Part shown: piece after piece, positions 1 through 64,000 of the stretch
Numbering within the stretch: position 1 is the first letter of the stretch
How the letters are laid out: each line of letters starts with the position of its first letter
Notes under the pieces: generated by a model
The model's input: only the letters and a program-made list of their open reading frames with translations
Database searches by the model: none
What the model was told of the DNA's origin: nothing
Assembly (NCBI RefSeq): GCF_036894955.1
Contig: NZ_CP145905.1
Span: forward strand, 4,358,501-4,422,500
From: Paenibacillus sp. KS-LC4
Lineage (GTDB): Bacteria; Bacillota; Bacilli; Paenibacillales; Paenibacillaceae
Length of the DNA: 64,000 bases
Reading direction: 5' to 3'
Made by a program: the position numbers and the translations under genes

Positions 1-615
1 GCTGACGTGCACATCCACGGTACGCTGACCGCCAATGTAATCGAAGCCCCACACGACATTCATAAGATCATCGCGCGTAATAACCATGCCCGGCCGCTGA
101 ACAAGATACAGCAGCACTTCAAATTCCTTCGGACGCAGCGGAATCGACTCCCCATCCAGTACGACCTCGTATTTATCCGGATAGATCGACAGCTCGCCCG
201 CTGTAATGATCTTCTCCGTCATTTCAGGCATCATGCTATCGTCCTGAAGCTGAGTCCGGCGCAGCACCGCAGATACACGCGCCAGCAGCTCGGCAACGCC
301 GAATGGCTTCGTAATATAATCATCCGCACCATGCTTCAAGCCTTGCACGACTTCTTCCTCAGCATTGCGGGCTGTCAAAATAATGACAGGCGTCCGCAGG
401 CCATTTTGACGTAGGCGATTTAAAATGTCGAAGCCGTTCATTCCCGGCAGCATAATATCCAAAATAATGAGATCAAAGCTGCGCTGCAACGCAGTTTGCA
501 AGCCTTCTCCACCATGATCGGCGACCGTAATTTCGTAGCCTTCCTGCGTCAAATTGTATGACAGAAGTCTAGCAAGTGTCGGTTCGTCTTCAATGACAAG
601 CACTTTATGCGACAT
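1..615 (-). CDS. phoP: PhoP-like OmpR-family response regulator (3' end cut by window edge)
   Basis: This is a DNA-binding response regulator; 205 codons are visible and the end lies outside the window. The receiver domain fills about residues 3-118, with acidic residues E9/D10, phospho-acceptor D53 in the segment LIILDIMLP, and the conserved T and K of the LTA and TKPF segments. A winged-helix domain of the OmpR type follows from about residue 135 and is still open at the edge. The ATG at 613-615 has a good GGAGG five bases upstream. It lies 91 bp downstream of a PhoR-like kinase on the same strand, so the order is kinase then regulator, the reverse of the usual phoP-phoR order. The phosphate-starvation role is inferred from the partner kinase; another OmpR-type pair is possible. 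Confidence 0.85.
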   Translation of the reverse strand, partial: MSHKVLVIEDEPTLARLLSYNLTQEGYEITVADHGGEGLQTALQRSFDLIILDIMLPGMNGFDILNRLRQNGLRTPVIILTARNAEEEVVQGLKHGADDYITKPFGVAELLARVSAVLRRTQLQDDSMMPEMTEKIITAGELSIYPDKYEVVLDGESIPLRPKEFEVLLYLVQRPGMVITRDDLMNVVWGFDYIGGQRTVDVHVS

Positions 616-659
616 GGTAACCTCCAACATTATTGCGTTTATTCAACCTTATTCTAACA

Positions 660-706
660 TGAAATTATATAGAAGTGGTAAACCTTTTGCGTTAAACGTG
701 AAACCG
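660..706 (-). promoter_or_regulatory. candidate promoter between kinase and response regulator
   Basis: Reading the minus strand, a perfect TATAAT lies at 664-669, about 50 bp before the regulator start, with no good -35 hexamer at 17 bp. Upstream of it are TTTCACG, TTTAACG and TTTACC, related to PhoP-box half sites but without the regular 11-bp spacing. The regulator gene may therefore have its own, possibly activator-dependent, promoter. Confidence 0.3.
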
Positions 707-2482
707 CTACTGCTGGAGCACCGGCAGCTCAATAATAAATGTCGTTCCACGGCCCACCTCGCTCGTGACCGTTATCGTTCCTTTGTGCAGCTCAATCAAA
801 TGCTTAACGATCGACAAGCCAAGTCCCGTACCGCCTGAACTGCGCGAACGCGCCTTGTCTACCCGGTAGAAGCGCTCAAAGATACGCGGCAGGTCCTTCT
901 TCGGTATACCGATTCCCGTATCGCTGATTCGTATGCGGATATGGTCCTCATTGATGCCCTCCATCTTCACAGTTACCCGCCCGCCCTCTGGCGTATAGTT
1001 GATGCCGTTCGAAAGCAAATTCATCACAATTTGCCGCAGCCGATCCTCATCCGCTTCCATATATAGGCCTGCTTCCAGCTCCAGATTCAGCTCAATTACT
1101 TTGCGCGAGGCTTCCGCCTCCAGCAGCTTGAGCGTTTTATCCATAAATACATCCATATTGACCGGTGAAAAATAAAGCGGAACCCGCCGCGACTCGATTT
1201 TCGAAAGCTCCAGTATATCCCCGATCAACCGATTCAAGCGGTCGCTCTCATCAAAAATAATTTGCAAAAACGAACGTGAGGTTTCCGCATCATTCACGGC
1301 GCCTGCGATCAAAGTTTCCGCAAAGCCTTTAATAGCCGTAATCGGCGTTTTTAGCTCATGCGATACATTCGCAACAAACTCGCTGCGCATCCGCTCCAAT
1401 CGGCGAATAGCTGTCACATCCTGCAACACAAGCAGCATGCCTTCATATTCTTCTCCCTCTTGCTCAATCGGCACCAGATTCAGCTCCAGCAGTCGCTCCT
1501 CGGGAAAATAGAACGTAACCTCCTCGCGGATATGCTCCCGGGTTTCCAGCCCCTCCTGAATCATTTGGGCCAGCTCAAATTGCTGTTTGCCTTCGGCGTA
1601 ATGGCGCCCGACAAGCTCGCGTGCCGAGAAGCCGAGCAATTCCTCTGCATGCCTGTTCATCAGCACGAAGCGTCCTGTACGATCAACCATGACGACGCCG
1701 TTAATCATATTGTCCAGCACGCTTTCCAGCTGGCTTTCATTTTGGCGGATTTGCGTCATTTGCACCTGCAGGCTATCTGCCATGGCGTTAATCGCATTGC
1801 CAAGCTCGCCAATCTCATCCTGCTTGGCTACCACAACGCGCGCCTGATAATCCATATTTTTAATCCGCTTTGCAACGCTTGTAATTTGTTCAAGCGGTCG
1901 TGTCAGACTGAGCGCAATACGGTAGCTGACAAAGGCAGCAGCCAAAAACAGCAGCAGCAGTCCGCCGCCAATAACCGTCCATACGTTGCGGATGCTCTGC
2001 TCTACTTCACTTAGGCTCATCGCCAATCGGATAACATTGGAGTTCGGGTTGCTGCTATCGGTCAGTATCGCCACATACAGCAAATTCTGATGAAGCGTAT
2101 CGCTTTTTCTAATCGTGCGACCAACGCCTTCCTCGCGCGCTTCGGCTACCTCCGAGCGGCTGTTGTGATTGTCCATCGTGGACACCTCATGATCCGAGTC
2201 GCCCACTACGATACCATCACCGGAAATAAAGGTGACCCGGGCGCCGGTGAAGCCTTTCAGACTTTTTGCTTCCTCGGTAAAATAAGGCTCCACCTCGCTC
2301 AGCGTGCCCTGCTTCCACTGCATTTTCGCCAAAATGATATGCATTTCCCGCACCATATTGTCTTCCAACGCACGAATATGATTTTGCTTAAACGTATTTG
2401 CCATAATCAGTCCGGCCGCCGTAACGGATAAAGCAATCATTAAAATCATAATAATCGTCAACCGATTTCGAAAGCTGTTCAC
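707..2482 (-). CDS. phoR: PhoR-like membrane sensor histidine kinase
   Basis: This is a membrane histidine kinase of about 591 residues. It has a TM helix at about 8-29, an extracytoplasmic sensor region to about 165, a second TM at about 168-190, a HAMP linker, a PAS domain at about 250-360, the phospho-acceptor His375 in the segment VSHELKTPI, and an ATPase domain with the N, G1 and G2 boxes near the C-terminus (GGTGLGLSIV). This is the PhoR architecture. I chose the GTG at 2480-2482 because GAGGAG lies 8 bases upstream; a GTG nine bases earlier would overlap that site. The next gene is its probable partner response regulator. Phosphate sensing is inferred from architecture, not proven. Confidence 0.85.
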   Translation of the reverse strand: MNSFRNRLTIIMILMIALSVTAAGLIMANTFKQNHIRALEDNMVREMHIILAKMQWKQGTLSEVEPYFTEEAKSLKGFTGARVTFISGDGIVVGDSDHEVSTMDNHNSRSEVAEAREEGVGRTIRKSDTLHQNLLYVAILTDSSNPNSNVIRLAMSLSEVEQSIRNVWTVIGGGLLLLFLAAAFVSYRIALSLTRPLEQITSVAKRIKNMDYQARVVVAKQDEIGELGNAINAMADSLQVQMTQIRQNESQLESVLDNMINGVVMVDRTGRFVLMNRHAEELLGFSARELVGRHYAEGKQQFELAQMIQEGLETREHIREEVTFYFPEERLLELNLVPIEQEGEEYEGMLLVLQDVTAIRRLERMRSEFVANVSHELKTPITAIKGFAETLIAGAVNDAETSRSFLQIIFDESDRLNRLIGDILELSKIESRRVPLYFSPVNMDVFMDKTLKLLEAEASRKVIELNLELEAGLYMEADEDRLRQIVMNLLSNGINYTPEGGRVTVKMEGINEDHIRIRISDTGIGIPKKDLPRIFERFYRVDKARSRSSGGTGLGLSIVKHLIELHKGTITVTSEVGRGTTFIIELPVLQQ

Positions 2483-2817
2483 GCCAACCACTCCTCATGT
2501 TCTTTGCACTCGTTTATTAGTTTAAAGGTGGAACAGGTGCTTCGCTGCGCGAAAGATTGGTCTTCCGATTGCATCGTCCACCTTTTTTCTAAAAAAACCT
2601 TGTCCATCCTGAACATCTTATCATACCGATATAGAAAAATGGCATCTGCTTTTTTCACAAAAAAATCCCCCGAGGGTGCAGAGCACAGCTTATCTCAACA
2701 AATAAGTCTGCCCACTGCAAGCCCTATGAGGATTCTGTCCCGCTGCTGGAGACGGACAATAGCCATTCAATAGAAAATATATTATTATTGTAAATCCGCT
2801 TTATAAGCCTAATTTCT
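2483..2817 (-). other. intergenic stretch upstream of phoR-like gene
   Basis: I see no convincing gene in this 335-bp gap. On the minus strand a 31-codon frame runs from ATG 2572-2574 to a TGA at 2479-2481 that overlaps the kinase GTG; it has an AAGGTGG only 3 bases before its ATG. It could be a translated leader but is just as likely chance. A TATGAT at about 2620 (minus strand) could serve as a -10. A weak three-base-pair hairpin followed by T7 lies near 2660-2680 and is not a convincing terminator. Confidence 0.3.
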
Positions 2818-3918
2818 CTAAATGCGCTCTCCTTTTTGCAGCTTTTGCAAAATAAAATGGTGGAGCGTAGCCAGTGGCTGCTGCACCATAATAGACAGAA
2901 CAACGGGTACGGCGGCCAGCGGGCTGAAATAGCCGAGCGCCAGCACCATGCCCAACGAAATATTGCGCATGCCTGTCGCAAACGATACCGTAATTTGCAC
3001 CTCCTTGCTTGCTCCGCGCATCGTTCCGATAAAGCCGACAGCGTAGCATAGCGAGACGAGCAATACAACGAGCGGCAAAATCTTGAGCAGGTCGCCCTTC
3101 AGCTGCTCGGTATACGGGGCAATTGCCGCTGCATTCAGCGCGACTACCGCCACAAAGCACAGCTTTGAAAGGGGCGCTGCGACAGGCTTAACCTGCTCCA
3201 GCAGCCGCCCCCGGCTCCATTGATGGAGCAGCACGCCGAGCAGCGTTGGCAGCACAATGATGAGCAGCAAATCCAGCATGAGCGGTGCGCTTTCGATCTC
3301 TACTGCCGTTTGAAAAAACAAATGGAGCCCTGCCGGCACGACAAATGGGCATAAGGCTGAATCAATAACGACCATCGCAAGCATGAGCGGCACGCTGCCG
3401 CCTGACATGCCTACCCATAGAACCGTAGACACGCCAAGCGGAATAATGGTGAACAGCACAAGCCCCACCACATAGGGCGACGATGCGCCGAACAACAGCG
3501 TGCCGAGGCTATAGGCGATAATCGGACAGAGCACATGGGCGAGCACAAGCGTCCAGGCAAGCACACCCGGCCTCTTCATAACCGCTCCAAGCTCCCTGAC
3601 CCCGCAGCCAAGCGCCATCGTCAGCGTCACATAAGCGAATAAATAAGGCACGGCAGCCACCATACTGCTAAGCGTATCCGCGAAGATAAAGCCGGCAATT
3701 AGCGAAAAGGGTATAATAATAAACATCCATTGCTCAAAATATCGGTTAAAAGCTAGTCCAAATGCTTTCGTAAGCCATCCCTCTTTTGCTATATAAAATG
3801 AACGATTGATTGGTGTGAGGTCGATGCTCACCACGGCGAGAAAGGATGGACTTCCATCTGCTGTGTTTTCAATAAAAATAAAATCAAGATGCTGAAGGCA
3901 GCCTAGCTGCACTTGCAT
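2818..3918 (-). CDS. bile acid:sodium symporter family (SBF) carrier
   Basis: This is an integral membrane protein of up to 366 residues with about ten hydrophobic helices, starting near residue 62 (segment MFIIIPFSLIAGFIF). The glycine/proline-rich crossing helices and the segment ATGMRNISLGMVLALGYF near the C-terminus are typical of the BASS/SBF fold. Members move organic anions such as bile acids, pantothenate or pyruvate, or arsenite, usually with sodium; the substrate here cannot be told. The first 45 or so residues are not hydrophobic and do not look like the family, and no strong ribosome site marks a start, so the true start is probably inside this frame. It is transcribed divergently from yfbR. 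Confidence 0.75.
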   Translation of the reverse strand: MQVQLGCLQHLDFIFIENTADGSPSFLAVVSIDLTPINRSFYIAKEGWLTKAFGLAFNRYFEQWMFIIIPFSLIAGFIFADTLSSMVAAVPYLFAYVTLTMALGCGVRELGAVMKRPGVLAWTLVLAHVLCPIIAYSLGTLLFGASSPYVVGLVLFTIIPLGVSTVLWVGMSGGSVPLMLAMVVIDSALCPFVVPAGLHLFFQTAVEIESAPLMLDLLLIIVLPTLLGVLLHQWSRGRLLEQVKPVAAPLSKLCFVAVVALNAAAIAPYTEQLKGDLLKILPLVVLLVSLCYAVGFIGTMRGASKEVQITVSFATGMRNISLGMVLALGYFSPLAAVPVVLSIMVQQPLATLHHFILQKLQKGERI

Positions 3919-3998
3919 TCAGCCTTTATAATAGCATAGAACAGCAAGCATCTTTTGCTTTCAGCCTTATATTTATCGCACAAAGGAGTCCGCAGCTT

Positions 3999-4598
3999 AT
4001 GGATAGTCATTTTTTTGCTTACATGTACCGCCTCAACTATATTGAGCGATGGAGTCTCATGCGCAATACGACTAAGGAAAACGTTGCCGAGCACTCCTTC
4101 CATGTCGCCCTGCTCGTGCATATGCTTTGCGAAATCGGCAATTCGCTTTTTGAAAAGCAATATAATACGGATCGCGCGGTGACGCTCGCTTTGTTCCACG
4201 ACGCGACGGAGGTGTTTACTGGCGACATTCCTACACCGGTCAAGCATCATAATGCTAAAATGCTGGCCAGCTTTCGCGAGCTTGAAGCTCTCGCCGCTGA
4301 GCGGCTGCTTGCCATGGTTCCCGAGCCGATGCAGAAAGCCTATGCCCCGCTGCTAAGCTCTCACCACGGCAGCATTTCCTCTGAGGAGCAGACGCTTCAA
4401 GCGATGGTGAAGGCCGCTGATTTGCTCGACGCTTATTTGAAATGCCTCTATGAGCTATCGGCAGGCAATCGCGAATTTCTCGTAGCACGGGGTCAAACGG
4501 AGCAAGCGCTGGCTGCATTAAATATGCCCGAGGTCGAATGGTTTCTCAACCATATGGCGCCAAGCCTCGGCATGACGCTTGATGAGCTGTCTGACTGA
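3999..4598 (+). CDS. yfbR: 5'-deoxynucleotidase YfbR (HD domain)
   Basis: This is a soluble HD-domain phosphohydrolase of 199 residues, the same length as E. coli YfbR, which removes the phosphate from deoxyribonucleoside 5'-monophosphates. Metal ligands are visible as His32 in AEHSFHVALL, His67-Asp68 in ALFHDATEVF and a later Asp in KAADLLDAYLKC. The diagnostic N-terminal FAYMYRL-x-x-IERWSLMRN and the segment TGDIPTPVKH match YfbR closely. AAGGAG lies ten bases before the ATG. It is a single gene, divergent from the SBF carrier and ending at a strong bidirectional terminator. A role in dNTP-pool housekeeping is the family expectation. Confidence 0.92.
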   Translation: MDSHFFAYMYRLNYIERWSLMRNTTKENVAEHSFHVALLVHMLCEIGNSLFEKQYNTDRAVTLALFHDATEVFTGDIPTPVKHHNAKMLASFRELEALAAERLLAMVPEPMQKAYAPLLSSHHGSISSEEQTLQAMVKAADLLDAYLKCLYELSAGNREFLVARGQTEQALAALNMPEVEWFLNHMAPSLGMTLDELSD

Positions 4599-4677
4599 AG
4601 CTAAGCAGGGCTGAGCTAGGTCGTGCTGGATCATACATTTATCCAAGCGTATTCATTCCGGCTGCTTCATACCCCAA

Positions 4678-4725
4678 ATGGAAGAAAGGAAGGGCGGAAT
4701 AAATCCCGTCCTTCCTTTCTTCCAT
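4678..4725. terminator. bidirectional Rho-independent terminator
   Basis: A 16-bp perfect stem (4678-4693 with 4710-4725) extends by about four more pairs towards a small loop. It sits between convergent yfbR and the small gene at 4754-5098, so it can serve both. T-richness on either side is modest. Confidence 0.75.
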
Positions 4726-4753
4726 TGTTCTTATCCGCTAAACATGCCTTAGC

Positions 4754-5098
4754 TCAGTCACGCATCTTGGAGACATAAGTACGAACGGCTTCATAGAAGG
4801 CTTTCCATTCTTCACTCGGTTGTTCAGCTGAACTAGCCTCAGGCTGTGGCATTAGCTGATCGGCTAATGGCTGTATAGGGCTAGGCTGCTCAAGCTCCTT
4901 GGCACGCGGCGCTACGTCTAGCGCTTCGCCGCCAGCTGCATTTGCAGCTGATTCCCCTGCTTCGCTAGCTGACGCCCCCAGCACCTGAGCCGTTGTCTGA
5001 CCTTGACCTTCTTCAGTACCGACCGTCCCTTCGCCGCTTTGTTTGCGACGCTGGGCCATTACTTTCGTTAGCTGGTCTCTCAGCTTCTCTTCTGCCAT
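4754..5098 (-). CDS. small acidic protein of unknown function, SNF2 operon
   Basis: This is a 114-residue protein I do not recognise. The N-terminus (MAEEKLRDQLTKVMAQRRKQ) and C-terminus (EEWKAFYEAVRTYVSKMRD) look helical; the middle is low-complexity, rich in Ala, Gly, Gln, Glu and Pro, and probably disordered. There is no signal peptide or membrane helix. AAAGGGTGAG precedes the ATG. It starts only 7 bp after the SNF2 helicase stop and ends before a strong terminator, so it is the last gene of the SWIM-SNF2 operon. A role as helicase accessory is guilt by association only. Confidence 0.7.
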   Translation of the reverse strand: MAEEKLRDQLTKVMAQRRKQSGEGTVGTEEGQGQTTAQVLGASASEAGESAANAAGGEALDVAPRAKELEQPSPIQPLADQLMPQPEASSAEQPSEEWKAFYEAVRTYVSKMRD

Positions 5099-5105
5099 CT
5101 GGCAC

Positions 5106-8100
5106 TCACCCTTTCAGCCAGTTTTTCCGCAGTTCAAACAGCTCTTTCAGCTCGTCTGTCGACAGCTCGGTAATCCACTGCTCAGACTGGCCGACGACTT
5201 GGTCATTCAATGACTGCTTGCGTTCAATCATCTCATCTATTTTCTCCTCAAGCGTGCCTAGCGTAATGAACTTATGAACCTGCACCTCGCGGGTCTGCCC
5301 AATTCGGAAGGCACGGTCCGTCGCTTGATTTTCCACTGCCGGATTCCACCAACGGTCAAAATGAAACACATGATTGGCCGCTGTAAGATTAAGTCCCGTT
5401 CCGCCTGCCTTAAGCGATAGAACGAAAGCGCTGCAACGCTGCTCGGGATTTTGAAAGCCTTGAATCATCTCATCGCGCTTTATTTTCGGCACTCCGCCGT
5501 GCAAATAGGGAACGCTCGTGCCCAGCCGCTCTTCCAGCAGCTTTTTGAGCTGATGGCCCATCTCAACAAATTGGGTAAAAATCAGGCAGCGCTCCCCTTC
5601 GGCAGCGACCTCCTCCACCATATCCAACAGGCGGGCGACCTTGTTCGAACGCTCCTCCTCCCACTGCTTCGCTCCGCCATTATCCCCTTCCATCAAGCCG
5701 GGATGATTGCAAAGCTGCTTAAGCCGGGTCAAGGAAGCCAGAATAAGACCGCGCCGCTGCATCGCTCCTAACGTATCGAGCTTCTCCAGCAAATCCGCGA
5801 CAATATTTTCATACATCGCGCCCTGCTCTGCCGTGAGTGTAATATACGTCTTGCCTTCGAATTTCTCTGGCAATGAGAGCTGAATGGCCGGGTCTTTCTT
5901 AATGCGGCGAAGCATGAACGGCTTCACCCAGCGCTGTAAGCCGGCAATCATTTTCTCATCCCGCGTCCGCTCGATCGGAGCGACTACCTCCTTGCGGAAT
6001 TCGTTCACCCCGCCCAAATAGCCGGGATTGATAAAATCATAGATGGACCACAGCTCCGTCAATCGGTTTTCCATCGGTGTGCCTGTCAGCGCCACACGGT
6101 GGCGGGCAGGCAGCTTGCGAATGGCTGCCGACTGCTTCGTGTAAATATTTTTTATATTTTGCGCCTCATCCAAGCATAATGCATCCCAGCCAACTGCACT
6201 TAAGTCTTCTTCATCCAATTGGGCCAGCGAATACGAGGTAATGACCAAATCCATGTCGCGGACTGCATCCTCGAAGGCTTCCCCCTTCTCCCGCTTAGGG
6301 CCATAATGAAGATGAACCTTAAGCTGCGGAGCGAATTTCTCCAGCTCCTTCTCCCAGTTGCCGATAACCGAAGTCGGACATACAAGCAGCGAAGGCGCAT
6401 GAACAAGCGACGGGGAATTTCCCAGCTTAAGCTGCTCCGCGCGCTGTTCCTTCACGTAAACGAGATAGGCCATGAACTGAATCGTCTTTCCCAAGCCCAT
6501 ATCATCCGCCAGACAGCCGCCAAAGCCGAATCTTCGCAAAAACAACAGCCAAGAAACCCCTTGCAGCTGGTAGGGACGAAGCTCGCCAAGGAAAGCTTCC
6601 GGCTTCTCAATAAGGGGAATTTCCGACGTATGCTGAAGCTGCTCCAGCCATCTGGCTAAATGCTCATTGAGCTCTACTTCAGCTCGCAGGTCGTGTGCCT
6701 GCTCCTCCTCATCCTCCAGTACAGCACCGCCCAACAGGTGCATTTCCATCACATCGCGAAAGGACAAGCCGCTCTTCTTGCCAATTTTTGAAACCCAGCT
6801 GCGGATCTGCGCCACATCCTGCGGATCAAGATGCACCCATTCGCCGCCAATCTTCATTAAGCGCCGATTTTCCTCGGCCAGGCGCATAAACTCCGCCTCC
6901 GACAAATCGACATTGCCGAGCGCCATTTTCCAATCGAATTGCACAATTTGGTCTAGACCGAACATCGGCTGCGCATCCGAGCCAACCGATGATTTCACCT
7001 TCGCCTTCAGTCGCAGCTTGCGCGATCTCACAGCCTCCCACCAGCTCGGCAGCAGCACGGGGCAGCCTGCCTCCAGCAGCGTCAAGCTTGCCGATTCCAT
7101 GAAGCTCCATGCTTCATTGTCCGACAGCAGTTGCTTCATTTGGCCAGCCTTCTCCGCCTCTTGCCAATCTGGCAAAGCGCTAACCCACTTCGCTTCCTCT
7201 TTCGCAAGCTTCGCGGGCAGCAAGGGCAGCCACTCTTCGGGCAGGCTAGCCTCAGAGGGCAGCATGCCATCCAGCTCGGCCTTCCACGGCGGCTGTCTCT
7301 CGGGGTCTCCGTCCGCAGCCAGCTCCCACTGTCCTGCGGCGCCGCGCACGAGCGGCAGCCATTCTCCGCCTCCGCTGCGGCTTTGCAAAGCCGGCCGCAG
7401 CGTCCAATGCGGCTGCTCGCCCGGCTCAACGAGCTGCAAAGCAACCCTAAACGGCAGCGAATCCTTCCGCAGCCCAAGCGCAATCAGCCAATCCTCCTCC
7501 TCGGCTGCCTTATGCAGAACGACGATTTCACCGCCCGCAGCTGTGCCGACCTTCTGCCATGCTTCCGCAGCCAAGCTTCCCGGCTGCTGCAATACCTCCT
7601 CTACTGCGAGGCTTAGCCATTGCTGCAGGTCAACATCTCCCGCAGCCTCCGCTTTCTGAATAAGCTGCTCCCACAGCGCGCCTGCCTTGACGCCTGCTTC
7701 TGTATCCGGCACATTCAGCTTCCACGCCCGCTGCTCCTCCGACCAGCCGCCCCAATCCGGCATAAACCAGCCTTGCAGAAGCACCTCCCGAATCAGCGAA
7801 GCGAGCTCTCTCAGCCGTTGTGCCCTTTCCGTCCACTCTACCTGAAGCAGCTTTGCATACTTAGGCTGCGACAAATAATCAACCGCCAGCAGCGGAGACA
7901 GCAGCAAGGCTTTGCGATCACCATGCTGGGCGTCATCCACCTCAGTGCCGTACCAGGATGCTTTGTGCCAAGCGAATAGCACGGAACGCAGACGCGTCGC
8001 TGACTCCTGCTGGTCGCCAGCAAGCAGAGCAATCCGATATTCGCCGCTCTCCGCCTTGAACCAACAGGCGTCCATCGTTAATATTCCAGTGCCCATAGAT

Positions 8101-8108
8101 GCTCTCAT
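5106..8108 (-). CDS. SNF2/RapA-type DEAD/DEAH helicase
   Basis: This is a bacterial SWI/SNF-family ATPase of 1000 residues. The N-terminal half is the poorly conserved SNF2-associated region ending around LLPSWWEAVRSRKLRLKAK. The motor follows: Walker A in DDMGLGKTIQ near residue 539, a DEAQ box in CLDEAQNIKN near 647, and motif VI in TDRAFRIGQ near 933. Such proteins translocate on double-stranded DNA or remodel protein-DNA or RNA polymerase complexes. I start it at ATG 8106-8108, which overlaps the TGA of the SWIM gene (ATGA); an upstream in-frame ATG lies inside that gene. The tight coupling to a SWIM zinc-finger gene is the common bacterial arrangement and suggests the two act together. 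Confidence 0.92.
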   Translation of the reverse strand: MRASMGTGILTMDACWFKAESGEYRIALLAGDQQESATRLRSVLFAWHKASWYGTEVDDAQHGDRKALLLSPLLAVDYLSQPKYAKLLQVEWTERAQRLRELASLIREVLLQGWFMPDWGGWSEEQRAWKLNVPDTEAGVKAGALWEQLIQKAEAAGDVDLQQWLSLAVEEVLQQPGSLAAEAWQKVGTAAGGEIVVLHKAAEEEDWLIALGLRKDSLPFRVALQLVEPGEQPHWTLRPALQSRSGGGEWLPLVRGAAGQWELAADGDPERQPPWKAELDGMLPSEASLPEEWLPLLPAKLAKEEAKWVSALPDWQEAEKAGQMKQLLSDNEAWSFMESASLTLLEAGCPVLLPSWWEAVRSRKLRLKAKVKSSVGSDAQPMFGLDQIVQFDWKMALGNVDLSEAEFMRLAEENRRLMKIGGEWVHLDPQDVAQIRSWVSKIGKKSGLSFRDVMEMHLLGGAVLEDEEEQAHDLRAEVELNEHLARWLEQLQHTSEIPLIEKPEAFLGELRPYQLQGVSWLLFLRRFGFGGCLADDMGLGKTIQFMAYLVYVKEQRAEQLKLGNSPSLVHAPSLLVCPTSVIGNWEKELEKFAPQLKVHLHYGPKREKGEAFEDAVRDMDLVITSYSLAQLDEEDLSAVGWDALCLDEAQNIKNIYTKQSAAIRKLPARHRVALTGTPMENRLTELWSIYDFINPGYLGGVNEFRKEVVAPIERTRDEKMIAGLQRWVKPFMLRRIKKDPAIQLSLPEKFEGKTYITLTAEQGAMYENIVADLLEKLDTLGAMQRRGLILASLTRLKQLCNHPGLMEGDNGGAKQWEEERSNKVARLLDMVEEVAAEGERCLIFTQFVEMGHQLKKLLEERLGTSVPYLHGGVPKIKRDEMIQGFQNPEQRCSAFVLSLKAGGTGLNLTAANHVFHFDRWWNPAVENQATDRAFRIGQTREVQVHKFITLGTLEEKIDEMIERKQSLNDQVVGQSEQWITELSTDELKELFELRKNWLKG

Positions 8109-9733
8109 GTCACAATTTTTCCTTTCCACAGCTCCTCTTGGAACGCACGCAGCCGCTGGTATTTACGACCGATACCTGTAATATAAACCTGCCATCTATC
8201 CATTTCCTTCTCGGCTTTATAAATACGCTCCAGCTTTTTAAGCTGCTTCACCGCCATTCGGTAGCCTTGGCGATTGCGCGAGCTGATCCAGCTTTCGATT
8301 GCCTGATGATAGAGCGGCATCATGACGCGCGGATTCACCTTTGACACCTCGCGTACATCCTGAATTGGCAAATCATCAGGCAAGGCGCCAATCAGCATTT
8401 GCAGCTCAGCCCATTCCTCGTATTTTTTCTGTGCAAACCAGTGATCCGTAAGCTCTGAATAAGAATGCGGCAGCAGCGACGTCATATAGGACGTCCATTT
8501 TATATTATCCGGTTGATCCGTATCTGCACGGCGGCATAAAGTCAGGAACGGTCCCACCGTCCTTCCGCTGCGAATCGCATAAATATGCTTGTAAAGATAG
8601 GTCATCCATGCCTCAAACGGCTCCCATTCTCCTTCTTCCAGCCGCTGAGCAGCACAAGTATAGACCATTTTTTGCGAGCCGCGAAAATCCGTTTTCCCGA
8701 AATGGGCCAAAGCTTCCTCATCCTGCCCGTCGAAAAAATACATCATCGCAATCGCCGTATGAATAAACGTGTCATTTATTTGCTCATCAGCCGCTTCTGT
8801 CTGCTCACCTGCCGATGCAAGCATTGAGGCCAGCTCGCGCTGCTGCCAGTCGCGATTTTCCGACATCTTCCCGCACAGCGCCAAATAAATATAAGGCCAG
8901 TCAAATAGCTGCTGCTCCTTCCGCAGCGCCCGGTTATAAGCATATCCAACAACCGCATCAGCCCAGTCACGCTCATCCTCCAGCATTTCGGCTGGTTCCA
9001 GCTCCAGTACGAGCGTATAATAATGCTCCAGCCATGGCTCAGCCATACGGACGAACGACATTTCGTGATAATAGCGGCTGAATGAATCTACCGCCTTAAT
9101 GGCTTGCTCTGCCTGATCCAGCACGAACAAGATGACATTCATCCAGTGCAGCCGCTGCTTTTTTTTATCCCAATCCTTGGATGTGCCTTTAAGTGCAGAC
9201 AGCACGGGCTGCAAGGAATGCAGCGAGTGGCGGCATACGCGCCAAGATTCGCCATACTCCTGCTCCATCCACGCCTGCCAATCTGCAGGAGACGCATCCA
9301 TGCCTGGGGTGGAGGCTGTTTTTCCCCGCTGCTCCACAACGACAGCAGCCCGCTGCGCAGGCTCCGGCTGAAGCCCTGTCAGGCGGCGATACGCTGACTC
9401 CGGCGTACCATGCAATGCCTGATTATGGTCGCAGAAAGCAAAAAACACGGCCGCCATATGCTTGCAGAAACCGCCATACGGACATGTACATCTGCTATAC
9501 GCAAAATCCATGACATCAATGCTAACCGCATACAGCTCCGAACCCGCAACGACGCCCGTCAGCAAATGCTGATCGTGCACCTCTACTTTTCGAACATAGC
9601 CTTTACGAAAATATTCCCAGCCGCGCTCGACAATAACCTGCTGCATATGCTCTCTGATATTGCCTTCTAACAGCTTCAATAGCTGACCGTCATTTCTAGT
9701 CAAAGCTTTGTTCACCCGCTTCCTTCCGCTCAA
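8105..9733 (-). CDS. SWIM zinc-finger protein
   Basis: This 542-residue soluble protein carries a SWIM finger: Cys82, Cys84, Cys90 and His92 in the pattern C-x-C-x5-C-x-H (segment RCTCPYGGFCKH). The rest is helical with no other domain I can name. SWIM fingers bind DNA or proteins and, in bacteria, often sit beside SNF2 helicases, as here with a 4-bp stop/start overlap. The start is a TTG at 9731-9733 with GGAAAG eight bases upstream; a GTG six codons later is an alternative. It is the first gene of a three-gene operon. A chromatin-like or DNA-repair role is inference. Confidence 0.88.
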   Translation of the reverse strand: MSGRKRVNKALTRNDGQLLKLLEGNIREHMQQVIVERGWEYFRKGYVRKVEVHDQHLLTGVVAGSELYAVSIDVMDFAYSRCTCPYGGFCKHMAAVFFAFCDHNQALHGTPESAYRRLTGLQPEPAQRAAVVVEQRGKTASTPGMDASPADWQAWMEQEYGESWRVCRHSLHSLQPVLSALKGTSKDWDKKKQRLHWMNVILFVLDQAEQAIKAVDSFSRYYHEMSFVRMAEPWLEHYYTLVLELEPAEMLEDERDWADAVVGYAYNRALRKEQQLFDWPYIYLALCGKMSENRDWQQRELASMLASAGEQTEAADEQINDTFIHTAIAMMYFFDGQDEEALAHFGKTDFRGSQKMVYTCAAQRLEEGEWEPFEAWMTYLYKHIYAIRSGRTVGPFLTLCRRADTDQPDNIKWTSYMTSLLPHSYSELTDHWFAQKKYEEWAELQMLIGALPDDLPIQDVREVSKVNPRVMMPLYHQAIESWISSRNRQGYRMAVKQLKKLERIYKAEKEMDRWQVYITGIGRKYQRLRAFQEELWKGKIVT

Positions 9734-9931
9734 GTAACATTCTTTCCATTATAACACATGAGAAGACGACTTTCCGAGAAGTCTATAGCCCTAACGCGAA
9801 GAGACAACAACCATCTGTAAAAAGCTGCAAGCCCTCATCCGCCTTCACTAGCTTTTGTCAGCCATTTGAGCTCATTTCGACAAGGAAGCTATTCCATTCG
9901 AGGATGCTGAGAGCAGAATAATGCCGAACAG

Positions 9932-9980
9932 AAAAAACAAGGCAACCCCCGCGTTCAATGCCGGAGAATCGCCTTGTTTT
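9932..9980 (-). terminator. Rho-independent terminator of the gene at 10022
   Basis: On the minus strand a 10-bp stem (AAAACAAGGC with GCCTTGTTTT) is followed by six T residues. It lies just past the stop of the 132-residue hypothetical gene. The 288-bp gap up to the SWIM gene holds nothing else I can recognise. Confidence 0.8.
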
Positions 9981-10021
9981 AAATAATATAGCTGTTATAA
10001 TCAGCGTATATTTTCCAATCC

Positions 10022-10417
10022 CTATTTTGAAGAAGCTTCCAGCAAGCTCAGTTCAAGCCCTTCCGACCAATTTAACAAAGCACTCTTTGACGTTTTCAGA
10101 GGGAAAAGCTGACCCTGATATTCAAAAATCAACAAATAGCAGTCCGTAGCCCGTTCATACACCCATCGCATAAAAAAATCTTCCTCAATATGCAGAAAAT
10201 AACCTTTATATTTTTCTTCTGGAAAATGCTTTAGTAAATGAATAAATGAATGTACGACTCTATTCGTCCAGCCAAAACGACTTTCTCGCTCCATTATGCC
10301 ATGGCGACCAAACGCAACATATAACCAGCTTCCCTCGTCGGGCTCGGCATCATGACTCAAAAAACGAAGCTCAATCCATGTCCCTCGTTCTTGTTCATCC
10401 CTAAGTATACTGTTCAT
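10022..10417 (-). CDS. hypothetical protein, 131 residues
   Basis: I do not recognise this protein. It is soluble, rich in aromatic residues, with alternating short beta-like and helical stretches (for example GSWLYVAFGRHGI and HFPEEKYKGYFLHIEEDFF) and no signal peptide. The ATG at 10415-10417 is preceded by AAGGGGG nine bases upstream; a TTG one codon earlier is less likely. It is monocistronic, with its own terminator downstream and another gene's terminator upstream. Nothing in the neighbourhood points to a function. Confidence 0.7.
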   Translation of the reverse strand: MNSILRDEQERGTWIELRFLSHDAEPDEGSWLYVAFGRHGIMERESRFGWTNRVVHSFIHLLKHFPEEKYKGYFLHIEEDFFMRWVYERATDCYLLIFEYQGQLFPLKTSKSALLNWSEGLELSLLEASSK

Positions 10418-10518
10418 CAACTGTTTCCCCCTTACTTAAAAAACCATGTTGCCTTTTTCAATCTACCGTTGGAGATTCTTGTTTCGATTTTGTGAACGAA
10501 TTTTCTGAAAGCTGCTTA

Positions 10519-10567
10519 TAAAAAAGCCTCTAGCCGAGCTGCTTAATCAGCAGTCGCGCCAGAGGCC
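10519..10567 (-). terminator. Rho-independent terminator of the marR operon
   Basis: On the minus strand GCCTCT (10561-10566) pairs with AGAGGC (10526-10531) around an inner CTGCT/AGCAG helix, followed by TTTTTTA. It lies 25 bp past the quinone reductase stop. Confidence 0.85.
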
Positions 10568-10591
10568 CTTAAGTCACTCCACTACCATTCA

Positions 10592-11179
10592 TTAACCCGG
10601 AAATACCGTTTTAACCGTCTGCTCCACCTGCTGCAAGTTCGCCTTCAGCTCAGCTTCGCCGATTTGGCCAATGCCGCCAAAGAACAAATGTCCAACGGAC
10701 TCAATACCGACAAAATCAAAAATGCCTGTATCGGAAGTGATTTTCATGCCAGCAGTCATACCGATCTGATCGTAAATTTCACTTGGCGTGCCGTGCGTGT
10801 TAATGATGAAGCCTTTTTTGCCGGTAAGCAGCTTGTCAATGCCCGTTTCTCCATAAGCATAGGCGTAGCCGTATGCAAATACGCGATCAACATAGCCTTT
10901 CATAATAGCAGGAAGACCCGTCCACCAAATCGGGTAAATAAAAGTAACCGCATCAGCTTCAGTAAGGTACTTCTGCTCTGTCAAAATATCTTCCGGCGTC
11001 TGGCCAGCACGCATGGCCGCTGTGTCTTCCGGCGTCAGCACCGGCTGAAACTTCAGCGCATACAAGTCACGCACCGTTACTTCATGGCCTTCTGCCTTCA
11101 AGCTTTGCAATGTTGTGTTCAAAATGGCACGGTTGTAGCTATCTTCATTCGGATGGGCAAATACGATAAGATGTTTCAT
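10592..11179 (-). CDS. flavodoxin-fold NAD(P)H:quinone oxidoreductase
   Basis: This 195-residue protein belongs to the FMN-dependent NAD(P)H dehydrogenase (quinone) family (MdaB/KefF/YwrO type). Visible are the N-terminal IVFAHPNEDSYN phosphate-binding strand-loop, the FMN/substrate segment FIYPIWWTGLPAIMKGYVDRVF, and the NTHGTP loop. Members reduce quinones or other electrophiles by two electrons and so protect the cytosol. AGGAGG lies nine bases before the ATG. It follows the marR gene by 34 bp on the same strand and should be co-transcribed, suggesting a MarR-sensed quinone or electrophile stress operon. A similar enzyme lies at 35714-36286 under a TetR repressor. Confidence 0.87.
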   Translation of the reverse strand: MKHLIVFAHPNEDSYNRAILNTTLQSLKAEGHEVTVRDLYALKFQPVLTPEDTAAMRAGQTPEDILTEQKYLTEADAVTFIYPIWWTGLPAIMKGYVDRVFAYGYAYAYGETGIDKLLTGKKGFIINTHGTPSEIYDQIGMTAGMKITSDTGIFDFVGIESVGHLFFGGIGQIGEAELKANLQQVEQTVKTVFPG

Positions 11180-11213
11180 GGGGGAAATCCTCCTAAATAA
11201 TCATTATATTTTT

Positions 11214-11639
11214 CTAAAACTGGGCGTGTACTTGCTCCAACAGCTGCTCTAGCTGCAAGCTCTGTTCTTCGTTTAGGCTTCCATAAATCGCGTTATTAAC
11301 CTTCTGGGAAATAGCTACAAAAACCGGTTCCAGCCCTCGGCCCTTCTCGGTCAAATGGATCAACGAAACACGACTGTCTTTCTCGTCCTTTGTCCGATCT
11401 ACAAAGCCAAGCTGCTCCAGCTTGTTAATGAGAACGGTGGTCGTCGGCTGTGTGCGATGGATTTTCTCCGCTAATGCCTTGACAGACAGCGGCTGCTTCT
11501 CCCGATACAGAAACATGAGTATATCACCATGGGAAGGCACAATTCCTGTAATCTGATTGGCTTCCAGCTCACTGACAATTAGCTTGTTCGCTTTGTCTCG
11601 AATTTTAGCAACTAAGGATAAGGCGTTATGTTTTATCAT
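11214..11639 (-). CDS. MarR-family repressor
   Basis: This is a winged-helix MarR-type regulator of about 141 residues. The DNA-binding part is visible as LSVKALAEKIHRTQPTTTVLINKLEQLGFVDR followed by the wing motif DEKDSRVSLIHLTEKG. An upstream in-frame ATG at 11660 lies inside a perfect 9-bp-arm palindrome and has no ribosome site, so I start at ATG 11637-11639. That ATG falls where transcription from the promoter at 11646-11674 should begin, so the mRNA is probably leaderless. The repressor likely shuts off itself and the adjacent quinone reductase. Its ligand is unknown. Confidence 0.85.
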   Translation of the reverse strand: MIKHNALSLVAKIRDKANKLIVSELEANQITGIVPSHGDILMFLYREKQPLSVKALAEKIHRTQPTTTVLINKLEQLGFVDRTKDEKDSRVSLIHLTEKGRGLEPVFVAISQKVNNAIYGSLNEEQSLQLEQLLEQVHAQF

Positions 11640-11645
11640 AATGCG

Positions 11646-11674
11646 ATTATACATAGACATCTATGTATTTGCAA
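11646..11674 (-). promoter_or_regulatory. marR promoter with embedded operator
   Basis: On the minus strand: -35 TTGCAA (11669-11674), 17-bp spacer, -10 TATAAT (11646-11651). The spacer and the -10 overlap a perfect palindrome at 11649-11668, ATACATAGA-n2-TCTATGTAT, the size expected for a MarR dimer site. The predicted start point is about 11639, the A of the marR ATG. Confidence 0.75.
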
Positions 11675-11750
11675 GCACTTATTTTTCACTGTTAGCCTTT
11701 CCCCTGTTTCGCTCCGAATACTCTTATAAGTGGCTCATTTATAAAATAAA

Positions 11751-11786
11751 GCAGCTCCCGGCTTCCATGAAGAAAGCAGGAGCTGC
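11751..11786 (-). terminator. terminator of the orphan sensor kinase gene
   Basis: GCAGCTCC (11751-11758) pairs with GGAGCTGC (11779-11786); on the minus strand the stem is followed by TTTATTTTAT. It lies 16 bp past the kinase stop. Confidence 0.7.
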
Positions 11787-11801
11787 CGCGCCGCAAAACG
11801 A

Positions 11802-13559
11802 TTATATTTTATGAGGAATCGTAATAAAAAAGGTTAGACGGTCAGGTCCGTCAGCATAAATGTGTATGGCGCCTTTATATTTGTCTACAATCGACTTCAC
11901 GATGGACAAGCCCAAACCTTGGTGATCCTGCTGATCCTTCGTAGAATAGCCAGATTGGAAGAGCGGCATCGCTGCCACCTTCTCAGCGTCCTCGCAAGTA
12001 TTCGTAATCGTGAACTCAAGCAGGCCATTACGCTGCAAGCCTTGCAGCTCCACTACGCGCATGCTCTCCGGATATCTCATCGTCTCATCAAAAGCATTGT
12101 CAATGAGATTGCCAAGTATACGATTCAAATCGAGCGTCTTGACGCCCATTTCCAGCTTGTCAAAGCTCGTAAAGGTGCACTCAAACATAATGCGGTAGCT
12201 TTCCGCCTGCGATGTTTTCGAGCGAATGAGCGCGGCAATCGCCGGATTGCCAATATTAATAATGTCGTTCATTTGCCGAATTTCACCCGTCAGCTCCTTC
12301 GTATAGGCAATGAGCTCCTCATGCTTGTTTAATTCCGCAAGCGAATGAATGGTCTGCACATGATTAAGAAAATCATGTCGCTGCGCCCGAATCGACTGAA
12401 ACATCTGATTGATTTCATCGACGTACGTTTGCTGGGTGACCTGCACCGCATTTTCGCGGGAACGGCGGTAATAGTTCATCACGACGCCTGCCGTCACCAG
12501 GCTTAATGCTGTTATAAGAACAATGATGATGGCAATATTCAACAGCTGCGTAGACATCTGGTCGCGAATAACCTGGTAATCGGATACGAGCGTCAGCACA
12601 TAGCTGTCCATAGGCACGCCGTTCTCATCTACAATATTCAGTCCTTTGTCCTCGGTAAAGACGGGAATGAACATTTTGAAAACATGCTTGCCGCCCACTA
12701 TTTCATCGACAGTTACCTTTTTCTTCGTATTAAAAGCCTTGGACACATTAGCTACGTCACTATCCGCAACATAATTATAGCTTCCGTACAAAATCGGCTG
12801 CTGTAAAATATGCTCCTGCACTTCGCCGTTTGGGTGAACGGTCTCGAAAGGCCCCTTCGAAAACGTCTCCGGATTAAGGACGGTTACCTCTAGCAACGCC
12901 TTATTGCTTTCAATCGTCTTCTTAATCAGCGAATCTACACCCGTCAGCTCCTCATATTCCGCCAGCTTCGTGTAGCTGATATAAGGATCGGTTATGTAAT
13001 TCGTCGTCCCGTCAAAATAATAGCCCCATTTATAAATGCTGCCTGGATCGGTGGAAGCCACCTCGAAGGGGCCGCTCCAAAAATTAGGCAGCGATTTGCC
13101 TAACCAGTCGATTTTCACATTTCGCTGATCGAACAGCTGGTTGAATACGATAAACCACGGGTCCCATGATTTTGTGCTTTTGCCAAGCTGTGTCTCATCA
13201 GAGGATTTATAGAGCAAAATATCATCCTTGACGCGCTTAAGCAGCGTAATATGGTTAACGCCAAGCTTTGCGCTTAGCTCCACCAGCTGCTCGTTCGTTA
13301 CTTTATCCACGTCGGGATCAAGAGCATATTGAGCTGCAATGGATACGACTCGAAGCTCATCGCCGATTAAATCCTGATAACGCTCTGCTCCAAGCCGCGA
13401 TTGCTCCACTGAAAATTCAATCTGATTGGCTACCGCGGCAACCTCACGGTTCAGTGCATCCTCCAAGGATTCCTTCGTTAAAAAATAATAAGCCGTATTG
13501 TTCAATAAAACAATGACTACAATAACTGAAATCGCCATAAACCATATATTCCGCTGCAT
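11802..13559 (-). CDS. orphan sensor histidine kinase with Spo0B-type dimerisation helix
   Basis: This 585-residue membrane kinase has a TM at about 7-27, a large extracytoplasmic region to about 340 likely of the double-Cache ligand-binding type, a second TM at about 345-365, and a cytoplasmic part whose phospho-acceptor is in AQRHDFLNHVQTIH, typical of the Spo0B-like (SPOB_a) helix found in citrate/malate-type and quorum-type kinases. A GHKL ATPase domain follows (NLIDNAFDE, then HQGLGLSIVKSIV). GAGGAG precedes the ATG. No response regulator is adjacent: the next gene is a TPR protein, so the partner must be elsewhere. A small extracellular ligand is the family expectation. Confidence 0.85.
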   Translation of the reverse strand: MQRNIWFMAISVIVVIVLLNNTAYYFLTKESLEDALNREVAAVANQIEFSVEQSRLGAERYQDLIGDELRVVSIAAQYALDPDVDKVTNEQLVELSAKLGVNHITLLKRVKDDILLYKSSDETQLGKSTKSWDPWFIVFNQLFDQRNVKIDWLGKSLPNFWSGPFEVASTDPGSIYKWGYYFDGTTNYITDPYISYTKLAEYEELTGVDSLIKKTIESNKALLEVTVLNPETFSKGPFETVHPNGEVQEHILQQPILYGSYNYVADSDVANVSKAFNTKKKVTVDEIVGGKHVFKMFIPVFTEDKGLNIVDENGVPMDSYVLTLVSDYQVIRDQMSTQLLNIAIIIVLITALSLVTAGVVMNYYRRSRENAVQVTQQTYVDEINQMFQSIRAQRHDFLNHVQTIHSLAELNKHEELIAYTKELTGEIRQMNDIINIGNPAIAALIRSKTSQAESYRIMFECTFTSFDKLEMGVKTLDLNRILGNLIDNAFDETMRYPESMRVVELQGLQRNGLLEFTITNTCEDAEKVAAMPLFQSGYSTKDQQDHQGLGLSIVKSIVDKYKGAIHIYADGPDRLTFFITIPHKI

Positions 13560-13659
13560 GTATTGCTCCTCTATCTTCTACGCTATTAACTAGATTATGT
13601 ACGATTTTTAGGCAAACGACAATAAACGTTTTTCTTACACCGCCTTGTGAGCTTTGCCA

Positions 13660-14334
13660 TTACTTGCTCCATCGTCTGAACCATAGGCGAAGCGCCCATT
13701 TACGCTCTCCGCGTTTTTTGTATTTCGGCAGCGTTCGATAAATGCGCAAGCCTTCCTCGATTGCCTCCTTCGCCTCCTGCTCCTTGCCCATCGTCTTGTA
13801 AATGCCTGCCAAGCGCTCATAAGCCTCGCAGGAGGACGATTGAATACGCTGAAACGCTTCAATATACGAAATAGCCTGGGAGGAGTCTTTGCCTGCATAC
13901 AGCGCAGCCAAACGCAAATAAGGCGCACCGTATTTTACCCGTTCATTTAGCGCAAGCGCCCGTTTTATAGCCCCTTCGCCTTGCTCCATCTGTCCCGTTT
14001 GCAGCATGCAAAGGCCTAGATCATCCCAATATTCAGCGGAATCCTCAAGCGTATGCTCCATTGGAGAAAGCCAGCCTAGCGCTTCGTTATATTTTTTCTT
14101 CTCAATTAAAATTCTTGCGATTTCCTGCTTGGAGGACACATCGTTAGGCGCCATATCAACATGACGTCTAAGCTTCCTGAGCTGGCTTGATCTGCGTAAA
14201 GGCCGTACAAAGCTTGGCGTCAAACCGACAAATCGGCGGTCCAGCGCATACAAAATAAGCAGCAGTACGATAATCGCAATAAACGGATTTCCCGTAAGCC
14301 AAGTCAAGAAGAAAAATAAAAAGATTTTACTCAT
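13660..14334 (-). CDS. membrane-anchored TPR-repeat protein
   Basis: This 224-residue protein has one N-terminal hydrophobic helix (about residues 3-28, FLFFFLTWLTGNPFIAIIVLLL) and then helical pairs of tetratricopeptide type across about 60-210, for example NEALGWLSPMEHTLEDSAEYWDDLGL and CEAYERLAGIYKTMGKEQEA. The tail is basic. GGGAGG lies five bases before the ATG. It is separated from the kinase gene by 100 bp on the same strand and may be co-transcribed with it. TPR domains hold protein complexes together; the partner is not evident. The proximity to gerE could be coincidental. Confidence 0.8.
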   Translation of the reverse strand: MSKIFLFFFLTWLTGNPFIAIIVLLLILYALDRRFVGLTPSFVRPLRRSSQLRKLRRHVDMAPNDVSSKQEIARILIEKKKYNEALGWLSPMEHTLEDSAEYWDDLGLCMLQTGQMEQGEGAIKRALALNERVKYGAPYLRLAALYAGKDSSQAISYIEAFQRIQSSSCEAYERLAGIYKTMGKEQEAKEAIEEGLRIYRTLPKYKKRGERKWALRLWFRRWSK

Positions 14335-14458
14335 TCGTTCCTCCCATGCCTGAATAACACCGCAAGCGTTCCATGGAACAGCTCCGGCGTCAATTGGTTA
14401 ATTTTTCATCTATCATACCATAAAATGCGCCGATTGCGCCCATTTTCTCCGCCAACAG

Positions 14459-14487
14459 CACCATTGGCACCCGTCATTCATACTATA
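14459..14487 (+). promoter_or_regulatory. sigma-K-type promoter of gerE
   Basis: CACC at 14459-14462, 16 bp, then CATACTATA at 14479-14487. This fits the remembered sigma-K consensus (mACm, 16-17 bp, CATAnnnTA) at every fixed position. It lies about 65 bp before the GerE start, and sigma-K is the factor that transcribes gerE in Bacillus. Confidence 0.75.
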
Positions 14488-14552
14488 TTTTGACTGTATC
14501 CCTTAACCTTGTTAAACCATAAAAACCCAAGCAAGGAGGGGTGACTGAAAAG

Positions 14553-14777
14553 GTGAAAGGTAGCGACCATAAGAGCAAGTTTTTACTGACACATCGTGAA
14601 CGCGAGGTTTTCGAGCTTCTAGTCCAAGACAAAACAACACGAGATATTGCGCAACAGCTGTTCATTAGCGAGAAGACCGTCCGCAACCATATCTCTAATG
14701 TGATGCAAAAATTAAACGTTAAAGGTCGTTCGCAAGCGGTTGTCGAGCTAATCAAGCTCGGGGAGCTGCAAATATAA
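14553..14777 (+). CDS. gerE: GerE sporulation regulator (LuxR-type HTH)
   Basis: This is a 74-residue stand-alone LuxR/FixJ-type helix-turn-helix protein, the length of B. subtilis GerE and near-identical in the core: LTHREREVFELLVQDKTT, then LFISEKTVRNHISNVMQKL and KGRSQAVVELIKLGEL. GerE is the last mother-cell regulator of sporulation; with sigma-K it switches on outer coat, crust and cge genes. An earlier GTG at 14541 sits one base from the AAGGAGG and is too close; the GTG at 14553 gives the family length exactly, though at a long 13-base spacing. Its presence near spore-surface genes fits the reading of the 19.6-32.6 kb locus as late mother-cell genes. Confidence 0.95.
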   Translation: MKGSDHKSKFLLTHREREVFELLVQDKTTRDIAQQLFISEKTVRNHISNVMQKLNVKGRSQAVVELIKLGELQI

Positions 14778-14854
14778 TTCACGGCTCTCCCTTCTTCATT
14801 GCTTCGGCAAAAGCCATTTGCTAATAGGTTGTTACCATTTATGGTATTTCGCGA

Positions 14855-14888
14855 GGCAGCATAGTGCGCTATGCTGTCTTTATTTTTT
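14855..14888 (+). terminator. gerE terminator
   Basis: GGCAGCATAG pairs with CTATGCTGTC across a four-base loop (14855-14877) and is followed by TTATTTTTT. Confidence 0.85.
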
Positions 14889-14901
14889 GTGGGTAAAAAA
14901 A

Positions 14902-14939
14902 GCAGCAAGCAGCTTGTCCTTATGGCTTCTGCTTGCTGC
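14902..14939 (-). terminator. terminator for minus-strand transcripts (RhuM gene)
   Basis: An 11-bp perfect stem (GCAGCAAGCAG with CTGCTTGCTGC) is followed on the minus strand by seven T residues. It faces the RhuM gene, about 170 bp past its stop. The 170 bp between hold no recognisable coding sequence. Confidence 0.75.
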
Positions 14940-15111
14940 TGCTTATTCAATTGCAGTAGTATTAACTCAAGCTTAATGATGAATGTGCATGAACTCTTTA
15001 TACCATTGGGGGATTTACCGAACAATTGATGGACACTGATTTATAGCTTCATTTTTGATGTCCTTTCCTCGTTTTAAACTCCTCCCAAATGACTATTTTT
15101 TATGTAATGGA

Positions 15112-15906
15112 TTATGGATTCTCCTTCACAAAGTTTTGATCTTCCGCATAGTCCAAGTACATGGTTACAATACGGTTTAACGACTGTATCTCTTTATCGG
15201 TTAAATAATTTTTTGCGATTGTAACATCAGCTTTTCTTACCTTTGCGCCTTTCCAGCTTGTTAATCCCATATTGTCCTTTTCTGCGCTTGCACGCTCTGC
15301 AATCAGTTCAGCGGCGGTATGACCATGAATAGCAAAGTGCAGCTTGTTCTGCACCGTAGCAAAGAACTCCTTGGACATGCCTGCATTAGGATCATAATCA
15401 ACAGAGGTAGCATATATATCCGTTATTTTGCGATAAAATCTTTTCTCCGATGCACGAATGTCACGAATGCGACCAAGTAATTCATCAAAATAATCTTGTC
15501 CGAAATTACGCATGTCCTTCAAACGCTCATCGTCCATTGTAAATCCTTTGACAAGGTATTCGTTTAGTCTCTCTGTTGCCCAACGTCTGAATTGTGTACC
15601 TCGATGAGAACGAACTCGGTAGCCAATTGCGATTATCATTTCAAGATTATAATGTTTTGCACGGCGTTCAACTTTTCTTGATCCTTCAATTTGAACTTGT
15701 AAGTATTCCTTACAAGTTGACTCAAAATACAATTCCTCTTCTTTATATATATTTTTGATATGAAGAGTGATATTTTGCGAGCTTGTCTGATACAACTCCG
15801 CAATTGCCTTCTGAGTCATCCAGACTGTTCCATTTTCCAGCTTTACGTCAATCTTGGTATTTCCGTCTTCCGTCTGATATATTAAAATGTCTGTATAGTT
15901 TTCCAT
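15112..15906 (-). CDS. RhuM-family protein, C-terminally truncated
   Basis: This 264-residue protein matches the RhuM (virulence protein) family: N-terminal GTVWMTQKAIAELYQTSSQNI, the central YNLEMIIAIGYRVRSHRGTQFR and the segment FFATVQNKLHFAIHGHTAAELI. Family members usually run to roughly 330-345 residues; here the conserved MYLDYAEDQ is followed by only seven residues and a stop, so about 70 residues are missing, and I find no continuation downstream. RhuM genes travel on islands and phages and their biochemical role is unclear. The gene looks AT-richer than its neighbours. It stands alone between unrelated genes, so it is probably a horizontally acquired, partly decayed passenger. Confidence 0.8.
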   Translation of the reverse strand: MENYTDILIYQTEDGNTKIDVKLENGTVWMTQKAIAELYQTSSQNITLHIKNIYKEEELYFESTCKEYLQVQIEGSRKVERRAKHYNLEMIIAIGYRVRSHRGTQFRRWATERLNEYLVKGFTMDDERLKDMRNFGQDYFDELLGRIRDIRASEKRFYRKITDIYATSVDYDPNAGMSKEFFATVQNKLHFAIHGHTAAELIAERASAEKDNMGLTSWKGAKVRKADVTIAKNYLTDKEIQSLNRIVTMYLDYAEDQNFVKENP

Positions 15907-15985
15907 TATACATTCACCTCTCTAAAACTTGTCCTTATCATACAATCATACGTTCCCATCTTATCATATTTGAATCGTTCACTGT

Positions 15986-16031
15986 GAAAAAAAAGCACCT
16001 CGCAAGGTCTGATTCTCCCCTCGCTAAGTGC
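15986..16031 (-). terminator. terminator of the MFS exporter gene
   Basis: On the minus strand a 13-position stem (16019-16031 with 15995-16007, one mismatch) is followed by eight T residues. A second small hairpin, TTGCCTT-n6-AAGGCAA, lies at about 16065-16084. Confidence 0.8.
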
Positions 16032-16134
16032 CTAGCTAGTTCTTCAATCTGCACCTCAAAAGAAATTGCCTTAAAATCAAGGCAACCCCTACTCAACATT
16101 CAATCTATCCTGATTCCTTCAAAAAGATATCGCT

Positions 16135-17358
16135 CTACCCCTCCGAAACCTCTGGCAATTCCGCCTTCATGCGCTGGAACAAAGCAAATATGACCATACT
16201 GCTCAAAATAATAACTATACCCGACCAAAAAAACCAAATCTGTACGCCATACTTATCAACAATAGGCCCTGCTAATGCTAGCCCAATCGGGGAGGAGAGC
16301 ATCATCACGCTTGTGACGAGCGAAATCACGCGCCCGAGCATGGAAGGCTCAAACGCCCTTTGGATCATAGCCATATAAGGCCCATTAAAGAAAGGTGCTG
16401 CCGCCCCCATAAAGAAAGATACGATTACAAAAAGTACAAAAGCCTCCTTGCTAATCACACCGCTCACCACACAGGTCAGACCGATCATACCCAAGCTCAG
16501 GCTCATATACGTAATGTCCTTCCATTTTGATGCGACTACCGAAAGCAATACGCTACCCGCAATCATACCAATGCCAAACATCGCTTCAACGAGGCTTGCA
16601 CTGTAACCCCCACGCCCGAAATGCGACAACGTCATGAAAGGAAACAATGTCGCCAAAGGCATAAAGACGATGCTGAAAATAGCTGTAGCTACCGTAATTA
16701 CAACGATTGGCTTTACTTTAATGAATGCAGCCCAGCCTAGCTTAAACTCCTTGAAAAAGGATGGCGCTTGTGTTATCTCCGGCTTTGGCTGATAAATCTT
16801 CACGAACAATAGCATGACATTGGCAATTAATGCCCCTGCCACATCAAGGAACAACAACGTTCCAAGCGAAGTTGCTGAATAAATAGCTATGCCAAGCGCC
16901 GGTCCGATTACACTGGAAAAGGAATAGACCATCTGCTGCCAGCCCGCTACACGCGTCAACTGATCCTCCGGTGCCATTAAGGGGATCGCAGCTTGAAAAG
17001 CAGGCGCATGGAATGCGGAAGCAGCAGAGCGAACCATTAAAATAACGTATACAAACGCTAGACTCGGCTCGCCAATAAAGAAATACAGGCCTAAAATCAA
17101 ACTAAAAAAGGCAATGGCACTATCGGCTATAATCATCGTCAATTTACGGTTCCAGCGATCCAGCCATACGCCAATAAAGGGCCCTAAAATCGCCTGCGGC
17201 AAAAATCCCGCCAAGCCAGCGATCATTAAAACCGAAGCGGACCCGGTCGTTTGCGTCAGATGCCAAATAACCGAAAATTGTACCATCGAACTCGTCAATA
17301 TGGAAAAGATTTGTCCGCTGAAAATAATCGCGAACGTTTTTTGCCATTTAAGCTGCAT
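16135..17358 (-). CDS. MFS exporter of the macrolide-efflux (Mef) type
   Basis: This is a 12-TM major facilitator protein of 407 residues. The MefA-like signature is clear: an opening WQKTFAIIFSGQIFSILTS, the loop GPFIGVWLDRWNRK after TM2, and AFHAPAFQAAIPLMAPEDQL before TM5. Relatives export macrolides or other hydrophobic compounds by proton antiport; the substrate is not predictable. The in-frame ATG at 17376 is too early: AAGGAG lies nine bases before the ATG at 17356-17358, so I start there. It is monocistronic with its own terminator. Its AT-rich neighbour (RhuM) hints that this spot accepts foreign genes. Confidence 0.87.
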   Translation of the reverse strand: MQLKWQKTFAIIFSGQIFSILTSSMVQFSVIWHLTQTTGSASVLMIAGLAGFLPQAILGPFIGVWLDRWNRKLTMIIADSAIAFFSLILGLYFFIGEPSLAFVYVILMVRSAASAFHAPAFQAAIPLMAPEDQLTRVAGWQQMVYSFSSVIGPALGIAIYSATSLGTLLFLDVAGALIANVMLLFVKIYQPKPEITQAPSFFKEFKLGWAAFIKVKPIVVITVATAIFSIVFMPLATLFPFMTLSHFGRGGYSASLVEAMFGIGMIAGSVLLSVVASKWKDITYMSLSLGMIGLTCVVSGVISKEAFVLFVIVSFFMGAAAPFFNGPYMAMIQRAFEPSMLGRVISLVTSVMMLSSPIGLALAGPIVDKYGVQIWFFWSGIVIILSSMVIFALFQRMKAELPEVSEG

Positions 17359-17514
17359 GGATATAGTCTCCTTCATTCGTTTTGACTATGACATATGCAC
17401 CTTAACTTAACGTAAACGCATCGAATGGGTCAAAAAAGACACCTCCCAAAATTTAGCATTATTATAGCAAATAATAGTGACCCAGAAAAGACAAATTAAC
17501 GGAACGCAAACAAA

Positions 17515-17542
17515 AGCAGCCGGCTCCCATTCGCCGGCTGCT
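17515..17542 (-). terminator. terminator of the spore lipoprotein gene
   Basis: AGCAGCCGGC (17515-17524) pairs perfectly with GCCGGCTGCT (17533-17542); the minus strand continues TTTGTTTG. Confidence 0.85.
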
Positions 17543-17607
17543 GCTAACCATTCCATGCTTTAGCGTGAATCACGCTGAAGGCTTCATGTCCAATTTTTCA
17601 CTAAACG

Positions 17608-18399
17608 TTAGTCGTAAATCATCGGGCTGCTTCTGTGCGCATTCGTGTAATTATCGCGGTCTGTACGGTCAGTCATACTGCGGTAAGTCATGTCGCCATC
17701 ATAACCACGCGATTCGATTTTATTAGCGTTCACCGGGAACAGACGCTCTGCCATAGCATTAAATTCAACCAAGAAGCCTTGGATCGGATGACCATTGCGT
17801 ACATCTGTCATATAGCTGGTCATACGCCCGACAAAATCCGGGTTTGCCGATACGTACACATTGTCCACACCAGGCTTCACCTTTCTGACTTCCTTGGCGA
17901 TTTCGGCTTTAATTTGCTGTGTCAGCGCGTTTTCGCCTGTGCTCATCGTATTCATGCGGCGTTGGTAATTGGAGCCGTCTCGGCCCATATAGCTGGAGTT
18001 TGTGCGGCTCATCAGCTTTTTATCGCCATTTTTAAGGTTGTCCTCAAAGGATACCGCCACATAAGCATTGTTATCGGTCAACATCACATTCGCTGATCTC
18101 ACATTATGCTTATTGACAATGCGCTTTGCAATTTCTTCGCTCATTTCCATTTTATAATTTTTATGACTCCCTACAATATTGTTGCCCCGAATATTTCTGC
18201 CGTTTACGTAGTTTTTCTCATTCATATGATCGTTGGCAAAACGATCATTTAACATTTTGTTGCCATTGGCATCTTCCCTTACCATTTTGGTACGAATGTT
18301 CTTATTACCTAAATCCCCTTGATTGGTTGCACAGCCTGTCAGCATAGCACTAAGCAAGGTCCCCGCAGATAAGACAGCAAGAAAATTCATTTTACGCAT
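17608..18399 (-). CDS. YhcN/YlaJ-family spore lipoprotein
   Basis: This 263-residue protein has a lipoprotein signal: MRKMNFLAVLSAGTLLSAML followed by TGC, the cysteine being the lipidation site. The mature part is Asn- and basic-rich, with the YhcN/YlaJ segments IAKRIVNKHNVRSANVML, AYVAVSFED and VDNVYVSANPDFVGRM. In Bacillus such proteins are made in the forespore and associate with the inner spore membrane, affecting germination. An ATG 39 bases upstream has no ribosome site; GGGAGG lies ten bases before the chosen ATG. Monocistronic, divergent from fabH. Confidence 0.88.
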   Translation of the reverse strand: MRKMNFLAVLSAGTLLSAMLTGCATNQGDLGNKNIRTKMVREDANGNKMLNDRFANDHMNEKNYVNGRNIRGNNIVGSHKNYKMEMSEEIAKRIVNKHNVRSANVMLTDNNAYVAVSFEDNLKNGDKKLMSRTNSSYMGRDGSNYQRRMNTMSTGENALTQQIKAEIAKEVRKVKPGVDNVYVSANPDFVGRMTSYMTDVRNGHPIQGFLVEFNAMAERLFPVNANKIESRGYDGDMTYRSMTDRTDRDNYTNAHRSSPMIYD

Positions 18400-18489
18400 G
18401 TACCGTATTCCTCCCTTGTTGTTACTTGCAGGCCTCATGACCCGCTATTAGGATGGTCGTCCTTGATTGAGACTATGCACGAATTGAAC

Positions 18490-18546
18490 TTGACAAATTG
18501 TATGGGGAGGAGTAATTTATTATCAGGTATTAGCATCTGGTACTAA
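18490..18546 (+). promoter_or_regulatory. fabH promoter with FapR-like operator
   Basis: TTGACA at 18490-18495, 17 bp, TAATTT at 18513-18518. Just downstream, at 18530-18546, lies TTAGCATCTGGTACTAA, which fits the remembered FapR operator (TTAGTA-n5-TACTAA) with one mismatch. FapR represses fatty-acid synthesis genes until malonyl-CoA releases it. The box covers the expected start point, a repressing position. Confidence 0.72.
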
Positions 18547-18567
18547 ATTATGAAGGAGTTGTTTTCA

Positions 18568-19575
18568 ATGACCATTTCCACACTTGTTCATTCCCATGCA
18601 ACAGTAACGGCTATTGGCACTTATGTACCTGATCGCATTTTAAGCAATCAAGATTTGGAGAAGCTTGTCGACACCTCGGATGAATGGATATTGAAGCGCA
18701 CTGGCATCCGTGAGCGACGAATCGCCTCGAAAGAACAATATGCGAGTGATTTAGCCATTGAAGCCGTTCGCGATTTGATCAACCGATATAATAAAACCGT
18801 GCAAGATGTCGACTACATTATCCTAGCTACCTCTACACCGGATTCGTTCGTCCCAAGTGTAGCTTCCCGTGTGCAGGCCTTTTTCGGCATGCAGAACTGC
18901 GGAGCTGCTGATTTGCAAGCCGCATGTGCCGGCTTCACTTCCGCCCTGCAAATGGCAAACGGCCTATTGCTCTCCAAGCTATGCCGCAAAATTTTAATCA
19001 TTGGCACTGAAACCCTTTCGCGTGCTACAGATTATACAGACCGAACAACCTGCATTTTATTCGGCGATGGCGCAGGTGCCATGCTCGTTGAAACGACCGA
19101 TCCCACATCTTCTCCGGGCGACATTCTGGCTTCAAATGCAAGCACCGATGGCGAGCAGGGTCATCAAGTATACCGCAGCAGCCTGGCGCCGCACATTGGC
19201 AGCTTCGAGCTTTCTCAGAACAGCATGCTCGTCCAGAATGGCAAGGAAGTGTACCGATGGGCATTAAGCCGCGTAGCAGCAGGCATTCAAGAACTGCTGG
19301 ACGGCAGCGGGTACACCGCCCAGACGATTGACTGGTTCGTTCCGCACAATGCCAATCAGCGTATAATTGATGCTTTAAGCGAGCGTGTCGGATTTGCTGC
19401 CCAGCAGGCGCTGTCCAGCATTGAGCATTATGGCAATACCTCTGCCGCCTCTATTCCGCTGGCGCTCGATGCAGCCGTTAAAGACGGCAGAGTGCAGCCG
19501 GGACATCTGCTGCTGCTGTACGGCTTTGGCGGCGGACTTACGCAAGCTGGCGTTATTATGCGCTGGTCCATTTAA
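18568..19575 (+). CDS. fabH: beta-ketoacyl-ACP synthase III (FabH)
   Basis: This 335-residue thiolase-fold enzyme starts fatty-acid synthesis by condensing an acyl-CoA with malonyl-ACP. The catalytic Cys120 is in DLQAACAGF, the His in VPHNANQRI and the Asn in HYGNTSAASIP, so the Cys-His-Asn triad is complete. The start TGIRERRI segment is typical. An earlier ATG at 18550 overlaps the AAGGAG; the ATG at 18568 is nine bases after it. It stands alone, without fabF or fabD, like the second FabH of Bacillus, and a FapR-like box sits at its promoter. The preferred primer (branched or straight) cannot be read from sequence. Confidence 0.93.
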   Translation: MTISTLVHSHATVTAIGTYVPDRILSNQDLEKLVDTSDEWILKRTGIRERRIASKEQYASDLAIEAVRDLINRYNKTVQDVDYIILATSTPDSFVPSVASRVQAFFGMQNCGAADLQAACAGFTSALQMANGLLLSKLCRKILIIGTETLSRATDYTDRTTCILFGDGAGAMLVETTDPTSSPGDILASNASTDGEQGHQVYRSSLAPHIGSFELSQNSMLVQNGKEVYRWALSRVAAGIQELLDGSGYTAQTIDWFVPHNANQRIIDALSERVGFAAQQALSSIEHYGNTSAASIPLALDAAVKDGRVQPGHLLLLYGFGGGLTQAGVIMRWSI

Positions 19576-19610
19576 GCCGCCGCAGCCATTGCAGTCTGCC
19601 CCAAGACACA

Positions 19611-20732
19611 TTAAGCAAATAATATGGATAGCATCGCATGCAGCCTATGGGCATAAGTATGCTCGCTCAGCGTGCGATGCATGCCGCGTATCGCAATTTC
19701 CTTGCGTTCATTTTCATGATTCAAATAATAGTCCAGCTTTTCCACCATTTCCTGCGGGGATTCATACGTTACTATTTCTACGCCAGGTGTATAAAAAGAA
19801 GCTATATCCTCCCTCACATCCGTAAGCTGGAGTACGGCGCAGGCAGAAATTTCAAAGGTGCGAGGATTCGGCGAAGAAGCCGTAACCCCAAGACTATTGC
19901 TGTTAAAGGGATCATCGTAAGCCCTGTGCATATTGATGACGATTTTGGAGGCATTATAAGCAAGCGCTGTATCATTCGGGGTCAACCAGTCACCTAGATT
20001 AATGATGGAGCGAAGACTGTCGAAGTCTTTCAGTCGATCCCACCAGATCCCGGATATGAGCGTATCCCTAGAGGCTAGATAGGAAGCTGCCTCATTAAAA
20101 AATTGAATTCTATTCATATAGCCCGAGCCAATAAAGCTAATCTCCTTGCGCTTGCTGCGCTCCGGCTTCATTGGTCTGAATTGGGCAGGCATAGCGCAGA
20201 ATGGCAAATAATGAACCTGCATACAGCCGCGCTCCTGATAGAGCGCCATGCAATTACGATCAAGTGTAAATACGGTATCATAGTGCGGGGCAAGCGTTGA
20301 AGTAATATCTGCATAATACGGGTCATCTGTAAACCAAATAGCTGTGCGAATATTGAGCGCCCGCATAGCATCAATTTGCGCTACATCAAATTGCAGACCA
20401 TCCAGCACAATAACATAATCTGGTCGCACCCGCGCGGCGATTTCTGCTACAGGCTCACCCGTCTTCACGACGGTTAACTGAGCTACCATTCCAGATAAAG
20501 TGTCTTTTACCGCTTCGTCAAGCGGAGAATAAGGCAATCCCTTGCCCGTTGATACGTACATAACATGCACAGGCCAAAAGCCTGTTACCGGCGGAATACG
20601 GCTAATAATCGACTCGCATTGACCAAACCAATAGCCTTCATTCCAGCCTGCTTGATAGCCCTCAGCTCTCCCTAGTTCCAGCTCAGTAGGTGGATTATGC
20701 CTTTTTTGCACAAGCGTTCTCGTTTTAGCCAT
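19611..20732 (-). CDS. CgeB-like glycosyltransferase, second of a pair
   Basis: This 373-residue protein resembles the spore-maturation CgeB / GT-B glycosyltransferase family: segments YVIVLDGLQFDV, RTAIWFTDDPYY, YDTVFTLDRNCMALYQERG, ISFIGSGYMNRI and the C-terminal NPRTFEISACAVLQLTDVRED, where the donor sugar nucleotide should bind. It begins with a basic leader (MAKTRTLVQKRH) and then five glycines at exact four-residue spacing, residues 21, 25, 29, 33 and 37 (GYQAG-WNEG-YWFG). I start at ATG 20730-20732, which has GAGGGAG upstream and overlaps the end of the previous gene by 8 bp; the longer frame reaches far into that gene. It is a paralogue of that gene. A role in adding sugars to the spore surface is inference from CgeB. 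Confidence 0.85.
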   Translation of the reverse strand: MAKTRTLVQKRHNPPTELELGRAEGYQAGWNEGYWFGQCESIISRIPPVTGFWPVHVMYVSTGKGLPYSPLDEAVKDTLSGMVAQLTVVKTGEPVAEIAARVRPDYVIVLDGLQFDVAQIDAMRALNIRTAIWFTDDPYYADITSTLAPHYDTVFTLDRNCMALYQERGCMQVHYLPFCAMPAQFRPMKPERSKRKEISFIGSGYMNRIQFFNEAASYLASRDTLISGIWWDRLKDFDSLRSIINLGDWLTPNDTALAYNASKIVINMHRAYDDPFNSNSLGVTASSPNPRTFEISACAVLQLTDVREDIASFYTPGVEIVTYESPQEMVEKLDYYLNHENERKEIAIRGMHRTLSEHTYAHRLHAMLSILFA

Positions 20733-21843
20733 TCGAGTCTCCCTCTTCCGTAATAAGCTGTAAAAGCTGTACGACACGTGATCTGAATGTATGATCCTTA
20801 AGCGTGCGTCGCAAACCATTAACCGCGATTCGGCTGCGCGCTTCCTCATTTTCTAAATAAAAATCGATTTTGGCTGCAAGCTCCCCCGCATCCTGATACG
20901 TTTCAATTTCCAGTCCCGGCGTGTAATATCGTGGCAAATCCTCGCGAATATCCGTTAACTGAAAGGCTCCGCAAGCGGCGATTTCATATGTTCGGGGATT
21001 GATTGAACGTCCTAGGCTTTGAAAAGCATTAAAATTGTCTGAGCCCATCTCTGTTGTTCGATGCATATTAATGACGATTTTGGCGCTGTTATAATAAGGA
21101 ACCGTCTGTTCAGCACTTAACCAGTCAGTGTTAATAAACGACTGCATCCGTCTGTAAGCTGATAATCGCTCCCACAGCCCTCCTGACAGGAAGATTTTGC
21201 GCCCCTTAGCCAGCAACCCCTCGCTAATGGCATTAAGGAGTTCAATCCGGTTCCAAAATCCTTGTCCAATGAAGCATACATCGCTTGCATACACAGATTC
21301 CGTTCTTTGCGGTCGATATAAGCCGGTATGCACAGCCAGAGGTAAATAATGCACATGGGCGCAGCCAACACTGCGATACAGCTCTAATGTTCCAAGCTCA
21401 TGCGTCAGCACGACATCATAATGCGACGCCGCTATTGCCGTTTCCTCTGTCATGTAAGGATCATCTACGAACCAAACTGCTGTGCGGATGCCCTGCTCCC
21501 TTACCGCGCTGATCTGCTGCAAATGATTGGCTGGAAAAAAATGCAGCCCATTCATCACAAGCACGATGTCGGGGCAAATTGCTGCTGCCTGTTCGGCAAG
21601 CAGCTCCGCATTTCCAATATGAAGCTCGGTTACACTCGCTTGCAGCGCATCAATGAGGCCTGCGTCGATCGCTTCAAAGCCTTGTGGAATATAGAGCAAT
21701 CGCAGTGGGACAGGTACCGGCTCCGGCGGAGGCAAAAGTCCGCTTACCGCTAGACAAGCCCCATCGCGCCAGCCCGTATGAAAGCCCGCTTCATACCCAC
21801 CTTGCTTTAATTGCTTGCGTGAATTATTTTTTCTGACCACCAT
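20725..21843 (-). CDS. CgeB-like glycosyltransferase, first of a pair
   Basis: This 372-residue protein has the same architecture as the next gene: DIVLVMNGLHFF, RTAVWFVDDPYMTEE, YDVVLTHELGTLELYRSVG, VCFIGQGFWNRIELL and NPRTYEIAACGAFQLTDIRED. The N-terminus is basic (VVRKNNSRKQLKQ) and runs into GYEAG-FHTG-WRDG with glycines at residues 16, 20, 24 and 28, the same tetrad motif seen in three other proteins of the locus. Start is uncertain: the ATG at 21841-21843 is chosen, a GTG three codons earlier is possible, and ribosome sites are poor for both. A tandem duplication followed by divergence explains the pair. Function as spore-surface glycosyltransferase is inferred. Confidence 0.83.
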   Translation of the reverse strand: MVVRKNNSRKQLKQGGYEAGFHTGWRDGACLAVSGLLPPPEPVPVPLRLLYIPQGFEAIDAGLIDALQASVTELHIGNAELLAEQAAAICPDIVLVMNGLHFFPANHLQQISAVREQGIRTAVWFVDDPYMTEETAIAASHYDVVLTHELGTLELYRSVGCAHVHYLPLAVHTGLYRPQRTESVYASDVCFIGQGFWNRIELLNAISEGLLAKGRKIFLSGGLWERLSAYRRMQSFINTDWLSAEQTVPYYNSAKIVINMHRTTEMGSDNFNAFQSLGRSINPRTYEIAACGAFQLTDIREDLPRYYTPGLEIETYQDAGELAAKIDFYLENEEARSRIAVNGLRRTLKDHTFRSRVVQLLQLITEEGDSNG

Positions 21844-22029
21844 TTGCTGCACCGCCTTGCTTCTTTTTCAATCGCTGCACAACATGCTTCCATTATTTAT
21901 ATGTCAACATGCACTCGCGCTTAGCGGCACTTGTCCCCGTATAAGAAAAATTGGCGTTTAACCTGCTGCCATCACCAAGATGCTCGTCATATAAGGATAG
22001 AGACACAGCGTGTCATTATGACAACGATC

Positions 22030-22089
22030 AAAAAATAGCCCTTACCCGCAAGATGGCTGAATAGACCATCAAACCGGCAGAGCTATTTT
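22030..22089 (-). terminator. terminator separating the small-protein operon from the CgeB pair
   Basis: On the minus strand GAAAATAGC (22082-22090) pairs with GCTATTTT (22032-22039), followed by TTTTTGATCG. The CgeB pair beyond it must have its own promoter in 21844-22029; I see no clear sigma-K match there, only a TTGACA at about 21906-21911 with a poor -10. Confidence 0.6.
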
Positions 22090-22145
22090 CTGAAAAATAT
22101 TTGCAGCCCTCTCTGGCAAAGCTTGCATGAAGCGTTACGTGCTGG

Positions 22146-22430
22146 CTATGGTGCCTGCTCATACGCGAGCTGATGCCCATCTTCAAAGCCTTTCGCAAAG
22201 CCGGCATTATAGCCCATGTTATACGTTTGATTGAAGCCCTCGTCAAAGGTCTCTGTCCCGATCTCGCGACTTCTCGTCACTTTCCTGCGACGGCGCATTG
22301 ATGATGCGCCCCCTCTTTTGGAACCTCTAGCTCTGCGTGTTCGCGTGCGTTTTGGACGCCGGGTTATAGCTTTCTTAGTAGAACGCTTCTTGGCTCGTTT
22401 ACGAGCGGACACGCGTTTTTTTATACTCAA
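22146..22430 (-). CDS. small basic protein with C-terminal aromatic-x-x-Gly tetrads
   Basis: This is a 94-residue protein of unknown family. The first two thirds are extremely Arg/Lys-rich (for example KKRVSARKRAKKRSTKK and SSMRRRRKVTR), reminiscent of nucleic-acid- or polyanion-binding tails. The last third is a run of tetrads: YNMG, YNAG, FAKG, FEDG. The same tetrads occur near the N-termini of both CgeB-like enzymes and one GT2 enzyme. I start it at the TTG 22428-22430, which overlaps the previous stop (TTGA) and has AGGGGG eight bases upstream; the longer frame from a GTG at 22463 would overlap the previous gene by 37 bp. It may be an adaptor binding the tetrads of the enzymes, which is speculation. 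Confidence 0.7.
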   Translation of the reverse strand: MSIKKRVSARKRAKKRSTKKAITRRPKRTRTRRARGSKRGGASSMRRRRKVTRSREIGTETFDEGFNQTYNMGYNAGFAKGFEDGHQLAYEQAP

Positions 22431-22738
22431 TTCCAATTCCCCCTGTTCACTTGCGGGTGCCACCGCACCTGCTTTCCTCGCACCTTGTTATGGAGCCAAG
22501 GCTCGGGCGGCTTGCCCGTCCTTACCCGATAACTGCGCACCGGCCAGCCTGTCACGCTCTCAGCTAACTGCGCCTGCATGTTCGTCAATATACGTACATT
22601 TTCGCCAATTCGCTTGGCGGTTTGCGGGGCGAGCTCGGCAACATCAGCTACGCTGTTCAAAATGCGGGCAAGCGCGTGCTGGCTGCGCGCAATCGAAGAA
22701 AGCACCTCCAACTTAACCTCGCGCTCGCGGCGCACCAT
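22427..22738 (-). CDS. small helical protein of the spore-surface locus
   Basis: This is a protein of about 103 residues that I do not recognise. Residues 1-60 form an amphipathic helix pair (REREVKLEVLSSIARSQHAL, then VADVAELAPQTAKRIGENV); the C-terminal 40 residues are basic with Trp and Pro (WPVRSYRVRTGKPPEPWLH). There is no signal peptide. A TTG at 22747 overlapping the previous TGA is an alternative start; the ATG at 22736-22738 is chosen. It lies between two other small helical genes with stop/start contact on both sides, so these are translated together. Confidence 0.7.
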   Translation of the reverse strand: MVRREREVKLEVLSSIARSQHALARILNSVADVAELAPQTAKRIGENVRILTNMQAQLAESVTGWPVRSYRVRTGKPPEPWLHNKVRGKQVRWHPQVNRGNWN

Positions 22739-22743
22739 TTCCC

Positions 22744-23079
22744 TCAATTCCCGCCACCGAATCCGCCGCCAAAGTGAAATTCCGAGCCGGAGGAATGGCT
22801 ATCCTCGCCTTCCTTCTGCAATACGGCTTTGAGCACGGATACAATGCCTTGGCTCATTTTGTTAATGCCCTCAATCGTCTCAACCATCTGGTCATGTACA
22901 CCTAGCGTCTGCTTAAGCTGCGTCTGGTCGCCTGGAAAAGTGCCCGTGTGAATATGATTGCATATCCAGTTACGGGCCTTCTCCGCTTCCTGCGCCTTCG
23001 CCTCCAAAATTAGCGCCACGTTCCACTGCATATTGGCTGTAGCGCCCAACATGCGCATATAGGCTTGCTCTCGGTCCAT
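22744..23079 (-). CDS. small helical protein with Gly-rich tail
   Basis: This 111-residue protein is soluble and mostly helical (YMRMLGATANMQWNVALILE, then QMVETIEGINKMSQGIVSVL), ending in a glycine-rich tail SEFHFGGGFGGGN of the sort seen in coat-associated proteins. It has two internal features of note: a Cys in ARNWICNHIHTG and no membrane segment. GGGGAG lies eight bases before the ATG. It starts 25 bp after the upstream 95-residue gene and is in contact with the next gene. I cannot name a family. The position within a glycosyltransferase operon suggests a structural or adaptor role. Confidence 0.72.
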   Translation of the reverse strand: MDREQAYMRMLGATANMQWNVALILEAKAQEAEKARNWICNHIHTGTFPGDQTQLKQTLGVHDQMVETIEGINKMSQGIVSVLKAVLQKEGEDSHSSGSEFHFGGGFGGGN

Positions 23080-23104
23080 GACATGCGCTCCCCTTTTCGC
23101 TTCG

Positions 23105-23392
23105 TCATTCTTCCTCGCCTGGGTTCAGCTCTTTTATCGTATAAGACAGTTGAGATGCCAGCGTCTCTTGCAGCTCAGCCATGCTGTTTAAATAAGCAAT
23201 TACACTGCCCAGCAGCGCCTGCGATTCCCCAAGCAGATCGTCCACGCCGCCCAAATTCGGCCCATGATCAGGGAGGCTTTTCACAATTTCGGCCATTCGT
23301 ACCGTGACATGGCGCTTTGCTTCCAGCACACGTGCCATCTGGCTGTTGGAATGGGATAAATGCTCAATAATTTCGGTTACGATATGCTGCAT
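23105..23392 (-). CDS. small coiled-coil protein of the spore-surface locus
   Basis: This protein of about 95 residues is helical throughout with heptad-like spacing (HIVTEIIEHLSHSNSQMARV, then QALLGSVIAYLNSMAELQET) and an acidic end (NPGEEE). It resembles its two downstream neighbours in size and helical character; the three may be distant relatives or partners. The ATG at 23390-23392 is chosen because AAGGAGG lies ten bases upstream; the ATG nine bases earlier is only one base from that site. A 127-bp gap separates it from the GT2 gene upstream and could hold a promoter. No known family recognised. Confidence 0.72.
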   Translation of the reverse strand: MQHIVTEIIEHLSHSNSQMARVLEAKRHVTVRMAEIVKSLPDHGPNLGGVDDLLGESQALLGSVIAYLNSMAELQETLASQLSYTIKELNPGEEE

Positions 23393-23519
23393 GGCCAACA
23401 TTCCTCCTTCGAGCTATGGCTTGGCCCTGTGCCGCCACTTGTATAGGTGCAGCTATTTACAGCATATGCACGGCGGTACACAGTGATACTTGGCGCTGAA
23501 CAGCGGCTTGATAACCCTT

Positions 23520-24878
23520 CTAAAGATGTTGGCGGAGCTTGACAGCGGGAATAATCGGCAAGCCTTCCGGAATGGCATGCAGCTGCTCCATTGTGAGCTG
23601 GACTGATGGCCTTGCCGTAAGCGCCCAGCCTTCGTAAGCGGCTTCCGTTATCATTTTTCGCTTCAAGCCCTGCTGCATATAATAATGAAATCCATCAAGT
23701 CCGCTAACGATTTTGCCATGGAGCTCGCTGCCTTCCATCACCAGCAGTTGCTGTCGCCTTGCATGGACTTCCTCGCTTGAAATCGGCGGTCCGATTGGCC
23801 ATCGTCTAATATCGATTTGCCCGATATGAATGACTTCTCCAGCAAATTCGCCTTCAACAGGTCGCCTGACGCCGCCTTCAATCCAATACACTAAGCCTTT
23901 AATTGAAGTAACCGCTATGCTGTCTGGGTAATAGGCTGCCTCCCCAAGCACAGCGATTTCGGCCAGAAGTGCAGGCTGCTCGGCGAAGCGATGCTTCATG
24001 ACGCTGACCAACTCATGCGGATTGCCCCATTTATTCATATAATGCTGCAGGTTACGGTTATTAACTTCCTCAAGCTGCGCACCTAGCGCCTTGATGCTGA
24101 CGCTGCCAAAATGGTGAATAAACGAATCACGGGCAATGACAAGCGAATACCCTAGCAGCTTCACCCGAATGTTATAGTCATCGTCTTCAAAATTGCCGAT
24201 TTCAAAGCCTTCATCAAAATAACCGATTTTCTCCCACAACTCCCGCCTCAGCAGCAAGCAGAAGCCTGTCAGCCGATCAACCTGCTGCCAGCGTCTAGCA
24301 TCCGGCACATTATTCAACCTTGCAAAGTCGGGCATATCCGCAACATTCGTATAAGGAACCTCTATCAGCTGCTCGCCTCCGATATAATTCGTGACAGGCC
24401 CAACCATGCCGATTTGCGGATTGCTGTCCAAGCAAGCTATCATATTATCCAGCCAATTGTCAGTCACGAGCGTATCATTGTTTAAAATAAGCATCATTGT
24501 GCCTTTTGCCATCATCATGCCTCTGTTAACCGCTCCGGCGAAGCCGAAGTTTTCGCTTAAAATCCGGTAGCGCACCTGACCATCAAGCTGGGACAAATAG
24601 CTTCCCGTCCCATCGGTCGAAGCGTTGTCAATGACGATAATTTCATAAGCAAGATCCGTATGGTCCATAATGCTTTCAATGCACATCTTCAAATACTGGA
24701 GCTGATTATAGCTAGGTATAATGATGCTCGTTCCTTGAAACTTCTCATTATAGCTATTAAATCCCGCTTGCCGCCCATCCCGATAGCCTTGCTCGACACC
24801 CTGCGCATGCGATGCCTGCTGCCGTACGCGGGCTTGCCTAGTATTGCGGTGGCGTTTTCTTGCCGCTATTCTCCTCAT
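23520..24878 (-). CDS. GT2 glycosyltransferase with basic leader and long C-terminal extension
   Basis: This 452-residue protein is a rhamnosyltransferase-like GT2 enzyme. After a basic leader (RRIAARKRHRNTRQARVRQ) come glycines at 27, 31, 35 and 39 (VEQG-YRDG-RQAG), then the GT-A fold from about residue 50: SIIIPSYNQLQYL, IIVIDNASTDGT, ILNNDTLVTDNWLDN with the metal-binding region, and GFCLLLRRELWEKIGYFDE. From about residue 300 a C-terminal extension of about 150 residues follows that I do not recognise. Its ATG overlaps the stop of the nucleotidylyltransferase gene by 4 bp (ATGA), so donor synthesis and transfer are translationally coupled. It shares the tetrad motif with the CgeB pair despite a different fold, which argues the motif was added for a common purpose. 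Confidence 0.85.
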   Translation of the reverse strand: MRRIAARKRHRNTRQARVRQQASHAQGVEQGYRDGRQAGFNSYNEKFQGTSIIIPSYNQLQYLKMCIESIMDHTDLAYEIIVIDNASTDGTGSYLSQLDGQVRYRILSENFGFAGAVNRGMMMAKGTMMLILNNDTLVTDNWLDNMIACLDSNPQIGMVGPVTNYIGGEQLIEVPYTNVADMPDFARLNNVPDARRWQQVDRLTGFCLLLRRELWEKIGYFDEGFEIGNFEDDDYNIRVKLLGYSLVIARDSFIHHFGSVSIKALGAQLEEVNNRNLQHYMNKWGNPHELVSVMKHRFAEQPALLAEIAVLGEAAYYPDSIAVTSIKGLVYWIEGGVRRPVEGEFAGEVIHIGQIDIRRWPIGPPISSEEVHARRQQLLVMEGSELHGKIVSGLDGFHYYMQQGLKRKMITEAAYEGWALTARPSVQLTMEQLHAIPEGLPIIPAVKLRQHL

Positions 24879-25600
24879 TCTCCCGTCTCCTTCAACAGCC
24901 TCGCTGCGGCCTCATGCAAGGATTCGAACGTTCCCGCATCCGTCCACCATCCTGCAAGCGTATGGGAAGCAAGCTTTCCCGCCCGCGCATACATATTGTT
25001 CAGGTCGGTAATTTCCAGTTCCCCGCGCCCTGATGGCTCCAGCCGATCAATCGCTGCAAATACGCTGGAATCGTACATATAAATGCCCGTTACGCATAAA
25101 TCCGATTGCGGCTTTGCTGGTTTTTCGTCTATATAAGCGATTTGCCCCGCATTCTGGAACACGGCTATGCCATAGCGATGGGGGTCTGGCACCTGCTTGA
25201 GCAGCACCATCGCACCCTCCTGCTGCCGGGCAAATTTCCTTACATACGGAGCCAAATTATCCTCGAACAAATTATCGCCAAGCAGCACGATAAACTTCTC
25301 ATCATTTCGAATAAAATCGCGCGCCAGCTCCAGCGCCTCCGCAATGCCGCCCGCTTCCTCCTGAATGCGGTAAGTCAGCGAGACACCCAGCTCACGACCG
25401 CTTCCTAAATACTCTGCAAACAAACCGATCGACTGCCGTCCTGTCACGAGCAGCATTTCTTGAATGCCTGCCTGATGCAGCTTATTAATGCCATAAAAGA
25501 TCATGGGATGCTTGCCTACAGGAAGCATATGCTTGTTCATTAAAGTGGTCAGCGGCCTCAGCCGCGTCCCTGTTCCTCCTGCTAATATGACTGCTTTCAC
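24875..25600 (-). CDS. SpsI/RmlA-like sugar-1-phosphate nucleotidylyltransferase
   Basis: This 241-residue enzyme should join NTP and a sugar 1-phosphate to make an activated sugar. Visible are the nucleotide loop LAGGTGTRLRPLT, the Lys-containing NKHMLPVGKHPMI, the metal Asp in LLGDNLFED, the EKP loop and the GWWTDAGTFESL end. It is shorter than ordinary RmlA (about 290) and close in length and sequence to the spore-coat protein SpsI (about 246), which works in spore-surface polysaccharide synthesis. It lies 31 bp after one GT2 gene and overlaps the next by 4 bp. The product sugar is probably dTDP-glucose or a relative; no rmlBCD genes are in the window. Confidence 0.9.
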   Translation of the reverse strand: MKAVILAGGTGTRLRPLTTLMNKHMLPVGKHPMIFYGINKLHQAGIQEMLLVTGRQSIGLFAEYLGSGRELGVSLTYRIQEEAGGIAEALELARDFIRNDEKFIVLLGDNLFEDNLAPYVRKFARQQEGAMVLLKQVPDPHRYGIAVFQNAGQIAYIDEKPAKPQSDLCVTGIYMYDSSVFAAIDRLEPSGRGELEITDLNNMYARAGKLASHTLAGWWTDAGTFESLHEAAARLLKETGE

Positions 25601-25631
25601 GGTTCAACCTCCATGCCGCTTAAGCCTTAGC

Positions 25632-26486
25632 TTAAAGCGCAAACTCGCGGCAGCGACGGTAATCCTCAAAGCCGCCACGTTCATTCGATTGTGTAATCAG
25701 CCAGTGGATCGCTTCCAAATGATCCCCAACAATAAGATGCTCAAGCGGGCTTCGTCGTTCGCGCTGCGGCCTGCGCCGGTTCATTTTGCCAACATTGACC
25801 GTATGCACCGCCTCAACCTTCAATCCAAGCCGAATCGCTCTGGCGTGGGCAAGCGGTGGAACGCACAGCGCCTCCGCTCCGATTAAAGCTAGACCTTGTC
25901 TGCTTAACGCATGGGGGACGGCTGTGAAGGAGGCTCCCCTCAGCTCCGGGCGCTCCAGTACAATATTGAGCGCATGCTTCGCGAGCACGACGCTATGCAC
26001 AGCGGTTTTGTCTATCGGGCCGGTATAACCATTTAAAGCGGCATCTACACCCCGATGCAGCACGGCATAAACAAAATGCCGCAATTGCGCGGTGCTTATG
26101 ACCATATCTCCATCTACAAACAATAGCACTTGACCTAAAGCAGCCCGCGCTCCAATGCTTCGTCCAACATCATGGCCTAGCGCCTTCTCATAGCGAAGCA
26201 CTCGCGCTCCCGCACGTCTGGCGATTTCGGCTGAACCATCTGTCGAGCCGTTTGCAACGACGATAACCTCAGTCCGTGGATGGACGCCTGCTGCTTCCCT
26301 AATGATCTTTCGAATGGTAGCCCGTTCATTCATAACGGGAATAATAACGGATACGACTGGAGACTGCAGCGGCTGCGCTTCTCCGGCATAATCGTCTGCG
26401 GCCATGCCGCTCTGGGCATAACGCGGCTTTTTCGCAGCACGGAAATTCCGGGCTTTTTTCCCCTTCGCACCCTTCGCTTTCTTCAT
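25632..26486 (-). CDS. GT2 glycosyltransferase with Lys-rich leader
   Basis: This 284-residue GT-A enzyme begins with a strongly basic leader (KKAKGAKGKKARNFRAAKK), then from about residue 45 the GT2 core: VVSVIIPVMNERATI, VIVVANGSTDGSAEIARRAG and the DxD-type LLFVDGDMVIS. It lacks the aromatic-x-x-Gly tetrads of its neighbours but shares the basic start. The C-terminal part is rich in Arg (MNRRRPQRERRSP). It is the first gene after the giant-protein terminator, and starts the transferase operon; upstream a CATACAATG resembles a sigma-K -10 but has no matching -35. Acceptor and donor unknown; a polymer- or protein-glycosylating role is inferred from context. Confidence 0.83.
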   Translation of the reverse strand: MKKAKGAKGKKARNFRAAKKPRYAQSGMAADDYAGEAQPLQSPVVSVIIPVMNERATIRKIIREAAGVHPRTEVIVVANGSTDGSAEIARRAGARVLRYEKALGHDVGRSIGARAALGQVLLFVDGDMVISTAQLRHFVYAVLHRGVDAALNGYTGPIDKTAVHSVVLAKHALNIVLERPELRGASFTAVPHALSRQGLALIGAEALCVPPLAHARAIRLGLKVEAVHTVNVGKMNRRRPQRERRSPLEHLIVGDHLEAIHWLITQSNERGGFEDYRRCREFAL

Positions 26487-26661
26487 CCGCTTCGTTCACC
26501 TCGGTATACGCCTATAGTTCAAAATAGTGCTGCTTAGTAATTACACCTCATTGTATGTACCTCCATCATCTGCGCAACGGCAAATGTACAACTCCCATGA
26601 TGTCTGTCCCGCACCCATATCAAAAGCAAGAGGCAGATAACCGAAGTAATGCTGTTGTCTA

Positions 26662-26739
26662 CGTCCTCTGGCGGCGCAGCGCGCTCCAATTTGAGAAATA
26701 TAGAGGAGAGAGGAGAGGGGAATATCATACTCTTTCTAG
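26662..26739. repeat. dispersed intergenic repeat, copy 1
   Basis: The sequence begins CGTCCTCTGGCGGCGCAGCG and contains GAGAAATATAGAG about 30 bases later, then TATCATACTCTTTCT. The same succession occurs at 58306-58385. The long distance between copies and absence of genes suggest a mobile or structured non-coding family. Confidence 0.55.
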
Positions 26740-26756
26740 GGCACGCCCTAGTCTTT

Positions 26757-26798
26757 CGAAAAAAAAGAAGCTCCCCTTGCGACTGCACAAGAGGAGCT
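26757..26798 (-). terminator. terminator of the giant repeat-protein gene
   Basis: On the minus strand AGCTCCTCTTG pairs with CAAGGGGAGCT (one mismatch, 26769-26798) followed by TTCTTTTTTTT. It lies 60 bp past the giant gene stop and ends its transcript before the GT2 gene. Confidence 0.85.
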
Positions 26799-26859
26799 CT
26801 TTCCATGTTGAATCGCTGAGTCTAATCTGCAAATCGCTAATGACATTTTTAAGCAGACC

Positions 26860-29800
26860 TTATTGTCCGATTGCAATCCAGTTAATAGTGCCAATGAAAG
26901 CTTCGCTGAAAAAGCGGCGATTAATGGATAGGATGGCATGACCCGGCTCCTTCGCTTGAATGCATACATAGCAGGCCGGATTATCGCTCGTTGCTGTCAG
27001 CACATATTGATTGCTTGTAAACGGTTCGTCAAAAAGAATAACCTGCTCTAGCTGCTGCTTCTCAGGCGGAAAGCTGTACGGGCATAACCCAAATTGCTGC
27101 TTGCTGATGCTGCCGCTCCGTCCAACGATTGGCGAAAAAGCAAGAGCTGACAGCTTTACGCTGGCAGGTGCAAGATGCTCGGCGGTGACAGCACCTACCT
27201 TAATTTTGTCGCCCGTTACGCTGTTGGTGGACAGATGCTCCGCTATCACGGCTCCTTCCGCCAGCGCCTCACTTCCTACGCTCGCAAAAGCCAGCTTCGC
27301 CCTCGTTACGCTCGCTTCGCCCAGCTTTTCTGTCGTGACGCTGCTATTCGCCAGCTTTTCGCTCGTTACGCTCTCTGCCGTCAAATGCTCCGCAACAACG
27401 GCTCCTTCTGCCAGCGCTTCGCTTCCTACACTTGCATAGGCCAGCTTCTCCCTCGTTATACTCGCTTCGTCCAGCTTTTCCGTCGTGACGCTGCTATTCG
27501 CCAGCTTTTCGCTCGTTACGCTCTCGGCCGTTAGATGCTCCGCTATTACAGCTCCTTCCGCCAGCGCTTCACTTCCTACGCTTGCATAGGCCAGCTTCTC
27601 CCTCGTTACGCTCGCTTCATCCAGCTTCTCTGTCGTGACACTGCCACTCGCCAGCTTATCGCTCGTTACGCTTTCGGCCGTCAGATGCTCCGCTATTACA
27701 GCCCCTTCCGCCAGCGCTTCGCTTCCTACGCTCGCATAGGCCAGCTTCTCCCTCGTTACACTCGCGTCGCCCAGCTTTTCTGTCGTGACGCTGCTACTCG
27801 CCAGCTTATCGCTCGTTACACTCTCGGCCGTCAGATGCTCCGCAACAACAGCTCCTTCTGCCAGCGCTTCACTTCCTACGCTCGCATAGGCCAGCTTCGT
27901 TGTCGTTACGCTCGCTTCGCCTAGCTTTTCCGTCGTGACACTGCCACTCGCCAGCTTATCGCTCGTTACGCTCTCGGCCGTCAGATGCTCCGCAATCACG
28001 GCTCCTTCCGCCAGCGCTTCACTTCCTACGCTCGCATAGGCCAGCTTCGTCGTCGTTACGCTCGCTTCGCCTAGCTTTTCCGTCGTGACACTGCCACTCG
28101 CCAGCTTATCGCTCGTTACGCTCTCGGCCGTTAGATGCTCCGCTATTACGGCTCCTTCCGCCAGCGCTTCGCTTCCTACGCTCGCAAAAGCCAGCTTCTC
28201 CCTCGTTACACTCGCTTCGCTCAGCTTTTCCGTCGTGACGCTGCTATTCGCCAGCTTTTCGCTCGTCACGCTCTCTGCCGTTAGATGCTCCGCTATTACG
28301 GCTCCTTCCGCCAGCGCCTCGCTTCCTACGCTCGCAAAAGCCAGCTTCTCCCTCGTTACACTCGCTTCGCCCAGCTTTTCCGTCGTGACGCTGCCACTCG
28401 CCAGCTTTTCGCTCGTCACGCTCTCTGCCGTCAAATGCTCCGCTATTACGGCTCCTTCTGCCAGCGCTTCGATTCCTACGCTCGCAAAAGCCAGCTTCTC
28501 CCTCGTTACACTCGCTTCGCCCAGCTTTTCCGTCGTGACGCTGCCACTCGCCAGCTTTTCGCTCGTCACGCTCTCTGCCGTTAGATGCTCCGCTATCACG
28601 GCTCCTTCCGCCAGCGCTTTACTTCCTACGCTCGCAAAAGCCAGCTTCTCCCTCGTTACACTCGCTTCGCCCAGCTTTTCCGTCGTGACGCTGCCACTCG
28701 CCAGCTTATCGCTCGTCACGCTCTCTGCCGTCAGATGCTCCGCAACAACGGCTCCTTCCGCCAGCGCTTCGCTTCCTACGCTCGCAAAAGCCAGCTTCGC
28801 CCTCGTCACACTCGCTGCGCCCAGCTTTTCCGTCGTGATGCTGCTATTTGCCAGCTTTTCGCTCGTTACGCTCTCGGCCGTCAGATGCTCCGCTATTACG
28901 GCTCCTTCCGCCAGCGCCTCGCTTCCTACGCTCGCATAGGCCAGCTTCGCCCTCGTTACACTCGCTTCTCTCAGCTTTTCCGTCGTGATGCTGCTATTCG
29001 CCAGCTTCTCACTCGTTACGCTTTCTGCCGTCAAATGCTCCGCAACAACGGCTCCTTCCGCCAGCGCCTCGCTTCCTACGCTCGCATAGGCCAGCTTCGC
29101 CCTCGTTACACTCGCTTCGCCCAGCTTTTCCGTCGTGACGCTGCTATTCGCCAGCTTCTCACTCGTTACGCTTTCTGCCGTCAAATGCTCCGCAACAACG
29201 GCTCCTTCCGCCAGCGCCTCGCTTCCTACGCTCGCATAGGCCAGCTTCGCACTCGTTACACTCGCTTCGCCCAGCTTTTCCGTCGTGATGCTGCTATTTG
29301 CCAGCTTCTCACTCGTTACGCTTTCTGCCGTCAAATGCTCCGCAACAACGGCTCCTTCCGCCAGCGCCTCGCTTCCTACGCTCGCATAGGCCAGCTTCGC
29401 CCTCGTTACACTCGCTTCGCCCAGCTTTTCCGTCGTGATGCTGCTATTCGCCAGCTTTTCGCTCGTTACGCTCTCTGCCGTCAAATGCTCCGCAATCACG
29501 GCTCCTTCCGCCAGCGCTTCACTTCCTACGCTCGCATAGGCCAGCTTCGCCCTCGTTACACTCGCTTCGCCCAGCTTTTCCGTCGTGACGCTGCCATCTG
29601 CCAGCTTCTCGACACGAATCGAGCCATTTTTCAGCTTGCTTCCAAAAATGCTCTCATCCTCAGCGCGATCAACCGTAATAACATCGGCCGCGAGATGCGC
29701 TAAAGACAGCGAGTTTTTACGAATATGATAGCCCTGCACCGTTTCGGCCCGAAGATGCTTGCCGGCTATCGTCTCCAGCTGCAAATGCTCGCCAGACACA

Positions 29801-32559
29801 GAATCCTTTCCAAGCTTCACCTCTGTCACACTGCCATCCTGCAAATTAGCGCTGGCAACGCTGTTTATTGCTAAATGTCCCTCGCCGATGCAGTACAGCT
29901 GAATATGCTTTTCTCCTACAGAAAGCGGGGCCAGCTGTTCAGCGGTTACGGCTTGGCTTTGCAAATGCTCCGTACCGATAATACGCGGCTGAAGCGCTGC
30001 ACTACCGATTGCCGCCTCCTGAATATGCCTGCCTTCAACGCTCGCTTCGGCCAAATTAGCCGCCGTCACAGCTCCTTCCGCTAAATGTACATCGCGGATG
30101 CTGCCTTCCTGCACATGAATGCCAAGCACGGAGCCATTGGATAAATGACGGCTGTGAATCGCTTCACCCGCAATATGCTTCGACTTCACAGCATCAAGCG
30201 CCAATTTCGCCGAGTGAATCGCCAAGTCAGCAAGCTGTTCACTGCCAACCGCTCCCGGCTGCAAATGAGAGGCCGCAATAAGCCCGTTTTGGAGATGCTC
30301 CTTGGCAAGCGAGCCTATCTGAATGTGCTTACCTTCAATAGCCGCCGGAGCAATATGCTCGCCTTGCACCGTTCCTGGGGCAAGCTTCGTTCCCGTCACG
30401 CTGGCTTCAGCAAGCTTTGCTGCCGTTACACTGTAATCGGCCAGCTTATCCGAGGTCACCGCTTCTGGTGAAAGCTTAAGTGAATTAATGCTATGATCTG
30501 CTAAATGATGGGAAGACACAACGCCAGAGGCAATATATCTTTCTGTCACAGCTTCATAAGCAAGCTTTGCGCTCGTCACGGCGCCATCATGGAGTATTCG
30601 AGTTGTAACCGCATCATCGGCTACATGCTTCTCATGAATAATCTGCGGCTGCAAATGATTGGCAGCTATCGCTTCAGCCGACAAAGCCTCACCCGTCACA
30701 GCTCCATTTGAAAAATGGTATGCCCGCAGCGCTTCTGGCGCGATTTTGTGAAACGTAATCGCTTCATCACGCAATTGTCTCGTATCGACCGAATGATCTG
30801 CAAGATGTGCAGCAGATACGGCTCCTGCGGCAAGCTTCGTAGAGGTAACGCTTTGCTGAGCAAGCTGTCTGCTGCCCACAGCCGCATCCGTCAAATGCTG
30901 CACTCGAATTGCTCCCGGCGCAATTTTCTCATCGGTGACGGAGCTGCTGCGCAAATGCTCCGTACCAACTGCCTCTTCCCGCAGTTGGGCACCGGACACG
31001 GTATTGACCGCCAAATGACGATTGTGTATTTGTCCGTCCGCTATTTTCTCAGCAGATATGCTGAGGCGGCTCAAATGACGTGCTTGCACCGCATCGTCAG
31101 CGAGCTTCGCTGCGGTTACACTTTGCTCCGAAAGCTTGGAAACGGTAACCGCATGATCAACCAGCTTGATCGTCGATACAGACTGATCCATCAGCTTGGA
31201 GGCTGTTACCGCTTGATCAACGAGATGCCCGCTTTCGATTTGGCGCGGTGAGATATGCGGCCCCAGAACGGCCCCTGCCTGCAGATGTGCGGTGGACACC
31301 GCTCCGCTTGCTAGACGCTCGGAGTCTACGGCGCTGGGCTGCAACTCCCTTGCGCCGACCGCGCCGACTGCCAGATGCTGGGCGCTTATTTCGCCTGGGG
31401 CCAAATGCTTTCCCAATAGGACGCCGACAGCAACATGCTCGGCGAGCAACACGCCAGGTTTAATGTGGATGGATTCGATGGACCCTGCAGCAAGCTTCTC
31501 CGTATTCACAGCGCCATCGCGCAGCTTGGAGCGGGTTACAGCTCCATCTGCCAGCTTGGAATTGTTTACTGCATCATTCGAAAGGTGCTCCGGACGGATG
31601 GCTCCGCTTTTGATTTTGCTAGAAGTAACAGACTGCTGCCCTAGCAATTCCTCCGTTAAAAATTGCCGTTTCAAATGCCTCGCTTCAATTGATTCGTCGG
31701 CGAATTTGTCGGAGCCGATCGTACGATCAGCGAGCTTCTCGGAAGTAACGCTGTTATTTTGCAGCTTCTCTCCCGTAACGGAGCCATCTGCCAGCTTATT
31801 TCCCGCAATAGCATTGTTTGCCAGATGCTCAGCTATTATTGAATCTGGTGCGATTTTGCTGCCGGACACAGCTCCCTTAGCGATATGAATCGCTCCAATC
31901 GCATAATCCTGAACGGCTTCGGCCCCTACGCTGCCCGCACATAGTTTCGTAGAATTAATAGAGGCTGGTGCAATTTTGTCACTCGTTACCGAACCATCCA
32001 CTAAATCGTCGGTATAAATAAACGGCTTCGGCCCGCCAAGCTCAGGATTTTGCCTCTCGGCTGCGAGCGCCAGCTTCTCCTCATAGCTCGGTTCGGCGTC
32101 TTCTTCATCTTCATCTTCAATGACGATTGCAAGCTCAATTGGCTGCTGGACGCGTTGGACGCTTGGCGGCGTTCCTCCCTGCACACCCTTGGGGGGCGTT
32201 TCTTGCTCCAAGGTTTGCGAAGGCAAGCTTTCTTGCTGTCCATCCATTGGAATACTTTGCATTTCTTCCGTACCCTCGTCTGTCAGCTGCTGCGCTTTTT
32301 CAGCTTGTGGCTGCTCAATGCGGGATGTATCCCTGAACGGCGCTTCCGGAGCCGAAATCGCATTAATGCGAACCTCCTTCGACTGCCCAGCTTCCGCCTG
32401 CTGCTTTGCTTCAGCCTGCTTCTGGGCCACTTGAGCTTGCGCTTGTGCCTTTTTGCTATTTAAATCATCGAGCCATTTCAATTCAGAAGCATTCGGATTA
32501 TCAACGTAAAAAAGCGGCCTTTTTCTTCTCGAGCTTCCTGCTTTTCTGCTTTTCGCCAT
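26860..32559 (-). CDS. giant decapeptide-repeat protein with WIAG-like C-terminal domain
   Basis: This is a 1899-residue protein. Residues 1-14 form a basic leader (MAKSRKAGSSRRKR); 30-60 is an Ala/Gln/Lys helix; to about 188 it is Gln/Pro/Glu-rich and probably disordered. Residues 191-1800 are 161 decapeptides in unbroken register, consensus [VIL]-x-x-x-[KH]-[LI]-x-x-x-[AS]; the first 80 are diverged, the next 80 form 16 near-identical 50-residue blocks. The last 100 residues are a globular domain with three Cys ending in GTINWIAIGQ, which recalls the WIAG-tail domain of Paenibacillus proteins. No signal peptide: it would be made in the cytoplasm, fitting a mother-cell spore-surface protein. 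GAAGGAG precedes the ATG, and a sigma-K-like promoter is upstream. Similar decapeptides occur in phage tail fibres. Spore fibre function is inference. Confidence 0.88.
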   Translation of the reverse strand: MAKSRKAGSSRRKRPLFYVDNPNASELKWLDDLNSKKAQAQAQVAQKQAEAKQQAEAGQSKEVRINAISAPEAPFRDTSRIEQPQAEKAQQLTDEGTEEMQSIPMDGQQESLPSQTLEQETPPKGVQGGTPPSVQRVQQPIELAIVIEDEDEEDAEPSYEEKLALAAERQNPELGGPKPFIYTDDLVDGSVTSDKIAPASINSTKLCAGSVGAEAVQDYAIGAIHIAKGAVSGSKIAPDSIIAEHLANNAIAGNKLADGSVTGEKLQNNSVTSEKLADRTIGSDKFADESIEARHLKRQFLTEELLGQQSVTSSKIKSGAIRPEHLSNDAVNNSKLADGAVTRSKLRDGAVNTEKLAAGSIESIHIKPGVLLAEHVAVGVLLGKHLAPGEISAQHLAVGAVGARELQPSAVDSERLASGAVSTAHLQAGAVLGPHISPRQIESGHLVDQAVTASKLMDQSVSTIKLVDHAVTVSKLSEQSVTAAKLADDAVQARHLSRLSISAEKIADGQIHNRHLAVNTVSGAQLREEAVGTEHLRSSSVTDEKIAPGAIRVQHLTDAAVGSRQLAQQSVTSTKLAAGAVSAAHLADHSVDTRQLRDEAITFHKIAPEALRAYHFSNGAVTGEALSAEAIAANHLQPQIIHEKHVADDAVTTRILHDGAVTSAKLAYEAVTERYIASGVVSSHHLADHSINSLKLSPEAVTSDKLADYSVTAAKLAEASVTGTKLAPGTVQGEHIAPAAIEGKHIQIGSLAKEHLQNGLIAASHLQPGAVGSEQLADLAIHSAKLALDAVKSKHIAGEAIHSRHLSNGSVLGIHVQEGSIRDVHLAEGAVTAANLAEASVEGRHIQEAAIGSAALQPRIIGTEHLQSQAVTAEQLAPLSVGEKHIQLYCIGEGHLAINSVASANLQDGSVTEVKLGKDSVSGEHLQLETIAGKHLRAETVQGYHIRKNSLSLAHLAADVITVDRAEDESIFGSKLKNGSIRVEKLADGSVTTEKLGEASVTRAKLAYASVGSEALAEGAVIAEHLTAESVTSEKLANSSITTEKLGEASVTRAKLAYASVGSEALAEGAVVAEHLTAESVTSEKLANSSITTEKLGEASVTSAKLAYASVGSEALAEGAVVAEHLTAESVTSEKLANSSVTTEKLGEASVTRAKLAYASVGSEALAEGAVVAEHLTAESVTSEKLANSSITTEKLREASVTRAKLAYASVGSEALAEGAVIAEHLTAESVTSEKLANSSITTEKLGAASVTRAKLAFASVGSEALAEGAVVAEHLTAESVTSDKLASGSVTTEKLGEASVTREKLAFASVGSKALAEGAVIAEHLTAESVTSEKLASGSVTTEKLGEASVTREKLAFASVGIEALAEGAVIAEHLTAESVTSEKLASGSVTTEKLGEASVTREKLAFASVGSEALAEGAVIAEHLTAESVTSEKLANSSVTTEKLSEASVTREKLAFASVGSEALAEGAVIAEHLTAESVTSDKLASGSVTTEKLGEASVTTTKLAYASVGSEALAEGAVIAEHLTAESVTSDKLASGSVTTEKLGEASVTTTKLAYASVGSEALAEGAVVAEHLTAESVTSDKLASSSVTTEKLGDASVTREKLAYASVGSEALAEGAVIAEHLTAESVTSDKLASGSVTTEKLDEASVTREKLAYASVGSEALAEGAVIAEHLTAESVTSEKLANSSVTTEKLDEASITREKLAYASVGSEALAEGAVVAEHLTAESVTSEKLANSSVTTEKLGEASVTRAKLAFASVGSEALAEGAVIAEHLSTNSVTGDKIKVGAVTAEHLAPASVKLSALAFSPIVGRSGSISKQQFGLCPYSFPPEKQQLEQVILFDEPFTSNQYVLTATSDNPACYVCIQAKEPGHAILSINRRFFSEAFIGTINWIAIGQ
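27190..29589 (-). repeat. 16 tandem 150-bp repeats inside the giant gene
   Basis: Sixteen in-frame 150-bp units, each coding five decapeptides (types VTTEKLGEAS, VTRAKLAYAS, VGSEALAEGA, VIAEHLTAES, VTSEKLANSS), span exactly 2400 bp. Units differ by a few substitutions, with variants such as ANSS/ASGS and RAKLAY/REKLAF shared by neighbouring units, the mark of recent unequal crossing-over. Copy number is likely to vary between strains, and short-read assemblies may collapse the region. Confidence 0.95.
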
Positions 32560-32593
32560 TGCCCTCTCCTTCTTCCACCTGATTTGTCTTAGG

Positions 32594-32622
32594 CAATATA
32601 TGCACAAACCTATGGGCTCGTT
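32594..32622 (-). promoter_or_regulatory. sigma-K-like promoter of the giant gene
   Basis: On the minus strand AACG (32619-32622), 16 bp, then CATATATTG (32594-32602), against the remembered sigma-K pattern mACm, 16-17 bp, CATAnnnTA; the last -10 base and the last -35 base deviate. The start point would be about 32587, giving a 28-base leader that contains the AAGGAG. No good sigma-A promoter competes. Confidence 0.5.
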
Positions 32623-32710
32623 ACTTGATCTTGCGAAGCTGACAGGCGGGAGCCCATCAGCACAATAGGATGCGCCACCCTCCCGCGGTAATCCATTTTT
32701 ACTTTTATAC

Positions 32711-32753
32711 AAAAAAAAGGTCTTCCGATAGCGCAAAGCGCTTCGAAAAACCT
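32711..32753 (-). terminator. terminator of the siderophore permease operon
   Basis: On the minus strand a long imperfect stem (32738-32753 with 32718-32735) is followed by eight T residues, about 35 bp past the permease stop. Confidence 0.8.
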
Positions 32754-32785
32754 CATAAAACAATAATAAATGACGCTGTCACAGC

Positions 32786-33820
32786 CTATTTGGAGCGGGA
32801 CAGCAAATAAAGGAAATACGGAGCGCCAATGACGGCGATTACGATACCTGTCGGAATTTCCGAAGGCTGGAACGCCCAGCGGGCCAGCGTATCGGACACA
32901 ATGACGAGCAAGGCTCCTGCCATCGCGGAAGCTGGAACGAGTATTTGATGCGTCGGTCCAACAAGACGACGAGCCAAATGCGGACCAATCAGCCCAACAA
33001 AGGAAATACCGCCGCCAACGGCCACGCATGTCGCAGCCAAACCTACCGCTGCTGCAAGCAGCTTCATCCGATCCTTCTCAACCGGCGAACCGAGTCCCGT
33101 TGCCATTTGCTCACCAAGATTCAAAACGTTCATTGTACGAGATTTGTACATCACGTATGGAATCAAAATGATGATCCATGGGAGAGCTGCAAGTACAAAC
33201 TTCCAGTTTGTCCCATAAATATTTCCTGCAAGCCAAACCTGAACGAGCTGATAGTCATTCGGATCAAGCGCAAGGCTAAGCACAATCATAAGCGCACTAA
33301 TTCCGGACTGCACCGCAACCCCGACCAAAATCATCCGCGTAGGCAGCAATCCATGATAACGTTTATAAGATAACATATAGATCATCAAGGCAGTAAGCGC
33401 AGCCCCGCCGAATGCCAGCATCGGCATAAAATAGGGCGATGCCATTTGATTGTCACGAAAAAAGGAAATGTACAAAATAACCATCAATCCTGCTCCAGCA
33501 TTAATGCCCAGCAAGCCCGGATCAGCTAGCGGATTGCGGAACAACCCTTGCATGACACAGCCGGAAACGGCAAAGCCCGCACCAATCAATACAGCAATAA
33601 CGATTCGAGGCAGCCGAAAATCAAATAAAATGAGCTCCTGCTTCTCCGTTCCGTACCCGAATAACGTCTTTAATACATCAAATGGAGAAAGCTTAATATA
33701 ACCTGTATTCATACTAATGACAAAAGCTGTAATAATAAGAGCACCCATGATGGACATGACGATTATCGCTCGCCTTGTTCTAAGCTGTTCGCTTTTTGGA
33801 ATTAAATTAGCAGTGCTCAT
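32786..33820 (-). CDS. FecCD-type iron-siderophore ABC permease, second subunit
   Basis: This 344-residue integral membrane protein has about nine TM helices and the FecCD signatures LPRIVIAVLIGAGFAVSGCVMQGLFRNPLADPGLLG near the N-terminus and GGGISFVGLIGPHLARRLVG near the C-terminus, which contacts the ATPase. It should form a heterodimeric importer channel with the subunit encoded 2 bp upstream, for ferric siderophores. AGGGGG lies 11 bases before the ATG, inside the end of the upstream gene. No binding protein or ATPase gene is adjacent, so these must be supplied from elsewhere, as happens in Bacillus with a shared ATPase. Iron control is likely through the Fur box upstream. Confidence 0.92.
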   Translation of the reverse strand: MSTANLIPKSEQLRTRRAIIVMSIMGALIITAFVISMNTGYIKLSPFDVLKTLFGYGTEKQELILFDFRLPRIVIAVLIGAGFAVSGCVMQGLFRNPLADPGLLGINAGAGLMVILYISFFRDNQMASPYFMPMLAFGGAALTALMIYMLSYKRYHGLLPTRMILVGVAVQSGISALMIVLSLALDPNDYQLVQVWLAGNIYGTNWKFVLAALPWIIILIPYVMYKSRTMNVLNLGEQMATGLGSPVEKDRMKLLAAAVGLAATCVAVGGGISFVGLIGPHLARRLVGPTHQILVPASAMAGALLVIVSDTLARWAFQPSEIPTGIVIAVIGAPYFLYLLSRSK

Positions 33821-33822
33821 AG

Positions 33823-34869
33823 CTATAAGTTCCCCCTTTGCTTAACCGCAAGATAAAGGAAGAAGGGAACGCCAATAATCGCAATAAGAGCACCGACCGG
33901 GGTCTCATAAGGGCTATTAATCGTACGCGCTACAATATCTGCTACAATGAGCAGAAGCGCGCCAAGCACGGCGGAGCAAGGTATAATCCAGCGGTAATCC
34001 ACACCTACCAAATAGCGTGCTAAATGGGGAATAATTAATCCAATAAAGCCTACCGCTCCGACAACGGATACCGATGCACCAGCCAAAATAAGCGTAACGA
34101 TAATGCCGATCGTCTTCGTCAGCTTCGTACGCTGACCAAGGGACACCGCAACATCATCGCCTAGACTAAGCAAGGATATTGAGCGTGAAATCGCAATGGC
34201 TACCAGGATGCCGCCGATAATCCAAGGCGCAACAATACCAATCTGCGACCATTTTGTATTGGCAATGCCTCCTGCAAACCAGAAGGCAATGTCCTGTCCA
34301 ATTTTAAAGTGAATTTGAATCCCTTCCGACAAGCTTACGAACAATGTACTAATAGCTGCTCCTGCAAGCGTCAGCCTAACAGGCGTCAAGCCGCCCTTGG
34401 CGAGCGAGCCGATACCGTAGACGATGCCTGCGGCAAGCGCCGCTCCAATGAAACAAATAATCATTATTTCCAAATGCGACATGCCGCGAAAAAAAGCAAA
34501 GCACAGCGCCAATGCAAAGCCTGCGCCCGCATTAAGCCCGAGCAAGCTCGGATCGGCCAGCGGATTTCGGGTCATCCCCTGCATAACGGAGCCTGACACC
34601 GCGAAGGCCGCCCCTATAAGTGCAGCGGCAAGCGCCCTTGGCATTCTCAGCTCTTGAATAATCTGATGCTGGGTAATATCCGGATTGAAATTAAAAACAG
34701 CAGTCCAGACCGTGGATAAGCTAATTTTAGCCGCTCCGACTGAAATAGATAAAGCAAGGCCAAATAATACAGCAGCTGTGCCAACGATAAGAATGATAGT
34801 CGCTACTAGCGGCCTCGATCGCTGCCTCATCTGCTTTAATTCCTGTTTTTGCTCCTGTTTCAACGACAT
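33823..34869 (-). CDS. FecCD-type iron-siderophore ABC permease, first subunit
   Basis: This 348-residue permease is a paralogue of the next gene: RMPRALAAALIGAAFAVSGSVMQG, RNPLADPSLLGLNAG and GAVGFIGLIIPHLARYLVG. The N-terminal 25 residues are hydrophilic and charged. AAAGG lies about ten bases before the ATG at 34867-34869; the longer frame starting at 34902 runs over the Fur box region's edge and has no ribosome site. First gene of the two-gene operon, divergent from tetR, with a Fur-type box 44 bp before its start. It should form the membrane channel for a ferric siderophore together with its neighbour. Confidence 0.92.
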   Translation of the reverse strand: MSLKQEQKQELKQMRQRSRPLVATIILIVGTAAVLFGLALSISVGAAKISLSTVWTAVFNFNPDITQHQIIQELRMPRALAAALIGAAFAVSGSVMQGMTRNPLADPSLLGLNAGAGFALALCFAFFRGMSHLEIMIICFIGAALAAGIVYGIGSLAKGGLTPVRLTLAGAAISTLFVSLSEGIQIHFKIGQDIAFWFAGGIANTKWSQIGIVAPWIIGGILVAIAISRSISLLSLGDDVAVSLGQRTKLTKTIGIIVTLILAGASVSVVGAVGFIGLIIPHLARYLVGVDYRWIIPCSAVLGALLLIVADIVARTINSPYETPVGALIAIIGVPFFLYLAVKQRGNL

Positions 34870-34912
34870 GATGCAGCTACCTTTCCCTTCACACCAAACC
34901 AAATGGTATCAT

Positions 34913-34931
34913 GATAACGATTCTCGTTTTC
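34913..34931. promoter_or_regulatory. Fur-type iron box
   Basis: GATAACGATTCTCGTTTTC matches 14 of 19 positions of the classical Fur box and contains the perfect inverted repeat AACGA-n3-TCGTT. It lies 44 bp before the first permease gene, where Fur plus ferrous iron would block transcription. Confidence 0.75.
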
Positions 34932-35033
34932 AAATATACCAAAGTTTGTTTGTTTATACAAGCGTAATCGGCTGTAGCCATCCTCTATCGGTAAAGCTGC
35001 CGTTACGAGGGTGAAATAAAAATGTATGGCCTC

Positions 35034-35062
35034 TTGCATTTTAGTTAGTGTTCACTTACAAT
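35034..35062 (+). promoter_or_regulatory. tetR promoter with embedded operator
   Basis: TTGCAT at 35034-35039, 17 bp, TACAAT at 35057-35062. The near-palindrome GTTAGTGTTCACTTAC at 35044-35059 fills the spacer and reaches the -10. The same 16-mer, with two differences, lies in the promoter at 35661-35689. Predicted start point about 35069, the ATG of tetR. Confidence 0.78.
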
Positions 35063-35068
35063 ACAAGC

Positions 35069-35650
35069 ATGAACAAAAAATTACATGCCGATAGTAAAAA
35101 AAAGGATATTATGCAGGCGGCGATGCTCCTGTTTGCTACGAAGGGTGTTGACGGCGTTTCCGTCAAAGAAATCGGTCAGGCTGCCGGAGTTACGGATGCA
35201 GCGATCTACAAGCATTTTAAAAGCAAGGACGCCGTTGCCTTGGAAATTTTTGAGCAGGATTGTGCCAGTTATACCGCTTTAATTGATTATTATGTGCAGA
35301 AGGACGGAAGCAGCGCTAGCCGTTTTCGGCAATTAGTCGATGAAGTGCTGCACATGCACGATGAGGACCAGTACGGATTGCTGCTTCTTTCCCAGCAGCA
35401 TGAGCTGTTTTATACAGCAAGGATGGAAGGGCAGCTTAGACAGCCGCTTGATGCGTTAATAGATTTTATCGAGCAAGGCATGGAGCGCGGCGAGCTTCCA
35501 GAGCAAAATGCCCGTCTGTCGGCTGTCATGGTGATTGGCATTATAACCCAGCTTGCGGTATCCAGCATGCATGGCGATCTCCCCTCCCAGCTTGCGCCGG
35601 ACGCAGAACAGATCAAACGGCATCTATTCGCTTTAATCGGTCATTCGTGA
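35069..35650 (+). CDS. TetR-family repressor
   Basis: This 193-residue regulator has a TetR N-terminal helix-turn-helix: KKDIMQAAMLLFATKGVDGV, then VKEIGQAAGVTDAAIYKHFKSKDAV. The C-terminal ligand domain is helical and unassigned. The first in-frame ATG at 35048 lies within the operator; the ATG at 35069 has no Shine-Dalgarno sequence but coincides with the predicted transcription start, so a leaderless message is likely. Its operator recurs in front of the downstream oxidoreductase gene, which it should control along with itself. Inducer unknown; electrophiles or quinones are plausible from the target. Confidence 0.87.
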   Translation: MNKKLHADSKKKDIMQAAMLLFATKGVDGVSVKEIGQAAGVTDAAIYKHFKSKDAVALEIFEQDCASYTALIDYYVQKDGSSASRFRQLVDEVLHMHDEDQYGLLLLSQQHELFYTARMEGQLRQPLDALIDFIEQGMERGELPEQNARLSAVMVIGIITQLAVSSMHGDLPSQLAPDAEQIKRHLFALIGHS

Positions 35651-35660
35651 CCTTTTCTTT

Positions 35661-35689
35661 TTGACTTATTGGTTAGTGTTCATTAACTA
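35661..35689 (+). promoter_or_regulatory. oxidoreductase promoter with second TetR operator
   Basis: TTGACT at 35661-35666, 17 bp, TAACTA at 35684-35689; the near-palindrome GTTAGTGTTCATTAAC at 35672-35687 overlaps spacer and -10. It shares 14 of 16 bases with the tetR promoter site. Confidence 0.78.
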
Positions 35690-35713
35690 AAACTAAAGGA
35701 GTGTTTCAAAACG

Positions 35714-36286
35714 ATGAACAAAATTTTAATTATTCAAAGCAATCCCGCTGAAGGAAGCTACGGCGAGGCGCTGGCTGCCGCTTATGCTGAGGGCGCCGCT
35801 GGCGCCGAGGTTCGTACTATTCATTTGTCCAAGCTCGATTTCAATCCCGTCCTAACCGGTGGCTATAGCAACCTAGCACCGCTGGAGAAGGATTTGCAGG
35901 AGGCGCAGGCGCATATCAAATGGGCTGATCATCTTGTTTTTGTATATCCTACATGGTGGGGCGGGCCTCCTGCTTTGCTTAAAGGCTTTATTGACCGCGT
36001 CTTCCTGCCCGGCTTTGCTTACAAATATGTGAAAGGAAAGGCGCTTCCCGAGCAGTTGCTCAAAGGAAAAACAGCCCGGATCATCGTCACGATGGACTCA
36101 CCAGGCTGGTATTATCATATATTCCAAGGGGCAGCCGGCCATAAAATGATGAAAATCAACATTCTGCAATTTTGCGGCATCAAATCTGTTCGCTTCACTA
36201 CGTTATATGAGGTCAGAAAATCGTCACCTGCCAAAAGACAAGGCTGGCTTGCCAAGGTGAAGCAGCTTGGGGAACGGTTCGCCTAA
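35714..36286 (+). CDS. flavodoxin-fold NAD(P)H oxidoreductase under TetR control
   Basis: This 190-residue FMN-dependent enzyme is of the NAD(P)H dehydrogenase (quinone)/KefF type: ILIIQSNPAEGSYGEALA at the N-terminus, then HLVFVYPTWWGGPPALLKGFIDRVFLPGFAYKY and the MDSPGWYYH loop. It should reduce quinones or similar electrophiles at the expense of NAD(P)H. AAAGGAG precedes the ATG by 12 bases. It follows tetR but has its own operator-bearing promoter. It is a second, independent copy of the logic seen at 10592-11660, where a MarR protein controls a relative. Confidence 0.88.
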   Translation: MNKILIIQSNPAEGSYGEALAAAYAEGAAGAEVRTIHLSKLDFNPVLTGGYSNLAPLEKDLQEAQAHIKWADHLVFVYPTWWGGPPALLKGFIDRVFLPGFAYKYVKGKALPEQLLKGKTARIIVTMDSPGWYYHIFQGAAGHKMMKINILQFCGIKSVRFTTLYEVRKSSPAKRQGWLAKVKQLGERFA

Positions 36287-36298
36287 TCCAAAAGCATT

Positions 36299-38083
<1,785 letters not shown>

Positions 38084-38255
38084 CTATGGCATTATGAAAT
38101 TCCACCAGGAGGCCCTTACACATAGATTCAGTTGGAAAATGCAGCGCTTTGCGCCTGTTCCTTTGCTTCCACTCCATTAGGCAAAATGACGACGCCCCAC
38201 AAACGAGGACGCCAAAAGGCGCTCCGCTTGCGTGCTTTTTCAGCCAGAGGGCAGC

Positions 38256-38282
38256 AAAAAAACCGCTCCGGCGAAGAAGCGG
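38256..38282 (-). terminator. expression-platform terminator of the thiC riboswitch
   Basis: On the minus strand CCGCTTC-n6-GGAGCGG is followed by seven T residues. It lies about 80 bp after the aptamer, placed to stop transcription when TPP is bound. A further 190-base leader separates it from thiC. Confidence 0.85.
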
Positions 38283-38360
38283 CAGAATGTGCAAACATAC
38301 GCGAATGGCAGAGCTCCCCCTTTGCTAAAAAAGCAAAAAGAAGCTGCTCGCGATGAACTC

Positions 38361-38462
38361 ACTTTCCCACTTTCCTACGCTGGCATAACCCAGATCAGGT
38401 TCAAAGGGACCAAAGCTCACTCGCTTTATCTCAGCCATGAAGGCGCCCCTAGTGGATTTCCT
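38361..38462 (-). promoter_or_regulatory. TPP riboswitch (THI element)
   Basis: On the minus strand the conserved blocks occur in order: CACTAGGGG, GGCTGAGATAA, CCCTTTGAACCTGATCTGG, GTTATGCCAGCGTAGG and a closing GAAAGTG. These are the pyrimidine- and pyrophosphate-sensing arms of the thiamine pyrophosphate aptamer. It precedes thiC. Confidence 0.96.
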
Positions 38463-38494
38463 TGTTAGACTATATCGCTTCCATATACTGGTTG

Positions 38495-39664
38495 TCAATG
38501 CGAATCGAACAGTTTTCGTTCATTCAGCACATTCATCCAGCTGCGGCCCGTATGCTGCCAAGTAAAATTCCGCTCCACCCGCTCACGGCTCTTCTTCCCC
38601 ATGCTAGCCCTAAGCTCGGAGCTTGAGAGCAGAGCATGGAGTCTGGCTTTTAGCTCACTTTCCAGGTTTTGCTGCGATATCAAATAGCCGGTGACGCCGT
38701 CGCGCACAATTTCCTTCATGCCTCCCGCCCGAGTCGCCACTACGGGAAGACCGGTCGCCATCGCTTCAACATTGACAAGACCGAATGCCTCTCGCTGACC
38801 CGAAGGCACGATCGCCATATCGGCGGCTAAAAACCAGTCTGGCACTTCGGTATAAGGCACATATGGAACGAAGCGCACATGGTTCGGATAAGCGCGGCCG
38901 AGCTGCTGGAGCTTGCGGGAATAAGCAGTCGAGCGATGCGAGCCGTAGAACGGACTGCCGACGATGACGGCAAGCATATTGGGATGTTTTTTTACCAGCT
39001 CAGGCATAATATGCAGCAGATGGTGAACGCCCTTAAGCGGAATGAGTCTGCCGAGAAAAATAACGACCTCGCGGCCCTCCAGCTTTTTCAACTGCCGCTG
39101 CCGCTGCCGCTTCTGTCGTCCTTCCTCGGTAAACCGCGACGGAAAAAGCTCCGTCTCTACGCCGGGATAGACGACTCTTATTTTCGCTGCCGATTCAGGC
39201 GCCCTCGTCGCAACGACACGGCGCAGAAATTCGCTATTTACAATAATACGATCAGCCGCTTGCAGACTTTGGTGCAGCCTTGCCGGCGATATGTGCCCGG
39301 GGCTGAGAAAAGTAGAGGAATGCAGGCTCAGCCAAATTCGGGCAGCCGGCAGCTTTTTCTTCAGAGTAAGCACATGATGGGGACGGTTCTCCACTTGAAT
39401 AACATGAGGCTTATAAGCAACTAGAGAACGGCCTACAGCTGCGATATAGCTGGCTTTATTCACAGCTGGAAATCTGATGCAGGCAACGCCACCCACTTGC
39501 CCATTGCCCTTAAGACCTTTAGCCGTCCGTCCGTAAATGCGGGGATGGATGCGATTTTTAAGAAGTGGAACGAACTTTTCGACTACCCGCTCGACCGAGC
39601 TGCTTTTCGCGGATGGGATCGGAAATGACCCTGGTGTAACAAACGCCACTTTGGCAAGCGTCAT
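38495..39664 (-). CDS. GT4 glycosyltransferase resembling CotSA
   Basis: This 389-residue GT-B enzyme has the GT4 donor-site pattern E-x7-E in EAFGLVNVEAMATGLPVV and the hinge segment FLGRLIPLKGVHHLLHIMPEL. The order of segments and the GSPFYGSHRS region recall the spore-coat protein CotSA, a GT4 enzyme of similar length in Bacillus. ATG 39662-39664 is chosen; AAGGAGG lies 12 bases upstream, and a TTG three codons earlier is too close to it. Monocistronic as far as visible, with its stop only 30 bp from the riboswitch on the same strand. A spore-coat role is inferred from the family and the sporulation-rich surroundings. Confidence 0.8.
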   Translation of the reverse strand: MTLAKVAFVTPGSFPIPSAKSSSVERVVEKFVPLLKNRIHPRIYGRTAKGLKGNGQVGGVACIRFPAVNKASYIAAVGRSLVAYKPHVIQVENRPHHVLTLKKKLPAARIWLSLHSSTFLSPGHISPARLHQSLQAADRIIVNSEFLRRVVATRAPESAAKIRVVYPGVETELFPSRFTEEGRQKRQRQRQLKKLEGREVVIFLGRLIPLKGVHHLLHIMPELVKKHPNMLAVIVGSPFYGSHRSTAYSRKLQQLGRAYPNHVRFVPYVPYTEVPDWFLAADMAIVPSGQREAFGLVNVEAMATGLPVVATRAGGMKEIVRDGVTGYLISQQNLESELKARLHALLSSSELRASMGKKSRERVERNFTWQHTGRSWMNVLNERKLFDSH

Positions 39665-39750
39665 TTCGTGCAACTGCCTCCTTGCGCATTAAAATGGCCA
39701 TATTTGCGATAGCATACGCACCATTCGCGCAAATTGCCACTAGCTGAGGT

Positions 39751-40047
39751 CTAGGCGGTCGGTCGAAATACATTCATAGCCATTCGCGCAGTCGCATAAA
39801 TTGCCAAATAAGCCCCTCCGATTATAAAGACTGGATTAAGCAGCACCGCATGAATTTCCGTCATAAAAACCGTGTCGCGCAGCATCGTTCTCGCTACAGC
39901 AGAAGCAATGGAAATAAACGTCGTAAACAGCAAAATGGCAGCGAGTGTATCCATTACAAGTTGCGTCTTGGGGCTGCGGGAGCCCAGCCATCCTGCGATC
40001 AGAGAGCAGGCCGCAAAAATCAGTGTAATGATAATCGTGATGGTCAT
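39751..40047 (-). CDS. small three-helix membrane protein
   Basis: This 98-residue protein consists almost entirely of three hydrophobic helices, at about 3-20, 32-50 and 67-85, with short charged loops. I do not recognise a family. AAGGGGG lies six bases before the ATG. It is followed after 87 bp by the GT4 gene on the same strand and is divergent from the tryptophan-rich protein gene. Nothing further can be said from sequence. Confidence 0.65.
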   Translation of the reverse strand: MTITIIITLIFAACSLIAGWLGSRSPKTQLVMDTLAAILLFTTFISIASAVARTMLRDTVFMTEIHAVLLNPVFIIGGAYLAIYATARMAMNVFRPTA

Positions 40048-40185
40048 TTACATCCCCCTTCTCTTTTGTGCTATCCTACATGAAGCTTAAGCATTTTGTA
40101 TAAGAAATAAACGAGAAAACGTGAAATAAATGCTTGAACAGGTGAATAGACAATAAGAGATGCACGAGGAGAGGAGAAAAATAAA

Positions 40186-40950
40186 ATGAATAGAGCCTAT
40201 CGCTGGTTAAACGCTTTCGGACTGCTGATCGTAATTGTCGTCAATGCACTTGCCGTCACCTTGCCCCTTGGAGGCAAAACGACGGCCCAGCTTGCGGCGC
40301 AATATCCCATTCTGTTCATGCCCGCTGGCTATGCCTTCTCCATATGGAGCCTCATTTATTTGCTGCTTGCCGGATTTGTTATCTACTCCTTTCTGCCCTC
40401 AGGCAGAGCAAGCAAACTGCCCGCACAAATTGGCATACTGTTTTTTGTAAGCTGCCTGTTCAATGCGGCTTGGATTTTTGCCTGGCAGTACGAGAAGGTG
40501 TATGCCAGCGTATTTATAATGCTTGCACTGCTCATCACGCTGATCGCCATTTATACGCGCGTCAGAACGCCCGGCTGGCAGACGGCAACGACTGGCGAAC
40601 GTTTTTTCGTAAATCTGCCATTTAGCCTTTATCTCGGCTGGATCAGCGTAGCGACTATTGTCAATATTACTTCTGCGCTGTACAAGTCGGGCTGGCAGGG
40701 CTTTGGGCTGTCTGAGACGACTTGGACGATTATTTTGCTGGCCGTCGCTACCTTGATTGCCTTAAGTCTTGGCTGGAGCTACCGCGATGCCGCTTTCGTC
40801 GCCGTCTTCATCTGGGCGTTCATCGCCATCATCGTCAAGCAGCAGGAGCATGAAGCCATCGTCTTCAGCACACTCGCTGTCACGATCGTGCTCGTGTTGT
40901 TTATTGTGTTTTTGCTGGTGTTGAAGCTGCGAAGGAATCGTGGGTGGTAG
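40186..40950 (+). CDS. tryptophan-rich sensory protein (TspO/MBR-related)
   Basis: This 254-residue membrane protein has about seven to eight hydrophobic helices and the scattered tryptophans of the TspO-related tryptophan-rich family: MPAGYAFSIWSLIYLLLAGF, FNAAWIFAWQYEKVYASV, NLPFSLYLGWISVATIVN and LSLGWSYRDAAF. It is longer than true TspO (about 160 residues), matching the bacterial TspO/MBR-like subgroup of unknown ligand. GAGGAG precedes the ATG. Single gene, ending before a bidirectional terminator. Confidence 0.85.
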   Translation: MNRAYRWLNAFGLLIVIVVNALAVTLPLGGKTTAQLAAQYPILFMPAGYAFSIWSLIYLLLAGFVIYSFLPSGRASKLPAQIGILFFVSCLFNAAWIFAWQYEKVYASVFIMLALLITLIAIYTRVRTPGWQTATTGERFFVNLPFSLYLGWISVATIVNITSALYKSGWQGFGLSETTWTIILLAVATLIALSLGWSYRDAAFVAVFIWAFIAIIVKQQEHEAIVFSTLAVTIVLVLFIVFLLVLKLRRNRGW

Positions 40951-41010
40951 GGATAAATGGGAATGGGGGGGAAATGGAAGGGACCCGCGCTTGCGATTTC
41001 CCCACACCTA

Positions 41011-41048
41011 AAAAAACCTTGAGAGGCAGGATAAGGCCGCTCAAGGTT
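41011..41048. terminator. bidirectional terminator
   Basis: AACCTTGAG (41015-41023) pairs with CTCAAGGTT (41040-41048); the minus strand continues TTTTTAGG and the plus strand CTTCTTTG. It closes the plus-strand membrane gene and minus-strand transcripts from the debris zone. Confidence 0.75.
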
Positions 41049-41078
41049 CTTCTTTGAATGAAACAAATAATTGACTAT

Positions 41079-41300
41079 TTACTTCCTCCACCGTGCCCCA
41101 AACTTTTCAGTGACTTCTTCTTTAATTTCTGTTAGTCATTTAATGATTTCACTTTTTGTAAAATGATCTAATGTCGACAGTACGAGGGCGTAATTTAATC
41201 TTATTTGCTGATGATTCAAATTTCTCTAATGCAATATTTCGACCCATTCACTAGCTTGACTCATTATCTTGGGTACGGAATCATGGAAGTGACTCACCAT
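41079..41300 (-). pseudogene. decayed small gene with two in-frame stops
   Basis: Read on the minus strand from ATG 41298-41300, a protein-like sequence continues through a TAG at codon 25 and a TGA at codon 55 to a TAA: VSHFHDSVPKIMSQASEWVEIL, then LNYALVLSTLDHFTKSEIIK, then LTEIKEEVTEKFGARWRK. The amphipathic, charged character through both stops suggests a once-real protein of about 72 residues. It lies next to another small hypothetical gene of similar AT-rich type. Family unknown; small immunity-type proteins are one possibility but nothing proves it. Confidence 0.45.
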
Positions 41301-41384
41301 AATTAACCTGTTCAAAGCAACCGAAGAACGTTATTCATAGATAAATTCAACTAACACGATGCAATTTTCAAACTTTTACCTCAT

Positions 41385-41630
41385 CTAAGAAGCGTATGAC
41401 ATTGTATCAGGAAAAACTCCATCGCCTTCTGTGAGTATTCTAATTAGTGCAGAGGCTGTTCGGAAATAATAGAAATTCGAGGTTGAGCCAGGAACCCTTT
41501 CTAGTTCTTCAGGTTCTCCATTTGTTTTATTCAACTTCATTCTCCCTAAAGTATCTTTATCAGGACCAAATTTATAAACTACATATTCTTCTGTTTCTTC
41601 TTCTTTGACTAATAGAACATAAGTAGCCAC
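41385..41630 (-). CDS. small hypothetical protein, 81 residues
   Basis: I do not recognise this protein. It is acidic, begins with a beta-like strand (TYVLLVKEEETEEYVVYKFG) and ends helical (FRTASALIRILTEG). The GTG start at 41628-41630 has AAGGTGG seven bases upstream, which supports translation. It lies in the AT-rich debris zone, directly upstream of a decayed gene on the same strand. Its size and composition suggest a passenger gene rather than core metabolism. Confidence 0.55.
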   Translation of the reverse strand: MATYVLLVKEEETEEYVVYKFGPDKDTLGRMKLNKTNGEPEELERVPGSTSNFYYFRTASALIRILTEGDGVFPDTMSYAS

Positions 41631-41737
41631 GATAATACCACCTTTTTATATTATGGATATTTCGATTAAATATAATACTTTAGAGCTTCTGCATGCCCCT
41701 GTTCATATGTTAGAGCATCATATAGTTTGACTCAAAT

Positions 41738-41770
41738 AATTCATGATATAGAAACAATATATCATGAATT
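41738..41770. repeat. perfect 12-bp inverted repeat
   Basis: AATTCATGATAT and ATATCATGAATT flank a nine-base loop. No T-run follows on either strand, so it is not a clear terminator. It lies downstream (minus strand) of the 64-residue frame. Confidence 0.5.
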
Positions 41771-41786
41771 ATTAAAATCCCCTTTT

Positions 41787-41981
41787 TTAGCATTTCCTCG
41801 CCAAAGCCTGTTGATAATCTAGGACAAGTGACTTAATCTTACTATTGTCGAATTTATATTTTTCATTTGCCACATACAGCATGTAAAGCATACTTTTAGA
41901 TATGTATAACATCCGCCTTAAGAGAGCTTTGCCTTTATATCCTCCCCCAGCGGAGCGCAGCATTTTAAAGTTGTGTAGCAT
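41787..41981 (-). CDS. doubtful small ORF in debris zone
   Basis: A 64-residue basic frame (MLHNFKMLRSAGGGYKGKAL, later KYKFDNSKIKSLVLDYQQAL). The longer frame that begins at 42032 starts inside a terminator hairpin and is unlikely. A weak AGGA precedes the chosen ATG. It may be a real small protein or a remnant; no family recognised. Confidence 0.3.
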   Translation of the reverse strand: MLHNFKMLRSAGGGYKGKALLRRMLYISKSMLYMLYVANEKYKFDNSKIKSLVLDYQQALARKC

Positions 41982-42012
41982 TTTAAAAATCCTATGAGAA
42001 GGAGAAACCAAC

Positions 42013-42058
42013 AAAAAAAACAGGTCAATCATGGTAGTATCTGACCATAATCGACCTG
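42013..42058 (-). terminator. strong minus-strand terminator
   Basis: On the minus strand CAGGTCGATTATGGT pairs with ACCATGATTGACCTG around an eight-base loop (42021-42058) and is followed by eight T residues. No intact minus-strand gene ends close upstream, so it may belong to a gene destroyed by the insertions. Confidence 0.8.
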
Positions 42059-42088
42059 CTCAATATAATACATTAGCATTATTTATGA

Positions 42089-42415
42089 GGTAAATTTAAA
42101 GCTTTTGATGTGCGTACAACAAGCGAGCTCTATGGGCAGGCACTATGTTTTGTCGCGGTTCATTCCAGCCAGCTTGAAGCTAGGCATCGCGAAACCCTTC
42201 AGAGCCAGATGAGCAAAGAAAAAAAGAAAATCAATTAGGCGCTGCGGAGCTTGGCCGCGGAACGCTTTGCCTGTGAGCACGATGCCGAGCAGCGAATCCA
42301 GCATTCGGCAAACAGCAAAAATGAAGGTGGCATGCCACCCATTTAGAGACCAGTTCGGAAACGTATCCCTTACCGCATGCCAAGCGAGGTCGTCCGAAGT
42401 CAGAATAGGGTTTGA
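42089..42415 (+). pseudogene. IS1634-type transposase remnant
   Basis: The plus-strand frame following TGA 42086-42088 reads like the C-terminal half of an IS1634-family transposase: FVAVHSSQLEARHRETLQSQ, MSKEKKKIN, a stop, then ALRSLAAERFACEHDAEQRI, with later stops in PPI* and QNRV*. The VHSSQL and KKLxKxxFACExDA patterns are typical of that family as I remember it. Neither start nor catalytic core is present. The neighbouring IS110 element may have landed beside or inside it. Confidence 0.55.
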
Positions 42416-42553
42416 GAGTTTACACAAACCAGCTAATATCATGTCAATACTTTCGCGCAAACTATTTTATTTTCTAAAATACAGAAAAAGACAGTACGAA
42501 AGTAACCCCAGTGAAAACTGGAGTTTTGTGTAAAATTATCCTTTTTTAAAGGG

Positions 42554-43750
42554 TTAGGAAGGGCGGTAATAAACCGATTTTGTAAGCATGGCGAAAATTA
42601 TATGCAATAATTTATTGGTGCAAGCAATAAGTGCAACCCGGTGAGGCTTTCCTTCAAGCCTCTTCTTGTCATAAAAATTCCGAATATTTTCGTTTCTCAC
42701 TGCTCCTCGAATACCGCAAAGCACAGCCAGATAAAGCGCTCTTCTTAGACGGGAAGACCCTCGTTTGGTTATACGATTCTTAGTGGCTGCAAATTTACCT
42801 GATGAGAATACGCTAGGATCAATACCTGCAAATGCTACAAGTTTTTTGGCATGAGGGAACGAGGAGATGTCCCCAATCTCTGCAAGAATGGATGACGCAA
42901 GCTTATCTCCAATACCAGGAATAGAGCGCAATAAGTCAAAACCTTGAATGCTTGTTGCTTTGATTTTGATGGCTTGCTCAAGATCAGCAAGATGGTTTTG
43001 ATACTCCATGAGCAAGCTAATCATAAGAAGCAGTGCTCTGACTTGTGATGGGCTGTAATCTACGATGAGACTGTTCTTGGCAGCACAAATGATCGCGTCG
43101 GCTTTACGAGATGCCCAGGACATCGACCGATTGCAGTGTGTACGAATGATCGTCTCCATTTCACCATGACTTGTAATGAGGACGTGTTCCGGTGTCGGAT
43201 ATTTCCTCAACACCTCAAGTGCAGTTTTGGAGAATAGCTGACCAAATATGTTGGAGTACAGCGGAAATAGTTGATCCAATATCGCTTGGAAGTTAAGCTG
43301 GGCTTGAACATAGGTATGGCTAATCATTTCGTGCTGCCTACATAAGAATCGAAGCTCGTCTTGTTCAAGGGGTCTTGATGGAGCTGCCTGGAGCTCTTCT
43401 TTGTAAAAGAGCTCTGCTAGATGTTTAGCATCTTCGGCATCGGTTTTCACTTTCCTTAGTTTGGATTTACGTGCACGTTGCGGGATAAGTGGATTGAGTG
43501 TAATGACCTCATAGCCCTTCTTTTGCAATACAGCTACAATTCCTAGATGGTAATGCCCAGTGGATTCGAGAACAACAACGGGCCTCAGACCGACCAACGT
43601 TTCAACCTCTTGTAACTTTAGTAACAAGATATTCATTTCTTCATGAGTATGCTGAAAGCGGAAGGGCTTTCCGTAAGGTTTGTTTCTTTCAAGTAAGATA
43701 AATCCTTCGCTTTCTCCCTTAGACACATCAATGCCAATAACAGGTCTCAT
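42554..43750 (-). CDS. IS110-family transposase
   Basis: This 398-residue recombinase has the N-terminal DEDD RuvC-like domain (VIGIDVSKGESEGF, VVLESTGHYH, KTDAEDAKHLAELF) and the C-terminal Transposase_20 domain with the helix-hairpin LRSIPGIGDKLASSILAEIGD, the conserved FAGIDPS and the serine-bearing KRGSSRLRRALY. Length and motifs are complete, so it may be active. IS110 enzymes work with a bridge RNA that pairs with donor and target DNA. AGGAGG lies about five bases before the ATG. It is the only intact transposase in the window. Confidence 0.94.
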   Translation of the reverse strand: MRPVIGIDVSKGESEGFILLERNKPYGKPFRFQHTHEEMNILLLKLQEVETLVGLRPVVVLESTGHYHLGIVAVLQKKGYEVITLNPLIPQRARKSKLRKVKTDAEDAKHLAELFYKEELQAAPSRPLEQDELRFLCRQHEMISHTYVQAQLNFQAILDQLFPLYSNIFGQLFSKTALEVLRKYPTPEHVLITSHGEMETIIRTHCNRSMSWASRKADAIICAAKNSLIVDYSPSQVRALLLMISLLMEYQNHLADLEQAIKIKATSIQGFDLLRSIPGIGDKLASSILAEIGDISSFPHAKKLVAFAGIDPSVFSSGKFAATKNRITKRGSSRLRRALYLAVLCGIRGAVRNENIRNFYDKKRLEGKPHRVALIACTNKLLHIIFAMLTKSVYYRPS

Positions 43751-43882
43751 AAGCTCCTCCTACAAATGAAATCGCCGGCCCTACTAACTATTGCACGTCC
43801 ATAGCTTCGCGTGTTATTCGAGATCTAGGTCTCAACCAGCTTAATCATGGTTTGTACAATAGCAGGTGGACAGTTTGTGTAA
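43751..43882 (-). ncRNA. candidate bridge-RNA region of the IS110 element
   Basis: The non-coding stretch upstream of the transposase is where IS110-group elements encode their bridge RNA. It contains a small hairpin motif pairs such as GTTGAGACCTAGATCTCGAA and the sequence CAACCAGCTTAATCATGGTT at 43834-43853, related to CAACCAGATTAAGCTGG outside the element at 43948. Assignment rests on family knowledge and position; I could not fold the RNA. Confidence 0.25.
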
Positions 43883-43940
43883 CGGGCTTATTGCCCAGAT
43901 ATTTTATCGTCCTCCCCGGCTACAGCTATTGTAAATGAAA

Positions 43941-43974
43941 ATGAGGTCAACCAGATTAAGCTGGCTAACCTCAT
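43941..43974 (-). terminator. hairpin after the minus-strand gene fragment
   Basis: ATGAGGTCAACCAG pairs with CTGGCTAACCTCAT (13 of 14 positions including G-T) around loop ATTAAG; the minus strand continues TTTCATTT. It lies 26 bp past the stop of the fragment at 44000-44158. Confidence 0.55.
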
Positions 43975-43999
43975 AATACGAGAATATTTTACAGACTCT

Positions 44000-44158
44000 T
44001 TACAGATTTTCAATATCGATAGCTTCCTTAACTACAAACCTTTCATACCATCCATTTAAAGGGAAATTTGAAACATTGACTATATCCAATTCTAGATTCC
44101 AATCGCTGATACCGCTGCTGGTCTGACTGAATTTAATGCCATCTAGTTGGCTCCCTAT
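44000..44158 (-). pseudogene. C-terminal gene fragment
   Basis: On the minus strand 52 codons with protein-like composition (GSQLDGIKFSQTSSGISDW, then VNVSNFPLNGWYERFVVKEA) end in a TAA and a terminator hairpin, but are preceded directly by a TAG and have no start codon. This looks like the 3' end of a gene whose front has been lost. Family not recognised. Confidence 0.4.
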
Positions 44159-45009
44159 CTACAAAATCATGAAATTAAAAATTTACAATTTATGATATAA
44201 CCTAATTTAATAATTTTCCACATTATTTTTCTGAAACATTTCTGAAACTCCTTTCCACGGCAAATAATCATAATTTTTTTCAAAAAAAACTTTTATAAAC
44301 AAGTATTACACACTATTAATCACGTAGTTATTTTTAATCCTCTGCTTCGCACTCCTCAACTAAACTCATTGCTATATAGATACTACGTCTTTCACTTCAT
44401 TATTTTATATACAAAAAAATCCTCTTTTTCAAAATAATTAAGGAAAGAAACAGCATATGAATTTCACTCAGAAAATAAGGATTATCCTCTGTACAAGGAT
44501 AGACCCGGCGGGCTTCGCGGACTCAGCAGCCGCTATTTCAAGTAGATCAAAGGAATAACACTCGGCGCGGACTCAGGAGCCGTTATTGCCCCGTCATAAG
44601 TCCTATTAATAAGTTATTGAGGGTAATAACGAATCTCCTGTCCACTTACAACCTGAAATTGGGACAGAAACCCAATTAGCGGCTTCTGTGTCCGCCAGCT
44701 TTCAAGTGAACCTCTACCTGCATGCATTTAGCAAAAGAAATCTTAACAGCACTCTCACTCCGCGATAACTAAAGCCTCTGTTTTCAGAAGAAGTCTATTT
44801 ATTCACCGTTGCCTTATTAGCTTGTTTAACAAACCCCTTGCAAAGGTTAGAGTATCAAATAGACAACAAAATGGATGTGTCGTGCCCTTTCCACTTTCCT
44901 TACTATAAATGGTCGCGAATCAAACCTATTGCTTTGTGATGCGGGTTGTGGCACACTGTTTGGGACAAGCACCACTATTCGAAGCAAGAAAGGACGTGAC
45001 GGTACGAGC
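44159..45009. other. AT-rich gap with dispersed repeats
   Basis: This 850-bp stretch before psd has no convincing coding frame. The first 300 bp are very AT-rich with poly-A runs. From 44517 to 44695 it holds four copies of a short repeat. The psd frame is open back to 44875 but without a ribosome site. Confidence 0.5.
44517..44695. repeat. four copies of a 20-bp dispersed repeat
   Basis: GCGGACTCAGCAGCCGCTATT (44517-44537; 21 bases of which 16 match all copies) and its near-copy at 44567-44587 are direct; AATTAGCGGCTTCTGTGTCC at 44674-44693 and a degenerate copy at 44625-44643 are inverted. Similar short G+C-rich words near TATT are common between Paenibacillus genes as I recall them. Confidence 0.6.
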
Positions 45010-45798
45010 ATGCTAGATGGATTACTTCGTGCCATGACGGAATTAAGCTCACGCAAGTCAATTTCGAGATTGACTGGGCGTTTTGCACAATCCAGAGCGA
45101 GCCGCCGTTTTATTCCGCGCTTTGCTGCCATGTATGGAATTAAGGTCGAGGAAGCCGAGAAACCGTTAAATGAATACGCTACGCTAAATGAATTTTTCAC
45201 CCGGCGATTAAAGCCAGGCATGCGATCAATAGACGATAGCGCAGACAGCCTCGTAAGTCCGGTTGACGCTCTTATTACAGGAATTGGACCGATTGAAGAC
45301 GGAACAATTGTCAATGTAAAAGGGCAGGATTACACGATTGAAGAGCTGCTGAACCGTTCGCCGAGAGCAGAAAACTATCGGAACGGCCATTATTTTGTCC
45401 TTTATTTGAGCCCGACCGATTATCATCGGATTCATGCTCCTGTGGCTGGCACAATTGTGGAGAGCGAGCATATTCCCGGCAAGGTGTATCCAGTTAATGA
45501 TTTCGGCTTAACCAAAATGCGCCGGGTGCTCAGCCGCAATGAACGGCTTATTACTTATATTAAACATAGCGGCGGCGAGACAGCTGTCGTGAAAGTCGGC
45601 GCTATGAACGTCAGCAGCATTCGCTATGTTGAGCCGCTGTCGCCGCATACCGTAAAGGGTGGCGATCTTGCTTATTTTGAGTTCGGATCAACAGTTGTGC
45701 TGCTGACTGAAAATAAAACCTTCATCCCGCTGCCTAGCCTAAAGCTCGGACAGAAGGTGAAAATGGGCGAAGCGCTCGGCCGCTTGCTGCCGCGTTAG
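45010..45798 (+). CDS. psd: phosphatidylserine decarboxylase proenzyme
   Basis: This 262-residue enzyme makes phosphatidylethanolamine at the membrane. Self-cleavage between Gly226 and Ser227 in the motif FGST (LGST in most relatives) should yield the pyruvoyl group on Ser227. Asp86 in VSPVDA and His139/His142 in DYHRIHAP complete the protease-like centre. Length is normal for bacterial Psd. I start at ATG 45010, which gives the family N-terminus; the open frame upstream to 44875 lacks a ribosome site and family resemblance. AAAGGAC lies about 14 bases upstream, so initiation is weak or uses another signal. No pssA gene is adjacent. Confidence 0.93.
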   Translation: MLDGLLRAMTELSSRKSISRLTGRFAQSRASRRFIPRFAAMYGIKVEEAEKPLNEYATLNEFFTRRLKPGMRSIDDSADSLVSPVDALITGIGPIEDGTIVNVKGQDYTIEELLNRSPRAENYRNGHYFVLYLSPTDYHRIHAPVAGTIVESEHIPGKVYPVNDFGLTKMRRVLSRNERLITYIKHSGGETAVVKVGAMNVSSIRYVEPLSPHTVKGGDLAYFEFGSTVVLLTENKTFIPLPSLKLGQKVKMGEALGRLLPR

Positions 45799-45859
45799 CC
45801 CTCACACTCGCCTTTCGGGTGTATTGCAGCAACAGTGAACACCACATTTCATATCAAAA

Positions 45860-45906
45860 AAAGCTCGCTGCCTGTGCGGAGAAATATCCGCCAGGCAGCG
45901 AGCTTT
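45860..45906. terminator. bidirectional terminator between psd and MocR gene
   Basis: A near-perfect 18-bp stem (AAGCTCGCTGCCTG... with CAGGCAGCGAGCTT) has T/A runs on both sides. It separates convergent genes. Confidence 0.9.
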
Positions 45907-45986
45907 TGTCTGCTTACGCAGCTGCGAGCCACTGCAATGCTGCTGCTTTGTTCTACTGCTTTGCTCTGCATCCGTTCTGCATCCGT

Positions 45987-47474
45987 TCAGCCGCGCTGCC
46001 GCTGAACGTCCTCCCAGCATGCCGCAATTCGCCGCATGCCCTCCTTAATATCGGCTTCGGCCAAATGCGCGAAGCCGAACAGCGCAGCCGGAGCGCGTCG
46101 CTCCTCCGGCTGCCGCCATAGCCGCTCGCCGCGGTTCCAGCTGACGCCCTCCCGCTGGCAGCGCTCAAGCAGCCGCTCATAATCCGCGGCTGCCCCAAGC
46201 CACACGCCGTACTGATGCAAGCCTGCATCCGACGGCGTAAACCGGAACAAGCCCGCGAGCTGCTCCGCGGCTTGTTCCTTAAAGAGCTTGAGGCGCCGTC
46301 CGCAGGTGCGCCTCATCCGCCGCAAATGCCGAACATACTGCCCGCTCGCCATAAACACGGCGAGCGCCCGCTGCTCCGCAATTGAGCTCGGGCTCGGCTC
46401 AAGCAAATACTTCGCCCGGCGCAGCGGCTCCCGCAGCGCCTCCGGCGTAATGACATAGCCCAGCCGCAGGTCGGCGTACATCGTCTTGGAGAAGGTGCCG
46501 ACGTACACGACCCGTCCCTCGTGGTCGAGCGTCTTGAGCGGCTCCGCCGGGCGACCGCCCCAGCGGAATTCGCTGTCATAATCGTCTTCGATGATGACAG
46601 CATTGCGCCGGGAAGCCCATCGCAGCAGCTCCAGCTTGCGCTCTGGAGCTAGCTGTGCCCCCGTCGGATACTGGCGCGTCGGCGTCACAAACAGCAGCTT
46701 CGCATCCCAGTCCTGCGGAATGATGCCATAATCATCAACCTCCGCATCCAAGATAATCCCGCCAGCGGCTGAAATCGCCTGCCTTATTCCGGGATAGCAA
46801 GGGTTTTCTGCCACTACTCGATCACCCGGCTCAATCAATAGCTGTGCAAGGAGGGCAATGCCATACATGGAGCCGCTCGTAATAAACAGCTTGTCTACGC
46901 TCGTAATCATGCTGCGCTCACGTCGAAGCTCGCTCGCAATCGCTTCGCGCAGCGGCAGGTGTCCTTCTATCGCTCCATAATCCTCATACTGGCGCTCAAG
47001 CAATCCTCTGACCTCTGCAAACATTGCCGTCTTCCATTCATTTTGCGGAAACAGCAGCGTATCTGCATAACCAACCTCAAACGCAATGAAATCCGACTCC
47101 TCCCGCACAGACCGTTTCGTATACCCTTTTATATGCGGCAATCGCTGCGCCCATGATGATAACGCAAGCGCACTGCCGCTCCCTTCTCGTCCATTCTCCG
47201 CTTTGGCAGCTGGCGGCTTGCTATAGGAAACGTAGGTGCCGCTTCCCCTCCCAGACCTGACAAAGCCTTCCGCATACAGCATATCGTACGCAGCATTCAC
47301 CGAGCCCCGCGACATGCCATAGCTTGCCGCAAGCCTTCTACTGGAGGCAAGCCGCCTCCCATCCTCCAGCATTCCAGCGATAATACCTTCGCGCAGCGCC
47401 ATAAACAGCGCATCCGCCTTGCGCCCCAGCTCCTCATAATACCGCTCATAAGCCGCGCGGCAGCGATCATCCAT
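45987..47474 (-). CDS. PdxR-like MocR regulator (GntR HTH + aminotransferase fold)
   Basis: This 495-residue protein joins an N-terminal GntR winged helix (LASSRRLAASYGMSRGSVNAAYDMLYAEGFV, about 25-80) to a class I aminotransferase-like domain (about 120-490). The PLP lysine is in GTFSKTMYADLRLGYV and the cofactor Asp/Tyr region in VIIEDDYDSEFRW. In PdxR-type members PLP binding controls vitamin B6 genes. It is divergent from a PNPOx-fold gene, and the space between carries two direct AAAGTGGwTC boxes of the PdxR kind. The arginine-rich C-terminal third is typical. A different MocR subtype cannot be excluded. Confidence 0.87.
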   Translation of the reverse strand: MDDRCRAAYERYYEELGRKADALFMALREGIIAGMLEDGRRLASSRRLAASYGMSRGSVNAAYDMLYAEGFVRSGRGSGTYVSYSKPPAAKAENGREGSGSALALSSWAQRLPHIKGYTKRSVREESDFIAFEVGYADTLLFPQNEWKTAMFAEVRGLLERQYEDYGAIEGHLPLREAIASELRRERSMITSVDKLFITSGSMYGIALLAQLLIEPGDRVVAENPCYPGIRQAISAAGGIILDAEVDDYGIIPQDWDAKLLFVTPTRQYPTGAQLAPERKLELLRWASRRNAVIIEDDYDSEFRWGGRPAEPLKTLDHEGRVVYVGTFSKTMYADLRLGYVITPEALREPLRRAKYLLEPSPSSIAEQRALAVFMASGQYVRHLRRMRRTCGRRLKLFKEQAAEQLAGLFRFTPSDAGLHQYGVWLGAAADYERLLERCQREGVSWNRGERLWRQPEERRAPAALFGFAHLAEADIKEGMRRIAACWEDVQRQRG

Positions 47475-47534
47475 TTTTCACCCTCCAATGCTCTTGCCAT
47501 TTCTATATATACCCCCGAGTTCCCTGCTATTCCG

Positions 47535-47568
47535 AAAGTGGTTCAATAAAATTACTCTAAAGTGGATC
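47535..47568. promoter_or_regulatory. two PdxR-type direct repeats
   Basis: AAAGTGGTTC at 47535-47544 and AAAGTGGATC at 47559-47568, 24 bp apart, in the space between the MocR gene and the PNPOx-fold gene. They resemble the AAAGTGGW-CTA motif described for PdxR in actinobacteria, as I remember it. Confidence 0.6.
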
Positions 47569-47671
47569 TTTTTATATGTCAATATTCCGTTTAAACTTGC
47601 AAATATCGAGCTGAATGCTTGGCATATCCTTACTCAGGTTACCGCAAACGTTACGAAAGGAGCAGTCCGCT

Positions 47672-48313
47672 ATGCGCAGAAAAGAATTTGCAATCGGAAG
47701 TGAAGATGAACAAGAGGTTACCGCCTTTTTGGAGGAAATGAGCTATGGCTTTCTAGGAACAGCTCGAGCGGATAGCGCTCCTTCCATTACCCCGCTGAAT
47801 TATATTTATTTGAATGGAAACATTTATTTTCACGGCAGCCGCGTAGGGGATAAAATGGCACTGCTAGGGGCAGATCCGCGCGTCACCTTCTGTGTGGCCA
47901 AGGAATATGCGATTATCCCTTCCCATTTTACCGATCCGCTGATGGCCTGTCCGGCTACCGCCTTTTTCAAATCGGTCATTATTGAGGGTACGGCATCGGT
48001 TGTCGAGGATTTGATGGAGAAGGGCGAGGCGCTGCAAGCACTAATGAATAAGCTTCAGCCAGAAGGCGGGCATTTGCCGATTGCCGGGGATGATCCCGCC
48101 TACAGGGGCAGACTCAAGGGAGTTGCCGTCGTAAAAATCGTGCCGCAGCAAATGAACGCGAAGTTCAAATTCGGCCAAAATGCCGACGAGCACAAACGCG
48201 AAGCTATTACAACGGGCCTGCTGGCGCGCGAACGAGAGCTCGATGCGGAGACGGTCGACCTCATGCGCCGTTACTGCCCGCACCATAAGGAGCAAGCTCA
48301 TCCGGGCGACTAA
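47672..48313 (+). CDS. pyridoxamine 5'-phosphate oxidase-fold flavoprotein
   Basis: This 213-residue protein has the split-barrel fold of the PNPOx-like family (NimA/general-stress type): YGFLGTARADSAPSITPLNYIYLNGNIYFHGSRVGDKMALL and the FCVAKE strand. It may bind FMN, but the catalytic set of true PdxH is not evident, so oxidation of pyridoxamine phosphate is uncertain. ATG 47672 has AAAGGAG nine bases upstream; the frame is open to 47615. It is divergent from a PdxR-like regulator with PdxR-type boxes between, which makes a link to vitamin B6 plausible. Confidence 0.83.
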   Translation: MRRKEFAIGSEDEQEVTAFLEEMSYGFLGTARADSAPSITPLNYIYLNGNIYFHGSRVGDKMALLGADPRVTFCVAKEYAIIPSHFTDPLMACPATAFFKSVIIEGTASVVEDLMEKGEALQALMNKLQPEGGHLPIAGDDPAYRGRLKGVAVVKIVPQQMNAKFKFGQNADEHKREAITTGLLARERELDAETVDLMRRYCPHHKEQAHPGD

Positions 48314-48383
48314 CCATACTCGATCCATTTGCAAATGTGACATTTATATATTTAGTCCGATACTTATATTTGCTTATATTTCA

Positions 48384-48445
48384 AAAAAAGCCGAGCGCCC
48401 TTCTACCCTTTGTTGTCGGGATTGAAGGCCGCTCCGGCTTTTTTA
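48384..48445. terminator. bidirectional terminator
   Basis: AAAAAGCCG-GCG...CTTC pairs with GAAG...CGC-CGGCTTTTT across 48384-48445 and has A/T runs on both sides, between convergent genes. Confidence 0.85.
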
Positions 48446-48526
48446 AGAACTGCTTATTTTTCCAGCTGCGCATTCATACGAGCTTCTTATCCTAACAAGC
48501 TGTCTAGCCTAACGAGTTTTTTACGA

Positions 48527-49321
48527 CTAGCGAATTTCCGACGGACTCCGACCGGTATACTGCTTGAATTGGCGGCTGAAGAAAAAAATATCGCGGTAGC
48601 CCAAAGCGTCAGCCACCTCCGTCACATTCATGCCCGCATGCATCAGCAGATGCTGGGCGCGGTCAATGCGCGTGCTGATCATATAGGTCTGGACCGACAT
48701 GCCGATCAGCTCCTTGAATTTCATCGAGAAATAACGCGGCGACAGCTGGGCGCGCATGGCAAGATCCTCCACCCGGTGGGCAATGCCGGGATTTTGCCGG
48801 ACATAGTTGGCGACCTCGTGTATCGCCTCTGTGAGCTGATTGCTCGCTTTTTTCTCCACGGGCGTTTGCTTCGTCACTCGATCCTCCCGCAGCAGATGGA
48901 TCATGAGCTGCTTCAGCACAAGGCGCGCTTCAATTTCCGCCGCATAGGTTTTGACCAAAAACAGCCGCACATAGCGTGACAGCATATATTCAAAATCTAC
49001 CGTATCTAGCAGCTGACGGTACCTCTCCGGCACCAGCACCGGCTCTTCTGCCGTATCAAAGTGTATGTAAGTTAAAACCAGAGGCTTCTGCGGATTATGG
49101 GTCGCACTCGTATAGTCGCCTGGACGGAACAGGAAGCAGCTTCCTTTACCAACCGGATAATGAACGCCGCCCACCTCGACTTCCCCTTCACCGCTCCATA
49201 CATAAAATAAATCAAAATTAGCCATCGGCTTTTCACGACGCTGCCATTTCCAGCCCGGCTCGCAAACGATCTTCGCGAAAGGCGGCAGCAATAAATATGC
49301 ATCGGGCGATAAATGCAGCAT
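48527..49321 (-). CDS. AraC-family transcriptional regulator with cupin sensor
   Basis: This 264-residue regulator has an N-terminal cupin-like beta barrel (about 20-110; NFDLFYVWSGEGEVEVGG, GSCFLFRPGDYTSATH) and two C-terminal helix-turn-helix motifs (about 165-264): VEDLAMRAQLSPRYFSMKFKELIGMS and VTEVADALGYRDIFFFSRQFKQYTGRSPSE. Such proteins usually respond to a sugar or related small molecule. AGGAGGG precedes the ATG. No sugar-use gene is adjacent; the next gene is a divergent aminotransferase, so the target is unknown. Confidence 0.9.
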   Translation of the reverse strand: MLHLSPDAYLLLPPFAKIVCEPGWKWQRREKPMANFDLFYVWSGEGEVEVGGVHYPVGKGSCFLFRPGDYTSATHNPQKPLVLTYIHFDTAEEPVLVPERYRQLLDTVDFEYMLSRYVRLFLVKTYAAEIEARLVLKQLMIHLLREDRVTKQTPVEKKASNQLTEAIHEVANYVRQNPGIAHRVEDLAMRAQLSPRYFSMKFKELIGMSVQTYMISTRIDRAQHLLMHAGMNVTEVADALGYRDIFFFSRQFKQYTGRSPSEIR

Positions 49322-49511
49322 AAAACCCTCCTGATACGTAAGCCTATGCCGTCATCATACACCAGCGCCAAACTTTAGCGCAACCCCGGCTGGCTGTCGT
49401 CACATTTTCCAAAAAAATTTGAATTTGAAATGGTTCTGATACGTTAAAAAATGATATAATAGCTCCCGATAAGTATGATCAGAAAATGAATTGATTTTTC
49501 GGAAGGATGGA

Positions 49512-50816
49512 ATGAAGTTCATGAACCCACTTGCTCAGCAGTTGAATGAGACGCTCTCCGCAGAAAGTCCGAACGTCCATGCCATGTTGTCAGCTTTAGG
49601 AAAAGCCATTTATTTCCCGAAGGAAGGCATACTTAGCCAATCGGCAGAGGCGAAGGCGAAGGCGGGGACGTTTAATGCTACAATCGGCATTGCGATCGAA
49701 GACGGACAGCCGATGCACCTTAAGGTCATTCAGGATACACTGACTGCATACAACCCTAAAGATCTATATGAATATGCACCCCCTGCGGGCAAACCTGAGC
49801 TGCGCGCAGCTTGGCTTGAGAAAATGCTCAAAGAAAATCCTTCGCTGGAGGGCAAGCGTCTAAGCAATCCTATCGTCACAAACGCTTTAACGCATGGGCT
49901 GAGCATTGTTGCCGACCTGTTCGCAGAAGCGGGCGATACCGTTATTGTTCCAAATAAAAACTGGGAAAACTACGAGCTGACCTTCGGCATCCGCCGCGGT
50001 GCGGAAATTGTAGAATACCCTTTGCTTAATGATAGCAATATGTTTAACAGTGAGGGCTTGCGCGAAACACTGCTTGCCCAGAAGGACAAAGGCAAAGCCA
50101 TCGTTCTGCTTAACTTTCCGAACAACCCGACTGGCTATACGCCAGGCCTCCAAGAAAGCGAAGAGATTGTAGCCGCTGTAAAGGACGCTGCGGATGCAGG
50201 CATTAATGTCGTCGTTGTAACCGACGACGCTTACTTTGGCTTATTTTTCGAGGATTCGGTTCACGAGTCGCTGTTCGGCAAATTTGCCGATCTGCATCCT
50301 CGCGTCTTAGCTGTCAAAGTTGATGGTGCGACGAAGGAGGATTATGTTTGGGGCTTCCGCGTCGGCTTTATTACGTATGCTGCTGCTTCGGGCGCCGTAT
50401 TGAATGCGCTGGAGCAGAAGACGCTTGGCATTATTCGAGCTACGATTTCCAGCGGACCGCATCCTTCGCAAACGTTTGTGCTGAAGGCTTTGCAATCGCC
50501 TGATTTTGACGCGCAGAAAGCGGAGAAATACGATATTATGAAGGGTCGCGCCAATCGCGTCAAGGCGCTGCTTGATAGCGGCCGTTATGGCGATACGCTA
50601 GCCTATTACCCGTTCAACTCCGGCTATTTCATGTGTCTCAAGCTTAGCGGCGTGTCGGCTGAGGCTGTACGTGTTCGCCTGCTTGAGGAATACGGCATCG
50701 GAACGATTGCCCTTGGCGAGACCGATCTTCGCGTCGCCTTCTCCTGCATTGAGGAAGCAGACTTGGAGTCGCTTTACGACACGATTTATAAAGCCGTAAC
50801 CGAACTGCTCGCTTAG
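49512..50816 (+). CDS. class I/II PLP aminotransferase
   Basis: This protein of about 434 residues is a fold-type I aminotransferase: VTNALTHGLSIVADLFAEAGD, LLNFPNNPTGYTP, VVTDDAYFGLFFED with the cofactor Asp/Tyr, a Lys in VDGATKEDYVWGFRVGF as PLP anchor, and a C-terminal LRVAFSCIEE with the substrate-carboxylate Arg. The substrate amino acid cannot be told; the family includes aromatic and aspartate aminotransferases. The start is ambiguous among ATG 49512, ATG 49521 and a TTG at 49491; AAGGA lies shortly before 49512. Monocistronic, ending at a good terminator. Confidence 0.87.
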   Translation: MKFMNPLAQQLNETLSAESPNVHAMLSALGKAIYFPKEGILSQSAEAKAKAGTFNATIGIAIEDGQPMHLKVIQDTLTAYNPKDLYEYAPPAGKPELRAAWLEKMLKENPSLEGKRLSNPIVTNALTHGLSIVADLFAEAGDTVIVPNKNWENYELTFGIRRGAEIVEYPLLNDSNMFNSEGLRETLLAQKDKGKAIVLLNFPNNPTGYTPGLQESEEIVAAVKDAADAGINVVVVTDDAYFGLFFEDSVHESLFGKFADLHPRVLAVKVDGATKEDYVWGFRVGFITYAAASGAVLNALEQKTLGIIRATISSGPHPSQTFVLKALQSPDFDAQKAEKYDIMKGRANRVKALLDSGRYGDTLAYYPFNSGYFMCLKLSGVSAEAVRVRLLEEYGIGTIALGETDLRVAFSCIEEADLESLYDTIYKAVTELLA

Positions 50817-50839
50817 TCATAATAGCCTTTCATTGCTTT

Positions 50840-50895
50840 CCCCTTGGATAGTAGCCGTGTATAATACGGTTACGGCCAAGGGGTTTATTTTGTTT
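50840..50895 (+). terminator. aminotransferase terminator
   Basis: CCCCTTGG (50840-50847) pairs with CCAAGGGG (50876-50883) with an inner CCGT/ACGG helix, followed by TTTATTTTGTTTT. Confidence 0.85.
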
Positions 50896-50952
50896 TATAA
50901 TAAAAGAAGACCAACTGAAATAGAGCTACGCTGCGTAAGGAGCTGAATAACG

Positions 50953-51672
50953 ATGTACACGATCATGATAGTCGAGGACGATGCGAAGATCGCTGAGCTT
51001 CTGCGGGCGCATATTGAGAAATATGGCAACACAGCGGTTGTGACGACTGATTTTGCCCGCGTCATGGAGCAATTCGAGCGTGTAAAGCCGCATATTGTAC
51101 TGATGGATATTAACCTGCCAAGCTTTGACGGCTTTTATTGGTGCCGGCAAATTCGCACCGCCTCCACCTGCCCGATTATTTTCATTTCCGCCCGCAGCGG
51201 CGAAATGGATACGGTGCGCGCCATCGAAAATGGCGGCGACGATTATTTGACCAAGCCCTTCCATTATGAGGTCGTCATGGCGAAAATCCGCAGCCAGCTA
51301 AGACGCGTTTACGGCGACTATGCCCAAGCCGCTGGGGAGCGCTTGGTCGAGCATGCCGGATTGATTTTGTATCCCGAGCGAATGGAGCTTCATCTATCCG
51401 GGCAATTTGTGGCTTTGACGAAAAAGGAAACCGTGCTTGTGGAGACGCTGCTCCAGCGCTGCCAAAGGCTCGTAAGCCGGGAAACGATTTTGGAGAAGCT
51501 GTGGGATGATTATACGTATGTCGATGACAATGCGCTTAGCGTCAATATAACGCGTGTTCGCAAAAAGCTGGCTGAGCTCGGTATTGAAGGAGCACTCGAA
51601 ACGGTACGCGGCACAGGCTACCGCTTGAACGACAGCTGGACAACTGGCGAGCCGCAGAGCGAGCGCCGATGA
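50953..51672 (+). CDS. BceR-like OmpR-family response regulator
   Basis: This 239-residue regulator has a receiver domain with E8/D9/D10 region acidic residues, phospho-acceptor Asp52 in HIVLMDINLPSFDG, the conserved Ser/Thr and Lys (TKPFHYE), and a C-terminal OmpR winged helix (about 140-230) ending ALETVRGTGYRLN. It overlaps the start of the BceS-like kinase gene by 4 bp. With the ABC transporter at 53272-55957 it forms a Bce-type module that detects and removes cell-wall-active peptide antibiotics. A BceR-type box precedes the transporter genes. Confidence 0.9.
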   Translation: MYTIMIVEDDAKIAELLRAHIEKYGNTAVVTTDFARVMEQFERVKPHIVLMDINLPSFDGFYWCRQIRTASTCPIIFISARSGEMDTVRAIENGGDDYLTKPFHYEVVMAKIRSQLRRVYGDYAQAAGERLVEHAGLILYPERMELHLSGQFVALTKKETVLVETLLQRCQRLVSRETILEKLWDDYTYVDDNALSVNITRVRKKLAELGIEGALETVRGTGYRLNDSWTTGEPQSERR

Positions 51673-52685
51673 AGCTTTTTTTACGGGATCAGCTTACACT
51701 TGTATTATTTATGCTCATCCAGCTCATCGTAGTGACCGCCGTATTCTGGCTGGATGGCTATAAAGATATGGTGATCGCCTCGTACGCCCTGCTGCTTGGC
51801 CTCTGCGTATTTATAGGCTTTCTGGCTTACCGTTATGTAACCCATCGCCGATTTTATGCGCTGCTCAGCAGCAAGCAGTCAGGTCTTGAGGAGTCAATCC
51901 AGCAGCTTGAGTCCGCCCCCCTCCCTGCGGCGCTCGCCGAGCTGCTGCAGCTTCAATATCGCCACTACCAGAAGCGGATGATTGAAGGAGAGCGCAAGCA
52001 GCAAAATCATCTGACCTTTATGAATCAGTGGGTGCATCAGATGAAAACGCCGCTTTCCGTGCTGGAGCTTATGCTGTCGGAGGAGTTGGATGAACGCAAC
52101 AACAGCATGCGGGAAGAAACGGATCGCATTCGCAAAGGTCTCGATATGGTTCTGTACGTCGCCCGGCTGGAAACGTTCGAGCAGGATTTTCAGGTGGAGA
52201 AAATTCAATTGCGAGAGCTTGCCAACGCGGTGATTTTGGAAAACAGACGGCTGTTTATTCGCAGCTTCGTGTACCCGGATATGCAAATCGAGGAACAGCT
52301 AGTCGTGGAGACGGACGGCAAATGGTTGAGGTTTATTGTGCAGCAGCTGATCGCCAATGCCGTCAATTATTCAGCAGGCAGCGGTGCGAAAATAACCATT
52401 AGCGGCTACCGAAGCGAGCGTTCGGTCATCCTTGAGGTGAAGGATGATGGGGTCGGCATTCCTCCCTCTGATTTGAGCCGTATTTTCAACGCCTTTTTCA
52501 CCGGGGAAAATGGGCGGGCGTACAAGGAATCGACGGGCATGGGCCTGTACATCGTCCGAACCGTGCTCGATAAAATGAATCATGAGATCGAGGTTGAATC
52601 TAAAGTAGGAGCTGGCAGCGGCACGACGATGCGAATTATTTTTCCCTTTGCCGCTGTTCAATCCGTTGATCGACATCCTAAATAA
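51669..52685 (+). CDS. BceS-like intramembrane-sensing histidine kinase
   Basis: This 338-residue kinase has two N-terminal TM helices (about 9-27 and 35-56) joined by a loop of less than ten residues, with no extracellular sensor domain, the hallmark of BceS-type kinases that sense through their cognate ABC transporter. The phospho-acceptor is His123 in NQWVHQMKTPLSVLELML, and the ATPase boxes are LIANAVNYSAGS, VGIPPSDLS and GMGLYIVRTVL. It overlaps the regulator gene. The operon is closed by a terminator before a small opposite gene. Confidence 0.92.
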   Translation: MKLFLRDQLTLVLFMLIQLIVVTAVFWLDGYKDMVIASYALLLGLCVFIGFLAYRYVTHRRFYALLSSKQSGLEESIQQLESAPLPAALAELLQLQYRHYQKRMIEGERKQQNHLTFMNQWVHQMKTPLSVLELMLSEELDERNNSMREETDRIRKGLDMVLYVARLETFEQDFQVEKIQLRELANAVILENRRLFIRSFVYPDMQIEEQLVVETDGKWLRFIVQQLIANAVNYSAGSGAKITISGYRSERSVILEVKDDGVGIPPSDLSRIFNAFFTGENGRAYKESTGMGLYIVRTVLDKMNHEIEVESKVGAGSGTTMRIIFPFAAVQSVDRHPK

Positions 52686-52718
52686 TCGCGCTTTAAACGA
52701 TTACGCGCACAAGAAAGG

Positions 52719-52758
52719 AACAAGCAGACAGCCCTTAGGAGGCAATCTGCTTGTTTTT
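52719..52758. terminator. terminator between Bce kinase and DUF1330 gene
   Basis: AACAAGCAGA (52719-52728) pairs with TCTGCTTGTT (52746-52755), followed on the plus strand by TTTC; the genes on either side converge here. Confidence 0.8.
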
Positions 52759-52763
52759 CTTAA

Positions 52764-53051
52764 TTATAAGCCCTCCACGACAATCGTTTTTCCAGTAGAG
52801 TTTTCCCATCTTATTTTTTTCAACGGTTTGTACATCTCCGAATGATAAAAGGCCTCAATGCTTTGCTTGTTAGGAAACTCCAATATGACAATTCTCTTCG
52901 GCTGCCAGTCTCCTTCCATCGTCGTTACATTGCTATCATGAACGATCGGGCGGCCCCCGAAGTGTGCAATGACATCAAAAATCTGATCCTCGTAGCTCTT
53001 GAAATTTACCGGGTTGAAAATATCAATATCGATCACGAGATATGCGCTCAA
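52764..53051 (-). CDS. DUF1330-family protein
   Basis: This 95-residue protein matches DUF1330, a ferredoxin-like (dimeric alpha-beta barrel) family: YLVIDIDIFNPVNFKSYE, then GGRPIVHDSNVTTMEGDW and RIVILEFPNKQSIEAFYHS. Members are small cytosolic proteins of unknown activity. It is encoded opposite to the Bce module and separates the regulator-kinase pair from the transporter genes. An AAGGAG is present about eight bases before its ATG (GAAAGGAGCTGTC on the minus strand). Confidence 0.87.
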   Translation of the reverse strand: MSAYLVIDIDIFNPVNFKSYEDQIFDVIAHFGGRPIVHDSNVTTMEGDWQPKRIVILEFPNKQSIEAFYHSEMYKPLKKIRWENSTGKTIVVEGL

Positions 53052-53173
53052 GCGGACAGCTCCTTTCGTTAATGAGGAAGACCTGCTGCACCTTCCTTGC
53101 GATCATTATACGAACTAGAGAGGAGAAATGCTCTCGCCTCCGCTAGTGATGCGCTCAAACGGGCAGCGTTATC

Positions 53174-53187
53174 TTACAAAGCTGTAA
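53174..53187 (+). promoter_or_regulatory. BceR-type binding box
   Basis: TTACA-AAGC-TGTAA matches the TNACA-N4-TGTAA inverted repeat known for BceR-like regulators. It lies about 85-98 bp before the transporter start, upstream of a TATATA at about 53207-53212 that may be the -10. Confidence 0.75.
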
Positions 53188-53271
53188 GGTAAATGAAAGC
53201 TGCGTATATAGGAGCAGACGCGGATGAGGGGTATACTGGGTTTATCAACAAACAAGCAAGGGGAGATCAAA

Positions 53272-54042
53272 TTGGAATTGCTATATGCACGAAATCTGAA
53301 CAAAATTTATCCCGGCAAAGTAACCTATAAAGCGCTGACCAATATCGACTTAACGATTCAGCAAGGGGAATTTGTCGGCATTATGGGCCCTTCAGGCAGC
53401 GGCAAAACAACACTGCTCAACATGGTATCGACAATCGACAAGCCAACCTCAGGCGAGCTGCGTATTGCTGGTCAAAGCCCGTATGAGCTGTCACGGGAAA
53501 AGCTTGCTTTTTTCCGCCGGCGGGAGCTGGGCTTCGTCTTTCAATCGTTTAATTTGCTCGATACGCTGACGGTCAGCGAAAATATTATGCTGCCGCTCAC
53601 GCTCGACGGCACGAACATCGTGGAAATGAAGCTGAGGGCCGCCTCCATTATGGAAAAGCTCGGCATTGCTGAGCTGGCGGGCAAGCGAACGTATGAAATA
53701 TCCGGCGGCCAAGCGCAGCGTACAGCCATTGCCAGGGCACTCATCCATCACCCGAAGCTGCTGCTGGCCGACGAGCCGACAGGAAACCTCGATTCAAAAT
53801 CAGCACGTGATGTGATGGAGCTGATGAGTAAGCTGAGTAGTGAGGATAACACGACAATGATGCTCGTTACCCATGACGCTATGGCGGCGAGCTACTGTCA
53901 CCGGGTTATCTTTATTAAAGATGGGCAGTTTTACAGTGAAGTGAATTGCGGCGACAACCGGGCAGCTTTTTATCAGAAAATTATTAATGTGCTTGCTCTG
54001 CTTGGGGGGACTGAAAATGAATTTCCGACAGTTCGCGTTTAA
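53272..54042 (+). CDS. BceA-like ABC transporter ATPase
   Basis: This 256-residue ATPase belongs to the MacB/LolD/BceA class: Walker A GPSGSGKTTLLN, Q-loop VFQSFNLLD, signature ISGGQAQRTAIARAL (Ile replacing the usual Leu), Walker B LLLADEPTGNLDSKS and the His switch VTHDAMAAS. I start at TTG 53272, six bases after AAGGGGAG; an ATG at 53224 has no ribosome site. It overlaps the permease gene by 26 bp. It powers removal of peptide antibiotics and signal transfer to the BceS-like kinase. Confidence 0.92.
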   Translation: MELLYARNLNKIYPGKVTYKALTNIDLTIQQGEFVGIMGPSGSGKTTLLNMVSTIDKPTSGELRIAGQSPYELSREKLAFFRRRELGFVFQSFNLLDTLTVSENIMLPLTLDGTNIVEMKLRAASIMEKLGIAELAGKRTYEISGGQAQRTAIARALIHHPKLLLADEPTGNLDSKSARDVMELMSKLSSEDNTTMMLVTHDAMAASYCHRVIFIKDGQFYSEVNCGDNRAAFYQKIINVLALLGGTENEFPTVRV

Positions 54043-55957
54043 TAATGTACTGCGCCGCAAGCGGACGTATGCCGCACATTTTATGAGCAGCTCGTTCGCG
54101 GTCATGATTTTTTTCATTTATTCAGTGCTGCTTTATCATCCAGATTTGCAGGGGGAAATCGCCGCTAGCAGTCCGACAGCCTCTCTGCTGGGTACGATGG
54201 GGCTGAAAATTTCCCAGTATTTAATCGTTATTTTTTCATTTCTGTTTTTGATGTATTCCGCCGGCGCCTTCCTGAAGGCGCGCAAACGTGAATTCGGCAT
54301 TTTGATGCTGCTCGGGATGTCTGACAAGCAATACCGCAAATTAATTTTTGTAGAAAATATGATCATTGGCCTCATCTCCACCGTTTTTGGAATCGGCTTT
54401 GGCATTTTGTTCACCAAGCTATTTTTGCTCATAACCGAACGGCTGCTGATGCTGCAACAAGGACTCGCATTCCTCGTTCCTATACAGAGCGTGATCATTA
54501 CGGCAGGCGCTTTTTTGATCGTATTTCTGCTTCTGTCTATACTCGCGTCGCGCCTTGGGAGAAAATCTCAGCTGCTTGAGCTGATTCGTTCGGACGAGAA
54601 GCCGAAGAAGGAGCCGAAGGCTTCTGTACTGCTTTCTCTGCTCGCTGCTGTTCTTCTGCTTGCTGGCTATAGTATGGTCTTCTATTTTGTAATAGGTCGC
54701 GCCTTCTCACTAGCATTGCTCGCAGCCGCCATTGGCTGTGTCATATTAGGGACTTATTTTCTTTTTACACAGCTCAGTGTCTATATCATTCGTGCGCTGC
54801 GTGGACGGGAAACTTTATTGCTGCGTAAAATCAATTTGCTAACGCTCTCCGATCTCGCTTACCGAATGAGAGACAATGCCAATATGTTTTTCATGGTGGC
54901 AACGGTAACAGCGGTCGCTTTGTGCGGCATGGGAACTTGCCTTGCGATCGGCGATCCGAATTTGTCGGAAAAAGACAACCCCTACGCTTTTATTTATGAA
55001 TCCTTTGGCGGCGATAGCGAATCTTTGGCGCAAAGTGAATTACAAACGCAGCAGCACCTTACGCTATTGGAGCATAAACTATCAGAGGGCGGCTTTACTT
55101 ACACGAAAGGCGCTTCACACCTAAAATACACAGAAGATTGGCTGTCGGTCATGAGCCTGTCCGAATACAATCAGCTTGCCATTGCACTCGGCTTCACCGC
55201 CGAGACGCTTCATGGACCTAGTGAAGCATTTATTGCCTCTGGCAAAGTATCACGTGCCCAGCATGTGACAGCATTTGAGCCCGTTGTCGATTTGGGCAGC
55301 GTCGCGCCAAGCGAAAAGCAGCGGAAGCTTACTATCGTAAAGAGACTTCCTTCTTTCGTGTTAAATAACTACAATGATGTTTACGTCGTAACGGATGATA
55401 TTTTCCAAGCGATGAACCGCATGAAAGATGACACGAACCAGGTGACCTATTATTATGTTATTCCCAATTGGATCGACACGATCGGCGTGGCGCAAAGCAT
55501 TATGAAGGAAATCCCACAGGACACGCAGGGCCATTATCATATACGGTCACTCGTGCTTGAATGGTATGAATTCAAGCAGCTTAACGGGCTATTGCTTATT
55601 ATTAGCGTGCTTGTGGGCGGGGTCTTTTTCACCTATGCTGTCAGCTTTATTTACTTTAGGCTGTATGCCGATTTGGAGCGGGATGAGAAGCAATACCAGA
55701 TGATTAGCAAAATCGGCCTCAGCGGCAAGGAGCTGAATCGGCTCGTTACAAGGCAGCTGCTCATTATGTTTTTCCTGCCCTTTGCGATTGCGCTTGTGCA
55801 TGGCATCGTCGCCTTTATAAATATTGCGCTGCTGCTCGATATCTCAATGCTGAATGCAGCGTTCATGATCTATATTAGCTTCCTCCTCCTTCAGCTCGCC
55901 TATTTCCTCATGATTCGCTGGCGGTATTTGCGCCATATGCATCTCAAGCTGGCATAA
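54017..55957 (+). CDS. BceB-like FtsX-domain permease
   Basis: This 646-residue permease has the BceB plan: about ten TM helices, FtsX-type helices at both ends (FGILMLLGMSDKQYRKLIFVEN near residue 90; QYQMISKIGLSGKELNRLVTRQ near the C-terminus) and a large extracellular domain of about 200 residues between the seventh and eighth helices. That domain binds peptide antibiotics or their lipid targets in the family. A GGGGGGA lies a few bases before ATG 54017; the longer frame starts in the ATPase gene. It is the last gene of the module and ends at a very strong terminator. Confidence 0.92.
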   Translation: MNFRQFAFNNVLRRKRTYAAHFMSSSFAVMIFFIYSVLLYHPDLQGEIAASSPTASLLGTMGLKISQYLIVIFSFLFLMYSAGAFLKARKREFGILMLLGMSDKQYRKLIFVENMIIGLISTVFGIGFGILFTKLFLLITERLLMLQQGLAFLVPIQSVIITAGAFLIVFLLLSILASRLGRKSQLLELIRSDEKPKKEPKASVLLSLLAAVLLLAGYSMVFYFVIGRAFSLALLAAAIGCVILGTYFLFTQLSVYIIRALRGRETLLLRKINLLTLSDLAYRMRDNANMFFMVATVTAVALCGMGTCLAIGDPNLSEKDNPYAFIYESFGGDSESLAQSELQTQQHLTLLEHKLSEGGFTYTKGASHLKYTEDWLSVMSLSEYNQLAIALGFTAETLHGPSEAFIASGKVSRAQHVTAFEPVVDLGSVAPSEKQRKLTIVKRLPSFVLNNYNDVYVVTDDIFQAMNRMKDDTNQVTYYYVIPNWIDTIGVAQSIMKEIPQDTQGHYHIRSLVLEWYEFKQLNGLLLIISVLVGGVFFTYAVSFIYFRLYADLERDEKQYQMISKIGLSGKELNRLVTRQLLIMFFLPFAIALVHGIVAFINIALLLDISMLNAAFMIYISFLLLQLAYFLMIRWRYLRHMHLKLA

Positions 55958-56026
55958 CGAGGAGGATGCTTCGAAGGTTGGCAGAGCTGGAAGCTGGGAC
56001 TGAGCCAAATCAAGCATTATATAGCC

Positions 56027-56078
56027 AAACGTCCAGCTCCACCTGTTTCGGTGGAGCTGGACGTTTGAATCGATTTTT
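56027..56078 (+). terminator. terminator of the Bce transporter operon
   Basis: A 16-bp perfect stem (56027-56042 with 56051-56066) around an eight-base loop is followed by a short spacer and TTTTT. Confidence 0.85.
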
Positions 56079-56135
56079 CACCTAAATAGCTATGCCTCAT
56101 CTGTAATAGACAGCCACCTTGGCAGGTGAGGTGAT

Positions 56136-57422
56136 CTAATCCTCTTCCGCATCAGAAGCAAAAGCGCGGCGCAGTCTGAGCGGGCGTATCGCAAGCAAAT
56201 AGACGAGCACCGCAATCGGTGCTGCCGCTGCAGCAAGCAGGCAATTGGCACGCAGCAGCATAATGGAAGCAGGAAGCCACATAAGCAGGGCAATTATGAG
56301 CATCGTCCAGCGGTCCAGCCTAATAAGACTTTCCAACCTTTGTGCGTCAGGAAGCGGATAAACATGACGCCATACCGTATAACGATGCGTATGGCGAAGC
56401 CCGCCAAGCTGAGCCCCAACTATGAGCATAAATCCAGCATAGGCACAGGCAGCACCCCAGCCGGACAACCAGACCGCATCCGCCATCCAATAGACAATAA
56501 GCGCGAACAAGGCGAGCAGCCTTAACAAAATGCCTCCCATTTCCATTCGCAGCATGGAAGCCGCATATAAATAATCGTAAGTCAGGCGGCGGCGATAGGG
56601 TATACAATTCATGACCCAGGAAAGATATTTGCGGCCGGCTGCTTGCGATGGCATCGTAGGCACATCAATAAATAAACCGAAAAAGACATAATACCTTCTT
56701 CTTGTCGCTGCCTCTTCCTTAATGAGCCGCTCCCATGGGATTACGAATCGGCTCGGGAGCCTGTACAGCAGGGCGAACAGCAGAATGAGTAATATTATAA
56801 AGCCTCCCGCATACAGCGGTACACGGGTCAGCATCCCCGCCCAAGCAAGCGCCGTCGCTGCCCAGCGAGCCACTCGAAATAGCATTCTCATGCCGTCCCA
56901 AGCTAGCTGCCGTTCCCGCCATGCAGCAGCTGTATTTGCTATACGCAGCACAGCCGCCGCCAAAACCAGCTGCCACATATCCGCTGGGCCGGTGCCCTGC
57001 GTGTATATAGGCCAATATGCAAGCAGCACGAAGGCGCATAAAGCGACCAAAGCTATTAGACTTCGCTTAAAGGAAAGTCCCCAATAACGGCGCATCGCTG
57101 ATTCCTGCGGCATATGGAAGACGATATCTGCCGCCTTCAGAAAGGTGCGAAACGGGCTCCAGCAAAGCACGGGAACCAGTGCCACTATGCCAACCAACGC
57201 GGTCGGAAAATCAGCCGGCACGTCACGAATCAGCTTAAAATAGCTAAGCACCCCGGTAATGACAAACAGCGAAAGAAACAGCGGGAATCCACTTTGTCCC
57301 ATATAGCGCAAATACGGCAGCGTTTCCTCTCGGAAGCTTCGGGCACGCTTTTTCCATAGCTTCTGCATGGCTTGTTCCTTCAATTGCTGCTCTTGATTGA
57401 CTGCTTGTGATTTAGCCATCAT
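56136..57422 (-). CDS. ecsB: EcsB-like ABC transporter membrane subunit
   Basis: This 428-residue protein has about eight to ten TM helices spread from residue 45 to the end and the EcsB look: RSFREETLPYLRYMGQSGFPLF at the N-terminus and WERLIKEEAATRRRYYVFFGLFID in the middle. EcsAB affects protein secretion and intramembrane proteolysis (RasP activity) in Bacillus. ATG 57420-57422 overlaps the EcsA stop by 4 bp with GGAG seven bases upstream. It is the second gene of the pair, and no EcsC gene follows. Confidence 0.87.
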   Translation of the reverse strand: MMAKSQAVNQEQQLKEQAMQKLWKKRARSFREETLPYLRYMGQSGFPLFLSLFVITGVLSYFKLIRDVPADFPTALVGIVALVPVLCWSPFRTFLKAADIVFHMPQESAMRRYWGLSFKRSLIALVALCAFVLLAYWPIYTQGTGPADMWQLVLAAAVLRIANTAAAWRERQLAWDGMRMLFRVARWAATALAWAGMLTRVPLYAGGFIILLILLFALLYRLPSRFVIPWERLIKEEAATRRRYYVFFGLFIDVPTMPSQAAGRKYLSWVMNCIPYRRRLTYDYLYAASMLRMEMGGILLRLLALFALIVYWMADAVWLSGWGAACAYAGFMLIVGAQLGGLRHTHRYTVWRHVYPLPDAQRLESLIRLDRWTMLIIALLMWLPASIMLLRANCLLAAAAAPIAVLVYLLAIRPLRLRRAFASDAEED

Positions 57423-58174
57423 AGCTTGTCTCCAGCAACGAGCTTATAAAACGCATCCTCCAGCGTTCCGCCGCGCACTGCCATGCCCGCCGCTTCGCAT
57501 ACATCCGCAAGCGTTCCGCTGGCAACGATGCGTCCATGATGCATCACAATAAACTTGTCGCAATAAGCTTGGGCCGTAGCCAAAATATGCGAGCTCATCA
57601 AAATAGCCGAGCCATTCTGCTTTACTTCCACAAGCCGTTCCAGCAAGGAGCGAATGCCTAGCGGGTCCAGCCCGAGAAACGGCTCGTCAATGATGTATAA
57701 TGGCGGCTCTGACAGCAGCGCGTTCATGATCATGACCTTCTGCTTCATCCCTTTAGATAGATGGGCGGCAAAGGCTCCTTTTTTCGCATTCATCTGGAAC
57801 TCGTTCAATAAATCCATTCGCTTCTTTTCATATTCCTGCACAGAAACCCCATAGGCCATTCCCGTCAGACGCAAATGCTCCTCAACGGTAAGCTCGTCGA
57901 ATAGCACCGGGTTTTCGGGCACATAGGCAAAAGCGGAGCGGTAGCGATCCGGATCTTCCTCCAGCTTGACGCCGCCAACCTTAACCTCTCCCTGATGCGG
58001 CTTCATCAAGCCGAGAATATGCTTAATTGTCGTACTTTTGCCTGCCCCATTGAGGCCAATTAAGCCGACCATTTCGCCTGGACGCAGTTGAAACGATACA
58101 TGATGCAGGACAGGTCGACGCGGACTATATCCTCCTGTCAAATCGGCAACTTCCAATACAGGCTCTATCATCAT
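57419..58174 (-). CDS. ecsA: EcsA-like ABC transporter ATPase
   Basis: This 251-residue ATPase has Walker A GLNGAGKSTTIKHIL, Q-loop AYVPENPVLFDEL, signature HLSKGMKQKVMIMNALL (LSKGM in place of LSGGQ, as in EcsA), Walker B LYIIDEPFLGLDPLGI and the His switch MSSHILATA. It pairs with EcsB, overlapping it by 4 bp. AAGGTG lies just before two tandem ATGs; the first is used. Together they form a transporter of unknown substrate linked to secretion and sporulation. Confidence 0.9.
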   Translation of the reverse strand: MMIEPVLEVADLTGGYSPRRPVLHHVSFQLRPGEMVGLIGLNGAGKSTTIKHILGLMKPHQGEVKVGGVKLEEDPDRYRSAFAYVPENPVLFDELTVEEHLRLTGMAYGVSVQEYEKKRMDLLNEFQMNAKKGAFAAHLSKGMKQKVMIMNALLSEPPLYIIDEPFLGLDPLGIRSLLERLVEVKQNGSAILMSSHILATAQAYCDKFIVMHHGRIVASGTLADVCEAAGMAVRGGTLEDAFYKLVAGDKL

Positions 58175-58305
58175 TCATTCACCTTCATACTATAAAATTA
58201 ATATCGCTTCTTCAGCATACCGAATTCGAAAGCAAAATTCAAAATTTCCCATCCTTGGTCGCTATGCAGACCCTTGCTTATGATCAAGGTGAAACGGCTG
58301 CTCTC

Positions 58306-58385
58306 CGTCCTTTGGCGGAGCGGCGCGTATCATTCCGAGAAATATAGAGAAAGGATAACGAAATGATATACTTTCCTATATTTCA
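58306..58385. repeat. dispersed intergenic repeat, copy 2
   Basis: Begins CGTCCTTTGGCGGAGCGGCG, contains GAGAAATATAGAG about 30 bases later and ends ATGATATACTTTCCT, paralleling the copy at 26662-26739. The 3' part folds into a hairpin whose arms are GAAATATAG and CTATATTTC. Confidence 0.55.
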
Positions 58386-58471
58386 AAAAGCCCCTGTTCC
58401 GCAATGGCTGAAGCTAAAATGGCTAGCGCGGCGCCAAGGAAAAAGGACTGGGCACCCGCTTGCCTCTTCAT
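58376..58471 (-). CDS. possible 31-residue membrane micropeptide
   Basis: From ATG 58469-58471 the minus strand codes 31 residues: MKRQAGAQSFFLGAALAILA and a further SAIAEQGLFEI. The shape, a basic start, one hydrophobic helix and an acidic end, is that of a small membrane peptide. No clear ribosome site precedes it, so expression is doubtful. It lies between the DEAD-box gene and ecsA. Confidence 0.3.
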   Translation of the reverse strand: MKRQAGAQSFFLGAALAILASAIAEQGLFEI

Positions 58472-58525
58472 ACCGATTTTCTGGAAAAGGGGCTTGAATT
58501 ATAAACTTGTTCTTACTTAGGAAGC

Positions 58526-60067
58526 TTACTCCTTCGTATCGCCCGACTCGCGCTTTGCTTTCAGCCATTTCGGAGCGCCTTTATCCTTGCTCTTCTTCTG
58601 GCGCTCCTGCTTGGACAGCACCTTCGCCTTCGGTTTCGCTGGAACAGCCGCTTTCAATGGCTCATTAGCAGAGGAGGCAGCGCTTCCCGTTGTCCTCCCC
58701 CGCATTGCACCGTCTGCTGGCGCATCATTCCTGCGGCTGCCCGGTTGAACTTCGTTCCGGCGCCTCTCGCCTTGAGGAGCTTGCCCATCTGCACCTTGTC
58801 TGAACGCTCCGCGCTGCCTCTCGCCTCGCGCTCCATCACCTTGCGCTAAGTCGCTGCCTGATGACTGACGACTCTTCGGGGCTCCCGTATATTCAGGACG
58901 TTTGAACGAGGACTTATCGTTCCGCGCCTCCTCTGGCGTAACCAGCTTTCCTCTAAGCATCGCCTTCTCAGGAAGATCAATGCCTAGCTGCTTTCGGAAC
59001 TTGTCCATTATAAAATGCTCCTGCGGCGTAACAATGGAAATAACGGTTCCCGTGCGGCCCATGCGGCCCGTCCGGCCCGCCCGATGCACATAATGGTCGG
59101 CATCAAGCGCTGGCTCCAGATTGATGACAAGCGGCAAGCCTTCAATATCGAGTCCCCTCGCGGCAACGTCTGTCGCAAGCAATAGCTGGCATGTGCCTTC
59201 ACGAAAGCGTGCAAGCGTAGCAGAACGCCGCTGCTTGTCAGCATCACCATATAGCGCCTCTACCGTAAAGCCCTCATAGCTGAGCTTCGCTTCCCAGTTT
59301 GAAATCGTGTCCGTTTCATTCAAAAACAGCAGCGCCGATTTTGGCTTCAGCATGCGAATGATGCGACGTGCGATATCCGGCTTGTCCCGTTTGTCGCATA
59401 CGAAATAATAATTCGTAATCGTCTCCGACACGCGATGCTCCGGCGCAACCTGTATGCGGTGCGGCTCCTTCATCCAGCGACCTTCAAAACGGGCCATCTG
59501 CTCTGGATAAGTCGCCGAGAAAAAAGCAATTTGGCGATTTTGTCCCATCGCAAAAAGAATCGTCTCCACTTCGCGAGTCGAGCTCAGTTGGAACACTTGA
59601 TCCACTTCATCAACGACGACCTGATTGACGGCATGCAGCTTGATTTTGCGCAGCTTAAGCAGCTCGTGAATACGTCCCGGCGTACCGATGACTAGTTGCG
59701 GATGCAGCTTAAGCTTCTCTACTTGGCGCTTCAGCGCTGCGCCGCCAATTAGCTGCTGCACACGGAGGCCCAGCGGCTTCGCATAAAATTCAGCTACCCG
59801 TACAATCTGCATAGCCAGCTCCTGCGTAGGAGCTATGACGACGCCTTGAATTTCTTTCGACGACGCATTCAGCTTCTGTAGCAAAGGCAGCAAATACGCC
59901 AGCGTCTTGCCTGTTCCCGTCTGCGAACGTGCGGAAACGTCCTGCCCACTGAGCAATACCGGAATGGCCTCTGCTTGCACCGCAGTAGGCTCCTGAATAC
60001 CCTCTTCAACCAGCGCTTCCGCCAGCTGCTCATTTAAACCTAAATCCAACCAATTTTGCTTACTCAT
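58526..60067 (-). CDS. DEAD-box-type RNA helicase with DEVD motif
   Basis: This 513-residue helicase has the Q motif (WLDLGLNEQL, EPTAVQAEAIP), Walker A ARSQTGTGKTLAYLL, PTQELA, TPGRI, a motif II of DEVD in VVDEVDQV instead of DEAD, SAT in FFSATYPEQM, ARGLDIEGLP and HRAGRTGRMG. The last 130 residues are low-complexity and rich in Arg, Gly, Ser and Gln, an RNA-binding-type tail. It should unwind RNA in ribosome assembly or mRNA decay, possibly in the cold. GAGAGG lies eight bases before the ATG. The SDR gene lies upstream on the same strand, 26 bp away, so the two may be one operon. Confidence 0.93.
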   Translation of the reverse strand: MSKQNWLDLGLNEQLAEALVEEGIQEPTAVQAEAIPVLLSGQDVSARSQTGTGKTLAYLLPLLQKLNASSKEIQGVVIAPTQELAMQIVRVAEFYAKPLGLRVQQLIGGAALKRQVEKLKLHPQLVIGTPGRIHELLKLRKIKLHAVNQVVVDEVDQVFQLSSTREVETILFAMGQNRQIAFFSATYPEQMARFEGRWMKEPHRIQVAPEHRVSETITNYYFVCDKRDKPDIARRIIRMLKPKSALLFLNETDTISNWEAKLSYEGFTVEALYGDADKQRRSATLARFREGTCQLLLATDVAARGLDIEGLPLVINLEPALDADHYVHRAGRTGRMGRTGTVISIVTPQEHFIMDKFRKQLGIDLPEKAMLRGKLVTPEEARNDKSSFKRPEYTGAPKSRQSSGSDLAQGDGARGERQRGAFRQGADGQAPQGERRRNEVQPGSRRNDAPADGAMRGRTTGSAASSANEPLKAAVPAKPKAKVLSKQERQKKSKDKGAPKWLKAKRESGDTKE

Positions 60068-60093
60068 GTTCGAGTCCTCTCTTGTTCAAAACA

Positions 60094-60867
60094 CTATTTT
60101 CGATCCAGCATGCCGCCGAACAATCGGTCAATCAGGCGCGGAAAAAGCTGATAAAGCTTAATGCCAAGCGCCGCCGATCTCGGCAAATTAATTTCTGCCT
60201 TCCTGCGCTCAATTAGCCGCACAATGGCTTTAACTACATAGTCAGGCTTCATCATAAAGAAGCTGACATTTTTCACATAGTTGCCTGACGGATCTGCCAG
60301 CGAGAAAAACGGCGTGTCAATCGGACCGGGATTAACCGCCGATACGACAATCCCTTTGCCCCGCAGCTCCATCCGCAGCGAATTGGTAAAGCCGAGCACC
60401 GCATGCTTCGTTGCCGTGTAGGCCGTTGACTTGGCTGAGCCGATCTTGCCTGCAAGTGAGGCAATATTGACGATATGCCCGCTGCCTTGGGAAAGCATAT
60501 ATGGCAGCACTGCCTTCGTGCAGCGAACGATCCCCATATAATTCGTATCCATCATCTGGTCAAATTTTTCGACCGGCATCGTCTCAAAATATTCAAACTG
60601 CCCGTAACCCGCATTATTAATCAATATATCGAGACGCCCATGCTTTTGCACGGCAGCCTGAATGACCTGCTGAACATCTTCCATGCTCGTTACATCCATC
60701 TGAAAATAGGAGCTATTGCCGCCGATTTCTGCCACATATGCCTTCAGCTTCTCCACATTTCGTCCAGTCAGCACCACAATAGCGCCGCGCATCGCAAGCT
60801 GCTTTGCAGCAAGTGCTCCGATCCCGCTGGAAGCGCCGGAAATAAGCACAACTTTGCCATTTAACAT
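60094..60867 (-). CDS. short-chain dehydrogenase/reductase (YqjQ-like)
   Basis: This 257-residue Rossmann-fold oxidoreductase has the cofactor loop SGASSGIGALAAKQ, the NNAG motif, catalytic Ser in IASLAGKIGSAKS and Tyr-x3-Lys in AYTATKHAV, and PGPIDTPFF. The GRN at the end of strand 2 favours NADP(H). A hydrophobic, basic C-terminus (LYQLFPRLIDRLFGG) is typical of the YqjQ-type SDRs. Substrate unknown. It lies directly upstream of the DEAD-box gene and may be co-transcribed with it. Confidence 0.9.
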   Translation of the reverse strand: MLNGKVVLISGASSGIGALAAKQLAMRGAIVVLTGRNVEKLKAYVAEIGGNSSYFQMDVTSMEDVQQVIQAAVQKHGRLDILINNAGYGQFEYFETMPVEKFDQMMDTNYMGIVRCTKAVLPYMLSQGSGHIVNIASLAGKIGSAKSTAYTATKHAVLGFTNSLRMELRGKGIVVSAVNPGPIDTPFFSLADPSGNYVKNVSFFMMKPDYVVKAIVRLIERRKAEINLPRSAALGIKLYQLFPRLIDRLFGGMLDRK

Positions 60868-60965
60868 CCGTCATCACCTAAAGCTAATTCTACTTGATCA
60901 GGGCATTTTAAGCAAAGAAACCTTTGTAAAACATTGCTTAGAAATAGGCATCCAGCTCTTATAAA

Positions 60966-60993
60966 TGCAAAAAAACTCCCTAAGGAGTTTTTC
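60966..60993 (-). terminator. cheX terminator
   Basis: AAAACTCC pairs with GGAGTTTT around a four-base loop; the minus strand continues with further T residues. Confidence 0.85.
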
Positions 60994-61003
60994 GCCGATA
61001 CGA

Positions 61004-61465
61004 TTACGATGCTACAAGCACCTGAATATCCAGTTCACCAATTCCCTCCATAATGAGTGGAACGGTTAATGCTTGCTGCGCTTTAAAGCCAGCAGCTGCT
61101 GCAGACTGAACGACCTTCGGCGGTGTAATATCTACACGAACGCCTTGATTCGATAGCATCGTGCTCGCATTTCCGCTAATCATGTTGCCAAGCTCAGAAA
61201 TGGCGCTTTTGCCCATTTCGTCAATTTCAGAAATCGAAAAGCCACCCATCATAGCCGAAATCATCTTCATCGCCACCGATTCGCTTAGTCCAAAAACGAT
61301 ATCAGCGTTCATTTGTCCGTTCAGGCCAATTTGTATCCAAATGTAATTCTCAACGAACTTAACATCCTTCAAGCCTAATTGCCCAGTTGACGGCTTTATC
61401 TGTATGACCTGCTCAATTACACTTTTTGCCGCTTCCAGAAACGGGTTAATATACTCAGCCTTCAT
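61004..61465 (-). CDS. cheX: CheY-P phosphatase CheX
   Basis: This 153-residue protein belongs to the CheC/CheX/FliY phosphatase family. The catalytic E-x2-N motif is present once, in KSAISELGNMISGNAST, as in CheX. The flanking segments YINPFLEAAKSVIEQVI and VDITPPKVV match the family. CheX removes phosphate from CheY-P and so adapts the flagellar motor signal. AAAGGAG lies about 12 bases before the ATG. It stands alone, away from any che/fli operon, as is common for CheX in Paenibacillus-like genomes. Confidence 0.93.
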   Translation of the reverse strand: MKAEYINPFLEAAKSVIEQVIQIKPSTGQLGLKDVKFVENYIWIQIGLNGQMNADIVFGLSESVAMKMISAMMGGFSISEIDEMGKSAISELGNMISGNASTMLSNQGVRVDITPPKVVQSAAAAGFKAQQALTVPLIMEGIGELDIQVLVAS

Positions 61466-61702
61466 AACGGGAAAACGCTCCTTTTCGACAAAGATCGCGA
61501 TTTTTTATTATCCTCATTATACTTTTAAAAATAGGACAAGTATACTATTTTTATCATTTTTGAATCTTAAGACCTATGAGTTTATATTCATTTTCAAATG
61601 CTATATAAGGAAATTTGGATATTTTTTTCAAGCTGTACCTTTTGAGCTATGCTGCATTCAGCCATAAAGTACTAGATGAATACGCTATCACAAAGACCAA
61701 GA

Positions 61703-62704
61703 TTATATAGCTTGAGCCGGGTTTGCTTGAGCTTTCCGGTAGCGGATTCTAAGCAGCCTCAGCCGTTCATACAGCATATCCACCTGCTCATGCTTCACGC
61801 CCTCCGCTCCATATACTTGCTGTAGCACGGGCTTCAAGTAGCGGTCGCCCGCCTGCTCGAACGTTTCCCACACAAGCTGCTGCTCGGATTCCGGCATTTG
61901 CAGCAGCTCACGGGCAATAAGCGGCTCAACATCATAACCTTCCATTTCAAGCTGCTCAATTCTGTCCATGACCTCCCGGCGCGACAGATCAAGGTCGGCT
62001 CCTAGCTTCTCCAGCGTTTCCTCACTGTTCAAACTGCTGAGTATTCGCTTTTTCTGCAGCTGCTTGTCCATCTCGCTTTTGAATTTTATTTCCTTCTGCT
62101 TATACAGCCACCTCGTAAAATCATTCTTGTCCAGCAGCTGCTCTACCCAGTCAAGCGGAAAGCCTGTCTCGCGGCCATGCTTCTCTGTAATCGCTAAAAT
62201 TTCAGCTCCATAGCGATTTTGCTTACTCTCTCCCCAGCCGGGTATTTGCAGCAGTTCTTCGGCTGTGTGCGGTACAAACGTACTGAACATCCACAGCATC
62301 CGATTCGTTGCAATGAGGTAAGCCGACCTCTTCTCTCCTCCTGCTTTCGCCCTGCGCCAATCTCTTAATTGTTCAAAAAGGTCTTGATCTGCGTTCAGTT
62401 CGCCATAACATTGCACCATAGCCTGCAAGCTGCCCATTCCCGAATGGCGCCGCCCTTCCAGCATAGATTCAATGACCGGCGTAAAGCCATCTCCCATTCG
62501 TACCGCCACGCCATGACGAAAGGCGAGCAGCATGTCCTCCCAGGAAACGCCTTCATACCACACATCAGGCGCGGTTGCCGTATGCTCGCCATCGACCCAT
62601 AGCACCGACCAAATGCCCTCCTGTTCACAAATCGACAATTGGGCAGTTTGTACGCCCTCCTCCATCGAGGATTTTTCAAATGTGTTCAAAAAGAAAATTT
62701 GCAT
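61703..62704 (-). CDS. HRDC-domain protein
   Basis: This 333-residue soluble protein has a central HRDC domain (about residues 108-180): LFEQLRDWRRAKAGGEKRSAYLIATNRMLWMF and the hairpin LLQIPGWGESKQNRYGAEIL. HRDC domains bind nucleic acids in RecQ and RNase D. The N-terminal 100 residues and the helical C-terminus (with LSSLNSEETLEKLGADLDLSRREV resembling a helix-turn-helix) are of no family I can name; there is no helicase or nuclease motor. AGGGAGA lies eight bases before the ATG. A promoter plus an early terminator lie just upstream, suggesting attenuation. Confidence 0.83.
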   Translation of the reverse strand: MQIFFLNTFEKSSMEEGVQTAQLSICEQEGIWSVLWVDGEHTATAPDVWYEGVSWEDMLLAFRHGVAVRMGDGFTPVIESMLEGRRHSGMGSLQAMVQCYGELNADQDLFEQLRDWRRAKAGGEKRSAYLIATNRMLWMFSTFVPHTAEELLQIPGWGESKQNRYGAEILAITEKHGRETGFPLDWVEQLLDKNDFTRWLYKQKEIKFKSEMDKQLQKKRILSSLNSEETLEKLGADLDLSRREVMDRIEQLEMEGYDVEPLIARELLQMPESEQQLVWETFEQAGDRYLKPVLQQVYGAEGVKHEQVDMLYERLRLLRIRYRKAQANPAQAI

Positions 62705-62748
62705 CTTTCATCTCTCCCTGGCTGCTCCAATTTCAAATAAAAGGACAT

Positions 62749-62796
62749 AAAAAAAGCACCTCCCCATAGCTCATCCAGAGCGATAGAGAGGTGCTT
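62749..62796 (-). terminator. early terminator in the HRDC gene leader
   Basis: On the minus strand GAAGCACCTC pairs with GGGGAGGTGCTT with an inner GCTC/GAGC helix, followed by seven T residues. It lies between the promoter at 62825-62853 and the HRDC gene, about 45 bp before its ATG. Confidence 0.85.
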
Positions 62797-62824
62797 CCTC
62801 ACGTTCAAATATTCGATTAGCAGT

Positions 62825-62853
62825 ATATTATCATATGCTTTTCAATCTGACAA
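62825..62853 (-). promoter_or_regulatory. sigma-A-type promoter upstream of the HRDC gene
   Basis: On the minus strand TTGTCA (62848-62853), 17 bp, TAATAT (62825-62830). Transcription from about 62818 would meet the terminator after about 70 bases. Confidence 0.6.
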
Positions 62854-62962
62854 GCTTTTAAATACGGATTAACCAGCAGTTGCTTTATAAGCTGCATGAT
62901 GCCCTGCGAACAGGGAACAATGAAAACGCAAGTATTGCAAATGCAAAATGGAAGGAGGAAGG

Positions 62963-63256
62963 ATGATCCACATGGATGGCTTCACCGAAGAGGACCGCAA
63001 GCGTTCAACCGACGTCTCAACCGTAGAATCACAGCGAAATGATCTGGTGCCGGAGGAGTTTCCAGAAGGGCCTTACGCAGCGGAGAGACCCGGTATCCCG
63101 CTTGGCAAAAGCTCGCCATGGCGCACAGATCAGCGCCCTAACAACCGTTTCAGCTATGAAAATCGCGCTCTGCATGCAGATTTGAAGCGCGACTATCCCG
63201 GAGCAGATGATGAATTTGTGCTCTCCACCGAATCAGAAGAAAAGGAGCAAAGCTAG
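62963..63256 (+). CDS. small acidic hydrophilic protein
   Basis: This 97-residue protein is very polar and Pro/Arg/Glu-rich (EEDRKRSTDVSTVESQRNDL, PEEFPEGPYAAERPGIPLG, SSPWRTDQRPNNRFSYENRA) with no hydrophobic core, so it is probably largely disordered. It looks like a conserved small Bacillales protein but I cannot name it. AAGGAGG lies four bases before ATG 62963; earlier and later in-frame ATGs have worse spacing. Single gene, ending before a bidirectional terminator. Confidence 0.7.
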   Translation: MIHMDGFTEEDRKRSTDVSTVESQRNDLVPEEFPEGPYAAERPGIPLGKSSPWRTDQRPNNRFSYENRALHADLKRDYPGADDEFVLSTESEEKEQS

Positions 63257-63324
63257 AAAGGCTAGTTTTGCTCAAGCCCACTCAATGAATTTACCGCACA
63301 AATGCCTGCTCGTCAGGTATGAAA

Positions 63325-63361
63325 AAAAGGTTCAGCGAGACCTGGTCTCGTTGAACCCTTT
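63325..63361. terminator. bidirectional terminator
   Basis: GGTTCAGCGAGAC pairs with GTCTCGTTGAACC (63329-63357, one G-T pair) around CTG; A7 precedes and CTTTT follows, serving convergent genes. Confidence 0.85.
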
Positions 63362-63456
63362 TGACCATTGCCGCCTCGAGGCAGGCCGTATTTTTCACGT
63401 CATGCTGCTGCCATGTTGCGCTCTCTTCCGATCAATCAAACCGCTTCAAGCAGCCC

Positions 63457-64000
63457 TTACCATTTTGGCAAGGAGCTGAATACAAGCGCATTGCTGAGCT
63501 CGCGTCCGGCAGGCGTAATTTGCTTGCCATTCGCATATAAGCCGGAGGATGCGCCGCCATCCAAATTCATTGCCTGCTTAGCTCCCAGGCTGACCATTAT
63601 TTGTCCCCATTGCTTTATGGTCGCAGCCGGAACCGTTACTAGCAAAATCGAACCATCGTTCATTATCGCAATTCCGCTTCGTGCGCCAGAGTCGGTTAAA
63701 ATTTTCGGGCTGACAAAACCTTCGTTCGCTGGATCAACCGCCAGCTTGCCGTCCTTTACTAGGCGCGGGCCTGCACCAATTGCGGTATGCACCTCGCTCC
63801 AGTCAATCGCTTTGCCGGAAACATCGTTATAGCTGACGGTATAGTCAACATAACTGCCTTTTTGGAAGCGGCTCGCCAAATACTCCTCCTCCCCTGTAAA
63901 GAAGAGAACATACCCGTCCTTCGGAATATCGACATTCGTATTTTTGCTAACCTTCGTTACGATGCCCTTGCTGACCGTTACAGCCGAGCCTGTGCTCATG
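63457..64000 (-). CDS. phosphodiester glycosidase (NAGPA/DUF2233) family protein, cut by right edge
   Basis: The visible 180 residues form the C-terminal catalytic part of the phosphodiester glycosidase family: AIGAGPRLVKDGK, RSGIAIMNDGSILLVTV, and the characteristic MNLDGGASSGLYANGK near the end. Such enzymes, often secreted or wall-attached and carrying extra N-terminal domains, cleave sugar phosphodiesters. The Met at the window edge (63997-63999) is probably internal, as the fold is incomplete without more N-terminal sequence. The gene continues beyond the window. Confidence 0.85.
   Translation of the reverse strand, partial: MSTGSAVTVSKGIVTKVSKNTNVDIPKDGYVLFFTGEEEYLASRFQKGSYVDYTVSYNDVSGKAIDWSEVHTAIGAGPRLVKDGKLAVDPANEGFVSPKILTDSGARSGIAIMNDGSILLVTVPAATIKQWGQIMVSLGAKQAMNLDGGASSGLYANGKQITPAGRELSNALVFSSLPKW

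Follow-up and report, generated by a model that had tools for sequence, protein, structure and literature searches.

The window analysed here is a stretch of 64,000 nucleotides from the 6.25 Mb genome of Paenibacillus sp. KS-LC4, in which ten genes, all on the minus strand, form one block at positions 19611-32559. Read from 32559 downwards, the block encodes a giant repeat protein of 1899 residues that ends in a WIAG-tail domain (26860-32559; NF012201, E 2.4e-26), the glycosyltransferase GT2a with a basic N-terminal leader (25632-26486; PF00535, E 1.9e-19), an RmlA/SpsI-like sugar-1-phosphate nucleotidylyltransferase (24875-25600; PF00483, E 1.4e-59), the glycosyltransferase GT2b (23520-24878; PF00535, E 4.3e-29) with a basic leader and a GX3 tag (24741-24824), four small proteins, S4 (23105-23401), S3 (22744-23079), S2 (22427-22747) and S1 (22146-22463), and two CgeB-like glycosyltransferases, CgeB1 (20725-21852) and CgeB2 (19611-20732), both matching PF13524 and PF12996 and both with an N-terminal GX3 tag (21745-21819 and 20604-20678, respectively). 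The start of CgeB2 was set at the internal ATG at 20732, in an open reading frame that opens at 20849. The four small proteins matched no Pfam family above cut-off. S1 has a basic N-terminus and, as identified with the tag profile, a C-terminal GX3 tag (22155-22235), and S3 is predicted to be a two-helix hairpin, with no significant match in the PDB (best E 0.74). The likeness of the sugar enzymes to Sps and Cge proteins is based on these Pfam domains, and the SpsI-like enzyme scores below the cut-offs of all 25 NCBIfam models among the matches listed.

This gene content is the one listed in an earlier note on the same DNA, which was also right about the sporulation genes nearby: a gerE-type regulator (14523-14777, plus strand; PF00196), which from its sequence we take to be GerE, and a YhcN/YlaJ sporulation lipoprotein gene (17608-18438, minus strand; PF09580 and TIGR02898). 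The absence of signal peptides that the note claimed agrees with the N-terminal hydropathy of the ten proteins, which is at most 1.41, against 1.92 in the YhcN lipoprotein used as control, in a check on a 12-residue N-terminal stretch that differs from a signal-peptide predictor. Past the CgeB end of the cluster lies a gene on the opposite strand, presumably FabH-like, and two permease genes upstream of the giant are assumed to be of the iron-siderophore type. About 6 kb upstream of the cluster, the domain search located a GT4 glycosyltransferase (38495-39673, minus strand), presumably CotSA-like; similar genes, with likeness judged by eye, lie in the giant's 20-kb stretch at four of 60 loci from relatives. 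A transposase-like gene that we take to be of the IS110 type is present at 42554-43750 (minus strand), within a low-G+C stretch of the window.

The frame of the giant runs from the ATG at 32559 to the stop at 26860, and its domain searches were performed on 26860-32556, with the initial methionine left off (1898 aa). Its N-terminus is a basic module, PLFYVDNPNxSELKWLD, which is kept with variation across relatives. In the decapeptide repeat region (27127-32019, minus strand, from the repeat tally) hydrophobic residues recur with a period of five, without interruption over 157 pentads in one run and 169 in another, and the hydrophobicity autocorrelation is 0.78-0.79 at lags from 5 to 30. We tallied 162 decamers, with the consensus (S/A)-V-T-S-E-K-L-A-E/D-G. 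Serine and threonine make up 15-25% of the repeats, a composition that permits the glycosylation suggested in the earlier note without proving it. Within the gene, a DNA array at 27232-29611 repeats a unit of 150 bp about 16 times at 92% matches, a sign of recent expansion. The giant frame varies from about 850 to 4600 aa in relatives, which together with these units suggests that gain or loss of units may change the length of the fibre over evolution.

The Pfam Decapeptide repeat region PF25296 reaches 22.4 bits in the giant, below its 45-bit cut-off, while the Pfam searches detected neither the collagen repeat (PF01391) nor DUF4183, the latter up to E 1. Matches to DotG/IcmE and to pentapeptide repeats lie far under the cut-offs and were discarded as an effect of the periodicity. 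A pentapeptide beta-helix solenoid is not claimed: its five-residue spacing is alike, but the repeats are modelled at low confidence. The repeats do resemble phage tail fibres (PHROG 892), and a tblastn search of 50,697 phage records matched 94 of them, all at less than 60% identity, several of which carry tail-fibre or minor-tail-protein annotations.

The WIAG-tail domain (26863-27099, minus strand) consists of the last 79 residues of the giant and scores 91.6 bits with NF012201, against a cut-off of 33. In the AlphaFold2 model, built from 21 sequences, the pLDDT is about 90 for the tail and at most 70 for the repeats, with a pTM of 0.36 for the whole model. The tail is predicted to be a six-stranded beta-sandwich with the topology of H-type lectins. 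The closest structures in the PDB are the C-terminal tip of the LKA1 phage tailspike (Z 10.5) and the R1 pyocin fibre tip (Z 10.4), followed by the H-type lectins discoidin II (9.4), Helix agglutinins (8.6-9.1) and SLL-2 (8.2), with a fold-comparison tool for which a best Z of 7-8 is usual even without a clear match. The predicted structure superposes on the Helix agglutinins and discoidin II (VIA Z 8.6-9.4) with an rmsd of 2.2-2.6 over 78-85 residues, and the best Foldseek E for the tail is 4.9e-4; the likeness to Ena2A is weak (Z 4.9). At the sequence level, the Pfam H_lectin profile gave no match on the giant up to E 1, and no solved relative of the WIAG profile was found (best E 0.58). A phage origin of the tail is disfavoured, as tblastn found no match to it in the 50,697 phage records and there was no confirmed match in viral contigs. 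We conclude that the WIAG tail is predicted to fold like an H-type lectin or tail-fibre tip. The R1 pyocin fibre, phage tailspike tips and H-type lectins act as trimers, and a trimer is proposed for the giant because these are the fold relatives of its tail.

The WIAG tail was detected in 129 of 148 genomes of the family (one copy in 119, two in ten) and in 135 of 149 genomes of the order, other families among them. It was detected in six of 348 genomes of the phylum, all six from the family, and in none of 14 well-known control genomes. S3 was matched in 117 of the 148 family genomes, every one of them WIAG-positive, which leaves 12 of the 129 WIAG carriers without one; for 11 of the 31 S3-negative genomes (nine of genus g8, G074 and G113), the negative call rests on their absence from the 117 matches. 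Gene order was compared in 60 neighbourhoods, hand-chosen from WIAG matches on sufficiently long contigs and cut about 14 kb downstream. All nine partners are present in 19 of these, at least three in 47 and none in 12, and 398 of 400 partner matches have the orientation of the giant strand. By partner, the counts are 41 for GT2a, 41 for SpsI, 45 for GT2b (including short GT2b-like genes), 40 for S4, 42 for S3, 39 for S2, 40 for S1, 22 for CgeB1 and 25 for CgeB2. The recurrent order is giant, GT2a, (extra GT2s), SpsI-like, (GT-D), GT2b, S4, S3, S2, S1, CgeB1, CgeB2. Co-conservation of the nine genes with the giant, which the earlier note had proposed as a check, is thus present and strong. In the closest case, Paenibacillus algorifonticola XJ259 (L123), the cluster proteins are 85-96% identical to those of the window, apart from S1 at 76% and, at 81%, one of the two pieces of CgeB1.

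Several relatives depart from this arrangement. In four neighbourhoods (L114, L115, L116 and L120), GT2b and S1 are the only ones of the nine partners that come after the giant. In genome G004 the giant is elsewhere (L052), and GT2a, SpsI, GT2b, S1 and CgeB adjoin a 307-aa WIAG protein (L129:7838-8761) that has the giant's N-terminal motif and the WIAG tail, with no repeats. Three genomes (G047, G057 and G084) have a second, short-framed WIAG gene (282, 358 and 351 aa, respectively) about 8 kb from S3, which fits the arrangement of G004. Second genes directly past the giant are also found at L032:6732-10148 (L032/L119), L036:11770-13770 (L036/L120) and L116:11130-13031. They share the giant's N-terminal motif, and they were rejected as WIAG genes, because a C-terminus rich in Lys and Arg takes the place of the WIAG tail in them. 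At L077:6404-8296, a 630-aa collagen-repeat protein stands straight after a giant whose usual partners are missing.

The distribution of the giant was compared with that of the sporulation protein SpoIVA, which is present in 134 of the 148 family genomes. The 14 genomes without it all belong to genus g8, and neither WIAG nor S3 was found in any of them. All WIAG carriers tested for SpoIVA are positive (163/163). In the order draw the SpoIVA test covered 41 of 149 genomes, hand-chosen to span genera and including all seven WIAG-negative genomes that are not in the family draw; all 41 are SpoIVA-positive, 34 with and seven without WIAG. Judged from SpoIVA alone, genus g8 appears to be non-sporulating. 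A single event probably explains the absence in g8, and a genus of this sort would lose many spore genes. Five family genomes are SpoIVA-positive and negative for both WIAG and S3: G015, G081, G099 and G115 (genus g1) and G025 (g10). The absence is probably real in G081 because this assembly is one contig, the other four being drafts of 40-110 contigs. The existence of SpoIVA-positive genomes without WIAG means that the giant is not needed for sporulation.

The sigma-K-like promoter that the earlier note had assigned to the giant is present and, at the motif level, conserved. In the window it reads GTAAC-N17-CATATATT (32595-32625, minus strand), lies 43 nt ahead of the ATG and is the sole site above the score cut of a promoter matrix that itself includes this site. 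In relatives, 25 of the 34 distinct upstream regions have GTrrC-N16-GCATATnnT 40-45 nt ahead of the giant's start, and 17 have the strict form AC-N14-18-CATAnnnT, for which 300 shuffles gave 0.64 on average and 4 at most, although related upstream sequences are non-independent and inflate these counts. The matrix was made from 25 of the 34 regions; outside it are L041 and L104, whose assigned start falls within the motif, L057, one of the 17 strict matches, with its motif at -51, L052 and L086, the second N-motif genes of L032, L036 and L116, and the L129 short WIAG gene. Between the -35 and -10 elements the giant promoters carry a block, CCATGGGT or CTATAGGT, which we take to resemble a GerE box. 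The giant promoter is close to the sigK-dependent promoters of B. thuringiensis bclA (CAC-N16-CATATGTTA) and bclB (AGC-N16-CATATAATT), as given in PMC4750369.

For the partner genes we counted [AG]C-N15-17-CATAnnnT on the sense versus the antisense strand. The motif is above the antisense level ahead of GT2a (30 vs 12 of 41) and S4 (27 vs 6 of 40), and about at that level ahead of SpsI (3 vs 9 of 41), GT2b (3 vs 5 of 45), CgeB1 (4 vs 3 of 22) and CgeB2 (5 vs 3 of 25). Of the four gaps tested in the window, only the one ahead of GT2a contains it, and it was not found upstream of S4. Genes of coat type also occur near the giants of some relatives: YheC/D-type genes lie in the giant's 20-kb stretch at 11 of 60 loci (from clustering, one having been checked by Pfam), as do, in some relatives, APH-fold kinases, presumably CotS-like, and in one (L077) the collagen protein. 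On sequence evidence, a location of the giant on the spore is strongly suggested.

A feature shared by several proteins of the cluster is the GX3 tag, a stretch with glycine every four residues and aromatic neighbours (GYxxGxxxGYxxG), found in CgeB1, CgeB2, GT2b and the C-terminus of S1. A tag score of at least 9, a threshold chosen after the data were viewed, is reached by 103 of 104 members of these families and by 34 of 789 other ORFs, which include GT-D and CotS-like proteins. When a 28-column profile of the tag was run on the whole genome, the four window proteins ranked first (all four are in the profile), followed by a GT-D protein at C1:2639748 (E 0.008), FliH (E 0.026), recognised from its position between genes of fliG and fliI type, and three matches at E 0.26-1.09. 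The recovery of GT-D is supportive rather than blind because one row of the profile is the GT-D protein of another genome. The tagged GT-D gene follows GT2a-like and GT2b-like genes, as in the cluster of relatives, and is beside a small collagen-like gene. The region (L127; G000:C1:2629000-2648900) is a second sugar locus around this 194-aa collagen-like gene, with glycosyltransferases whose N-termini are very Lys/Arg-rich, and it includes the tagged GT-D that is missing from the main cluster.

At E 0.01 the tag was matched in nine of 26 further genomes. It was matched at this level in none of the 14 g8 genomes, nor in G081 and G115 (no WIAG) or G037 (a WIAG carrier), and the matches in G015 and G099 are FliH-sized ORFs; FliH-type ORFs match the profile at E 0.002-0.026. 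One protein cluster with an N-terminal GX3 tag was observed at loci with a reduced glycosyltransferase set (L045:1915-3165, L069:9100-10281 and L072:7622-8809); its L045 member has an APH kinase fold and is presumably CotS-like. Basic leaders, defined as 30-aa stretches in which Lys+Arg make up a third or more, are frequent in GT2a (78%, n=69), GT2b (73%, n=41), GT-D (85%, n=26) and S1 (13/13), intermediate in CgeB2 (40%, n=25) and rare in CgeB1 (5%, n=21) and other ORFs (6%, n=515). The tags have the glycines at spacing four of deca-GX3 motifs, and score 18.3 bits with the Yae1_N profile, below its 27.5-bit cut-off. According to PMC4523923, the deca-GX3 motif of Yae1-Lto1 is required for complex formation, and by analogy the tag may serve to build an enzyme complex here.

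We consider it probable that the locus encodes a late-sporulation, lectin-tipped, trimeric, glycosylated spore fibre of Paenibacillaceae and their kin, to which transferases dock by their tag. The mother cell would make one giant protein under sigma-K, held on the spore by its basic N-terminal module; the roughly 160 decapeptides would form a long beta-repeat shaft, and the C-terminal domain, with its predicted H-type-lectin or fibre-tip fold, would trimerise and may bind sugar. The RmlA/SpsI-like enzyme would supply the activated sugar with which the GT2 and CgeB-like transferases, and GT-D in relatives, would glycosylate the fibre. A GX3 glycine-zipper helix of CgeB1, CgeB2, GT2b, GT-D and S1 would dock these proteins together at the assembling surface, and the basic leaders of GT2a, GT2b, GT-D and S1 may help in the docking. 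More tentatively, and as a reading that is less likely than not to hold, we suggest a trimeric fibre in which each strand is one giant chain, with the architecture of a phage tail fibre and a lectin tip, and in which the transferases dock by their deca-GX3-like helix onto S1 as a scaffold, an enzyme complex that would build the sugar coat on the spore surface itself. The spore-surface fibre-and-glycosylation system of the earlier note remains the best reading of the co-conservation, the SpoIVA-less genus without a giant, the promoter and the genes of coat type found close to the giants of some relatives, whereas spore location, fibre form and glycosylation are what we infer. The WIAG-tail domain, the GX3 tag, the basic leaders and the conservation go beyond that note.

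The giant could instead be a coat or crust matrix protein forming a structural beta-repeat layer, either flat or within the coat, while the glycosyltransferases build a separate surface polysaccharide like that of the B. subtilis sps operon. The basic N-terminus and the small helical proteins suit a coat scaffold, and the giant is apart from the glycosyltransferase set in 12 of the 60 neighbourhoods, so the two can act separately; according to PMC517825, sigma-K drives the sps operon, whose products make coat polysaccharide. We nevertheless regard a coat scaffold as unlikely, since the giant adjoins its partners in 47 of the 60 neighbourhoods, a short WIAG protein stays beside the glycosyltransferase set in G004, where the giant has moved, and the predicted fold of the tail would fit an exposed end. 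A vegetative surface adhesin, or an S-layer or biofilm glycoprotein with no tie to sporulation, is very improbable: long repeat proteins are often adhesins and the lectin-like end of the model would suit adhesion, but the giant has a sigma-K-like promoter, is missing from the SpoIVA-less genus and has an N-terminus without the strong hydrophobicity of a secreted adhesin. A captured phage tail-fibre or tailocin locus, to which the repeats (94 phage records and PHROG tail fibres) and the modelled likeness of the tail to pyocin and phage fibre tips might point, is scarcely credible for a giant found in 129 of 148 family genomes, in single copy in 119, with a WIAG tail that phage records and viral contigs failed to match as described above and no tail gene among the Pfam matches of the cluster proteins, though the repeat alone could conceivably have been captured from a phage long ago.

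Spore surfaces govern adhesion, dispersal and host contact, and a giant protein that is present in this share of the family and accompanied by a dedicated set of enzymes makes a strong candidate for a principal component of the outermost layer. A lectin-tipped glycosylated fibre would be a case of a tail-fibre-like design put by a bacterium on its spore, and the system offers a way to test how glycosyltransferases of the cytoplasm are kept at the surface of the spore. No published account of it was found in the open-licence literature among the matches listed: WIAG-tail returned nothing beyond unrelated algal-virus work, decapeptide repeat with spore only unrelated fungal work, and CgeB in Paenibacillus spores only unrelated work, while the NCBI naming of the giant covers the tail domain only. 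The giant is also a possible anchor for spore display, for which CotE is employed in P. polymyxa according to PMC11278568.

Among known systems, several share one or more of these elements. R-type pyocin and phage tail fibres and the H-type lectins have the fold predicted for the tail, and phage tail fibres are alike in the repeats too; the giant differs from phage and pyocin fibres in being chromosomal, with a sigma-K-like promoter, a tail without sequence match in the phage records searched and, around it, no phage structural genes, the cluster proteins being sugar enzymes and small proteins. The cge genes of B. subtilis encode late mother-cell sugar enzymes of the spore surface. The sps operon likewise encodes such enzymes, for coat polysaccharide (PMC517825). 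Compared with sps and cge, the present cluster contains the giant protein and, by Pfam, no rmlB/C/D-type gene, and its enzymes carry GX3 tags, which were examined on Paenibacillus-side enzymes alone. The deca-GX3 adaptors Yae1-Lto1 and FliH also have glycine at every fourth residue, but the tag here is shorter (about 4-6 units), is borne by glycosyltransferases and stays below the Yae1_N cut-off. The F-ENA endospore appendages, which include a Paenibacillus subgroup, are spore filaments in the same family; as described in PMC11952670, their fibres consist of many DUF4183 subunits, whereas the fibre proposed here would be of one giant chain. The BclA or collagen-like exosporium nap of the Bacillus cereus group is, like the proposed fibre, a long glycosylated spore filament with a sigma-K-type promoter (PMC4750369). 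The distinction from the BclA type that the earlier note had drawn is supported by the lack of a collagen repeat in the giant, with decapeptides in place of collagen GXX, by the predicted lectin or tail-fibre-tip fold at the C-terminus and by the GX3-tagged enzymes. Glycosylated spore filaments are a known kind, of which the system proposed here would be a variant with a different shaft, tip and enzyme tag.
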